From: Patagioenas fasciata
Lineage: Eukaryota; Chordata; Aves; Columbiformes; Columbidae
Assembly (NCBI RefSeq): GCF_037038585.1
Contig: NC_092540.1
Coordinates: forward strand, 10,528,501-10,592,500
Direction: 5' to 3'
Length of the DNA: 64,000 nt
Shown: in pieces, positions 1 through 64,000 of the stretch
Position numbering within the stretch: the stretch's first letter is position 1
Layout of the letters: each line of letters opens with the position of its first letter
Translations under genes and position numbers: made by a program
Notes under the pieces: generated by a model
The model's database searches: none
Told to the model about the DNA's origin: nothing
What the model saw: the letters and a program-made list of their open reading frames with translations, nothing else

Positions 1-2160
1 GTGCTTGTCTGCTGCCTACAGCCACATGACAGTTTGTTGTTGAAAGGATACACAGGATGTTTTAGCTCTTTGATCTTCACATGGGAAATACAGCATAAGC
101 CTACTTGATCCTATTGCCCTAAGAATAATTTTAATGCCCATTAATACCAACGCTTACCAGTTCCTAAGTGGGGCAGGCAGTTTTTGGGAGCTGGCTGGAC
201 CAGTGATGGAAGAGATGTCCCTCCTGCACTGTGGTGTGCACTGGGACCCCAAAAAATGTCCCATCCCCAGGTTTTCATTGCTGATAGCACGCACAGCAGC
301 CTTAACGTCAGTTTTTCCACTCAGTATGGCTGCCCGATCTCTGTAGCACACCAGCGTCTGCCAAGCTGTTGATCCTGCTTACTCCTGAGGAACATTTCAA
401 ACTTGCTGGAAGATTACAGAAAATCTGGAGTGGAAATGTTGGGTTGTGACTGATACATAAAGGCAGCTTCGATTTACGTGTGCGGCGGGTTTGGGAGGTG
501 TGGGGGAGGTGAGGGAAGACATTACCATGAATCATCCACAGCAGCAGATGAGCTGCCACCCACCTCCCCTGGCCCCGCCATGGACCCTTCCCGACCCCCT
601 GCTTTGCTCCAATGCCAGGTTAATTTCTTTCTAATTGTAATTAGGGAGCCTAAATCAAAGTGGCAGAGGGACGTGCAGGGTACAGCCTGAACTGTGCAGA
701 CTGGCTGCAGCAGTGGCTGCAGATCGAGGGCAGCGGTGACACCGAACAGCAGGAGGGACATTTTACAGGTGACTGTCCAGTGGTTTCTGGCCTGCGATGG
801 TTTAAATGAAATAGTGGCACTCCTCCCTGAGCTTTCAAGGCAGATATTTTCTGCAGTAACCATTCCTGAAAATGTTGTTTCATGTTGTCAAAGACCAGCA
901 AGGCAATCTTCACCACAGCCTAGCAAGAGGTGACCTGTTCCCTTACAGATCAGCCCCTGCTTTTCCGCTCCCCAGTTTTATCCTGTCACATTATCAGAAG
1001 TTGAAAAGGTCCTACATGTTAGGTGGTAAAAGGTCCCATATGGGAATCCCAAAAGTGTTCTTTGCAGAACAAAACTCTTCTTTTAAACCCCAAGAGAGCC
1101 GTGTGCTGTGGATGCACAAGGTCGGGACAGAGGCGCTTTCCTCTCCCCGCTGCCGCGGTGTATCCGAGGGAAGCCCTGATGCCCTGAGACAGCAACTGTT
1201 TCTGATGCTAATAATGTCGGAGTGGTTCCCAAGGCGTGTGTCCAACACGTAAGGAACTGGCTGGAGGCAGAGGCGCTGAAGCGTTATTTTTGTTGACCCA
1301 GTCTCGGGATCACACACCTGTTCCAGGTGAGCCGTTCTGCATTTGCTGAGCACAAGCTTTGTCTTCAGTCAGATGGTGCCACTAGCTGTTCCTGATCTGG
1401 ATCACAAAGAAATAGCTTGTCCTGGAGAAAAAAAGAAAAAAAAAAGAGTTCTTGTCACAATTCACTGGAAGAGAGGCTTTTTTTTAATGTTTGCCTGATG
1501 TTTTTTCATGAAGACCAGCATCTCCCGAGGTATTTTCACATGTAGAGGAGAGCAATAGTTTTGTGGAGTTTTCATTTGCTCTGCAGTGCTGCTGCTCTAT
1601 TCCCAGCCTTCGTGGTCTTCTTAACATTCATTATTTACTCCCCTTGAGACTCTGTATCCTCTCTCTCCTTGATTTTACCAACATTTTGTTCTGTCATTCA
1701 ATGTCATTCTGTGCTTGTTCTCCCCTCAGTCTCACTAAAGCCATGACCCAGCGTTTAATGCATCTTGATTGCCCTGATATACTTTGAGCCACAAAAAAAT
1801 ATTTATAAGGATTTCCTAGGCATATTCAGGTGGTTTTCTCTGCATTGTATAACTCATGCCGCCTTTTGCCTTTGAGTAGCTACTCTACATTTTTCTTATC
1901 CCTTATGATTCTCGGTGGGAATGAAGCTCGTGCGTAGGTCTGCAATCATTTTCAGTAGTGATAACTGATAACCCTTTTTTCACTTTAAAGCAAACTAGAA
2001 CCGTATTGTGATATAGTAATATTTACGTATAGGCACATAGAGTTTTGCATGTTTGAGAGGAAAGCATTAATTAGAGTAATTTTTACTGTGTTGCTGGAGA
2101 AAACCGTTAGAGCAGGTGTCAAGTTCAGTGTTCATCACCATCTTCCTGTCACCCTCCCAG
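1..2160. other. Intron or flank upstream of first recognised dynein exon
   Basis: No exon, RNA gene or repeat family was recognised here. The short open frames are not similar to anything I know and lack splice context. There is an A-rich tract near 1424-1446 and AT-rich sequence from about 1780 to 2060. The last 30 bases form a pyrimidine-rich acceptor ending in CAG at 2158-2160. The stretch is most simply read as the intron before the exon at 2161. The preceding dynein exon, which would carry the AAA2 Walker A, was not found and probably lies off the left edge. Confidence 0.6.
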
Positions 2161-2288
2161 GCCTGTTTTCATCAATCACGCGAGAGCTGGCCAACATCAC
2201 GCATGACGGTCCCAAGTGGATGGTACTAGATGGAGATATTGATCCAATGTGGATTGAGTCTCTTAATACTGTGATGGATGATAATAAG
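2161..2288 (+). CDS. Axonemal dynein heavy chain exon: AAA2 Walker B segment
   Basis: This exon translates to a stretch containing [20 protein letters not shown], the AAA2 Walker-B region of axonemal dynein heavy chains, the motor subunits that hydrolyse ATP to drive cilia and flagella. It is 128 bp, with acceptor CAG ending at 2160 and donor GTAATG at 2289. The previous exon must supply one base of the first codon, and this exon ends on a complete AAG codon. The wording best fits the outer-arm clade (DNAH9, DNAH11, DNAH17). I cannot separate these from memory, so no symbol is given. There is no frameshift or stop, so the exon looks intact. Confidence 0.9.
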
Positions 2289-2762
2289 GTAATGAATATA
2301 AGTTAAAGAAGGAGATATTCTTTGACTGCATGGCATGGTTCAGCCTAAAAATGCAGATGCTGAAATAACACCTCCTAGAATAATGCGGTTGTGTTTCTTC
2401 AGATACACCAAACAATATCACATATAGAAAATGGTGCATGAGGGGAAATAGCTCAAATCATGGTTTCATTGTAATTTCCCTTCCTGGAACTGGGCTCATG
2501 GATAATCACAGATGTCCTGATTGTAACTCCAGGCCCTTCAAAAATAGGGTGGGGTCATAATTCCACACCTTTTTCCGCCGCTCGAAGGGAGTGCTGTTCC
2601 TTTGAGTCATGGAAGACAGTTCTACTACCTGCTGGAAATCAGCTGCATTCCCTCAAGGAACTGTGCTGGCAGCAACCAAGCTTTTTAGTGCAAAGTGCTG
2701 AATGCTTTTCATTCCTGTTCCTGGGGAAGATGTCATTCTGTCTGTCTGTCTGCCCAATGCAG
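2289..2762 (+). other. Dynein intron
   Basis: This is a 474-bp intron with a GTAATG donor and a TCTG-rich pyrimidine tract before the CAG acceptor at 2760-2762. No element was recognised inside. Confidence 0.8.
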
Positions 2763-2871
2763 GTGCTGACCCTGGCGAGCAATGAGAGAATCCCTCTGAA
2801 CCCAACGATGCGGTTGGTGTTTGAGATCAGCCACCTGCGCACAGCCACCCCAGCAACCGTGTCCCGAGCGG
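2763..2871 (+). CDS. Axonemal dynein heavy chain exon: end of AAA2 ATPase core
   Basis: This 109-bp exon encodes [16 protein letters not shown] and then [18 protein letters not shown]. These are the sensor and arginine-finger side of the AAA2 module and follow directly in family proteins from the preceding exon. It begins on a full codon and ends with a single G at 2871 before the donor GTGAGT. The next exon supplies the remaining two bases of that glycine codon, so the phases agree. No disabling change was seen. Confidence 0.9.
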
Positions 2872-3552
2872 GTGAGTCCTGGCCTGAGCTCCGCACTGGG
2901 ATTTGCCGTGAACCCAGGAGGATCTAGTGCCATTAACCAGTCTTCTGTTGGCCAACTTGACTCCTGTTGCAAGTACCCAACCTGAGATCACAGCGGCCGT
3001 GGGTGGACAGGGCAGGTTTCTGACAGACAAACTGAGGATCCTGACCCCAAATGCACATGTGGAGCTGTCATCATCCTGGAGATTTACCCAGAGCACTCTG
3101 ACTGTTGGTGGGTGATCATGGCTTCAGCGTTGCTGAGTGCTCCTGTTGTGCAAAGCCCTTTGGATGGACTTTATGAGGAGAAGGACAGTATCTGTCTCAA
3201 AGAGTTCTTGATCTTCTGAAGAAGTGCATGAAGTATGGGAGAAGGGAATGGAGGTGTCCCCTAGTTTTACACATGGGGAAATGGGGCCCAGAGCAATGAA
3301 ACTGCTCAGACAAGACAATGTTCTGAATTTAGGGCAAGGTCATGAAAAGCGCCGTGGTTTCAAGGGTGAAGTTTCTTCACTGTTCATGTTTCTACTCTGC
3401 AGTGGGGCAGGAAAAGGGGGCAGGTAATGGGACGTCCCGTCATATTTGATAGGGTTTTAGTTGTGTGAAAGTACCTGGTAAACTCTGCTGGAAGAAAGGA
3501 ACAGTTTCTGCTATGTCTTTACTATATGTTCTCTCCTACCCTGGGCCTAAAG
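2872..3552 (+). other. Dynein intron
   Basis: This is a 681-bp intron with a GTGAGT donor. The acceptor AAG at 3550-3552 is preceded by a broken pyrimidine tract. It is a weak-looking site, but the reading frame on both sides fixes the junction. Nothing else was recognised. Confidence 0.75.
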
Positions 3553-3700
3553 GGATCCTGTACATCAACCCGTCGGATCTGGGCTGGAATCCTCCAGTGA
3601 GCAGCTGGATCGACAGGCGAGAGATCCAGTCCGAAAGAGCCAACCTGGCCGTTTTGTTTGATAAGTACCTGCCCATTTGCCTGGACACCCTCAGAACAAG
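3553..3700 (+). CDS. Axonemal dynein heavy chain exon: AAA2 C-terminal region
   Basis: This 148-bp exon starts with two bases completing glycine and then encodes ILYINPSDLGWNPPVSSW, followed by a segment ending LPICLDTLRT. This is the conserved region following the AAA2 ATPase core in outer-arm dynein heavy chains. The exon ends with two bases of an arginine codon before GTACCA at 3701. The next exon begins with the A that completes it, so phase is maintained. No stops or frameshifts were seen. Confidence 0.9.
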
Positions 3701-4968
3701 GTACCATCTGATGAGTGATTGTGTCACCCGTGGTGAGGGCATGGGGACACCTGCCACTGTCCAGCCCAGCTGTGCTGCGCTGGGTTGTGCTGCACATGAT
3801 CCTCCTTGCCCCTGGAAGCCCTGAGCATCATTGGCTTAAGCTCAGAGAACCAGCAGGGCGAGGTGGGCAAAGTGACGCTCCTGCCTGTATCGTGTTGGTC
3901 AGATCTGGTTTTCATCTGATTTTGATTTGATTTTTATTGTATTTCCTGTATCAACTCTCTATCTCTTGGAAAATAATTCCGGCAGATCCCAAAGAGAAAG
4001 CTTTTCAGCCTCCTGATGTGTCAGGCTAGACCTGAGCCCACTCCACAAGTTATTTTTCATTAAGAACTTGGGTATTTGGAAGGGTCCTAGTGCTTCTTGG
4101 CTTGATTTGGCTTTAAAGCAGTGTCCACAGGGAAGTCATGTGGTTCTTGCTTATCATCATGTGAAACCATTCTCTTTCTCATACTGTGGTGAGGACTGGC
4201 CAAAGTAGAGTCCCAGAAAACTTAAGGGAGCATCTCCCATCCTCTACTTGCTTCCTATAGTTGCACTTTCCTTTAAAAACAAAAGAAAAATCAGTGAGCA
4301 TGGGAGATGTCAGCCAAAAGGGGGATGTGTCAGAAGGGTCTGGAATCAGGACTTAAACATTGTGCTAGGGAACTTCTCTCTGTGGGACCAAGTTGGTTTT
4401 GACTGTTGGTAGCAAAGTCAATCGGACGTTTCCCATTCTGTTTGCTGAACATTGTCTCAGAGCGTGAAATCCACGGGATTAGCTGCAGGCAACCCTGAGC
4501 TGAGTGTTTTGGTAGCTTGCTTAATTCAGAAATCGTAGAACCAACCTTTCAAATAGCTATAATTACTTTATGGAGGACTTCAGTGCAGCTACAATATTAG
4601 TTTGGAATTCTGTAAGTGTAGCTTAAATGAATGTAAAATGGCAAGATGAAAGGGTTTATTTTATTACTCCTCTATTTGACCGCTTTTGAACTCATCGTGC
4701 TCGCAGGAAATCATTGCCTTTAGCAAGTCTTCCATTCTGCTTCTTTCAAGAAGATCAAAGTTTTAAAATGCTTGAAACTTCTGATTATTGTTATTACTTG
4801 TATATGTGCCGGTGCCAGCGGGTCTGAGTGTGAGAATGGGTGTTCTCTTTATTGTACCTGGGAATAGGACACGTACCGCTGACAAGCAGAATGCCAGTGT
4901 TCTGAAAGAGCATTTCTAGTCTTCCTGGGTTGTGATGGACGTATTGCTTTCTAATTTCCATCCCTTAG
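3701..4968 (+). other. Dynein intron
   Basis: This is a 1,268-bp intron with donor GTACCA and a T/C-rich tract before the acceptor TTAG at 4965-4968. No repeat family or RNA gene was recognised. Confidence 0.75.
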
Positions 4969-5143
4969 ATTTAAGAAGATTATTCCCATTCCTGAACAGA
5001 GTATGGTTCAGATGTTGTGCTACCTCCTTGAATGTCTCCTGGCAGAGGAGAACACACCTCCTGACTGTGCCAAGGAGCTTTATGAACTTTACTTTGTCTT
5101 TGCTGCCGTCTGGGCCTTTGGTGGATCAATGTTTCGAGATCAG
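4969..5143 (+). CDS. Axonemal dynein heavy chain exon: AAA2-AAA3 linker
   Basis: This 175-bp exon has one base finishing arginine, followed by 58 codons. It encodes [20 protein letters not shown] and later [15 protein letters not shown], a helical stretch between AAA2 and AAA3 that is highly conserved in DNAH9, DNAH11 and DNAH17. The donor at 5144 is GTAAGA. The exon is open, and its phase matches the exon before and the exon at 8101. Confidence 0.9.
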
Positions 5144-8100
5144 GTAAGACGGAAGATGCCTCTTCAGCATCTTTCACACAGTTTGTTTGTGTGGTTTTGT
5201 GTTGTTTTGATTTCTTCGTACTTTCTGAAACATAGTGCTATGCCAGTAATGCTGTTTTCCTGGGGCTCTCATATAGGTGATAATAAACTAGAAACACAAC
5301 AATTCCTTTTACGAAAGGCCTCGTTATCCAGGGTGTAACACCACCGGAGAACAGCTGAGGGGTCAGTGGTAAAGGTGGAGGGATGTTTGCTTATGCAGAT
5401 GCATTTCACTGGGGAGAAACATAAGGTTAACTTATAGAAGCCTGTGGATGTGCATAATGTGATCAAATTAAGACTGATTTATCAGATGGATGTATCAGTG
5501 GAGCAGTCTTTCAGCCTTCTGACTGCACAGGTAGACGTGCTACATAACACAAACCAGCCGGTGTTTTGTCACCAGGGCAGAGCAGAGCCGGAGGAACAAC
5601 CTCCCTTGACCTGCTGGTCATACTTTTCCTAAGGCACCCCAGGTGCCATTGACTTTCGTGGCCACAGGGGCACACCTACTCTTGGGTGGTTGCATCTCCT
5701 AGTCAGAGGACGCCTTATCCTCAGATCTAAAGTGTGTAGTCCTGATGTCTGGGTCTGCCCACACTGCACTGCTGTCAAGGGCTTGGAGATCCACGTCTGA
5801 TCTCCGCTGGGCTTGTGTCAAACTCTGTGTTGTCTGGACTATGCGGGAGGTCTCTCCACGAATGTAACACCAGACACCCCTCCCCAGCTCGGGTGGAGGC
5901 ACTGCCGTTCTTGATGGCTGCTCAAGTGCTCCCAGGGGTCTCTTTGTGTGTTTTCATGTACCTTAACGCCAGACCTAGAGTGTCTGCTGGTCTCTTCAGA
6001 TTTGCTCCATGCCAAGGATCAGATGCTTCAGGAAGTGCTGAACAACACAGCTCAAGCTCAGCTGGGTGCTCACTTGGTGCCATCACACCTTGTGACCATT
6101 GAATGACCTGTGCGAGACCAGCTTCCTTGGTCCTTGTGGAGCCTCCATTTCCCATGTGCCAGCTGGGAAATACTCAGCCTTAGTGTTGCCAGTCTAGGAT
6201 GACTTAAAGAAACAAACCAAAACACAATAAAGCCTGGGAAGCACTACTTGTCTTTGCTTCAGCAGTACAAGCGCAAGTATGCTGGTGTGCGGTGCTGTGG
6301 CAGCTGGCCGCTGTGTTCCCCATGCCGCACAGTCAGTCTCGGGTGCATCAGGCCGGGCTCCTGCCTGCGGTAGTGGCTCTGGGTGGGCTGCAGGAGCAGC
6401 TGCAGGCACAGCGACCCTCCGGGAGGCTCCGCCGGGAGCCTGGCTGTGCGTTACTGCCCGCGATGCTCTGTAAATGTCAGAGCTGAGAGTGCGAGGACAC
6501 AGCAGTCCGAGCAATGGGGAGCCTGATGAAAAAGGATCCAATATAAAATCTGTTTATTGCTTTCCACCGAAGGTGCCCTTCGCGCTGACCTTTCGCGGCC
6601 GAAATGTCAGGAGAAACAGTCTGGGAGGCTTCCCACTACTCGGTGCTTGTTGGTGGGTAGCGGGGCCCCTGTATAAAAACAGATGATAGATTTGCCATTT
6701 CCTGGCTCTGAAATTAGCGGTAATCCATATGGGGTTTTTATTAAGGAAGTGGTTTGAATTCCACACCGTTCTGGCAATAGAGCTGGGGCTGGAGTGGCTC
6801 CATTTAACCGCGGGGTCAGGGAGGGCGGGCAGCGCGGCACAGCGCGCTTGCAGGCGGTTTGGCTGTGCGGGGTAAGGGCACCCTTGTGGGAAAGCTTTTA
6901 GCAGCCACGCACGTCCCGCTCCACTGCGGGCGACTCTGCTGCCGCTGCTGAGGAGTTATAACAACAGGAGAACGGAGAGTTACAGGGATTCTGCCTCTCT
7001 GAATAGCACGAGTCTGCAAAATCGTGGATACTGTTAATGTGTTTTTCAAATCCTCTGGTCTTTTGAGGGACTGTGGCTCAGGAGGCTTTATGGAGGACAC
7101 TTGGTTCAGTTCAGCAACAAACCCAGGTTTCCTTATGGAGGCCGAGCAGCCTATGGACAATGTGTTGGTGACCCCACATTGTATGGCTATGGGGAGGAGA
7201 GACCCGCAGACACCCCAGGAACAAACTGTGCTGTTAAAACGGGCTAAATGATGCGTCCGGTATTTCACAAACATCTTTCTCACAGCAATTTTCCTCTCCT
7301 CCTCCCCTCCACCTCTCTCCAGTTCCCATTGTCCACATGGGAAGGTGTTTGGGCAGAATGGCTGGCCCAATGTCATACAGGAGACCTAGGGCAGAGGAGG
7401 GGACTAAGCACATTTGGTGAGTCCTGACCCAGCATCTAAAGCAAAACTGTCACCCCAGTTGAAAAAATTCAGATGCTCCAAAATCTCCATGTGTAGAAAG
7501 ATACAATGGGGAAAAGCAAGGAAACGGGTGCTTTGAGGGGAATGTGGCAGCGCAGAATCACGGCGGGGTCAAAGGGGCAGACCCTCGCTGCTGCTTTGGT
7601 ACGCTGGTGTCTGCAGTCCTGCTTGTCTGAAACGTTGTGGCTTGAAAAGAAGCCAGAAGACAACAACTCCCTCTGAATAGAGTGGTGTGATTGGTGAGGA
7701 AAGGCTTTGGTATGCATGCTGTGACTGACCATGAGCACAGATGTAGACGGATGTTGTGTCCTTGTCTGTTGGAAGAAGTAGGCACCAAGAATCAATCAAG
7801 TGGTCTGTTTAGTCATAGGCACGTATTTCTCTTTTTCAAATTGATCCATCTATCTAGTCTCAGACATACCAAGAGTGATCAACACAGAGGATGAATTATT
7901 TAGATGAATAAATAGGACTGATGAGCAGAAATGAAGAAAATGAAAAATTAGGCTTAATAGCAGGAAAAATGATAAGAACTTTATGCTGTGGAATATATTT
8001 TAAGGACTAATCCCGCTCTGGTGGACTGGGATAGATAACATTCTCCATTACTAATGAATTGATCCAGATTAGTGTATTTTCTCCACTTTTTGTCTTATAG
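5144..8100 (+). other. Long dynein intron
   Basis: This 2,957-bp intron runs from donor GTAAGA to a strong pyrimidine tract and TATAG acceptor at 8096-8100. Two GC-richer patches (about 6280-6480 and 6810-6960) are embedded in otherwise ordinary intronic sequence. Open frames in them show no recognisable protein, and I saw no convincing mobile element. Confidence 0.7.
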
Positions 8101-8274
8101 CTTGTGGACTACAGAGTGGAGTTCAGCAAGTGGTGGGTGGCAGAATTCAAGGCTATCAAGTTTCCCTCTCAGGGCACAGTCTTTGACTTCTACATTGATC
8201 CAGAAATGAAGAAGTTTGAACCTTGGTCTAAACTTATTCCTCAGTTTGAATTTGATCCAGAAATGCCCTTACAG
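8101..8274 (+). CDS. Axonemal dynein heavy chain exon: pre-AAA3 segment (last one present)
   Basis: This 174-bp exon (58 full codons) begins LVDYRVEFSKWWVAEFKAIK and ends KFEPWSKLIPQFEFDPEMPL plus Q. It is the conserved stretch just before the AAA3 nucleotide-binding module. It starts and ends in phase 0, with donor GTATGT at 8275. The following exon should carry the AAA3 Walker A, but none occurs in the rest of the window. After about 120 bp of intron the sequence turns into LTR and satellite DNA. Either the gene continues beyond more than 55 kb of repeats, or it is truncated here, or the contig is chimeric. Confidence 0.9.
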
Positions 8275-8393
8275 GTATGTGAACCTTGCACGTGTTTTGT
8301 CTGGGAAGAGCACATGCATTTTAGTGACTGTATGCAGGCATTTCAATTGAAGTCTCATTCGAGGTCAAGCACTTCATAATAAGAATGGCATTC
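8275..8393 (+). other. Start of final dynein intron, cut short by repeat DNA
   Basis: This short stretch follows the splice donor GTATGT. The host intron is recognisable only up to about 8393, where an LTR stub begins. Confidence 0.6.
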
Positions 8394-8445
8394 CGTCCTG
8401 GTTTTGTTAAAAACAAGTTTCTCTTTTAGTGAATTTGCCTGTCAG
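8394..8445 (+). repeat. ERVL-type LTR 5' stub
   Basis: Positions 8395-8445 are identical over 51 bases to 27174-27224, the first bases of the ERVL 3' LTR farther right. The LTR's first T is C here (8394). The copy stops exactly where the minus-strand provirus begins. It may be the remnant of a longer LTR interrupted by that later insertion, or a recombination breakpoint between the two retroviral copies. Confidence 0.8.
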
Positions 8446-8447
8446 GT

Positions 8448-8908
8448 TGTGTGCACATACGCAGGCACATCGCAAGAAGAGCCAGAGGCCACGGATGCAT
8501 TTGCAAAGAGCAAGTTTTATTTTAGTTCCCTCTCTACTGGGGGATCTCCGAAGCCACACCTGAGCTCCCAGGCAGAGGTGACACAAACGGGGACGCAGGC
8601 GCTGGTCAGTTCAGCCCTGCTGGAAGATCGCTGGGCCTGCTGAGCTCGCCTGTATTTCAAGGCTTCAGGCAGGCGCAGCCTCCCGCTCTTTCTCACAACA
8701 AAGCAGGAATCTCAGACACAGTGATAAGGTGCCCAGAGTTTCTCCCAGGCCTGTGTTATCTAACACAGAGCTTCTACTCATCAAGCACACAAGGTCAGTC
8801 AGACAATTAGTGTGATGTGTGTGCTTTTTCTACAGACAGGTGCAAGTCACTTGAGCGTATTTACATTTAACCAACCTCCTCGCCAAATCTTCGCTATATC
8901 CCCATACA
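8448..8908 (-). repeat. 3' LTR of the minus-strand ERV
   Basis: This 461-bp direct repeat of 11948-12408 differs only at 8857 (G versus A), 8872 (C versus T) and 8882 (G versus C). Read on the minus strand it starts TGTATGGGG and ends CACACA. An AATAAA lies at 8521-8516. Confidence 0.95.
8516..8521 (-). terminator. LTR polyadenylation signal
   Basis: AATAAA on the minus strand lies inside the LTR. The same signal is in the other LTR at 12016-12021. The position, in the downstream part of the LTR, fits the end of the R region. Confidence 0.6.
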
Positions 8909-8922
8909 TTCCACTCCCTCGC
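8909..8922 (-). other. Polypurine tract of the minus-strand ERV
   Basis: Read on the minus strand, GAGGGAGTGGAA lies immediately before the TG of the 3' LTR. This is the expected place for the plus-strand priming tract. The plus-strand ERVL at 27162 has a similar purine tract ending in GGTGGAA. Confidence 0.7.
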
Positions 8923-9380
8923 TCACGTGACTTGCTTCTCCTGGGGTCAACAAAACCAGAATTGTTCTTTTGGGCTTGTGAGGTGTAGCACAGAGCAATT
9001 TACAGGGGCACACAATAAACACATACAGAAAAAGGAAAAAGCATGTTTCTACAATAATCAGGTGTCCCATTCATCTTGTCAGGGAATTAAACGAGTCATT
9101 CAGCCAGGCATTAGTTCCAAAGATGAAGATGTTGTCTTCCATGCTGGCTAGTTCATCATCTGTGTTGAAAGAACACATGACTTCAAAATCAAAGCAGCAT
9201 TTGCAGCTACTACCTACTCAGAGAAACAACAGTAAGAAAGATTAGTGTTAAAATCCCTTAGCATAGCACAATTCTGTAACACAGCTATGGGGGTTGTCAC
9301 CTTCCAGTAATACATACGCTGCTGCTCCAGCTCCTTCAGCTGGTATCACTGGGTTTAACAACCTGTTGTGGGCTAATTGC
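8923..9380 (-). other. 3' internal region of minus-strand ERV
   Basis: This lies between the gag-pol stop and the purine tract. A second minus-strand frame (9248-9493) overlaps the end of the large ORF and may be a frame-shifted continuation of pol. I recognised no env. Confidence 0.5.
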
Positions 9381-11915
9381 TTACACACACTGGAAAGTCG
9401 TGGCCTGCACTTTTTCAGATTGGAATTCAGTTGGATGTTGAGTCTGTGACACCAATAACATTGTTCCAGTGCTGTCTCCTCTAGATAAAACACAGGTGTT
9501 CACTGAAGATACCTGAAATACAAGAACTCGAGAATCTGATATTAGTAAAGGATGTAACATAAGAGGAGAAGTCAGGGTACAAAACCATACAGCATTCTCT
9601 GGAGTCATATAAATTTTCACATCTCGATCAATAGGCTGCAGTCCCAGTTCACAATCCGTTGGTGTGAATAATTTCATTTCCCCTGTAGTTAGTGGTGACA
9701 CTGTATCCACAGCAGTGTATACATATTGCCACCCCCTAGATGGGGATACAGGGCCAATATAATCAACCTGACAGGTATTTGAGGCCCACTGACCCCGTTC
9801 TACCTTTCCCTGTGCTCTTAAATGTAGCTGTGTACAAGCAGCACAATGATGTGAGCATGTTTTACAAGTATATAACAGCAAAGGGGTTTGATTGTGACCA
9901 ACGTCCCATGTGTGTGCAGCATAAGCTGATCCATGTCCACAAGCTATATGCACATTTAGAGCTTGAGCATGCAGCTCAGCAGAGATCATATTATCTGCTT
10001 TCTTACTGTTTTGAGACTCAAATGAATCAACTTTATTGTGCTCTGCTATTAACTCTTTACAAGGGGAACCCTCCTCCACAGAAGATGTAGGGATGGAAAT
10101 TCTCCAAGGCCCTAAAAATCCTAAAAAGGCATGTAATTGTTTTACTGCAGCTGGTACAGAAAACTGCTGGACTGTGTGCTGTACTTTAACTGGTGTTTCT
10201 CTAAGCTGCCTATGCCAAACTATTTCTAAAAATAGTACAGTAGCACAAGGGCCCTGTATTTTCATCAGAGTAATTGCCCAGCCTTGGTCCTGCAAATGCG
10301 CCTTCAAAAATTCAGCAGCTGCTTCAGTTTCTTGTTGTGACACTGCCATGATCAACAGATTATCAATATCATGGCAACCAGTAACAGTACCCGACCATAG
10401 TGCTCTATCAGTTACTATGATTTGGTGGCAGACGGAGGGACTGTGTTTGTATCTCTGAGACAATACTCGGCAAGTATATTGCTTTTGTTGCCAGGTAAAG
10501 GCAAACTGGTCTCGCCCTGAGGTGGCAGTTGGGGTGCAGGGTGGGTGCAGTGTGGGCGGGGGGGCTGGGGCTGGTTGGCTTTTCTGCATAAGCATTAACT
10601 TTTGCAAGCGGCAAAAAATTTGTGATGGCATGATCCCGCTTATTTCTGATTGTGGGATACCAGCTTGTACTAAATCATTCCACATTAGTGTTCTCATCAC
10701 CTGTGCTGTAACTCTTCTCAGTTTTGCCAGATTTCCATTATCCACCACCCAAACAGAGGGTCCTGAAATTACAGCCCCAATTCCGCTCAAGGCATTTGTT
10801 GGAGTGCCTGCATTACCTGTAGCACTTGTCACTGCTACCCTGTCCGAATCGGATCCCATAATCAATGCATACACCACCCCCATCTGCTGCACTAAATCAA
10901 TACTTTCCTCCAATGTGCACCAATTTCCACGGGACAACACAGATTCAACAGGTTCAGCATATGCCGTTAAAACTGCTGCACACAAACATTGATACAGCAC
11001 AGGTGCAATAATATCTTGCCTGTTGGGACCTCTGACAGTTTGCAGCTGAGCATATTGTTGTTGTATCTGATCATCATAGGCTATAGGGCTTAAGAAAACT
11101 TTTTCATCTGCTAATAAATGGATAGACACAGCTCCACTATCCCAAGCTGGCAAAATCTGTGCGAGAATTCCTTCCCCACTCGTTTGCTGAGAGATCTCTG
11201 AAAATGCCGTTAACTCCTTCGGAGAGTGAGTATGTGCTACCTGCCCCCCCCCATCTGCTTGTTCCTGCTGCAGCACCATTTGTATGGGGGGTTGTGCTCC
11301 CACCGCTTCCCTGCCATTTAAGTCAGGGTCAAATTCAGACTCAATATTGGAGTCTGAGGATTCACTCCAAATATTTCCATCCCATTCCTTGGGATTCCAA
11401 GAGTGTTTTGTGGTAAGAGTACAAACCTGAGAACACAAAAACTCACTTTTGGCATGTTTTTCCTTTTGTTCCTTAGCAATACATGCTAGCAACCGGTCTA
11501 CATTATCTTGCAGCTCATAGCACCGCTCTGCTTGAACAGTGATTACTTCTTGTGCAATCGCCTTTGCATCCTGCAAAATCTCAACCTCCTTTTCCAATTC
11601 TCTTATTTTACTCTTCAACGCAACAACATCACGATCAAGAGCATTAAGACCGGTAACAAATAACCATCCCAATCTTCCCGCTAATTTGCGAGAAGAAGTT
11701 GATGCTGCCCTCCATGGAAGCTTAAGCACAGCTGCTTGAATTACCTGGGGGGTAATCACCGCCCCATCATCAAACCGAGGCCATGACTCCGGTGGAGCGA
11801 ATTCAGACAGGAGAGCAGCCACGGGAGCCCAGCGCTCCGTACTGGGCCATCCCGGAATTTGGGGAGTCACCCTCGAGGCCTCCCCTGTCCCCGTTTTTTT
11901 TGCAAACCACAGCAT
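9381..11915 (-). pseudogene. ERV gag-pol remnant, single 844-codon open frame
   Basis: The frame runs from an ATG at 11915-11913, just downstream of the primer-binding site, to a stop at 9381. Residues about 93-160 form a heptad-like coiled coil. Residues about 240-445 resemble a class III Gag core, ending in a proline-rich patch. A reverse-transcriptase piece follows at about 468-605, where the catalytic YxDD box is replaced by CHDIDNLL. Then come an HHCC-type integrase zinc motif (about 656-695) and only the first integrase catalytic Asp (about 718). Protease, most of RT/RNase H and the other two integrase carboxylates are missing. The pieces are joined in frame without a stop, so Gag could still be made but Pol cannot be active. 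The frame also stays open upstream into the LTR (to 12086), but the first ATG after the leader is the natural start. Confidence 0.8.
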
Positions 11916-11930
11916 GGCTGGCTCTAGCGA

Positions 11931-11945
11931 CTGCCGACTACGCCA
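11931..11945 (-). other. Primer-binding site for tRNA-Ser
   Basis: On the minus strand TGGCGTAGTCGGCAG begins two bases after the end of the 5' LTR. It is complementary to the 3' end (ending CTGCCGACTACGCCA) that I recall for vertebrate serine tRNA of the AGA type, over 15 bases including CCA. The match breaks after that. Serine-primed elements are the ERV-S group. Confidence 0.8.
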
Positions 11946-11947
11946 AA

Positions 11948-12408
11948 TGTGTGCACATACGCAGGCACATCGCAAGAAGAGCCAGAGGCCACGGATGCAT
12001 TTGCAAAGAGCAAGTTTTATTTTAGTTCCCTCTCTACTGGGGGATCTCCGAAGCCACACCTGAGCTCCCAGGCAGAGGTGACACAAACGGGGACGCAGGC
12101 GCTGGTCAGTTCAGCCCTGCTGGAAGATCGCTGGGCCTGCTGAGCTCGCCTGTATTTCAAGGCTTCAGGCAGGCGCAGCCTCCCGCTCTTTCTCACAACA
12201 AAGCAGGAATCTCAGACACAGTGATAAGGTGCCCAGAGTTTCTCCCAGGCCTGTGTTATCTAACACAGAGCTTCTACTCATCAAGCACACAAGGTCAGTC
12301 AGACAATTAGTGTGATGTGTGTGCTTTTTCTACAGACAGGTGCAAGTCACTTGAGCATATTTACATTTAACTAACCTCCTCCCCAAATCTTCGCTATATC
12401 CCCATACA
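11948..12408 (-). repeat. 5' LTR of the minus-strand ERV
   Basis: This is the second copy of the 461-bp LTR, with TG...CA ends. Its outer edge at 12408 abuts the 15-bp satellite array directly, with no intervening unique DNA. Confidence 0.95.
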
Positions 12409-15400
12409 ATCCCCAAACCCTGCACCCCCGAATCCTGTCCCCAACAATGCACCCCCAAAGCCTGCACCCCAAATCCTGCCCCCCCAGCTTGCACTCTGCA
12501 CCCCCAAACCGTGCACTCCCAATCCCTGAACGCCCAAGTCCTGCACCCCCACGTCCTTAGCGCCCAAAATGTGCACCCCAGATCCTCCCCACCCAGTCCT
12601 GCACCCCTAATATTCCACCCTCTAACAATGCACCCCTAAGCCTCGCACCCTGAAACCTGCACCCCCAGGTCCTGAGTCCCCAGACCCTGCACCCCCAAAT
12701 CCCGCGCCTTTAAATCCTGTCCTCCTAAAACCCAGGACCCCCATAATTTGCCTCCCTAAACCCTGCTCCCCAAACCACTGCACCCCCAATGCAGCACCCC
12801 CAGGTCCTGAACACCCAAACCCTGCACCCCAAAACCCTGCACCCCCAAACACAGCACCCCGAAAGAATTCCCTCCCAAACCTTGCACCTCAAAGTCCTGG
12901 AAACCCAAGCCCTTCAACCCCATCCCTGCAACACCAAATCCTGTACCCCAAACCCAGCACCCCAGAATCCTGCACCCCAAGTCCGCCTACCAAACCTTTC
13001 ACTGCAAACCCCTGCACCCCAAGATTGTGCTGCCCTAAACACTGAACCCCCAAATCCTGCAGCCCCAGGTCCTTGCCTCCCAAAACTCTGCACCCCCAAA
13101 TGCTGCACCCCAAATCTCTCACCCCCAAATCCTTCCGCACAGAGTCCCAGAATGTCAGGGGTTGGAAGGGACCTGGAAAGCTCATCCGGTGCAATCCCCC
13201 CGTGGAGCAGGAACACCCAGCTGAGGTGACACAGGAAGGCCTGTACCCCACCACCCTGCACCCCCAAATCCTTCACCCCCAAACCCTGCCCCCCAAAACT
13301 CCACCCCTCCACATCCTGAACCCTGAAACCCCGCACCCCCAAATCCTCTGCCCCAATGCTCTGCACCCGTAACACTCTGCAACCTTAAACTTCCCCCCAA
13401 ACCCTGAACTCTGAAACTCTGCACCCCAAAACCCTGATCCCCCAGATTCTTTCACAAACCCTGCACCCTTGATTCCTGCACCCCCAGTTCCTGAACTCAT
13501 GAAACCTGCACCCCCAAACCCCTGCACCCCAAACCCTGCACTCTTAGACCTGACTTCTAAACCCTGCACCCCCAAACGGTGCACCCCCAAATCCTGAAGC
13601 CCCAGATCCTTCCCTCCCATACCCTGCAGCCCCAAATCCTGAACCCCCAAATCCTGCACCCCTAATCCTCCACTCTCTTAACACTGCACCCCCAAAACCT
13701 GAACCACCAAATCCTTCACCCCCAAAACCTCCCTCCTCCAAACCCTGCCCTTCAAAATGCTGCACCCCCAAATCCTTCTCCCCAACACCCTGCACCCCCA
13801 GATCCTGACCCCAAAACCCTGCACCCCAAATGCTGTACCCCAAAGCCCTGCACTCTCAAATCATACATGCCCAGAACGTGCACCCTAAACTGTGCACCCC
13901 AAAATCCTAAACCCCTTAACCCTGCACCCCCAAATCCTCCAGACCCATGTCCCGAACCCAGCACCCCAAAATCTACCCCCCAAAACCTACATCCCCAAAT
14001 CCTGCACCCCCAGGTCCTGAACACCCAAAATCTGCACCCCAATTCTGTCTCCCCAAGACCTGCACCCCCAATTCTGCCTCCAGAAGACCTTCACCCCCAG
14101 TCCCTGCTCCACTAAATCCTACACCCCCAAACCCTGCACCCCCAACCTCCTGTACCCCAAATCCTGCCCCCACAAGTTGCACCCTAAAATCCTGCACCCC
14201 AAATCCTGTCCTACCCATCCCTTCAGCCCAAACCCCTTCTCATCAAGATCCTGCTGCCCTAAACCCTGCACCCCCAAATCATCCCTCCCAGCCCTGTGCC
14301 CCAAACCCTGTCCCCCTAAAGCCTGACCCCGAAACCCTGCTCCCCAAAACCCTGCTACCCCAAACCTTGTACCCCCAGATCCTTCCCCCACACCCTGCAA
14401 TCCCAAACCCTGCACCCCCAATTCTGGCGCTAAACCCTGCACCCCCAGAACCCTGCACCACTGAACCTTGCACCCTGAAACCCTGCTCCCCCAATCCTCC
14501 CCCCCCAAAACTCTGCACCCCAAAACCCTATACCCAAAACCCTGCACCCCACAAGTTGCACCCCATATCCCTGCACCCCCAAATCCTCCAGCCATCAGGT
14601 CCTGCACCCCCAGGTGCTGAACACCTGAACCCCTCACCCCAGACCCCTCACCCCAAAGCCCTGCACCCCCAAATCCTGCCTCTAAACGCTGAACTACAAG
14701 GTTCTGTACCCCAACAGCCTGCTCACCCAGATCCTGCACCCCAGAACCCTGCACCCCCATATTCTGATCCCTACAGCCTGCAGCCCCAGCTCCTGCACCC
14801 CCAAAACCTGTACCCCTAAATCCTGCACCCTTCAACCCTGCAGCCCACAACACTGCACCCCCAACCTCTGCAGCCCCAGTTCCTTAACGTGTGAAACCTG
14901 CACCCCCAAGTCCTGCACCTCAAAACCTTACACCCGGAATCCTGCCCCCCAAACCATGCACCCCAAAATCAAGGCCCCTCAAACTTGCACTCAAAAGTCC
15001 GCACCATGAAACCCTCCCCCCCCAGTTCCTAAAGACATGGAACCTGCACCCCCAAATCCCGCACCCCAAAATCCTGCAGCCCAGTACCCCAGACCACCAA
15101 ATCTTGCACCTTCAAATCCTGCCCCCTTTAGCCCTGCACTTCAAACCCTGCACCCCAAATCCTGCAACCAAACCCTGTACCCCAAATCCTGCAACCAGCC
15201 CTTGTACCCCTAAATCCTTGACCTCCATATCCCGAATCTCCAAACGCAGCAACCCCAAAACCCTACACCCCCAATCCCTGCACCCCCAAATCATTGTCCT
15301 TCAAATCCCACACCCAACGCTCGTACACCCCAAGATCTTGCACCCCCACACACTGCACCCCAAATCCTGCATCCCCAAATCCTCCAGCCCCACGTCCCAA

Positions 15401-16237
15401 ACCCCCAAACCCTGCACCCTCAAGTCTTGCACCCCAATTCTGCCTCCCCAAGACCTGCACCCCAAACCCTGCACCACTAAACCCTGCACCCCCAAACCCT
15501 GTACCCCAAATCCTGACCCCCACAAGTTGCACCCTAAAAACCTGCACCCCAAATCCTGTCCTACCCAACCCTTCACCCCAAACCCCTTCACCCCAAGATC
15601 CTGCTGCCCTAAACCCTGCACCCCAAAATCATCCCTCCCAACCCTGCCCCCCAAACCCTGTCCCCCTAAAGCCTGACCCCTAAACCCTGCTCCCCAAAAC
15701 CCTGCTACCCCCAATCTTGCACCCCCAGATCCTGCTGCTCCAAACCCTGCACCCCCAAATCCTCCAGCCCCACGTCCCGATCTCCCAAACCCTGCACCCC
15801 AGAACCCTGCACCCCACAACCCCTTCACCCCCAAACCCTGCACCCCCAGCCCTACCCAATAAACTTTCCACCCCCAAATCCTGCCCTACCAAGCCCTCCA
15901 CCCCAAACCCCTGCACCCCAAGATCCTGCACCCTAAACCCTGCACCCCCATATCCTCCTTCCCCAAACCCTGCACCCCAAAACACTGCACTCCAAACCAC
16001 TGCACCCCTAAATCCTGCAACCCCAAATCCTGGCCCCCAAACCCGGCACCCCAAACTCCTGCACCCAAAGATCCTACTGCCCTAACCCTGAACCCCCAAA
16101 TCCTGCACCCCTGGAACCTGCAACCCCAGACCCTGTAGCCCCAAATCAAGCCCCGCAAAATCCTGCTCCCCCAGCCTTGCACCCCCAAATCCTGCACCAC
16201 CTAATCCTCCAACCCCCTAACACAACCCCCTAAACCC
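12409..16237 (+). repeat. C-rich 15-bp minisatellite array
   Basis: About 3.8 kb of diverged repeats of a unit near CCTGCACCCCCAAAT, with unit variants of 13-17 bp. The strand is strongly C-rich, so the other strand is G-rich. Divergence between units is much higher than in the 39-bp array. Some higher-order structure exists: the segment around 14205 recurs at 15555, exactly 1,350 bp (90 units) later, with the same unusual variants. The array is broken by a CR1 fragment at 13138-13240. It ends where the 39-bp repeat starts, near 16237. Open frames across it are repeat artefacts. Confidence 0.9.
13138..13240 (-). mobile_element. CR1-type LINE 3'-end fragment
   Basis: About 100 bp of non-repeat sequence inside the 15-bp array contains CAGAATGTCAGGGGTTGG, AAGGGACCT, CAATCCCCC and GGAGCAGGAACACC in order. 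These are characteristic of the 3' end of avian CR1 LINEs read on the antisense strand. The CAGAGTCCCAGAAT start is a decayed terminal octamer repeat. It is 5'-truncated, as CR1 copies usually are. Confidence 0.75.
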
Positions 16238-17731
16238 CTTGTCCCCAGGGCCCATTGTGACATCCCAGGACCCCCCTTTGTCCCCAGGGCCCATTGTGAA
16301 GTTCCAGGACCCCCTTTGTCCCCAGGGCCCATTGTTGCATCCTGGGGTCCCCCGTCATCCCCAGGGCCCATTGTGACATCCTGGGGACGCCCTTGTCCCC
16401 AGTGCCTATTGTGACATCCTGGGGACCCCCTTTGTCCCCAGGGCCCATTGTGACGTCCCAGGAACCCCCTTTGTCCCCAGGGCCCATCGTGACACCATGT
16501 GGACCCCCCTTGTCACTGGTAAGCCATTTTGACTGCATGGGGACCCCCCCTTGTCCTCAGGGCCCATTGTGACATCCTGGGCACACCTCATTGTCCCCAG
16601 GGCCCATTGTGACATCTTGGGGACCGCCTTGGGCCTCTGGCCCATTGTGGCACTGTGGGGACCCCCCTTATCACTCGGGACCCATTGTGACACCATGGGG
16701 ACCCCCTTTTTCTCCCCAGGGCCCATTGTGACATCCTGGGGACCCCCTTTGTCCCCAGGGCCCATTGTGGCACCATGGGGACCCCCTTTGTCACTGTGGC
16801 CCAATGTGACATCCCAGCACCCCACTTTGTACCCAAGACCCATTGTGACACCATGGGGACCCCCTATGTCACTGGGGCGCATTGTGACTTCCCAGGACCT
16901 CACTTTGTCCCCAGGGCCCATTGTGACATCCTGGGCACCCCCCATAGTCCCCAGGGCCCATTGTGACTTCCGGGGGACCCCCTTTGTCACCAGGGCCCAT
17001 TGTGACGTCCCAGGACCCCCCACTGTCCCCAGGGCCCATTGTGACATTCAGGGGACAGCCTTTGTCCCAAGGGCCCATTGTGACACCATCGGGACCCCCG
17101 TTGTCCCCAGGGCCCATTGTGACATCCTGGGAACCCCCTTTGTCCCCAGCGCCCATTGTGACATCCTGGGGACCCTCTTTGTCCCCAGGGTCCATTGTGA
17201 CATCCCAGGACCTCCCCTTGTCCCCAGGGCCCATTGTGACATTCAGGGGACCCCTCTTTGTCCCCAGGGCCCATTGTGACATCCTGGGGACCCCCTTTGT
17301 CCCCAGCGCCCATTGTGACACCATGGGGACCCCCTTTGTCCCCAGGGCCCATTGTGACATCCCAGGACCCCCCCTTGTCTCCAGGGCGCATTGTGACATT
17401 CAGGGGACCCCTCTTTGTCCCCAGAGTCCATTGTGACATCCTGGGGAGCTCCCTTTGTCTCCAGGGCCCATTGTGACATCCCAGGACCCCCATTTTTCCC
17501 CAGGGCCCATTGTGACATCCTGGGGACTCCCCTTTCCCCCAGGGCCTAATGTGACATCCTGGGGACTCCTCTTTGTCCCCTGGGCCCATTATGACATCCC
17601 AGGCCCCCACTTTGTCCCCAGGGCCCATTGTGACATCCTGGTGACTCCCTTTGTCCCCAGGGCCCATTGTGGCACCATGGGGACCCTCTTCGTCACTGGG
17701 GCCCATTGTGACATCCCAGGACCCCACTTTG
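16238..17731 (-). repeat. 39-bp minisatellite, inverted (C-rich) segment
   Basis: About 1.5 kb of the same 39-bp unit that fills the right of the window, here in reverse complement (CCCATTGTGACATC, then CTTTGTCCCCAGGG on the + strand). Unit variants found near 16551-16800 recur in the same order, inverted, near 24541-24128. This segment is therefore one arm of a large imperfect palindrome rather than an independent array. Confidence 0.9.
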
Positions 17732-17782
17732 TCTTAGAAGGTCACTGATCGGACTACTGGTACATCCTGACTCTGCTTTCTC

Positions 17783-17788
17783 AATAAA
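17783..17788 (+). terminator. Possible poly(A) signal exiting the satellite
   Basis: AATAAA is followed about 20 bases later by a GT-rich stretch (GGGGTTTGTTTG at about 17804-17815), the layout of a real vertebrate cleavage site. It would terminate a transcript reading rightward out of the C-rich satellite. The mirrored copy is at 21585-21580 on the minus strand. Confidence 0.4.
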
Positions 17789-18010
17789 CATTGAAGAACA
17801 CCTGGGGTTTGTTTGCTCCAAGGGAAAACTTCCCTGCCACGGTTCCTGGTTCCCGGTCCTGTTTCCCGGTCCGGTTTGGCTTCGCTATCAGAACAGCTGC
17901 TGCCTCCACAGCCGCGCTCAAAGTCCCCGTTGTGACACCGGGATGGCGGGAGAAGGGGGGTGGCGGGGGCGGCAGCGGCGGCGATTGGGGGGGGGCAGTC
18001 GGGGCTGGGC

Positions 18011-18230
18011 GGACAAGCGGCGGCTGCTGCGGCTCCTCAGGCAGCGACAGCAGCAGCGATCGGGGGGACGTGGGGGGCGGACAAGCGGCGGCTCCTGCGG
18101 CTCCTCAGGCAGCGACAGCAGCAGCGATCGGGGGGACGTGGGGGGCGGACAAGCGGCGGCTGCTGCGGCTCCTCAGGCAGCGACAGCAGCAGCGATCGGG
18201 GGGACGTGGGGGGCGGACAAGCGGCGGCTC
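18011..18230 (+). repeat. 68-bp minisatellite, left arm (three units)
   Basis: Starts of GGACAAGCGGCGGCT lie at 18011, 18079, 18147 and 18215, exactly 68 bp apart, giving three full units and a partial. Each unit contains GCAGCGACAGCAGCAGCGAT and a GGGGGGACGTGGGGG tract. Confidence 0.95.
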
Positions 18231-18857
18231 CTCCGGCCGCGCCCAGGACGTGACTTCGCCGGCACCGGGGCCCGAGACCGCGCGCTGTGGGGCTGCGGGG
18301 CGGCTGTGGGGCCGGGGGTCTCCGGGGGTCCCGCAGCGGCCGCTGTGGGGCGGGATGGGGCGGCTGTGGAATTACCTGTGGGGCACTCATGGGGCTGCTG
18401 TGGGGGTCTTAAGAGGCATGTCTGGAGCACTTATGGGGCGACTATGGGGCAGGTGCTGGGCTGCTACAGCGGGACCTGTGGGGCACCCAGGTATGTGCAC
18501 CCAGCACCGCGTGCACGCACACGCAGCTACACACTGATGTGTAAGCAAACACGTGGCCACACACACGCACACTTCCACAAGCGTGCCCAGTCCCATCTAT
18601 TGACAGAAAGACGTACGTGAAATGTACTGACATGCTTGAGGGTAAACACGTGCGTGGATGTTTGGCACACTGCACACACGCACACGTCTGAACGATGATG
18701 CTCCAGCTTTAGCATAAATGGAGCTGACATCAAGGCACTCACATGTGGACAGACCAACGTTTATGGGCACTAAGGCTTTCGCGCACAGGTTCGTCCAAGA
18801 ACAGGCACATACCTGCAGGCACCCTCCGAATGTGTGTTCTGTGCATTCTCTTAAGGG

Positions 18858-18871
18858 ACGCTAGATGGCAG
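18858..18871 (+). promoter_or_regulatory. CTCF-like motif
   Basis: ACGCTAGATGGCAG keeps the AGATGGCAG core of the CTCF consensus CCANNAGRKGGCRS but has ACG in place of CCA. It is a single weak match, noted for its position between the inverted arms. Confidence 0.25.
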
Positions 18872-19040
18872 CAAAGACCATGAAATTATTAACCTCAGTC
18901 TAACCCTAGGTTTATGACATTTTTTCTTACTATAGATGCGTTTGATGCTAAAAATTCCCCCAAATTGTAATGAATATGCGATAATTGTGTGAATACAAGC
19001 ATCGTAAGAGCATCCAGTTTTTGGAGCACTTATGGAACAT

Positions 19041-19240
19041 GATAAAGCCAGGCAGAGCCTGACAAAGCGCGACAGAGCCCAACAGGGCTTGACAGAGCCT
19101 GATAGATCTCAACAGGGGCCGACAAATCCCGACAGCGCCTGACAGCGAACAGTGGAGTCTGGCAGGGCCTGACAGAGGCTGTCACAGCACGACAGAGCCA
19201 GAGGAGCCTGACAGAGCCCAGCAAACCCGGCAGGAATAGA
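19041..19240 (+). repeat. Degenerate 10-bp minisatellite
   Basis: About 20 diverged copies of a unit near AGCCTGACAG (variants GCCCAACAGG, GCGCGACAGA, TCCCGACAGC). It appears on one side of the spacer only. Confidence 0.8.
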
Positions 19241-19445
19241 CAAGGCCTGGGTGCACAGACCTGGGTGCGTGTGGAAAGGTTTCTGCCTGTTTTCCAGTGA
19301 GGAATGGTGTGTGTGCACGTGGACAAACAGAAGGCGAAGCAACTCGGTTCCAACACTGAAGAAGGCTGTACAGTCACGTAGACACGGGGGCTGCTCCGCT
19401 CCTGCTCTCCTGCTCTCTTGCAGGACACAGAGGCCTCAGAGCCCT

Positions 19446-19470
19446 GTTCAGTTCAGTTCAGTTCAGTTCC
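19446..19470 (+). repeat. GTTCA pentanucleotide microsatellite
   Basis: Four perfect GTTCA units followed by GTTCC. Confidence 0.9.
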
Positions 19471-19559
19471 ATACAATGTTCACTGACTGCAAGAAAATCC
19501 CTCAAATCCCCCACAATGTGGGGCTCAAAAGGGAGTCCCCCTGAAAAGAGGGGGTCACA

Positions 19560-20100
19560 GTCCAAAAATGCCTGAAAATTCCTGGGGGAGGATAAAACTT
19601 ATTAAACCCTGTAAATATGAGCGTGAGAATTTCAAACAGAGAGAAGTCTGTCGTTTGTATTTATATATTGCAGAATGGTATTCATGTAGATATAAAATGA
19701 TTTTAAAATAAAACCCCTTTTCTGCTCTGTTATGTAAAGGATTTTAGAATGTAAAGAATTTCTGTTGATGGTTTTAAGAATACAAACATCTTATCTATTT
19801 GTAGATTAAAAAGTGAAGGACTTGAAAAAGAAAAAAATATCTAGATAGGAACTTAAAATAGAAAAAAGTGTGAGTAGGCAGAGCTATGTATAATTACTAC
19901 GTGTTACATAGTCTAAATAGGTAATAAATATCATCTATATATATCCACTCACACCCGTATACATACCTTTAATTTATTAATAAATGTAAATCGATATCCC
20001 AGTCTAAATATATATAATTGTAAATATGTCAAAATCTGTAAATTTGAAAAGATACCTGAGTGTTAAAATGGAAGTTTAAATGTATTTAAGTGTAAATAGA
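19560..20100. other. AT-rich block in the spacer
   Basis: About 540 bp of strongly AT-rich DNA with many TATATA, TAAATA and AAATA words lies between GC-rich flanks. No coding frame or known element was recognised. Its edge at about 20100 is where the CpG-rich segment begins abruptly. Confidence 0.6.
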
Positions 20101-20109
20101 CACTGGATC

Positions 20110-20740
20110 AGAGCGCAGCGCGGGAGAAACGGGGACGGGTGATGATAGGCGGAGAGAATGGAAATTGACGTGCTTAGCTGGCCAATCAGATTGCGGAGAG
20201 GGAAGAGAAGGGGCGGGCCGCGGGGGAGGGGTTGTCTCGAGGGCTTCCCAATGCGCATGCGCAGAAATGGGCGCTGCGAGGTGCACGGGGCGCTCTCGGC
20301 GGCCACGTGCGCGCACCGTTGGAGCCCGGAGCGGACTCGCTGCGCCGCTGTTTCTGCGAGGCCCCGGGGAGTGCCCGGCCCGGCCCCGCCCGGCCCGCTC
20401 CGCTCCGTCTCAGAGCCGCCTGGAGAGCCGGGTCGGGCAGCCCCTTCTCGGCTCCACCTCTTCCCGAGCTAAGCCACGCCCCCTTGGGGCCGTGCCATGT
20501 TGACCGCACCCTCTCCCTACCCCAAGACGCTCCTCCCATGGGGGCGTGCCCCAGAGAATGCCCACCCCCAGACCACCTCCCATGGGGCGTGACACAGAGG
20601 CTCCGCCCCCCCGAGGGGCTCCCCGTGGGCGTGCCCTCTCAGTACCCGCCCCTCGGCACTGACCCCACCCCATGTAGGCGGGGCCACACCCAGCTGCCCC
20701 CTCCCATCTGTGACCCATAACCAACCCCATAGCAGCCCTA
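20110..20740. promoter_or_regulatory. CpG-rich promoter-like segment
   Basis: A dense CpG region starts abruptly after the AT-rich block. In order it has a TTGACGT half-CRE (20165-20171), a GGCCAATCAG CCAAT box (from about 20180), a GGGGCGGGC GC box (20210-20218), a perfect NRF1 palindrome TGCGCATGCGCA (20252-20263) and a CACGTG E-box near 20303. The sequence from about 20475 to 20690 has repeated GGGCGTG or CACGCCC boxes (about 20475, 20541, 20584, 20627), typical KLF/Sp1 words. The order CCAAT, GC box, NRF1 with no TATA is that of a housekeeping-type CpG-island promoter pointing right. No recognised first exon follows, so its target is unknown. Confidence 0.55.
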
Positions 20741-21010
20741 TGGCTGCCCCACAGGTCCCGCTGTAGCAGCCCAGCACCTGCCCCATAGTCGCCCCATAAG
20801 TGCTCCAGACATGCCTCTTAAGACCCCTACAGCAGCCCCATGAGTGCCCCACAGGTAATTCCACAGCCGCCCCATCCCGCCCCACAGCGGCCGCTGCGGG
20901 ACCCCCGGAGACCCCCGGCCCCACAGCCGCCCCGCAGCCCCACAGCGCGCGGTCTCGGGCCCCGGTGCCGGCGAAGCCACGTCCTGGGCGCGGCCGGAGG
21001 AGCCGCCGCT

Positions 21011-21357
21011 TGTCCGCCCCCCACGTCCCCCCGATCGCTGCTGCTGTCGCTGCCTGAGGAGCCGCAGCAGCCGCCGCTTGTCCGCCCCCCACGTCCCCCC
21101 GATCGCTGCTGCTGTCGCTGCCTGAGGAGCCGCAGGAGCCGCCGCTTGTCCGCCCCCCCACGTCTCCCCGATCGCTGCTGCTGTCGCTGCCTGAGGAGCC
21201 GCAGCAGCCGCCGCTTGTCCGCCCCCCCACGTCCCCCCGATCGCTGCTGCTGTCGCTGCCTGAGGAGCCGCAGCAGCCGCCGCTTGTCCGCCCCCCACGT
21301 CCCCCCGATCGCTGCTGCTGTCGCTGCCTGAGGAGCCGCAGCAGCCGCCGCTTGTCC
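21011..21357 (-). repeat. 68/69-bp minisatellite, right arm (five units)
   Basis: TGTCC marks of successive units lie at 21011, 21079, 21147, 21216, 21285 and 21353, giving five units of 68 or 69 bp against three on the left arm. Two units carry one extra C in the C-tract. Confidence 0.95.
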
Positions 21358-21579
21358 GCCCAGCCCCGACTGCCCCCCCCCAATCGCCGCCGCTGCCGCC
21401 CCCGCCACCCCCCTTCTCCCGCCATCCCGGTGTCACAACGGGGACTTTGAGCGCGGCTGTGGAGGCAGCAGCTGTTCTGATAGCGAAGCCAAACCGGACC
21501 GGGAAACAGGACCGGGAACCAGGAACCGTGGCAGGGAAGTTTTCCCTTGGAGCAAACAAACCCCAGGTGTTCTTCAATG

Positions 21580-21585
21580 TTTATT
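21580..21585 (-). terminator. Mirrored possible poly(A) signal
   Basis: AATAAA on the minus strand is the inverted counterpart of 17783-17788, with the same GT-rich downstream context. It would end a minus-strand transcript coming out of the right-hand satellite toward the spacer. Confidence 0.4.
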
Positions 21586-21636
21586 GAGAAAGCAGAGTCA
21601 GGATGTACCAGTAGTCCGATCAGTGACCTTCTAAGG

Positions 21637-24600
21637 CAAAGTGGGGTCCTGGGATGTCACAAGGGGCCCCAGTGACAAAGAGGGTCCCCATGGTGCCACA
21701 ATGGGCCCTGGGGACAAAGGGAGTCACCAGGATGTCACAATGGGCCCTGGGGACAAGGGGGGTCCCACCCTGTAACAATGGGCCCTGGGGACAAAGTAGG
21801 GCCCCAGGATGTCACAATGGGCCCTGGGGACAAATGGGGTCCTGGGACGTCACAATGGGTCCTGGGGATAAAGGGGGTCCCCAGGATGTCACAATGGGCA
21901 CTTGAGACAAAGGTGGGGTCCCCATTGTGTCACAATGAGTCCCCAGTGACAAGAGGGTTCCCCATGGTGTCACAATGGGCCCTGGGGACAATTGGGGGTC
22001 CTGGGATGTCACAATGGGCCCTGAGGACAACAGGGGGTCCACACGGTGTCAAAATGGGCCCTGGTGACATATGGGGCAGCCCAGGATGTCACAATGGGCC
22101 CTGGGGACAAAGAGGGGTCCCCAGGATGTTCACAATGGGCCCTGGAGACAGTGGGGGGTCCAGAAATGTCACAATGGGCCCTGGGGACAAAGGGGGCTCC
22201 CCAGGATGTCACAATGGGCTTTGGGGACAGAGGGGGTCCCCACGGTGTCACAATGGGCCCTGGGGACAAATGGGGGTCCCCTGAATGTCACAATGCACCC
22301 TGAGGACAATGGGGGGTCCTGGGATGTCACAATGGGCCCTGGGGACACAGGGGTCCCCAGGATGTGATAATGGGTTCTGGGGACAAGTGGGGTCCCCAGG
22401 ATGTCACAATGGGCACTGGGGGGAAAGGGGTGGTCCCCATGGTGTCACAATAGGCCCAAGTGACAAGGAGGGTCCCCACGGTTCCACGATGGGCCCTGGG
22501 GACAACGGGGTCCACTGGATGTCACAATGGGCCCTGGGGACATAGGGAGGTCCTAGGATGTCACAGTGGGCCCTGGGGACAAAGTGGGGTGCCCTGAATG
22601 TCAGAATGGGACCTGGGGACAAAGGGGGTCCTGGGATGTCACAATGGGCCCCAGTGACAAAGGGGGTCCCCATGGCGTCACAATGGGCCCTGGGGACAAA
22701 GGGGGTTCCCCAAGATGTCTCAATGGGCCCTAGAGACAATGGGGAGTCCTGGAACATCACAATGGGCCCTGGGGACAAAGTGGGGTCCTGGGACGTAACA
22801 ATGTGCCCTGGGGAAAAGGGAGGGTCCCCAGGATGCAACAATGGGCCCTGGGGACAAAGTGGGGTCTCCTGAATGTCAAAATGGGCCCTGGGGACAAGGG
22901 GGGACCCCATGGTGTCACAATGGGCCCTGGGGACAAAGAGGGGTCCCCTGAACATCACAATGGGCCCTGGGGACAAAGTGGGGTACCCTGAATGTCAGAA
23001 TGGGACCTGGGCACAAAGGGGGTCCTGGGATGTCACAATGGGCTCCAGTGACAAAGGGGGTCCCCATGGTGCCAAAATGGGCCCTCAGGACAAAGTGGGT
23101 CCCCAGGATGTCACAATGGGCCCTGGGGTCAAAGGGGGTCCTGGGACGTCACAATAGGCCCTGGCGACAAAGGCGGTCCCCATGGTGTCACAATGGGCCC
23201 TGGGGACAAAGAGGGGTTGCCTGAATGTCACAATGGCCCCTGGGGACAAAGGAGGGTCCCCAGGATCTCAAAATGGGCCCTGGGGACAAGGGGGGACCTA
23301 CAATGTCCCAATAGGTTCTGGGGACTAAGGGGGTCCCCAGGATGTCACAATGGGCCCTGGGGATAACGGGGTGTCCTGGGACGTCACAATGGCCCCTGGG
23401 GATAATGGGGGATCCCCAGGGTGACACAATGGGCCCTGGGGACAATGGGGGTACCCACAGTGTCAGAACGGGCCCTGGGGAAAAAGTGGAATCCTGCAAT
23501 GTCACAATGGACCCTCAGGACAAGGGGGGGTCCCCATGGTGTCACAATGGCTCCCTAGTGACAAGGGGTTCCCCATGATGTCTTGATGGGCCCTGGGGAC
23601 AATTGGGGGGTTCTGAGATGTCACAATGGCCCCTGGGGACAATGGGGTTCCCCATGGTGCCACAATGGGCCCTGGGGACAATTGGGGGGTCCGGAGATGT
23701 TGCAATGGGCCCTGGGGACAAGGGGGCCCCCAGGATCTCACAATGGGCCGTGGGGACAAAGAGGGGTCCCCAGGATGTCACAATGGACCCTGGGGACAAT
23801 GGGGGGTCCTGGGACGTCACAATGGGCCCTGGGGAAAAAGGGTTCCCCAAAATGTCACAATGGGCCCTGGGGACAATGGGGGTCCCCAGGATTTCACAAT
23901 GGGCCCTGGGGACAACGGGGGTCCTGACGGTGTCACAATGGGCCCTTGGGCCAAAGGCTGTCCCCTGAATGTCAAAATGGGCCCTGGGGACAATGGGGTT
24001 CCCCAGGATGTCACAATGGGCTCTGGGGACCATGGGGGGTCCGGGAACGTCACAATGGGCCCTGGGGACAAGGGGGGTCCCCACGGTGTCACAATGGGTC
24101 TTGGGTACAAAGTGGGGTCCTGGGATGTCACATTGGGCCACAGTGACAAAAGGGGTCCCCATGGTGCCCCAATGGGCCCTGGGGACAAAGGGGTCCCCAT
24201 GGTGCCACAGTGGGCCCCAGTGACAAAGGGGGTCCCCACGGTGTCACAATGGGCCTTGGGTACAAACTGGGGTCCTGGGGTGTCACACTGGGCCACAGTG
24301 ACAAAAGGGGGCCCCATGGTGCCACAATGGGCCCTGGGGACAAAGGGGGTCCCCAGGATGTCACAATGGGCCCTGGGGAGAAAGAGGGGGTCCCCATGGT
24401 GTCACAATGGGTCCCGAGTGATAAGGGGGGTCCCCACGGTGCCACAATGGGCCAGAGGGACGAGGCGGTCCCCATGATGTCACAATGGGCCCTGGGGACA
24501 ATGAGGTGTGCCCAGGATGTCACAATGGGCCCTGAGGACAAGGGGGGGTCCCCATGCTGTCACAATGGGTTACCAGTGACAAGGGGGGTCCACATGGTGT

Positions 24601-26092
24601 CACGATGGGCCCTGGGGACAAAGGTGGGTCCCCATGGTGTCACAATGGACCCTGGGGACACACGGGGGTCCCTATGGTGTCACAATGGGTCCCCAGTGAC
24701 AAGTGGGGTCCTGAGATGTCACAATGGGTCTTTGGGACAAAGGGGGGTCCCCAGGATGTCACAATGGGCCCTGGGGACAGTGGGGGTCCCCATGGTGTAT
24801 ACAATGGGTCCCCAGTGACAAAGAGGGTCCCCAGGATGTCACAATGGGCCCTGGGGACAAAGGGGGTCCTGGGACTTCACAATGGGCCCTGCGTACAAGG
24901 GCGGGTCCCCAGGAGGTCACAATGGGCCCTGGGGGCAAAGGGGGCTCCTGGGATGTGACAATGGGCCCTCGAGTCAAAGGGGTGTCCCCATGGTGTCACA
25001 ATGGGCCCTGAGGACAATGGGGGGTCCTGGGATGTCACAATGGGCACTGGGAAGAAAGAGGGGTCCCCAGGGTGCCACTATGGGCCCTGGGGACAAGAGG
25101 GTCCCCAGGATATCACAATGGGCCTTGGGGACAACGAGGGTTCCGACGGTGTCACAATGTGCCCTTGGGAAAAAGGCTGTCCCCTGAATGTCACAATGGG
25201 CCCTGGGGACAATGGGGGTCCCCAGGATGTCACAATGGGCTCTGGGGAGAAAGGGGTGGTCCCCATGGTGTCACAATGGGCCCAAGTGACAAGGAGGGTC
25301 CCCATGGTTCCACGATGGGCCCTGCGGACAACGGGGTCCACCGGATGTCACAATGGGCCCTGGGGACAAAGGGAGGTCCTAGGATGTCACAGTGGGCCCT
25401 GGGGACAAAGTGGGGTCCCCTGACTGTCACAATGGGAGCTGGGGACAAAGGGGGTCCTGGGATGTCACAATGGGCCCCAGTGACAAAGGGGGTCCCCATG
25501 GTGTCACAATGGGCCATGGGGACAAAGGGGGGTCCTCGGATGCCACAATGGGCCCTCGGGACAACTGGGGGGTCCTCAGATGTCGCAATGGGCCCTGGGG
25601 ACAATGGGGGGTCCCCACGGTGCCACAATGGGTCCCCAGTGACAAGGGGAGTCCCCAGGATGTCACAATGGGCCCTGGGGAAAAAGGGGGGTCCTGGGAT
25701 GTCACAATGGGCCCTTGGGAAAAAGGCTGTCCCCTGAATGTCACAATGGGCCCTGGGGACAATGGGGGTCCCCAGGATGTCACAATGGGCTCTGGGGACA
25801 ATGGGGGGTCCTGGAATGTCACAATGGGCCCTAGGGACAAAGGTTGGTCCCCAGGTTGTCACAATGGGTCCTGGGGACAACTGGGGGTCCCCAGGATGTC
25901 ACAATGGGCCCTGGGGACAAGGGGGATACCCACGGTATCAAAATGGGCCCTGGGGACAAAGGGAGGTCCCCAGGATGTCACAATGGGCCCTGGGGATGAC
26001 GGGGGGTCCTGGGACGTCACAATGGGCCCTGGGGACAATGGGGCGTCCTGATATGTTACAATGAGCCCTGGGCACAACTGGGGGGTCCTTAG
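21637..26092 (+). repeat. 39-bp minisatellite, G-rich, first block
   Basis: About 4.45 kb of the 39-bp unit: TCACAATGGGCCC, then TGGGGACAAAGGGGG, then a variable tail such as TCCCCAGGATG, TCCTGGGACG, TCCCCATGGTG or TCCCCTGAATG. Its variant order mirrors the left array (16238-17731) with about 1.9 kb of extra sequence. The block ends in three degenerate TGGGGGGTCCTTA-like repeats before the ERVL fragment. Confidence 0.95.
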
Positions 26093-26118
26093 ATGGGGGG
26101 TCCTTATGTGGGGGGTGA

Positions 26119-26805
26119 TGGTTAAAGTGTAAGTATGGAGAAGCTTGGCAGATTGATTATATTACACTTCCACAAACACGTCAAGGTAAGCGTTATGTAC
26201 TTACAATGGTGGAAGCAACCACTGGATGGTTGGAAACATCTGCCGTACCTCATGCTACAGCCCGAAATACCATCTTGGGCCTTGAGAAGCAAGTCCTTTG
26301 GTGGCCGGGTACGCCAGAAAGAATTGAATCAGACTATGGTACTCATTTCAAAAACAGTATTATAGACAATTGGGCCAAAGAACATGGTATTGAGTGGGTG
26401 TATCATATTCCATATCATGCACCAGCCTCTGGGAAAACTGAAAGGTACAATGGTTTGTTAAAAACTACACTAAAGGCACTGGGTGGTGGAGCCTTTAAAA
26501 ACTGGGATTCACATTTAGCAAAAGCCACTTGGTTGGTCAACACCAGGGGATCAACCAATCGAGCCGGGCCTGCCCAATCAGAAATTCTATGGACTGTGGA
26601 AGGAGATAAAGTCCCTGTAGTACACATGGAAAATATGTTAGGAAAGGCAGTCTGGGTTCCTCCTGCCTCAGGCACAGGCAAACCTATTCGTGGGATTGTT
26701 TTTGCCCAGGGACCTGGCAGCACCTGGTGGGTGATGCTTAAGGATGGAGAAGTTCGGTGTGCACCTCAAGGGGATTTGATTTTAGGTGAAAATGTGCAAT
26801 GCTGA
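26119..26805 (+). pseudogene. ERVL integrase fragment (pol 3' end)
   Basis: The frame opens after a stop at 26116-26118 and runs 228 codons to TGA at 26803-26805. All three integrase catalytic carboxylates are present: Asp at residue 13 (QIDYI), Asp at 72 (ESDYG) and Glu at 108 (GKTERYN), a D-58-D-35-E spacing. A C-terminal SH3-like segment rich in W and G follows. The N-terminal HHCC zinc domain and all upstream pol are missing. There is no internal stop, but without a start, promoter or upstream pol it cannot be a working gene. Confidence 0.9.
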
Positions 26806-27161
26806 ACTGTACGATGTGAATTGCCACACTAACAATGTTTAATAAGTGTCTTTCAGATCAAGACAATGGTGATGAAACCAGCGCTGGCTTCTTCGAGTGG
26901 CGCCCGACACCTTCTTGGAAGTTGGTGTCCTTAACCCACCAACAGGGGTCATGAGATGCACTTGGACCATTTTCCCTGCCCTGGGAGACTGTGGTGACAA
27001 AATGAACTTAATGAACTTTTCAAAGGATGGTCCACTGATTAATTACTCCTGTGTATATATGTACATATGTATATATATATATATATAGTAGTAGTGATTA
27101 ATTAGATTGTATTGATAGATTGTATTGATAAGGTTTAAGTATTCAGTGAATGTCATATGAT
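26806..27161 (+). other. Non-coding 3' internal region of ERVL
   Basis: This region has no env and no recognisable frame. It contains a TA-rich microsatellite at about 27051-27088 (TATATG and TATA runs). Confidence 0.7.
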
Positions 27162-27172
27162 AAGGGGTGGAA
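27162..27172 (+). other. ERVL polypurine tract
   Basis: AAGGGGTGGAA lies immediately before the LTR start TGTCCTGG at 27173. Confidence 0.75.
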
Positions 27173-27832
27173 TGTCCTGGTTTTGTTAAAAACAAGTTTC
27201 TCTTTTAGTGAATTTGCCTGTCAGCTCAAGCCTTCATGTCAGCTGCATTTTCCTGGAGAACCAGACACATGTTTTGGTTAAACCCAGCAAGGGAATGCAA
27301 ACTTATTGACAAGCACAGATGGACATCTCGCGAGAGGGGCAACGAGAAACTGGTGATGGAGAGACTGACCAACGGTGAATAACATTCCATTCACGTGAAT
27401 ACTTCATATAAAAGTGGGAGATCACGAGGATCTCGCCCCTTTTCCCTTTCTCCCTTTTTTCCTCATGGCTGACATCAGGAGAGGACCTTGCTGGTCGTCC
27501 CTGCGAACGGAGGCCAGTGAGAGACTGAATCCAGCTCCGGTTGGCTGCAGAGTCCAATCCAGGACTTTGGGTGCTGGCTCTGCAGTTGCTCAGACTTACA
27601 AGATGGGTTTTGTATATTTGTATCATTTTCTCTGTTCTTATCAGTAGCATCAGTAAAACATCTTGAACTTTTCCAGCTCTCTCCCCTCTGTGCTTCTTCC
27701 CCTCCCGATCGCCTGTGCTGAGTGGGAAGGGGGGAGAGGGAGGGGCAAAAGGGGGAATTGGGGGGGGGGAGAGGAGGTTGACAACACATCTGCCAGGGTT
27801 TGATTGTCACCCCGCAATCCTAACCCTCGACA
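27173..27832 (+). repeat. ERVL 3' LTR
   Basis: This 660-bp LTR begins TGTCCTGGTTTTG, the common start of avian ERVL-type LTRs, and ends CCCTCGACA. A TATA-like CATATAAAAG at 27405-27414 divides U3 from R. Its first bases recur at 8395-8445. The end is defined by the abrupt return of the 39-bp satellite. Confidence 0.8.
27405..27414 (+). promoter_or_regulatory. LTR TATA box
   Basis: CATATAAAAG lies about 230 bp into the LTR, a suitable position for the viral core promoter. It is followed by a CT-rich stretch. Confidence 0.55.
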
Positions 27833-28192
27833 GGGACAAAGGGGGTCCTGGGATGTCACAATGGGCCCTGGGGACAAAGGGCGGTCGCCAGGATATCACA
27901 ATGGGCTCTGGTGACAATGGGGTCCCCAGGATGTCACAATGGGCCCTGGGGACAAGTTGGGGTCCCCTGAATTTCACAATGGGCCCTGGGGACAAAGAGG
28001 GCTCCCCAGCATATCACAATGGGCCCTGGGGACAATGGGGGGTCCTGGGACGTCACAATGGGCCCTGGGGACAAGGGGGGGTCCTGGGATGTCTCAATGA
28101 GCCCTGCGGACAAGGGTGGTACCCACGGTGTCACAATGGGCCCTGGGCACAACGGGGGGTCCCCATAGTGTCACAATGGGTCCTGGGGACAA

Positions 28193-31100
28193 TGGGGGGT
28201 CCTGGGACGTCACAATGGGCCCTGGGGACAAGGGGGGGTCCCCAGGATGTCACAATGGGCCCTGGGGACAAAGGGGGTCCCCAGGATGTCACAATGGGCC
28301 CTGGGGACAAAGGGGGTCCCCACGGTATCAGAATGGGCCCTGGGGACAAGGGGGGTCCCCTGAATGTCACAATGGGCCCTGGGGACAATGGGGGGTCCTG
28401 GGATGTCACAATGAGCCCTGCAGACAAGGGTGGTACCCACAGTGTCTCAATGGGCCCTGGGCACAAGGGGGGGTCCCCATAGTGTCACAATGGACCCTGG
28501 GGACAAGGGGGTGCCGAGGATATCACAATGGGCCCTGGGGACAATGGGGGGTCCTGGGACCGCACAATGGGCCCTGAGGACAACGGTGGGTCCCCTGAAT
28601 GTCAAAATGGGCCCTGGGGACAAAGGGGGGTCCGCAGGATGTCACAATGGGCACTGGGGACAAAGGGGGGGTCCCCAGGATGTCACAATGGGCCCCGGGG
28701 ACAATGTGGGGTCCTGGGATTTCACAATGGGCCCCAGTGACAAAGGGGGTCCCCTGAATGTCACAATGGGTCCTGGGGACAATGGGGGGTCCTGGGACGT
28801 CATAATGGGCCCTGGGGACAAGGGGGGGTCCCCAGGATGTCACAATGGGCCCTGGGGACAAAGAGGGGTCCCCCGAATGTCACAATGGGCCCTGGGGACA
28901 GGGGGGTGCAGTGGATGTCACAATGGGCCCTGGGGACAATGGGGGGCATCCAGGATGTCAGAATGAGTCATGAGGACAAGGGGGGGTCCCCATGGTGTCA
29001 CAATGGGTCCCCAGTGACAAGGAGGGGTCCCCATGGTGTCACAATAGGCCCTGGGGACAAAGTGGGGTCCAAGAATGTCACAATGGGCCCTGGGGACAAA
29101 AGGGGTTGCCATAGTGCCACAATGGGCCCTGGGGTCAAAGTGGGTCTCCATGGTGCTACAATGGGCCCTGGGGACAAAGGGGGGTCCTGGGATGTCACAA
29201 TGAGCCCTGGGGACAAAGGGGGTGTCCCCATGGTGCCACAACGGGCCCTGGGAGGAAGGGGATGGCCAGGATGTCACAATGGGTCCTGGGGAAAATGGGG
29301 GGTGCCCAGGATGTCACAATGGACCCTGAGGACAAGCGGGGGTCTCCATGGTGTCACAATGGGCCCCAGTGACAAAGGGGGTCCCCTGAATGTCACAATA
29401 GGTCGTGGGGACAATAGGGGGTCCTGGGACGTCACAATGGGCCCTGGGGACAAGGAGGGATCCCCAGGATGTCACAATGGGCCCTGGGGACAATGGGGGG
29501 TCCTGGGACGTCACAATGGGCCCTGGGGACAAGGGGGGGTCCCCAGGATGTCACAATGGGCCCTGGGGACAAAGAGGGGTCCCCTGAATGTCACAATGGG
29601 CCCTGGGGACAAGGGGGTGCAGAGGATGTCACGATGGGCCCTGGAGACAATGGGGGGTCCTGGGACATCACAATGGGCCCTGGGGACAAGGAGGGATCCC
29701 CAGGATGTCACAATGGGCCCTGGGGACAATGGGGGGTCCTGGGACGTCACAATGGGCCCTGGGGACAAGGGCGTGCCGAGGATGTCACAATGGGCCCTGG
29801 GGACAATGGGGGGTCCTGGGATGTCACAATGGGCCCTGGGGACAAGGTGGGGTCCCCAGGATGTCACAATGGGCCTTGGGAACAAGGGGGTCCCCCAGAT
29901 ATCACAATGGGCCCTGGGGACAATGTAAGGTCCTGGGCTGTCACAATGGACCCTGAGGACAAGGGGGGACCCCAGGATGTCACAATGAAATCTTGGGACA
30001 AAGGGGGTCCCCAGGATGTCACAATGGGCCCTGGGGACAAAGGGGGTCCCCACGGTGTCAGAATGGGCCCTGGGGACAAGGGGGGTCCCCTGAATGTCAC
30101 AATGGGCCCTGGGGACAATGGGGGGTCCTGGGATGTCACAATGAGCCCTGGGGACAAGGGTGGTACCCACGGTGTCACAATGGGCCCTGGGCACAAGGGG
30201 GGGTCCCCATAGTGTCACAATGGACCCTGGGGACAAGGGGGTGCCGAGGATGTCACAATGGGCCCTGGGGACAATGGGGGGTCCTGGGACCTCACAATGG
30301 GCCCTGAGGACAATGGTGGGTCCCCTGAATGTCAAAATGGGCCCTGGGCACAAAGGGGGGTCCGCAGGATGTCACAATGGGCATTGGGGATAAAGGGGGG
30401 GTCCCCATGGTGTCACAATGGGCCCAAGTGACAAGGAGGGTCCCCACGGTGCCACGATGGGTCCTGGGGACAAGGGCATCCCCCAGATGTCACAATGGGT
30501 CCTGGGGACAATGGGAGGCCCCAAGGTGTTCAGAACGAGCCCTGGGGACAAAGTGGAATCCTGGAATGTCACAATGGCCCCCAGTGACAAAGGGGTTCCC
30601 CATGGTGCCACAATGGGCCCTGGGGACAAAAGGGGTCCCCAGGATTTCACAATAGCACTGGGGACAAAGGGGGGTCGTGGGATGTCACAATGGGCCCTGG
30701 GGACAAGGGAGATCCCCATGGTGTCACAATAAGCCCTGGGGACAAAGGGTGGTCCTGGGACATTTAAATGGGCCCTGGGGACAAAGGGGGGACCCCAGGA
30801 TGTCACAATGGGCCCTGGGGACAAAGGGGGGTCCCCATGGTGTCACAATGGGCCCTGGGGACAAGGGGGTCCCCCAGATATCGCAATGGGCCCTGGGGAC
30901 AAAGTAAGGTCCTGGGCTGTCACAATGGACCCTGAGGACAAGGGGGGTCCCCAGGATGTCACAATGAAGTCTTGGGACAAAGGGGGCCCCCAGGATGTCA
31001 CAATGGGCCCTGGGGACCAGGGGGGGTCCTGGGACGTCACAATGGGCCCTGGGGACAAGGGGGGGTCCCCAGGATGTCACAATGGGCCCTGGGGACAAAG

Positions 31101-34100
31101 GGGGTCCCCAGGATGTCACAATGGGCCCTGGGGACAAAGGGGGTCCCCACGGTATCAGAATGGGCCCTGGGGACAAGGGGGGTCCCCTGAATGTCACAAT
31201 GGGCCCTGGGGACAATGGGGGGTCCTGGGATGTCACAATGAGCCCTGCAGACAAGGGTGGTACCCACAGTGTCTCAATGGGCCCTGGGCACAAGGGGGGG
31301 TCCCCATAGTGTCACAATGGACCCTGGGGACAAGGGGGTGCCGAGGATATCACAATGGGCCCTGGGGACAATGGGGGGTCCTGGGACCGCACAATGGGCC
31401 CTGAGGACAACGGTGGGTCCCCTGAATGTCAAAATGGGCCCTGGGGACAAAGGGGGGTCCGCAGGATGTCACAATGGGCACTGGGGACAAAGGGGGGGTC
31501 CCCAGGATGTCACAATGGGCCCCGGGGACAATGTGGGGTCCTGGGATTTCACAATGGGCCCCAGTGACAAAGGGGGTCCCCTGAATGTCACAATGGGTCC
31601 TGGGGACAATGGGGGGTCCTGGGACGTCATAATGGGCCCTGGGGACAAGGGGGGGTCCCCAGGATGTCACAATGGGCCCTGGGGACAAAGAGGGGTCCCC
31701 CGAATGTCACAATGGGCCCTGGGGACAGGGGGGTGCAGTGGATGTCACAATGGGCCCTGGGGACAATGGGGGGCATCCAGGATGTCAGAATGAGTCATGA
31801 GGACAAGGGGGGGTCCCCATGGTGTCACAATGGGTCCCCAGTGACAAGGAGGGGTCCCCATGGTGTCACAATAGGCCCTGGGGACAAAGTGGGGTCCAAG
31901 AATGTCACAATGGGCCCTGGGGACAAAAGGGGTTGCCATAGTGCCACAATGGGCCCTGGGGTCAAAGTGGGTCTCCATGGTGCTACAATGGGCCCTGGGG
32001 ACAAAGGGGGGTCCTGGGATGTCACAATGAGCCCTGGGGACAAAGGGGGTGTCCCCATGGTGCCACAACGGGCCCTGGGAGGAAGGGGATGGCCAGGATG
32101 TCACAATGGGTCCTGGGGAAAATGGGGGGTGCCCAGGATGTCACAATGGACCCTGAGGACAAGCGGGGGTCTCCATGGTGTCACAATGGGCCCCAGTGAC
32201 AAAGGGGGTCCCCTGAATGTCACAATAGGTCGTGGGGACAATAGGGGGTCCTGGGACATCACAATGGGCCCTGGGGACAAGGAGGGATCCCCAGGATGTC
32301 ACAATGGGCCCTGGGGACAATGGGGGGTCCTGGGACGTCACAATGGGCCCTGGGGACAAGGGGGGGTCCCCAGGATGTCACAATGGGCCCTGGGGACAAA
32401 GAGGGGTCCCCTGAATGTCACAATGGGCCCTGGGGACAAGGGGGTGCAGAGGATGTCACGATGGGCCCTGGAGACAATGGGGGGTCCTGGGACATCACAA
32501 TGGGCCCTGGGGACAAGGAGGGATCCCCAGGATGTCACAATGGGCCCTGGGGACAATGGGGGGTCCTGGGACGTCACAATGGGCCCTGGGGACAAGGGGG
32601 GGTCCCCAGGATGTCACAATGGGCCCTGGGGACAAAGAGGGGTCCCCTGAATGTCACAATGGGCCCTGGGGACAAGGGGGTGCAGAGGATGTCACGATGG
32701 GCCCTGGAGACAATGGGGGGTCCTGGGACATCACAATGGGCCCTGGGGACAAGGAGGGATCCCCAGGATGTCACAATGGGCCCTGGGGACAATGGGGGGT
32801 CCTGGGACGTCACAATGGGCCCTGGGGACAAGGGCGTGCCGAGGATGTCACAATGGGCCCTGGGGACAATGGGGGGTCCTGGGATGTCACAATGGGCCCT
32901 GGGGACAAGGTGGGGTCCCCAGGATGTCACAATGGGCCTTGGGAACAAGGGGGTCCCCCAGATATCACAATGGGCCCTGGGGACAATGTAAGGTCCTGGG
33001 CTGTCACAATGGACCCTGAGGACAAGGGGGGACCCCAGGATGTCACAATGAAATCTTGGGACAAAGGGGGTCCCCAGGATGTCACAATGGGCCCTGGGGA
33101 CAAAGGGGGTCCCCACGGTGTCAGAATGGGCCCTGGGGACAAGGGGGGTCCCCTGAATGTCACAATGGGCCCTGGGGACAATGGGGGGTCCTGGGATGTC
33201 ACAATGAGCCCTGGGGACAAGGGTGGTACCCACGGTGTCACAATGGGCCCTGGGCACAAGGGGGGGTCCCCATAGTGTCACAATGGACCCTGGGGACAAG
33301 GGGGTGCCGAGGATGTCACAATGGGCCCTGGGGACAATGGGGGGTCCTGGGACCTCACAATGGGCCCTGAGGACAATGGTGGGTCCCCTGAATGTCAAAA
33401 TGGGCCCTGGGCACAAAGGGGGGTCCGCAGGATGTCACAATGGGCATTGGGGATAAAGGGGGGGTCCCCATGGTGTCACAATGGGCCCAAGTGACAAGGA
33501 GGGTCCCCACGGTGCCACGATGGGTCCTGGGGACAAGGGCATCCCCCAGATGTCACAATGGGTCCTGGGGACAATGGGAGGCCCCAAGGTGTTCAGAACG
33601 AGCCCTGGGGACAAAGTGGAATCCTGGAATGTCACAATGGCCCCCAGTGACAAAGGGGTTCCCCATGGTGCCACAATGGGCCCTGGGGACAAAAGGGGTC
33701 CCCAGGATTTCACAATAGCACTGGGGACAAAGGGGGGTCGTGGGATGTCACAATGGGCCCTGGGGACAAGGGAGATCCCCATGGTGTCACAATAAGCCCT
33801 GGGGACAAAGGGTGGTCCTGGGACATTTAAATGGGCCCTGGGGACAAAGGGGGGACCCCAGGATGTCACAATGGGCCCTGGGGACAAAGGGGGGTCCCCA
33901 TGGTGTCACAATGGGCCCTGGGGACAAGGGGGTCCCCCAGATATCGCAATGGGCCCTGGGGACAAAGTAAGGTCCTGGGCTGTCACAATGGACCCTGAGG
34001 ACAAGGGGGGTCCCCAGGATGTCACAATGAAGTCTTGGGACAAAGGGGGCCCCCAGGATGTCACAATGGGCCCTGGGGACCAGGGGGGGTCCTGGGACGT

Positions 34101-36181
34101 CACAATGGGCCCTGGGGACAAGGGGGGGTCCCCAGGATGTCACAATGGGCCCTGGGGACAAAGGGGGTCCCCAGGATGTCACAATGGGCCCTGGGGACAA
34201 AGGGGGTCCCCACGGTATCAGAATGGGCCCTGGGGACAAGGGGGGTCCCCTGAATGTCACAATGGGCCCTGGGGACAATGGGGGGTCCTGGGATGTCACA
34301 ATGAGCCCTGCAGACAAGGGTGGTACCCACAGTGTCTCAATGGGCCCTGGGCACAAGGGGGGGTCCCCATAGTGTCACAATGGACCCTGGGGACAAGGGG
34401 GTGCCGAGGATATCACAATGGGCCCTGGGGACAATGGGGGGTCCTGGGACCGCACAATGGGCCCTGAGGACAACGGTGGGTCCCCTGAATGTCAAAATGG
34501 GCCCTGGGGACAAAGGGGGGTCCGCAGGATGTCACAATGGGCACTGGGGACAAAGGGGGGGTCCCCAGGATGTCACAATGGGCCCCGGGGACAATGTGGG
34601 GTCCTGGGATTTCACAATGGGCCCCAGTGACAAAGGGGGTCCCCTGAATGTCACAATGGGTCCTGGGGACAATGGGGGGTCCTGGGACGTCATAATGGGC
34701 CCTGGGGACAAGGGGGGGTCCCCAGGATGTCACAATGGGCCCTGGGGACAAAGAGGGGTCCCCCGAATGTCACAATGGGCCCTGGGGACAGGGGGGTGCA
34801 GTGGATGTCACAATGGGCCCTGGGGACAATGGGGGGCATCCAGGATGTCAGAATGAGTCATGAGGACAAGGGGGGGTCCCCATGGTGTCACAATGGGTCC
34901 CCAGTGACAAGGAGGGGTCCCCATGGTGTCACAATAGGCCCTGGGGACAAAGTGGGGTCCAAGAATGTCACAATGGGCCCTGGGGACAAAAGGGGTTGCC
35001 ATAGTGCCACAATGGGCCCTGGGGTCAAAGTGGGTCTCCATGGTGCTACAATGGGCCCTGGGGACAAAGGGGGGTCCTGGGATGTCACAATGAGCCCTGG
35101 GGACAAAGGGGGTGTCCCCATGGTGCCACAACGGGCCCTGGGAGGAAGGGGATGGCCAGGATGTCACAATGGGTCCTGGGGAAAATGGGGGGTGCCCAGG
35201 ATGTCACAATGGACCCTGAGGACAAGCGGGGGTCTCCATGGTGTCACAATGGGCCCCAGTGACAAAGGGGGTCCCCTGAATGTCACAATAGGTCGTGGGG
35301 ACAATAGGGGGTCCTGGGACGTCACAATGGGCCCTGGGGACAAGGAGGGATCCCCAGGATGTCACAATGGGCCCTGGGGACAATGGGGGGTCCTGGGACG
35401 TCACAATGGGCCCTGGGGACAAGGGGGGGTCCCCAGGATGTCACAATGGGCCCTGGGGACAAAGAGGGGTCCCCTGAATGTCACAATGGGCCCTGGGGAC
35501 AAGGGGGTGCAGAGGATGTCACGATGGGCCCTGGAGACAATGGGGGGTCCTGGGACATCACAATGGGCCCTGGGGACAAGGAGGGATCCCCAGGATGTCA
35601 CAATGGGCCCTGGGGACAATGGGGGGTCCTGGGACGTCACAATGGGCCCTGGGGACAAGGGCGTGCCGAGGATGTCACAATGGGCCCTGGGGACAATGGG
35701 GGGTCCTGGGATGTCACAATGGGCCCTGGGGACAAGGTGGGGTCCCCAGGATGTCACAATGGGCCTTGGGAACAAGGGGGTCCCCCAGATATCACAATGG
35801 GCCCTGGGGACAATGTAAGGTCCTGGGCTGTCACAATGGACCCTGAGGACAAGGGGGGACCCCAGGATGTCACAATGAAATCTTGGGACAAAGGGGGTCC
35901 CCAGGATGTCACAATGGGCCCTGGGGACAAAGGGGGTCCCCACGGTGTCAGAATGGGCCCTGGGGACAAGGGGGGTCCCCTGAATGTCACAATGGGCCCT
36001 GGGGACAATGGGGGGTCCTGGGATGTCACAATGAGCCCTGGGGACAAGGGTGGTACCCACGGTGTCACAATGGGCCCTGGGCACAAGGGGGGGTCCCCAT
36101 AGTGTCACAATGGACCCTGGGGACAAGGGGGTGCCGAGGATGTCACAATGGGCCCTGGGGACAATGGGGGGTCCTGGGACG
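28193..36181 (+). repeat. Higher-order repeat of about 2.83 kb, three copies
   Basis: Copies start near 28193, 31020 and 34083. The offset is 2,827 bp between copies 1 and 2, and 3,063 bp between 2 and 3. The longer middle copy contains an extra 236-bp (six-unit) internal duplication (32415 recurs at 32651). The third copy stops near 36181. Copies are almost identical. One visible difference is GGGACG at about 29436 versus GGGACA in the middle copy. Confidence 0.9.
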
Positions 36182-39100
36182 TCACAATGGGCCCTGGGGA
36201 CAAGGAGGGCACCCCAGGATGTCACACAGGGCCCTGGGGACAATGGCGGTTCCTGGGACGTCACAGTGGGCCCTGGGAACAAGGGGGGGTCCCCAGGATG
36301 TCACAATGGGCCCTGGGGACAAAGAGGGGTCCCCTGAATGTCACAATGGGCCCTGGGGACAAGGGGGTGCCGAGGATGTCACAATGGGCCCTGGGGAAAA
36401 TGGGGGTCCTGGCACGTCACGATGGGCCCTGGGGACAAGGAGGGATTCCCAGGATGTCACAATGGGCCCTGCGGACAAGGGTGGTACCCACGGTGTCACA
36501 ATGGTCACTGGGACAAGGGGGGGTCCCTATAGTGTCACAATGGGTCCTGGGGACAAGTGGGGTCCCCTGAAAGTCACAATGGGCCCTGGGGACAATGTGG
36601 GGTCCTGGGATGTCACAATGGGCCCCAGTGACAAACGGGGGCCCCTGAATGTCACAATGGGCCCTGGGGACAATGGGGGGTCCTGGGACGTCACAATGGG
36701 CCCTGGGGACAAGGAGGGATCCCCAGGATGTCACAATGGGCCCTGGGGACAATGGCGGGTCCTGGGACGTCACAATGGGCCCTGGGGACAAGGGGGTTCC
36801 CCAGGACGTCACAATCGGCCCTGGGGACAAAGAGGGGTCCCCTGAATGTCACAATGGGCCCTGGGCACAAGGGGGTACCGAGGATGTCACAATGGGCCCT
36901 GGGGACAATGGGGGGTCCTGGGATGTCACAATGGGCCCTGAGGACAATGGTGGGTCCCCTGAATGTCACAATGGGCCCTGGGGACAAAGGGGGGTCCGCA
37001 GGATGTCACAATGGGCACTGGGGACAAAGGGGGGCGTCCCCATGGTGTCACAATGGGCCCAAGTGACAAGGAGGGTCCCCACGGTGCCACGATGGGTCCT
37101 GAGGACAAGGGCGTCCCCCAGATGTCACAATGGGCCCTGGGGACAATGGGGTTGCCCAGGATGTCACAATGGGCCCTGGGGACAATGGGAGTCCCCAAGG
37201 TGTCAGAACGAGCCCTGGGGACAAAGTGGAATCCTGGAATGTCACAATGGCCCCCAGTGACAAAGGGGTTCCCCATGGTGTCACAATGGGCCGTGGGGAC
37301 AAAAGGGGTCCCCAGGATTTCACAATAGCACTGGGGACAAAGGGGGGTCATGGGATGTCACAATGGGCTCCAGTGACAAAGAGGGTCCTCATGGTGCCAC
37401 AATGGGCCCTGGGGACAAAGGGGGTCCCCTGGATGTCACAATGGGCCCTGGGGACAAGGAGGGTCCCCAGCATGTCACAATGGGCCCTGGGGACAAAGGG
37501 GGTCCCCACGGTATCAGTATGGGCCCTGGGGACAAAGGGGGGTCCTGGGACGTCACAATGGGCCCTGGGGACAAGGGGGGGTCCTGGGACGTCACAATGG
37601 GCCCTGGGGACAAGGGGGTGCAGAGGATGTCACAATGGGCCCTGGGGACAATGTCGGGTCCTGGGACGTCACAATGGGCCCTGGGGACAAGGGGGGGTCC
37701 CCAGGATGTCACAATGGGCCCTGGGGACAAAGAGGGGTCCCCTGAATGTCACAATGGGCCCTGGGGACAAGGGGGTGCAGTGGATGTTACAATGGGCCCT
37801 GGGGACAATGGGGGGTGTCCAGGATGTGAGAATGAGTCCTGAGGACAAGGGGGGGTCCCCATGGTGTCACAATGGGTCCCCAGTGACAAGGAGGGGTCCC
37901 CATGGTGTCACAATAGGCCCTGGGGACAAAGTGGGGTCCAAGAATGTCACAATGGGCCCTGGGGACAAAAGGGGTTGCCATGGTGCCACAATGGGCCCTG
38001 GGGTCAAAGGGGGTCCCCATGGTGCTACAATGGGCCCTGGGGACAAAGGGGGGTCCTGGGATGTCACAATGGGCCCTGGGGACAAAGGGGGGTCCTGGGA
38101 TGTCACAATGGGCCCTGGGGACAAAGGGGTGCAGAGGATGTCACAACGGGCCCTGGGAGCAAGGGGGTGGCCAGGATGTCACAATGGGTCCTGGGGAAAA
38201 TGGGGGGTGCCCAGGATGTCACAATGGACCCTGAGGACAAGCGGGGGTCTCCATGGTGTCACAATGGGCCCCAGTGACAAAGGGGGTCCCCTGAATGTCA
38301 CAATAGGTCCTGGGGACAATGGGGGGTCCTGGGAGGTCACAATGGGCCCTGGGGACAAGGAGGGATCCCCAGGATGTCAGAATGGGCCCTGGGGACAAAG
38401 AGGGGTCCCCTGAATGTCACAATGGGCCCTGGGGACAAGGGGGTGCAGAGGATGTCACAATGGGCCCTGGGGACAATGGGGGGTCCTGGGACATCACAAT
38501 GGGCCCTGGAGACAAGGAGGGATCCCCAGGATGTCACAATGGGCCCTGGGGACAAGGAGGGATCCCCAGGATGTCAAAATGGGCCCTGGGGACAATGGGG
38601 GGTCCTGGGATGTCACAATGGGCCGTGGGGACAAGGGTGGGTCCCCAGGATGTCACAATGGGCCTTGGGAACAAGGGGGTCCCCCAGATATCACAATGGG
38701 CCCTGGGGACAATGTAAGGTCCTGGGCTGTCACAATGGACCCTGAGAACCAGGGGGGTCCCTAGGATGTCACAATGAAGTCTTGGGACAAAGGGGGTCCC
38801 CAGGATGTCAGAATGGGGCCTGGGGACCAGGGGGGGTCCCCAGGATGTCACAATGGGCCCCAGTGACAAAGGGGGTCCCTATGGTGCCACAATGGGCCCT
38901 GGGGACAAAGGGGGTCCCCTGGATGTCACAATGGGCTCTGGGGACAAGGAGGGTCCCCAGAATGTCACAATGGGCCCTGGGGACAAAGAGCGTCCCCAGG
39001 ATGTCACAATGGGCCCTGGGGACTAGGGGGGGTCCTGGGATGTCACAATGGGCCCTAGTGACAAAGGGGGTCCCTATGGTGCCACAATGGGCCCTGGGGA

Positions 39101-42100
39101 CAAAGGGGGTCCCCTGGATGTCACAATGGGCTCTGGGGATAAGGAGGGTCCCCAGGATGTCAAAATGGGCCCTGGGGACAAAGAGCGTCCCCAGCATGTC
39201 ACAATGGGCCCTGGGGACAAAGGGGGTCCCCACGGTATCAGAATGGGCCCTGGGGTCAAAGGGGGGTCCCCATAGTGTCACAATGGGTCCTGGGGACAAG
39301 TGGGGTCCCCAGGATGTCACAATGGGCCCTGGGGACAATGTGGGGTCCCCTGAATGTCACAATGGGCCCTGGGGACAAGGGGGTGCCGAGGATGTCACAA
39401 TGGGCCCTGGGGACAATGGGGGGTCCTGGGACCTCACAATGGACCCTGAGGACAATGGTGGGTCCCCTGAATGTCAAAATGGGCCCTGGGGACAAAGGGG
39501 GGTCCGCAGGATGTCACAATGGGCACTGGGGACAAAGGGGGTGTCCCCAGGATGTCACAATGGGCCCTTGGGACAATGTGGGGTCCTGGGATTTCACAAT
39601 GGGCCCCAGTGACAAAGGGGGTCCCCTAAATGTCACAATGGGTCCTAGGGACAATGGGGGGTCCTGGGACGTCACAATGGGCCCTGGGGACAAGGAGGGA
39701 TCCCCAGGATGTAACAATGGGCCCTGGGGACAAGGGGGTGTCCCCAGGATGTCACAATGGGCCCTGCGGACAAGGGTGGTACCCACGGTGTCACAATGGG
39801 CACTGGGCACAAGGGGGGGTCCCTATAGTGTCGCAATGGGTTCTAGGGACAAGTGGGGTCCCCTGAAAGTCACAATGGGCCCTGAGGACAATGGTGGGTC
39901 CCCTGAATGTCAAAATGGGCCCCAGTGACAAACGGGGGCTCCTGAATGTCACAATGGGCCCTGGGGACAATGGGGGGTCCCGGGACATCACAATGGGCCC
40001 TGGGGACAAGGAGGGATCCCCAGGATGTCACAATGGGCCCTGGGGACAATGGCGGGTCCTGGGACGTCACAATGGGCCCTGGGGACAAGGGGGGGTCCCC
40101 TGGATGTCACAATGGGCCCTGGGGACAAGGAGGGATTCCCAGGACGTCACAATGGGCCCTGGGGACAAGGGGGTGTCCCCAGGATGTCACAATGGGCCCT
40201 GCGGACAAGGGTGGTACCCACGGTGTCACAATGGGCACTGGGCACAAGGTGGGGTCCCTATAGTGTCACAATGGGTCCTGGGGACAAGTGGGGTCCCCTG
40301 AAATTCACAATGGGCCCTGGGGACAATGTGGGGTCCTGGGATGTCACAATGGGCGCCAGTGACAAACGGGGGCCCCTGAATGTCACAATGGGCCCTGGGG
40401 ACAATGGGGGGTCCCGGGACGTCACAATGGGCCCTGGGGACAAGGAGGGATCCCCAGGATGTCACAATGGGCCCTGGGGACAAAGAGGCGTCCCCTGAAT
40501 GTCACAATGGGCCCTGGGGACAAGGGGGTGCCGAGGATGTCACAATGGGCCCTGGGGACAAGGGAGATCCCCATGGTGTCACAATAAGCCCTGGGGACAA
40601 AGTGGGGTCCTGGGATGTCACAATGGGCCCTGGGGACAATGGGGGTCCTGGGACGTCACAATGGGCCCTGGGGACAATGGGGGTCCCCACGGTGCCACGA
40701 TGGGTCCTGGGGACAAGGGCGTCCCTTAGATGTCACAATGGGCCCTGGGGACAATGGGGTTGCCCAGGATGTCACAATGGACCCTGGGGACAAAGGGGGG
40801 TGGGCAGGATGTCACAATGGGCACTGGGGACAAAGGGGGGGTCCCCATGGTGTCACAATGGGTCCCCAGTGACAAGGAGGGTTCCCCATGGTGTCGCAAT
40901 AGGCCCTGGGGACAAAGTGGGGTCCTAGAATGTCACAATGAGCCCTGGGGACAAAGGGGGGTCCTGGGATGTCACAATGGGCCCTGGGGACAAGAGGGGA
41001 TTCCTAGGATGTCACAATGGGCCCTGGGGACTTATGTGGTCCCCACGATGTCACAATATGTCCTGGAGACAAAGAGGGGTCCCCAGGATGTCACAATGGG
41101 CCCTTGGGACAATGGGGTTCCTGGGATGTCACAATGGGTCCCCAGTGACAAAGGGGGTCCCCAGGATGTCTCAATGGGCCCTGAGGACAATGGGAGGTCC
41201 CCATGGTGTCACAATGGGTCCCCAGTGACAAGGGAGGTCTCCACGGTGCCAGGATGGGTCCTGGGGACAAGGAGGTCCCCAGGATGTCACAATGGGCCGT
41301 GGGGACAAAGAGGCTCCCCAGGATGTCACAATGGGACCTGGGGACAAGGGGGTCTCCAGGAACTCACAATGGGCTCTGGGGACAATGGAGGTTCCCCAGG
41401 ATGTTCACAATAGGCCCTGAGGACAAGGGGTGGTCCCCATGCTGTCACAATGGGTCTCCAGTGACAAGGGGGTCCCCAAGGTGTCACAATGGGCCCTGAG
41501 GACAATGGGGGGTCCTGGGACGTAACAATAGGTCCTGGGGACAAGGGGGTTCCCCACAGTGTCACAATGGGCCCTGGGGACAAAGGGGGTCCGCACGGTG
41601 TTACAATGGTCCCGGGGGACAAAGGGGGATGCCCAGGATGTCACAATGGGCCCCGAGGACAAGGGGGGGTCCCCATGGTGTCACAATGGGTCCCCAGTGA
41701 CAAGGAGGGTCCCCATGGTGTCATGATGGGTCCTGGGGACAAGGGGGTCCCCAGGATGTAACAATGGACCCTGGGGACAATGGGGGGTCCTGGGACGTCA
41801 CAATGGGTCCCAGTGACATGGGGGTCCCCAGGATGTCACAATGGGCCCTGGGGACAATGTGGGGTCCTGGGATGTCACAATGGGCCCCAGTGACCAAGGG
41901 GGTCCCCTGAATGTCACAATGGGCCCTGGGGACAATGGGGGGTCCTGGGACGTCACAATGGGCCCTGGGGACAAGGAGGGATCCCCAGGATGTCACAATG
42001 GGCCCTGGGGACAATGGGGGTCCTGGGACGTCACAATGGGCCCTGGGGACACAGAGGGGCCCTAGGACGTCACAATCAGCCCTGGCGACAAGATGGGGTC

Positions 42101-45100
42101 CCCTGAGAGTCACAATGAGCCCTGGAAAGAGAGGGGGGTCCCAAGGACATCACAATGGGCCCTGGGAACAATGGGGGGTCCTGGGACGTCACAATGGGCC
42201 CCAGTGACAAAGGGGGTCCCCTGAATGTCACAATGGGCCCTGGGGACAATGGGGGGTCCTGGGACGTCACAATGGGCCCTGGGGACTAGGAGGGATCCCC
42301 AGGATGTCACAATGGGCCCTGGGGACAAGGGGGGGTCCCCAGGATGTCACAATGGGCCCTGGGGACAAAGAGGGGTCCCCTGAATGTCACAATGGGCCCT
42401 GGGGACAAGGGGGTGCAGAGGATGTCACAATGGGCCCTGGGGACAATGGGGGGTCCTGGGATGTCACAATGGGCCCTGGGGACAAGGAGGGATCCCCAGG
42501 ATGTCACAATGGGCCCTGGGGACAAGGGGGGGTCGCCAGGATGTCACAATGGGCCCTGGGGACAAAGTAAGGTCCTGGGATGTCACAATGGGCCCTGGGG
42601 ACAAGGGGGGGTCCCCAGGATGTCACAATGGGCCTTGGGAACAAGGGGGTCCCCCAGATATCACAATGGGCCCTGGGGACAATGTAAGGTCCTGGGCTGT
42701 CACAATGGACCCTGAGGACAAGGGGGGTCCCCAGGATGTCACAATGAAGTCTTGGGACAAAGGGGGTCCCCAGGATGTTCACAATGGGCCCTGGGGACCA
42801 GGGCGGGTCCTGGGATGTCACAATGGGCCCCAGTGACAAAGGGGGTCCCTATGGTGCCACAATGGGCCCTGGGGACAAAGGGGGTCCCCTGGATGTCACA
42901 ATGGGCTCTGGGGACAAGGAGGGTCCCCAGGATGTCACAATGGGCCCTGGGGACAAAGAGGATCCCCAGCATGTCACAATGGGCCCTGGGGACAAAGGGG
43001 GTCCCCACGGTATCAGAATGGGCCCTGGGGACAAGGGGGGTCCCCTGAATGTCACAATGGGCCCTGGGGACAATGGGGGGTCCTGGGATGTCACAATGAG
43101 CCCTGGGGACAAGGGTGGTACCCACAGTGTCACAATGGGTCCTGGGCACAAGGGGGGGTCCCCATAGTGTCACAATGGACCCTGGGGACAAGGGGGTGCC
43201 GAGGATGTCACAATGGGCCCTGGGGACAATGGGGGGTCCTGGGACCTCACAATGGGCCCTGAGGACAATGGTGGGTCTCCTGAATGTCAAAATGGGCCCT
43301 GGGGACAAAGGGGGGTCCGCAGGATGTCACAATGGGCACTGGGGACAAAGGGGGGGTCCCCAGGATGTCACAATGGGCCCTGGGGACAGTGTGGGGTCCT
43401 GAGACGTCACAATGGGCCCTGGGGACAAGGGGGGGTCCCCAGGATGTCACAATGGGCCCTGGGGACAAGGGCGTGCCGAGGATGTCACAATGGGCCCTGG
43501 GGACAATGGGGGGTCCTGGGATGTCACAATGGGCCCTGGGGACAAGGTGGGGTCCCCAGGATGTCACAATGGGCCTTGGGGACAATGTAAGGTCCTGGGC
43601 TGTCACAATGGACCCAGAGGACAAGGGGGGACCCCAGGATGTCACAATGAAGTCTTGGGACAAAGGGGGTCCCCACGATGTCACAATGGGCCCTGGGGAC
43701 AAAGGGGGGTCCCCTGAATGTCACAATGGGCCCTGGGGACAAGGGGGGGTCCCCAGGATGTCACAATGGGCCTTGGGAACAAGGGGGTCCCCAAGATATC
43801 ACCATGGGCCCTGGGGACAATGTAAGGTCCTGGGCTGTCACAATGGACCCTGAGGACAAGGGGGGACCCCAGGATGTCACAATGAAGTCTTGGGACAAAG
43901 GGGGTCCCCACGATGTCACAATGGGCCCTGGGGACAAAGGGGTTCCCCTGAATGTCACAATGGGCCCTGGGGACAATGGGGGGTCCTGGGATGTCACAAT
44001 GGACCCTGGGGACAAGGGGGTGCCGAGGATGTCACAATGGGCCCTGGGGACAATGGTGGGTCCCCTGAATTTCAAAATGGGCCCTGGGGACAAAGGGGGG
44101 TCCGCAGGATGTCACAATGGGCACTGGGGATAAAGGGGGGGTCCCCATGGTGTCCCAATGGGCCCAAGTGACAAGGAGGGTCCCCACGGTGCCACGATGG
44201 GTCCTGGGGACAAGGGCGTCCCCCAGATGTCACAATGGGCCCTGGGGACAATGGGGTTGCCCAGGATGTCACAATGGGCCCTGGGGACAATGGAAGGCCC
44301 CAAGGTGTTCAGAACGAGCCCTGGGGACAAAGTGGAATCCTGGAATGTCACAATGGCCCCCAGTGACAAAGGGGTTCCCCATGGTGCCACAATGGGCCCT
44401 GGGGACAAAAGGGGTCCCCAGGATTTCAAAATAGCACTGGGGACAAAGGGGGGTCATGGGATGTCACAATGGGCTCCAGTGACAAAGAGGGTCCTCATGG
44501 TGCCACAATGGGCCCTGGCGACAAAGGGGGTCCCCAGGATGTCACAATGGGCCCTGGGGACAAAGTGGGGTCCCCTGAATGTCACAATGGGCCGTGGGGA
44601 CTATGGGCGGTCCTGGGACGTCACAATGGGCCCTGGGGACAAGGGGGTGCAGAGCATGTCACAATGGGCCCTGGGGACAATGGGGGGTCGTGGGACATCT
44701 CAATGGGCCCTGGGGACAAGGAGGGATCCCCAGGATGTCACAATGGGCCCTGGGGACAATGGGGGGTCCTGGGACGTCACAATAGGCCCTGGGGACAAAG
44801 AGGGGTCCCCTGAATGTCACAATGGGCCCTGGGGACAAGGAGGGATCCCCAGGATGTCAAAATGGGCCCTGGGGACAATGGGGGGTCCTGGGATGTCACA
44901 ATGGGCCCTGGGGACAAGGGTGGGTCCCCAGGATGTCACAATGGGCCTTGGGAACAGGGGGGTCCCCCAGATATCACAATGGGCCCTGGGGACAATGTAA
45001 GGTCCTGGGTTGTCACAATGGACCCTGAGGACAAGGGGGGTCCCCAGGATGTCACAATGAAGTCTTGGGACAAAGGGGGTCCCCAGGATGTCACAATGGG

Positions 45101-48100
45101 GCCTGGGGACCAGGGGGGGTCCTGGGATGTCACAATGGGCCCTGGGGACAAGGGGGGGTCCCTATGGTGCCACAATGGGCCCTGGGGACAAAGTGGGGTC
45201 CAAGAATGTCACAATGGGCCCTGGGGACAATGGGGGGTCCTGGGACGTCACAATGGGCCCTGGGGACAAGGGGGGGTCCCCAGGATGTCACAATGGGCCC
45301 TGGTACCAAGGGGGTGCCGAGGATGTCACAATGGGCCCTGGAGACAATGGGGGGTCCTGGGATGTCACAATGGGCCCTGGGGACAATGGGGGGTCCTTGG
45401 ATGTCACAATGGGCCCCAGTGACAAAGGGGGTCCCTATGGTGCCACAATGGGCCCTGGGGACAAAGGGGGTCCCCTGGATGTCACAATGTGCTCTGGGGA
45501 CAAGGAGGGTCCCCAGAATGTCACAATGGGCCCTGGGGACAAGGGGGGGTCCCCAGGATGTCACAATGGGCCTTGGGAACAAGGGGGTCCCCCAGATATC
45601 ACAATGGGCCCTGGGGACAATGGGGGGTCCTTGGATGTCACAATGGGCCCCAGTGACAAAGGGGGTCCCTATGGTGCCACAATGGGCCCTGGGGACAAAA
45701 AGGGTCCCCTGGATGTCACAATGTGCTCTGGGGACAAGGAGGGTCCCCAGGATGTCACAATGGGCCCTGGGGACAAAGAGCGTCCCCAGCATGTCACAAT
45801 GGGCCCTGGGGACAAAGGGGGTCCCCACGGTATCAGAATGGGCCCTGGGGACAAAGGGGGGTCCCCTGAATGTCACAATGGGCCCTGGGGACAATGGGGG
45901 GTCCTGGGATGTCACAATGAGCCCTGCAGACAAGGGTGGTACCCACGGTTTCACAATGGGCCCTGGGCACAAGGGGGGGTCCCCATAGTGTCACAATGGG
46001 TCCTGGGGACAAGTGGGGTCCCCAGGATGTCACAATGGGCCCTGGGGACAATGGGGGGTCCTGGGATGTCACAATGGGCTCTGGGGACAAGGGGGTGCCG
46101 AGGATGTCACAATGGGCCCTGGGGACAATGGGGGGTCCTGGGACCTCACAATGGGCCCTGAGGACAATGGTGGGTCCCCTGAATGTCAAAATGGGCCCTG
46201 GGGACAAAGGGGGGTCCGCAGGATGTCACAATGGGCACTGGGGACAAAGGGGGGGTCCCCAGGATGTCACAATGGGCCCTGGGGACAAGGGGGTGTCCCC
46301 AGGATGTCACAATGGGCCCTGCGGACAAGGGTGGTACCCGCGGTGTCACAATGGGCACTGGGCACAAGGGGGGGTCCCTATAGTGTCACAATGGGTCCTG
46401 GGGACAAGTGGGGTCCCCTGAAAGTCACAATGGGCCCTGGGGACAATGTGGGGTCCTGGGATGTCACAATGGGCCCCAGTGACAAACGGGGGCCCCTGAA
46501 TGTCACAATGGGCCCTGGGGACAATGCGGGGTCCTGGGATGTCACAATGGGCCCTGGGGACAAGGAGGGATCCCCAGGATGTCACAATGGGCCCTGGGGA
46601 CAAGGGGGTGTCCCCAGGATGTCACAATGGGCCCTGCGGACAAGGGTGGTACCCACGGTGTCACAATGGGCACTGGGCACAAGGGGGGGTCCCTATAGTG
46701 TCACAATGGGTCCTGGGGACAAGTGGGGTCCCTTGAAAGTCACAATGGGCCCTGGGGACAATGTGGGGTCCTGGGATGTCACAATGGGCCCCCGTGACAA
46801 ACGGGGGCCCCTGAATGTCACAATGGGCCCTGGGGACAAGGGAGATCCCCATGGTGTCACAATAAGCCCTGGGGACAAAGTAAGGTCCTGGGATGTCACA
46901 ATGGGCCCTGGGGACAATGGGGGTCCTGGGACGTCACAATGGGCCCTGGGGACAGTGGGGGTCCCCACGGTGCCACGATGGGTCCTGGGGACAAGGGCGT
47001 CCCCCTAGATGTCACAATGGGCCCTGGGGACAATGGGGTTGCCCAGGATGTCACAATGGACCCTGGGGACAAAGGGGGGTGCGCAGGATGTCACAATTGG
47101 CACTGGGGACAAAGGGGGGGTCCCCATGGTGTCACAATGGGTTCCCAGTGACAAGGAGGGTTCCCCATGGTGTCACAATAGGCCCTGGGGACAAAGTGGG
47201 GTCCTAGAATGTCACAATGAGCCCTGGGGACAAAGGGGGGTCCTGGGATGTCACAATGAGCCCTGCGGACAAGGGTGGTACCCACAGTGTCACAATGGGC
47301 TCTGGGCACAAGGGGGGGTTCCCATAGTGTCACAATGGGTCCTGGGGACAAGTGGGGTCCCCAGGATGTCACAATGGGCCCTGGGGACAATGTGGGGTCC
47401 ACAGGATGTCACAATGGGCCCCAGTGACAAAGGGGGTCCCCTGAATGTCACAATGGGTCCTGGGGACAATGGGGGGTCCTGGGACGTCACAATGGGCCCT
47501 GGGGACAAGGAGGGATCCCCAGGATGTCACAATGGGTACTGGAGACAAAGGGGGGGTCCCCATGGTGTCACAATGGGCCCAAGTGACAAGGAGGGTCCCC
47601 ACGGTGCCACGATGGGTCCTGGGGACAAGGGCGTCCCCCAGATTTCACAATGGGCCCTGGGGACAATGGGGTTGCCCAGGATGTCACAATGGACCCTGGG
47701 GACAAAGGGGGGCGCACAGGATGTCACAATGGGCACTGGGGACAAAGGGGGGGTCCCCATGGTGTCACAATGGGCCCAAGTGACAAGGAGGGTCCCCACA
47801 GTGCCACGATGGCTCCTGGGGACAAGGGCGTTCCCCAGATGTCACAATGGGCCCTGGGGACAATGGGGTTGCCCAGGATGTCACAATGGGCCCTGGGGAC
47901 AATGGGAGTCCCCAAGGTGTCAGAACGAGCCCTGGGGACAAAGTGGAATCCTGGGATGTCACAATGGCCCCCACTGACAAAGGGGTTCCCTATGGTGCCA
48001 CAATGGGTCCCCAGTGACAAGGAGGGTCCCCATGGTGTCATGATGGGTCCCCAGTGACAAGGAGGGTCCCCATGGTGTCATGATGGGTCCCAGTGACAAG

Positions 48101-51100
48101 GGGGTCCCCAGGATGTAACAATGGACCCTGGGGACAATGGGGGGTCCTGGGACGTCACAATGGGCCCTGGAGACAAAGGGGGTCTCCAGGATGTCACAAT
48201 GGGCTCTGGGGACAATGCGGGGTCCTGGGACGTCACAATGGGCCCCAGTGACATGGGGATCCCCAGGATGTCACAATGGGCCCTGGGGACAAAGGGGGGT
48301 CCTGGGACGTCACAATGGGCCCTGGGGACAAGAGGGGGTCCCCAGGATGTCACAATGGGCCCTGGGGACAAAGAGGGGTCCCCTGAATGTCACAATGGGC
48401 CCTGGGGACAAGGAGGGATCCCCAGGATATCACAATGGGCCCTGGGGACAATGGGGGGTCCTGGGACGTCACAATGGGCCCTGGGGACAAGAGGGGGTCC
48501 CCAGGATGTCACAATGGGCCCTGGGGACAAAGAGGGGTCCCCTGAATGTCACAATGGGCCCTGGGGACAAGGGGGTGCCGAGGATGTCACAATGGGCCCT
48601 GGGGACAATGGGGGTCCTGGGACGTCACAATGGGCCCTGGGGACACAGAGGGGCCCTAGGACGTCACAGTCAGTCCTGGGGACAAGGTGGGGTCCCCTGA
48701 GAGTCACAATGAGCCCTGGGAAGAGAGGGGGCTCCCAAGGACATCACAATGGGCCCTGGGAACAATGGGGGGTCCTGGGACGTCACAATTGGCCCTGGGG
48801 ACAAGGGGGGGTACCCATAGTGTCACAATGGGTCCTGGGGAAAATGGGGTCCCCAGGATGTCACAATGGGCCCTGGGGACAATGTGGGGTCCTGGGATGT
48901 CACAATGGGCCCCAGTGACAAAGGGGGTCCCCTGAATGTTACAATAGGTCCTGAGGACAGTGGGGGGTCCTGGGACGTCACAATGGGCCCTGGGGACAAG
49001 GAGGGATCCCCAGGATGTCACAATGGGCCCTGGGGACAACGGGGGGTCCTAAGACGTCACAATGGGCCCTGGGGCCAAGCAGGGATCCCCAGGATGTCAC
49101 AATGGGCCCTGGACACAATGGGGGGTCCTGGGACGTCACAATGGGCCCCATTGACAAGGGGGCATCCCCAGGATGTCAAAATGCGCCCTGGGGCCCAGGG
49201 GGGTCCTGCGATGTCATAATGGGCCCTGGGGACAAAGGGAGTCCCCTGGATGTCACAATGGACTGGGGACAAAGGGGACAAAGGGGATCCCCACGGTATC
49301 AGAATGGGCCCTGGGGACAAAGGGGGGTCCTGGGATGTCACAATGAGCCCTGCGGACAAGGGTGGTACCCACGGTGTCACAATGGGCCCTGGGAACAAGG
49401 GGGGGTCCCCATAGTGTCACAATGGGTCCTGGGGACAAGTGGGGTCCCCAGGATGTGACAATGTGTCCTAGGGACAATGTGGGGTCCTGGGATGTCACAA
49501 TGGGCCCCAGAGACAAAGGGGCCCCCTGAATGTCACAATGGGTCCTAGGGACAATGGGGGGTCCTGGGACGTCACAACGGGCCCTGGGGACAGGGAGGGA
49601 TCCCCAGGATGTCACAATGGGCCCTGGGGACAATGGGGGGTCCTGGGACGTCACAATGGGCCCCAGTGACAAGGGGGGGTCCCCTGAATGTCACAATGGA
49701 CCCTGGGGACAAAGAGGGGTCCCCTGAATGTCACAATGGGCCCTGGGGACAAGGGGGTGCAGTGGATGTCACAATGGGCCCTGGGGACAATGGGGGGTCC
49801 TGGAATGTCACAATGGGCCCTGGGGACAATGGGGGTCCCCAGGATGTCACAATGGGCCCTGGGGACAATGGGGTTGCCCAGGATGTCACAATGGGCCCTG
49901 GGGACAATGGGAGTCCCCAAGGTGTCAGAACGAGCCCTGGGGACAAAGTGGAATCCTGGAATGTCACAATGGCCCCCAGTGACAAAGGGGTTCCCCATGG
50001 TGTCACAATGGGCCCTGGGGACAAAAGGGGTCCCCAGGATTTCACAATAGCACTGGGGACAAAGGGGGGTCATGGGATGTCACAATGGGCCCCAGTGACA
50101 AAGAGGGTCCTCATGGTGCCACAATGGGCCCTGGGGACAAAGGGGGTCCCCAGGATGTCACAATGGGCTCTGGGGACAAGGAGGGTCCCCAGGATGTCAC
50201 AATGGGCCCTGTGGACAAAGAGCGTCCCCAGCATGTCACAATGGGCCCTGGGGACAAAGGGGGTCCCCACGGTATCAGAATGGGCCCTGGGGACAAAGGG
50301 GGGTCCCCTGAATGTCACAATGGGCCCTGGGGACAGTGGGGGGTCCTGGGACGTCACAATGGGCCCTGGGGACAAGGGGGGGTCCCCAGGATGTCACAAT
50401 GGGCCCTGGGGACAAAGGGGGGTCCCCTGAATGTCACAATGGGCCCTGGGGACAGTGGGGGGTCCTGGGACGTCACAATGGGCCCTGGGGACAAGGGGGG
50501 GTCCCCAGGATGTCACAATGGGCCCTGGGGACAAAGAGGGGTCCCCTGAATGTCACAATGGGCCCTGGGGACAAGGGGGTGCAGTGGATGTCACAATGGG
50601 CCCTGGGGACAATGTGGGGTGTCCAGGATGTCAGAATGACTCCTGAGGACAAGGGGGGGTCCCCATGGTGTCACAATGGGTCCCCAGTGACAAGGAGGGG
50701 TCCCCATGGTGTCACAATAGGCCCTGGGGACAAAGTGGGGTCCAAGAATGTCACAATGGGCCCTGGGGACAAAAGGGGTTGCCATGGTGCCACAATGGGC
50801 CATGGGGTCAAAGGGGACCCCATGCTGCTACAATGGCCCTGGGTACAAAGGGGGGTCCTGGGATGTCACAATGGGCCCTGGGGACAAACGGGGTGTCCCC
50901 ACGGTGCCACAACGGGCCCTGGGAGCAAGGGGGTGGCCCCAGGATGTCACAATGGGTCCTGGGGAAAATGTAAGGTCCTGGGCTGTCACAATGGACCCTG
51001 AGGACAAGGGGGGTCCCCAGGATGTCACAATGAAGTCTTGGGACAAAGGGGTCCCCAGGATGTCACAATGGGGCCTGGGGACCAGGGGGGGTCCTGGGAT

Positions 51101-54100
51101 GTCACAATGGGCCCCAGTGACAAAGGGGGTCCCTATGGTGCCACAATGGGCCCTGGGGACAAAGGGGGTCCCCTGGATGTCACAATGGGCCCTGGGGACA
51201 GTGGGGGGTCCTGGGACGTCACAATGGGCCCTGGGGACAATGTGGGGTCCTGGGATGTCACAATGGGCCCCAGTGACAAACGGGGGCCCCTGAATGTCAC
51301 AATGGGCCCTGGGGACAATGCGGGGTCCTGGGATGTCACAATGGGCCCTGGGGACAAGGAGGGATCCCCAGGATGTCACAATGGGCCCTGGGGACAAGGG
51401 GGTGTCCCCAGGATGTCACAATGGGCCCTGCGGACAAGGGTGGTACCCACGGTGTCACAATGGGTACTGGGCACAAGGGGGGGTCCCTATAGTGTCACAA
51501 TGGGTCCTGGGGACAAGTGGGGTCCCCTGAAAGTCACAATGGGCCCTGGGGACAATGTGGGGTCCTGGGATGTCACAATGGGCCCTGGGGACAAAGGGGG
51601 TCCCCATGGTGCCACAATGGGCTGTGGGGACAAAAGGGGTGCCCAGGATGTCACAATGGGCCCTGGGGACCAGGGTGGGTCCTGCGATGTCACAATGGGC
51701 CCTGGGGACAAAGGGGGTCCCCTGGATGTCAGAATGGGCTCTGGGGACAAAGGGGGGTCCTGGGATGTCACAATGAGCCCTGCGGACAAGGGTGGTACCC
51801 ACGGTGTCACAATGGGCCCTGGGAACAAGGGGGGGTCCCCATAGTGTCACAATGGGTCCTGGGGACAAGTGGGGTCCCCAGGATGTCACAATGTGTCCTG
51901 GGGACAATGTGGGGTCCTGGGATGTCACAATTGGCCCCAGTGACAAAGGGGCCCCCTGAATGTCACAATGGGTCCTGGGGACAATGGGGGGTCCTGGGAC
52001 GTCACAATGGGCCCTGGGGACAGGGAGGGATCCCCAGGATGTCACAATGGGCCCTGGGGACAGTGGGGGGTCCTGGGACGTCACAATGAGCCCCAGTGAC
52101 AAGGGGGGGTCCCCTGAATGTCACAATGGGCCCTGGGGACAAAGAGGGGTCCCCTGAATGTCACAATGGGCCCTGGGGACAAGGGGGTGCAGAGGATGTC
52201 ACAATGGGCCCTGGGGACAATGGGGGGTCTTGGAATGTCACAATGGGCCTTGGGGACAATGGGGGTCCCCAGGATGTCACAATGGGCCCTGGGGACAATG
52301 GGGTTGCCCAGGATGTCACAATGGGCCCTGGGGACAACGGGAGTCCCCAAGGTATCAGAACGAGCCCTGGGGACAAAGTGGAATCCTGGAATGTCACAAT
52401 GGCCCCCAGTGACAAAGGGGTTCCCCATGGTGTCACAATGGGCCCTGGGGACAAAAGGGGTCCCCAGGATTTCACAATAGCACTGGGGACAAAGGGGGGT
52501 CATGGGATGTCACAATGGGCCCTGGGGACAAGGGAGATCCCCATGGAGTCACAATAAGCCCTGGGGACAAAGTGGGGTCCTGGGATGTCACAATGGGCTC
52601 TGGGGACAAGGAGGGTCCCCAGGATGTCACAATGGGCCCTGGGGACAAAGGGGGGTCCTGGGATGTCACAATGGGCCCCAGTGACAAAGAGGGTCCTCAT
52701 GGTGCCACAATGGGCCCTGGGGACAAAGGGGGTCCCCTGGATGTCACAATGGGCCCTGGGGACAAGGAGGGTCCCCAGGATGTCACAATGGGCCCTGGGG
52801 ACAATGGGGGGTGTCCAGGATGTGAGAATGAGTCCTGAGGACAAGGGGGGGTCCCCATGGTGTCACAATGGGTCCCCAGTGACAAGGAGGGGTCCCCATG
52901 GTGTCACAATAGGCCCTGGGGACAAAGTGGGGTCCAAGAATGTCACAATGGGCCCTGGGGACAAAAGGGGTTGCCATGGTGCCACAATGGGCCCTGAGGT
53001 CAAAGGGGGTCCCCATGGTGCTACAATGGCCCTGGGGACAAAGGGGGGTCCTGGGATGTCACAATGGGCCCTGGGGACAAAGGGGGTGTCCCCATGGTGC
53101 CACAACGGGCCCTGGGAGCAAGGGGGTGGCCAAGATGTCACAATGGGTCCTGGGGAAAATGGGGGGTGCCCAGGATGTCACAATGGACCCTGAGGACAAG
53201 CGGGGGTCTTCATGGTGTCACAATGGGCCCCAGTGACAAAGGGGCTCCCCTGAATGTCACAATAGGTCCTGTGGACAATGGGGGGTCCTGGGACGTCACA
53301 ATGGGCCCTGGGGACAAGGAGGGATCCCCAGGATGCCACAATGGGCCCTGGGGACAAAGAGGGGTCCCCTGAATGTCACAATGGGCCCTGGGGACAAGGG
53401 GGTGCAGAGGATGTCACAATGGGCCCTGGGGACAATGGGGGGTCCTGGGACATCACAATGGGCCCTGGGGACAATGAGGGATCCCCAGGATGTCACAATG
53501 GGCCCTGGGGACAAGGGGGTGCCGAGGATGTCACAATGGGCCCTGGGGACAATGGGGGGTCCTGGGATGTCACAATGGGCCCTGGGGACAAGGGTGCGTC
53601 CCCAGGATGTCACAATGGGCCTTGGGAACAAGGGGTTCCCCGAGATATCACAATGGGCCCTGGGGACAATGTAAGGTCCTGGGCTGTCACAATGGACCCT
53701 GAGGACAAGGGGGGTCCCCAGGATGTCACAATGGGGCCTGGGGACCAGGGGGGGTCCTGGGATGTCACAATGGGCCCCAGTGACAAAGGGGGTCCCTATG
53801 GTGCCACAATGGGCCCTGGGGACAAAGGGGGTCCCCTGGATGTCACAATGGGCTCTGGGGACAAGGAGGGTCCCCATAGTGTAACAATGGGCCCTGGGGA
53901 TAAAGAGCGGTCCCCAGGATGTCACAATGGGCCCTGGGGACTAGGGGGGGTCCTGGGATGTCACAATGAGCTCTGGGGACAAGGAGGGTCCCCTGAATGT
54001 CACAATGGGCCCTGGGGACAATGGGGGGTCCTGGGATGAAACAATGAGCCCTGCAGACAAGGGTGTTACCCACAGTGTCACAATGGGCCCTGGGCACAAG

Positions 54101-54439
54101 GGGGGGTCCCCATAGTGTCACAATGGGTCCTGGGGATAAGTGGGGTCCACAGGATGTCACAATGGGCCCTGGGGACAATGTGGGGTCCCCTGAATGTCAC
54201 AATGGGCCCTGTGGAGAAGGGGGTGCCGAGGATGTCACAATGGGCCCTGGGGACAATGGGGGTCCCCTGAATGTCAAAATGGGCCCTGGGGACAAGGAGG
54301 GATTCCCAGGATGTCACAATGGGCCCTGGAGACAAGGGGATGTCCCCAGGATGTCACAATGGGCCCTGGGGACAATGCGGGGTCCTGGGACGTCACAATG
54401 GGCCCTGGGGACAAGAGGGGGTCCCCAGGATGTCACAAT

Positions 54440-56918
54440 GGGCCCTGGGGACAAAGAGGGGTCCCCTGAATGTCACAATGGGCCCTGGGGACAAGGGGGT
54501 GCCGAGGATGTCACAATGGGCCCTGGGGACAATGGGGGTCCTGGGACGTCACAATGGGCCCTGGGGACACAGAGGGGCCCTAGGACGTCACAATCAGTCC
54601 TGGGGACAAGGTGGGGTCCCCTGAGAGTCACAATGAGCCCTGGGAAGAGAGGGGGCTCCCAAGGACATCACAATGGGCCCTGGGAACAATGGGGGGTCCT
54701 GGGACGTCACAACTGGCCCTGGGGACAAGGGGGGGTACCCATAGTGTCACAATGGGTCCTGGGGAAAATGGGGTCCCAAGGATGTCACAATGGGCCCTGG
54801 GGACAATGTGGGGTCCTGGGATGTCACAATGGGCCCCAGTGACAAAGGGGGTCCCCTGAATGTTACAATAGGTCCTGAGGACAGTGGGGAGTCCTGGGAC
54901 GTCACAATGGGCCCTGGGGACAAGGAGGGATCCCCAGGATGTCACAATGGGCCCTGGGGACAACGGGGGGTCCTAAGACGTCACAATGGGCCCTGGGGCC
55001 AAGCAGGGATCCCCAGGATGTCACAATGGGCCCTGGACACAATGGGGGGTCCTGGGACGTCACAATGGGCCCCGTTGACAAGGGGGCATCCCCAGGATGT
55101 CAAAATGCGCCCTGGGGCCCAGGGGGTCCTGCGATGTCACAATGGGCCCTGGGGACAAAGGGGGTCCCCTGGATGTCACAATGGACTCTGGGGACAAAGG
55201 GGATCCCCACGGTATCAGAATGGGCCCTGAGGACAAAGGGGGGTCCTGCGATGTCACAATGAGCCCTGCGGAAAAGGGTGGTACCCACGGTGTCACAATG
55301 GGCCCTGGGAACAAGGGGGGGTCCCCATAGTGTCACAATGGGTCCTGGGGACAAGTGGGGTCCCCAGGATGTGACAATGTGTCCTGGGGACAATGTGGGG
55401 TCCTGGGATGTCACAATGGGCCCCAGTGACAAAGGGGCCACCTGAATGTCACAATGGGTCCTGGGGACAATGGGGGGTCCTGGGACGTCACAATGGGCCC
55501 TGGGGACAAGAAGGGATCCCCAGGATGTCACAATGGGCCCTGGCGACAATGGGGGGTCCTGGGATGTCACAATGGGCCCCAGTGACAAGGGGGGGTCCCC
55601 AGGATGTCACAGTGTGCCCTGGGTACAAAGAGGCGTCCCCGGAATGTCACAATGGGCCCTGGGGACAAGGGGGGATACCCAGGATGTCACAATGGGCCCT
55701 AGGGACAAAGAGGGGTCCCCTGAATGTCACAATGGGCCCTGGGGACAAGGGGGTGCCGAGGATGTCACAATGGGCCCTGGGGACAATGGGGGTCCTGGGA
55801 CGTCACAATGGGCCCTGGGGACACAGAGGGGCCCTAGGACGTCACAATCAGTCCTGGGGACAAGGTGGGGTCCCCTGAGAGTCACAATGAGCCCTGGGAA
55901 GAGAGGGGGCTCCCAAGGACATCACAATGGGCCCTGGGAACAATGGGGGGTCCTGGGACGTCACAACTGGCCCTGGGGACAAGGGGGGGTACCCATAGTG
56001 TCACAATGGGTCCTGGGGAAAATGGGGTCCCAAGGATGTCACAATGGGCCCTGGGGACAATGTGGGGTCCTGGGATGTCACAATGGGCCCCAGTGACAAA
56101 GGGGGTCCCCTGAATGTTACAATAGGTCCTGAGGACAGTGGGGAGTCCTGGGACGTCACAATGGGCCCTGGGGACAAGGAGGGATCCCCAGGATGTCACA
56201 ATGGGCCCTGGGGACAACGGGGGGTCCTAAGACGTCACAATGGGCCCTGGGGCCAAGCAGGGATCCCTGAATGTCACAATGGGCCCTGGACACAATGGGG
56301 GGTCCTGGGACGTCACAATGGGCCCCGTTGACAAGGGGGCATCCCCAGGATGTCAAAATGCGCCCTGGGGCCCAGGGGGTCCTGCGATGTCACAATGGGC
56401 CCTGGGGACAAAGGGGGTCCCCTGGATGTCACAATGGACTCTGGGGACAAAGGGGATCCCCACGGTATCAGAATGGGCCCTGGGGACAAAGGGGGGTCCT
56501 GCGATGTCACAATGAGCCCTGCGGAAAAGGGTGGTACCCACGGTGTCACAATGGGCCCTGGGAACAAGGGGGGGTCCCCATAGTGTCACAATGGGTCCTG
56601 GGGACAAGTGGGGTCCCCAGGATGTGACAATGTGTCCTGGGGACAATGTGGGGTCCTGGGATGTCACAATGGGCCCCAGTGACAAAGGGGCCACCTGAAT
56701 GTCACAATGGGTCCTGGGGACAATGGGGGGTCCTGGGACGTCACAATGGGCCCTGGGGACAAGAAGGGATCCCCAGGATGTCACAATGGGCCCTGGCGAC
56801 AATGGGGGGTCCTGGGATGTCACAATGGGCCCCAGTGACAAGGGGGGGTCCCCAGGATGTCACAGTGTGCCCTGGGTACAAAGAGGCGTCCCCGGAATGT
56901 CACAATGGGCCCTGGGGA
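54440..56918 (+). repeat. Nested 1.25-kb tandem duplication
   Basis: Sequence from about 54440 to 55665 recurs at about 55694-56918 (offset 1,254 then 1,253 bp). A more diverged version is at about 48520-49650. Confidence 0.85.
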
Positions 56919-59900
56919 CAAGGGGGTGCCCTGAATGTCACAATGGGCCCTGGGGACAATGGGGGGCCTGGGATGTCACAATGGGCCCCAGTGACAAGTG
57001 GGGGTCCCCAGGATGTCACAATGGGCCCTGGGGACAAAGAGGGGTGCCCTGAATGTCACAATGGGCCCTGGGGACAAGGGGGTGCAGTGGATGTCACAAT
57101 GGGCCTTGGGGACAATGGGGGGTCCTGGAATGTCACAATGGGCCCTGGGGACAATGGGGGTCCCCAGGATGTCACAATGGGCCCTGGGGACAATGGGAGT
57201 CCCCAAGGTGTCAGAACGAGCCCTGGGGACAAAGTGGAATCCTGGAATGTCACAATGGCCCCCAGTGACAAAGGGGTTCCCCATGGTGTCACAATGGGCC
57301 CTGGGGACATAAAGGGTCCCCAGGATTTCACAATAGCACTGGGGACAAAGGGGGGTCATGGGATGTCACAATGGGCCCTGGGGACAAGGGAGATCCCCAT
57401 GGTGTCACAATAAGCCCTGGGGACAAAGTGGGGTCCTGGGATGTCACAATGGGCCCTGGGGACAAAGGGGTGTCCTGGGATGTCACAATGGGGCCCAGTG
57501 ACAAAGAGGGTCCTCATGGTGCCACAATGGGCCCTGGGGACAAAGGGGGTCCCCTGGATGTCACAATGGGCTCTGGGGACAAGGAGGGTCCCCAGGATGT
57601 CACAATGGGCCCTGGGGACAAAGAGCGTCCCCAGCATGTCACAATGGGCCCTGGGGACAAAGAGGGGTCCCCTGAATGTCACAATGGGCCCTGGGGACAA
57701 TGGGGTGCAGTGGATGTCACAATGGGCCCTGGGGACAATGGGGGGTGTCCAGGATGTGAGAATGAGTCCTGAGGACAAGGGGGGGTCCCCATGGTGTCAC
57801 AATGGGTCCCCAGTGACAAGGAGGGGTCCCCATGGTGTCACAATAGGTCCTGGGGACAAAGTGGGGTCCAAGAATGTCACAATGGGCCCTGGGGACAAAA
57901 GGGGTTGCCATGGTGCCACAATGGGCCCTGGGGTCAAAGGGGGTCCCCATGGTGCTACAATGGGCCCTGGGGACAAAGGGGGGTCCTGGGATGTCACAAT
58001 GGGCCCTGGGGACAAGCGGGGGTCTCCATGGTGTCACAATGGGCCCCAGTGACAAAGGGGGTCCCCTGAATGTCACAATAGGTCCTGGGGACAATGGGGA
58101 TCCTGGGACGTCACAATGGGTCCTGGGGACAAGGAGGGATCCCCAGGATGTCACAATGGGCCCTAGGGACAAAGAGGGGTCCCCTGAATGTCACAATGGG
58201 CCCTGGGGACAAGGAGGGATCCCTAGGATGTCACAATGGCCCCTGGGGACAATGGGGGGTCCTGGGACGTCACAATGGGCCCTGGGGACAAGGGGGGGTC
58301 CCCAGGATGTCACAATGGGCCCTGGAGACAATTAGGGGTCCTGGGATGTCACAATGGGCCCTGGGGACAATGGTGGGTCCTGGGATGTCACAATGGGCCC
58401 TGGGGACAAGGGGGTCTCCCAGATATCAGAATGGGCCCTGGGGACAATGTAAGGTCCTGGGCTGTCACAATGGACCCTGAGGACAAGGGGGGACCCCAGG
58501 ATGTCACAATGAAGTCCTGGGACAAAGGGGGTCCCCACGATGTCACAATGGGGCCTGGGGACCAGGGGGGGTCCTGGGATGTCACAATGGGCCCCAGTGA
58601 CAAAGGGGGTCCCTATGGTGCCACAATGGGCCATGGGGACAAAGGGGGTCCCCTGGATGTCAGAGTGGGCTCTGGGGACAAGGAGGGTCCCCAGGATGTC
58701 ACAATGGGCCCTGGGGACAAAGAGCGTCCCCAGCATGTCACAATGTGTCCTGGGGACAATGTGGGGTCCTGGGATGTCACAATGGGCCCCAGTGACAAAG
58801 GGGCCCCCTGAATGTCACAATGGGTCCTGGGGACAATGGGAGGTCCTGGGATGTCACAATGGGCCCTGGGGACTAGGAGGGATCCCCAGGATGTCACAAT
58901 GGGCCCTGGGGACAATGGGGGGTCCTGGGACGTCACAATGGGCCCCAGTGAGAAGGGGGGTCCCCAGGATGTCACAATGGGCTCTGGGGACAAAGAGGGG
59001 TCCCCTGAATGTCACAATGGGCCCTGGGGACAAGGGGGTGCAGTGGATGTCACAATGGGCCCTGGGGACAATGGGGGGTCCTGGAATGTCACAATGGGCC
59101 TTGGGGACAATGGGGGTCCCCAGGATGTCACAATGGGCCCTGGGGACAATGGGGTTGCCCAGGATGTCACAATGGGCCCTGGGGACAATGGGAGTCCCCA
59201 AGGTGTCAGAACGAGCCCTGGGGACAAAGTGAAATCCTGGAATGTCACAATGGCCCCAGTGACAAAGGGGTTCCCCACGGTGTCACAATGGGCCCTGGGG
59301 ACAAAAGGGGTCCCCAGGATTTCACAATAGCACTGGGGACAAAGGGGGGTCATGGGATGTCACAATGGGCCCTGGGGACAAGGGAGATCCCCATGGCGTC
59401 ACAATAAGCCCTGGGGACAAAGTGGGGTCCTGGGATGTCACAATGGGCTCTGGGGACAAGGAGGGTCCCCAGGATGTCACAATGGGCCCTGGGGACAAAG
59501 GGGGGTCCTGGGATGTCACAATGGGCCCCAGTGACAAAGAGGGTCCTCATGGTGCCACAATGGGCCCTGGGGACAAAGGGGGTCCCCTGGATGTCACAAT
59601 GGGCTCTGGGGACAAGGAGGCTCCCCAGGATGTCACAATGGGCCCTGTGGACAAAGAGCGTCCCCAGCATGTCACAATGGGCCCTGGGGACAATGGGGGG
59701 TCCTGGGACGTCACAATGGGCCCTGGGGACAAGAAGGGATCCCCAGGATGTCACAATGGGCCCTGGCGACAATGGGGGGTCCTGGGATGTCACAATGGGC
59801 CCCAGTGACAAGGGGGGGTCCCCAGGATGTCACAATGGGCCCTGGGTACAAAGAGGCGTCCCCGGAATGTCACAATGGGCCCTGGGGACAAGGGGGGATA

Positions 59901-62900
59901 CCCAGGATGTCACAATGGGCCCTAGGGACAAAGAGGGGTCCCCTGAATGTCACAATGGGCCCTGGGGACAAGGGGGTGCCGAGGATGTCACAATGGGCCC
60001 TGGGGACAATGGGGGTCCTGGGACGTCACAATGGGCCCTGGGGACACAGAGGGGCCCTAGGACGTCACAATCAGTCCTGGGGACAAGGTGGGGTCCCCTG
60101 AGAGTCACAATGAGCCCTGGGAAGAGAGGGGGCTCCCAAGGACATCACAATGGGCCCTGGGAACAATGGGGGGTCCTGGGACGTCACAACTGGCCCTGGG
60201 GACAAGGGGGGGTACCCATAGTGTCACAATGGGTCCTGGGGAAAATGGGGTCCCAAGGATGTCACAATGGGCCCTGGGGACAATGTGGGGTCCTGGGATG
60301 TCACAATGGGCCCCAGTGACAAAGGGGGTCCCCTGAATGTTACAATAGGTCCTGAGGACAGTGGGGAGTCCTGGGACGTCACAATGGGCCCTGGGGACAA
60401 GGAGGGATCCCCAGGATGTCACAATGGGCCCTGGGGACAACGGGGGGTCCTAAGACGTCACAATGGGCCCTGGGGCCAAGCAGGGATCCCTGAATGTCAC
60501 AATGGGCCCTGGACACAATGGGGGGTCCTGGGACGTCACAATGGGCCCCGTTGACAAGGGGGCATCCCCAGGATGTCAAAATGCGCCCTGGGGCCCAGGG
60601 GGTCCTGCGATGTCACAATGGGCCCTGGGGACAAAGGGGGTCCCCTGGATGTCACAATGGACTCTGGGGACAAAGGGGATCCCCACGGTATCAGAATGGG
60701 CCCTGGGGACAAAGGGGGGTCCTGCGATGTCACAATGAGCCCTGCGGAAAAGGGTGGTACCCACGGTGTCACAATGGGCCCTGGGAACAAGGGGGGGTCC
60801 CCATAGTGTCACAATGGGTCCTGGGGACAAGTGGGGTCCCCAGGATGTGACAATGTGTCCTGGGGACAATGTGGGGTCCTGGGATGTCACAATGGGCCCC
60901 AGTGACAAAGGGGCCACCTGAATGTCACAATGGGTCCTGGGGACAATGGGGGGTCCTGGGACGTCACAATGGGCCCTGGGGACAAGAAGGGATCCCCAGG
61001 ATGTCACAATGGGCCCTGGCGACAATGGGGGGTCCTGGGATGTCACAATGGGCCCCAGTGACAAGGGGGGGTCCCCAGGATGTCACAGTGTGCCCTGGGT
61101 ACAAAGAGGCGTCCCCGGAATGTCACAATGGGCCCTGGGGACAAGGGGGTGCCCTGAATGTCACAATGGGCCCTGGGGACAATGGGGGGCCTGGGATGTC
61201 ACAATGGGCCCCAGTGACAAGTGGGGGTCCCCAGGATGTCACAATGGGCCCTGGGGACAAAGAGGGGTGCCCTGAATGTCACAATGGGCCCTGGGGACAA
61301 GGGGGTGCAGTGGATGTCACAATGGGCCTTGGGGACAATGGGGGGTCCTGGAATGTCACAATGGGCCCTGGGGACAATGGGGGTCCCCAGGATGTCACAA
61401 TGGGCCCTGGGGACAATGGGAGTCCCCAAGGTGTCAGAACGAGCCCTGGGGACAAAGTGGAATCCTGGAATGTCACAATGGCCCCCAGTGACAAAGGGGT
61501 TCCCCATGGTGTCACAATGGGCCCTGGGGACATAAAGGGTCCCCAGGATTTCACAATAGCACTGGGGACAAAGGGGGGTCATGGGATGTCACAATGGGCC
61601 CTGGGGACAAGGGAGATCCCCATGGTGTCACAATAAGCCCTGGGGACAAAGTGGGGTCCTGGGATGTCACAATGGGCCCTGGGGACAAAGGGGTGTCCTG
61701 GGATGTCACAATGGGGCCCAGTGACAAAGAGGGTCCTCATGGTGCCACAATGGGCCCTGGGGACAAAGGGGGTCCCCTGGATGTCACAATGGGCTCTGGG
61801 GACAAGGAGGGTCCCCAGGATGTCACAATGGGCCCTGGGGACAAAGAGCGTCCCCAGCATGTCACAATGGGCCCTGGGGACAAAGAGGGGTCCCCTGAAT
61901 GTCACAATGGGCCCTGGGGACAATGGGGTGCAGTGGATGTCACAATGGGCCCTGGGGACAATGGGGGGTGTCCAGGATGTGAGAATGAGTCCTGAGGACA
62001 AGGGGGGGTCCCCATGGTGTCACAATGGGTCCCCAGTGACAAGGAGGGGTCCCCATGGTGTCACAATAGGTCCTGGGGACAAAGTGGGGTCCAAGAATGT
62101 CACAATGGGCCCTGGGGACAAAAGGGGTTGCCATGGTGCCACAATGGGCCCTGGGGTCAAAGGGGGTCCCCATGGTGCTACAATGGGCCCTGGGGACAAA
62201 GGGGGGTCCTGGGATGTCACAATGGGCCCTGGGGACAAGCGGGGGTCTCCATGGTGTCACAATGGGCCCCAGTGACAAAGGGGGTCCCCTGAATGTCACA
62301 ATAGGTCCTGGGGACAATGGGGATCCTGGGACGTCACAATGGGTCCTGGGGACAAGGAGGGATCCCCAGGATGTCACAATGGGCCCTAGGGACAAAGAGG
62401 GGTCCCCTGAATGTCACAATGGGCCCTGGGGACAAGGAGGGATCCCTAGGATGTCACAATGGCCCCTGGGGACAATGGGGGGTCCTGGGACGTCACAATG
62501 GGCCCTGGGGACAAGGGGGGGTCCCCAGGATGTCACAATGGGCCCTGGAGACAATTAGGGGTCCTGGGATGTCACAATGGGCCCTGGGGACAATGGTGGG
62601 TCCTGGGATGTCACAATGGGCCCTGGGGACAAGGGGGTCTCCCAGATATCAGAATGGGCCCTGGGGACAATGTAAGGTCCTGGGCTGTCACAATGGACCC
62701 TGAGGACAAGGGGGGACCCCAGGATGTCACAATGAAGTCCTGGGACAAAGGGGGTCCCCACGATGTCACAATGGGGCCTGGGGACCAGGGGGGGTCCTGG
62801 GATGTCACAATGGGCCCCAGTGACAAAGGGGGTCCCTATGGTGCCACAATGGGCCATGGGGACAAAGGGGGTCCCCTGGATGTCAGAGTGGGCTCTGGGG

Positions 62901-63924
62901 ACAAGGAGGGTCCCCAGGATGTCACAATGGGCCCTGGGGACAAAGAGCGTCCCCAGCATGTCACAATGTGTCCTGGGGACAATGTGGGGTCCTGGGATGT
63001 CACAATGGGCCCCAGTGACAAAGGGGCCCCCTGAATGTCACAATGGGTCCTGGGGACAATGGGAGGTCCTGGGATGTCACAATGGGCCCTGGGGACTAGG
63101 AGGGATCCCCAGGATGTCACAATGGGCCCTGGGGACAATGGGGGGTCCTGGGACGTCACAATGGGCCCCAGTGAGAAGGGGGGTCCCCAGGATGTCACAA
63201 TGGGCTCTGGGGACAAAGAGGGGTCCCCTGAATGTCACAATGGGCCCTGGGGACAAGGGGGTGCAGTGGATGTCACAATGGGCCCTGGGGACAATGGGGG
63301 GTCCTGGAATGTCACAATGGGCCTTGGGGACAATGGGGGTCCCCAGGATGTCACAATGGGCCCTGGGGACAATGGGGTTGCCCAGGATGTCACAATGGGC
63401 CCTGGGGACAATGGGAGTCCCCAAGGTGTCAGAACGAGCCCTGGGGACAAAGTGAAATCCTGGAATGTCACAATGGCCCCAGTGACAAAGGGGTTCCCCA
63501 CGGTGTCACAATGGGCCCTGGGGACAAAAGGGGTCCCCAGGATTTCACAATAGCACTGGGGACAAAGGGGGGTCATGGGATGTCACAATGGGCCCTGGGG
63601 ACAAGGGAGATCCCCATGGCGTCACAATAAGCCCTGGGGACAAAGTGGGGTCCTGGGATGTCACAATGGGCTCTGGGGACAAGGAGGGTCCCCAGGATGT
63701 CACAATGGGCCCTGGGGACAAAGGGGGGTCCTGGGATGTCACAATGGGCCCCAGTGACAAAGAGGGTCCTCATGGTGCCACAATGGGCCCTGGGGACAAA
63801 GGGGGTCCCCTGGATGTCACAATGGGCTCTGGGGACAAGGAGGCTCCCCAGGATGTCACAATGGGCCCTGTGGACAAAGAGCGTCCCCAGCATGTCACAA
63901 TGGGCCCTGGGGACAATGGGGGGT
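55465..63924 (+). repeat. Higher-order repeat of 4.22 kb, two copies
   Basis: Positions about 55465-59701 recur at 59688-63924 with a constant offset of 4,223 bp and almost no changes. The match breaks at both outer edges inside a unit (for example about 63923, where TCCTGGG becomes TCCCCACGG). Confidence 0.9.
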
Positions 63925-64000
63925 CCCCACGGTATCAGAATGGGCCCTGGGGACAAAGGGGGTCCCCTGAATGTCACAATGGGCCCTGGGGACAGTGGGG

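What the first reader, a model, noticed from the sequence alone, without database searches (positions are those of the whole stretch)
16238..26092. Satellite strand-switch at a GC-rich inverted repeat: a ~10-kb imperfect palindrome
The 39-bp minisatellite is C-rich on the + strand left of 17731 and G-rich right of 21637. The switch occurs at two GC-rich arms that are inverted copies of each other around a 2.26-kb spacer. Variant order in the left array (for example 16551-16800) recurs inverted at 24541-24128, so the whole structure was once symmetrical. Such a turnaround could arise by fold-back replication or break-induced template switching, and could act as an amplification centre or a bidirectional transcription unit.
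Basis: partly seen in the sequence, partly recalled or inferred. Interest (0 to 1): 0.75.

Follow-up and report, generated by a model that had tools for sequence, protein, structure and literature searches.

The report
Mirror-image satellite nodes in bird genome
A bird genome carries hundreds of near-identical copies of a four-kilobase mirror-image DNA segment at which long repeat arrays reverse direction, so the turnaround seen here is one node of a genome-wide pattern rather than a local accident.

Summary
In detail: arms 17612-18489 and 21756-20741 match at 872 of 878 aligned bases around a 2,251-bp spacer, and the 39-bp satellite changes strand there. The reading changes: this is not a one-off fold-back. 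Genome-wide pattern counts give 264 spacer copies and 620 arm ends, 311 on + and 309 on -. In 20 of 20 other copies fetched (the best-scoring ones), the G-rich strand again reads outward on both sides. The outer 39-bp/15-bp junction is also conserved (686 matches), and a second, convergent node, 'core 2' (one copy read, 814 bp), has 226 matches. I read the window as one divergent node of a two-node satellite lattice, amplified as a unit in a bird, probably not a galliform. Core 2 resembles a promoter with first exon and the arms carry poly(A)-signal-like ends, so the arrays may be the intron of a multicopy non-coding gene; this is inferred, no RNA was seen. 'Once symmetrical' is not supported: the two array sides of one core share fewer variants than random pairs.

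The parts
12411..16216 (.). 15-bp degenerate minisatellite, C-rich on + (unit like CCCCAAACCCTGCAC)
16180..16250 (.). outer junction 15-bp to 39-bp array, conserved: 686 genome matches to a 34-mer at up to 3 mismatches
16235..17733 (.). left 39-bp array, C-rich on +, ~38 units
17612..18489 (+). left inverted arm; its first 122 bp lie inside the array
17783..17788 (+). AATAAA followed by a GT-rich stretch; mirrored in the right arm (poly(A)-site-like, inferred)
   Evidence: sequence
18007..18237 (.). 68-bp repeats of left arm (3.4 copies)
18490..20740 (+). spacer, 98-99% identical to the window in the 20 fetched copies; 264 genome matches to a 33-mer at up to 2 mismatches
19053..19234 (-). decamer stretch related to a third satellite seen in L029 (score 53.5, shuffles 19.8 sd 2.4)
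20110..20450 (.). CpG-island, promoter-like: GGCCAATCAG 20180, GGGGCGGGCC 20210, GCGCATGCGC 20253 (motif meanings recalled)
20741..21756 (-). right inverted arm, its outer end inside the array
20993..21361 (.). 68-bp repeats of right arm (5.4 copies)
21637..26077 (.). right 39-bp array, G-rich on +, ~113 units
27833..63994 (.). continuation of G-rich array beyond a retroviral insertion, ~922 units; G4 motifs 5.3 per kb on +, none on -

Best explanation
The finding is one copy of a dispersed, co-amplified satellite lattice in a bird. A divergent node, core 1 (17734-21636), has two 0.7-1.6 kb inverted arms around a 2.25-kb spacer and throws a 39-bp minisatellite outward on both sides, G-rich strand outward. 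Further out the array changes to a 15-bp minisatellite at a fixed junction, and a second, convergent node (core 2, 814 bp in the one copy read) can close the unit. Shown: core 1 and its polarity, the junction, copy numbers, near-identity on many contigs, and one core 2 read in full with its matches elsewhere. Inferred: an old inverted duplication of the 3' end of a transcription unit (promoter and first exon in core 2, 15-bp and 39-bp repeats as intron, poly(A) end in the core-1 arm) made the turnaround once; unequal exchange and gene conversion between heterochromatic regions then copied it. Unequal exchange changed the arrays independently on each side.
For: Strand switch in 20 of 20 other copies plus the window. 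Arm ends balanced 311/309; among 100 listed, 32 neighbours are + then - within 8 kb (3.65-4.82 kb apart), and the single - then + pair (7.3 kb) is the gap between two neighbouring cores; the other listed ends had no listed partner that close. Arms differ by whole multiples of 68 bp in 16 of 19 copies compared. 19 spacers differ pairwise by 0.69% on average; 133 of 300 pairs of informative sites fail the four-gamete test, as expected with exchange between copies. Arrays travel with the core by side: 31 of 5000 permutations as strong. Grammar: of 100 listed junctions, the first node on the 15-bp side is core 2 in 58 and core 1 in 3; on the 39-bp side core 1 in 11 and core 2 in 4. Core-2 exon strand faces the nearest core 1 in 19 of 26. 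CpG transition columns in core 1 are only 1.9 times those of other C/G (11 of 270 vs 26 of 1215), suggesting little germline methylation, while the array has CpG o/e 0.04-0.17.
Against: No RNA, chromatin or replication data. Of 100 listed junctions, 39 on the 15-bp side and 85 on the 39-bp side have no node within 25 kb or another junction first. C3, C8, C10 and C12 show junctions and core 2 but no listed core 1 or arm end; the lists show only the best matches, 100 each. Core 2 faces away from the nearest core 1 in 7 of 26, and 14 of the 40 examined have no known core 1 within 40 kb; six of the 19 facing it are one series on C28. In L031 a 39-bp array abuts a reversed 15-bp array with no core 2; L018 has a convergent switch with no node. 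The core-2 donor pointing the right way (8.4 bits, top 1.1% of background GTs) is beaten by one on the other strand (8.9), and the acceptor at the arm junction is weak. L027 and L028 lack most of one outer arm, poly(A) signal included. The two exon-like pieces show no evident reading frame (read by eye). CpG counts are small, and A/T columns vary nearly as much as CpG ones (43 of 1282 with a transition).
Confidence: 0.6

Rival explanations
1. Foldback-type DNA transposon (Tetris/FB/TU-like): the arms and outer arrays are its long terminal inverted repeats with internal tandem repeats, moved by a transposase supplied elsewhere.
For: Long inverted ends with internal repeats of variable number; hundreds of near-identical copies; Tetris in D. 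virilis fed a satellite this way (PMC4079207, abstract).
Against: All 20 fetched cores lie inside 39-bp arrays; the array changes strand across the core, which insertion of the core into one array would not give; no Pfam hit in the core ORFs tested (2 of the 35 listed). If the arrays belong to the element, its outer ends and target duplications were not read.
Confidence: 0.15
2. Replication-polarity filter: core 1 is a replication origin, and arrays survive only with the G-rich strand outward, so that the G4-forming strand is never the leading-strand template. Not exclusive of the best explanation.
For: Array strand flips the same way at the window and 20 of 20 copies; GC skew turns from negative to positive between the left and right arrays of the window, C33 and C32 cores; G4 motifs in the window's arrays only on the outward strand; in yeast the 39-nt G-rich CEB1 minisatellite is studied as unstable with its G-rich strand as leading template near ARS305 (PMC5491262, passages); CpG-island core.
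Against: No origin mapping; outward polarity also follows from copying one ancestral inverted unit; the convergent core 2 needs its own account.
Confidence: 0.2
3. Local fold-back or break-induced template switch at this locus.
For: Near-perfect arms; inverted shared variant block.
Against: Same module at hundreds of places; two sides of one core not specially alike.
Confidence: 0.03
4. (Peri)centromeric macro-dyad with a structural role, as proposed for Tribolium satellites.
For: Inverted subarrays with conserved inversion sites; listed cores lie towards one end of C28, C29, C32 and C33, whose lengths are known.
Against: On C36 and C49 cores are spread along the contig; junctions and core 2 also lie inside a large contig (C3 at 11.7 and 13.3-13.4 of 126 Mb); the node is a promoter-like 4-kb core, not a diverged monomer; no CENP-A data.
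Confidence: 0.12

Closest known systems
Tribolium satDNA macro-dyad symmetries (TmSat1/TmSat2; PMC13081366, abstract and passages)
   Same: Kilobase-scale satellite subarrays in opposite orientation around conserved inversion sites, on many chromosomes or contigs.
   Different: For TmSat1 there the inversion site is a diverged satellite subunit; here it is a 3.9-kb GC-rich core with its own inverted arms, plus a second distinct convergent node. The paper says such symmetries were documented only in Tribolium.
Tetris foldback transposon, Drosophila virilis (PMC4079207, abstract and outline)
   Same: Long inverted repeats with internal tandem repeats linked to satellite arrays.
   Different: No transposase, target-site duplication or insertion outside satellite found here; array strand flips across the core.
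Testis-expressed amplicons in chicken pericentromeric heterochromatin (PMC9974502, passages and section 9)
   Same: Multicopy genes or lncRNAs amplified in satellite-rich regions of small avian chromosomes.
   Different: No expression known here; inverted two-node layout not described in the passages I read.
Human CEB1 G-rich minisatellite (PMC5491262, passages)
   Same: 39-nt, G-rich, strongly skewed, G4-prone unit.
   Different: No sequence relation tested; here arranged divergently at hundreds of loci.

Membership tests
satDNA macro-dyad symmetry (Tribolium type) | Long subarrays in opposite orientation | tested here: met
   20 of 20 fetched copies plus the window
satDNA macro-dyad symmetry (Tribolium type) | Conserved inversion sites | tested here: met
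   Spacers 98-99% identical in 20 copies; 264 matches
satDNA macro-dyad symmetry (Tribolium type) | Inversion site is a diverged satellite subunit (as for TmSat1) | tested here: not met
   Best 39-bp-unit match in the core scores 18 vs shuffles 16.7 sd 1.7, maximum 20
satDNA macro-dyad symmetry (Tribolium type) | (Peri)centromeric location | tested here: inconclusive
   Towards one end on C28, C29, C32, C33, spread on C36 and C49; centromeres not known
Foldback transposon | Long TIRs with internal tandem repeats | tested here: met
   68-bp repeats in arms, whole-unit length differences in 16 of 19 copies
Foldback transposon | Insertion at unrelated sites with target-site duplication | tested here: inconclusive
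   All 20 fetched cores inside the 39-bp array; outer ends of whole units not read
Foldback transposon | Transposase in some copy | tested here: inconclusive
   2 core ORFs of the window scanned in Pfam, no hit; other copies not scanned
Avian heterochromatin amplicon | Germline expression | not testable with these tools
   No RNA data held
CNM / PO41 avian satellites | 41-bp unit sequence | not tested
   Unit here is 39 bp; no CNM or PO41 sequence was compared

The most novel reading that the evidence does not exclude
The arrays are the intron of a gene-like transcription unit present in hundreds of copies: core 2 is the promoter and first exon, the 15-bp and 39-bp repeats are the intron, and the inverted arms of core 1, whose CpGs look unmethylated in the germline, are shared terminators that take transcripts from both sides. 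Transcription and replication polarity keep every array G-rich outward from core 1, and the nodes move between chromosomes by gene conversion: a self-propagating two-node satellite gene.
Probability: 0.25. Interest if true: 0.88.

Novelty: new variant of a known kind. Interest (0 to 1): 0.7.

Why it matters
Why satellites keep or reverse strand over long distances is open. Here the strand is set by two recurrent, sequence-defined nodes that look like a promoter and a terminator, in hundreds of copies, so the roles of transcription, replication direction and recombination in satellite polarity become testable in one species. The cited Tribolium paper regards array-level mirror symmetry as so far documented only in that beetle genus.

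Tried and rejected
Satellite inside a working dynein intron: exons at 1989-8376 best match DNAH9 up to about residue 2452, but none of 58 Dynein_C matches lies on contig C28, so the gene piece looks truncated. The core as seed of the 39-bp or 15-bp unit: matches no better than shuffles. Alternating orientation of neighbouring cores: the contigs were grouped after looking and the list was incomplete, so I do not use as a test. Rfam: no match at gathering threshold in 1-30000. Print: no text in the held PMC library holds any of four 14-17-mers of the unit. Total satellite amount: the unit-count search did not complete.

Full report
What is there. The window is contig C28:10528501-10592500 of a 1.454-Gb genome in 359 contigs. 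The organism is a bird: 150 scored feather-keratin matches, the best-scoring 90% identical to a recalled chicken sequence. A galliform is doubtful, because the only match to hen lysozyme is 54% over residues 22-90; a gene missing from the assembly cannot be excluded. The 39-bp array is C-rich at 16235-17733, G-rich at 21637-26077 and again at 27833-63994 after a retroviral insertion. The arms match at 872 of 878 aligned bases and differ by about two 68-bp units.

It is not unique. The first whole-module search scored 33 near-full copies at 94-100% identity, the window included, and the spacer search 40 at 98-100%; both are lower bounds. Pattern counts, which the tool calls whole, give 264 spacer 33-mers at up to 2 mismatches (105 +, 159 -), 620 arm ends at up to 3 (311 +, 309 -), 686 outer junctions at up to 3 (359 +, 327 -) and 226 core-2 34-mers at up to 3 (102 +, 124 -); each reversed-pattern control gave 0. 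Only 100 places of each list are shown, best matches first, so positional statements rest on those.

The switch is constant. In 20 of 20, and in the window, C-rich array lies left and G-rich array right of the core, so the G-rich strand reads outward on both sides. Two pairs are near-identical including flanks (L010/L011, L013/L016), so I left L011 and L016 out of later statistics, which use 18 loci plus the window. L021/L026 are also alike on both flanks and were kept, which adds to the same-side value below. The stretch between two cores 11.7 kb apart on C28 shows the same polarity: core, 39-bp G-rich, abrupt change, 15-bp C-rich, 39-bp C-rich, core. Arms in 16 of 19 copies differ by whole multiples of 68 bp; L024 (an extra duplication) and L027 and L028 (one outer arm mostly missing) depart.

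How far the mirror goes. At 34 of 37 other ends the first 100 bp of array is 94-100% like the window's left end (exceptions L022_B, L027_B, L028_B); beyond it the order of variants differs. Array sides of one core share a mean of 113 50-mers beyond 150 bp, against 226 (sd 65) for random A-B pairings; 136 of 5000 pairings were as low. Same-side arrays of different cores share more than opposite sides by 151 (31 of 5000 permutations). Some opposite-side sharing exists (L014_B with L021_A and L026_A), as exchange or inversion through the arms would give.

Outer edge and second node. The 39-bp to 15-bp junction is the same in the window, L012, L013 and L020 and at both ends of L032. On C3, where three '- then +' junction pairs lie 9.77 kb apart, one pair was read: 39-bp G-rich, 15-bp G-rich, an 814-bp GC-rich core 2, 15-bp C-rich, 39-bp C-rich. 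Core 2 ends in mirrored GGGGTGATCACTGC. It holds a stretch that I recognise as CR1-like from memory, a CCAAT box and GC boxes (names recalled), and a donor-like AGG|GTGAGA pointing into the C-rich arrays. L012 has what looks like a collapsed core 2. Of 100 listed junctions, the first node within 25 kb on the 15-bp side is core 2 in 58, core 1 in 3, none or another junction first in 39; on the 39-bp side core 1 in 11, core 2 in 4, none or another junction first in 85. Six of the 19 are one series on C28, so they may not be independent.

Spread. 19 spacers differ by 0.69% on average (0.27-1.11%); 133 of 300 pairs of informative sites fail the four-gamete test, which recombination or gene conversion between copies explains best. 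Columns with a transition at CpG sites of core 1 are 11 of 270 against 26 of 1215 other C/G columns and 43 of 1282 A/T columns; the 1.9-fold excess over other C/G suggests weak germline methylation in the core, while the array has CpG o/e of 0.04-0.17. Numbers are small. Listed cores lie towards one end of C28, C29, C32 and C33, whose lengths are known, but are spread along C36 and C49. Neighbours are a median of 200 kb apart in a list that is incomplete, so the true spacing is shorter.

How it may work. The strand that runs inward to core 1 is C-rich and, in the window, ends in each arm at AATAAA followed by GT-rich DNA. The 39-bp units before 17622 and 17661 hold acceptor-like sites, top 0.1% and 0.7% of background; the donor in core 2 is in the top 1.1%, but a donor on its other strand scores higher, and the acceptor at the arm junction is weak (weights recalled). 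This gives a possible direction from core 2 through both arrays to the core-1 arm. It is inference: no RNA was available, and the exon-like pieces show no evident frame. An origin-polarity filter acting on G4-prone arrays is compatible with it.

Comparison. Tribolium macro-dyads are the closest layout, and their authors state that such symmetries were documented exclusively in that genus (PMC13081366, abstract and passages). Tetris is the closest foldback precedent (PMC4079207, abstract and outline). Chicken heterochromatin amplicons are the closest avian setting (PMC9974502, passages and section 9). A review of satellites from transposable elements was seen in passages (PMC9659126). My paper searches covered only the held library.

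Noticed in passing
1989-8376: Dynein heavy chain exons, closest to DNAH9 residues 2202-2452; no Dynein_C match on the same contig, so apparently a truncated gene copy beside the satellite.
   Followed up: partly
8448-12412: Retroviral-looking element on the - strand between 465-bp direct repeats 99.1% identical, without an evident matching target duplication: left flank is gene, right flank is 15-bp satellite. May mark a recombination joint.
   Followed up: partly
26119-26802: Retroviral integrase piece (PF00665) interrupting the 39-bp array; a very similar frame, compared by eye, in L030 beside the 15-bp array.
   Followed up: no
27833-63994: Tandem duplications of 4223, 3063 and 2827 bp inside the 39-bp array, seen as spacings of exact 60-mers.
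   Followed up: no
L029:1-7735: Third satellite, CCTGTCGGGTTTGCTCGGGC (20/40/100 bp), related to the decamers inside the spacer at 19053-19234.
   Followed up: partly
own genome C22:10.44-12.00 Mb: Five near-identical Dynein_C exon sets about 374-397 kb apart: a tandemly amplified dynein gene or an assembly duplication.
   Followed up: no
L018:7395: Convergent 39-bp strand switch with no node.
   Followed up: no
own genome C8, C10, C12: '+ then -' junction pairs 11-23 kb apart with no listed core 1 or arm end: array turnarounds that may have another centre.
   Followed up: no
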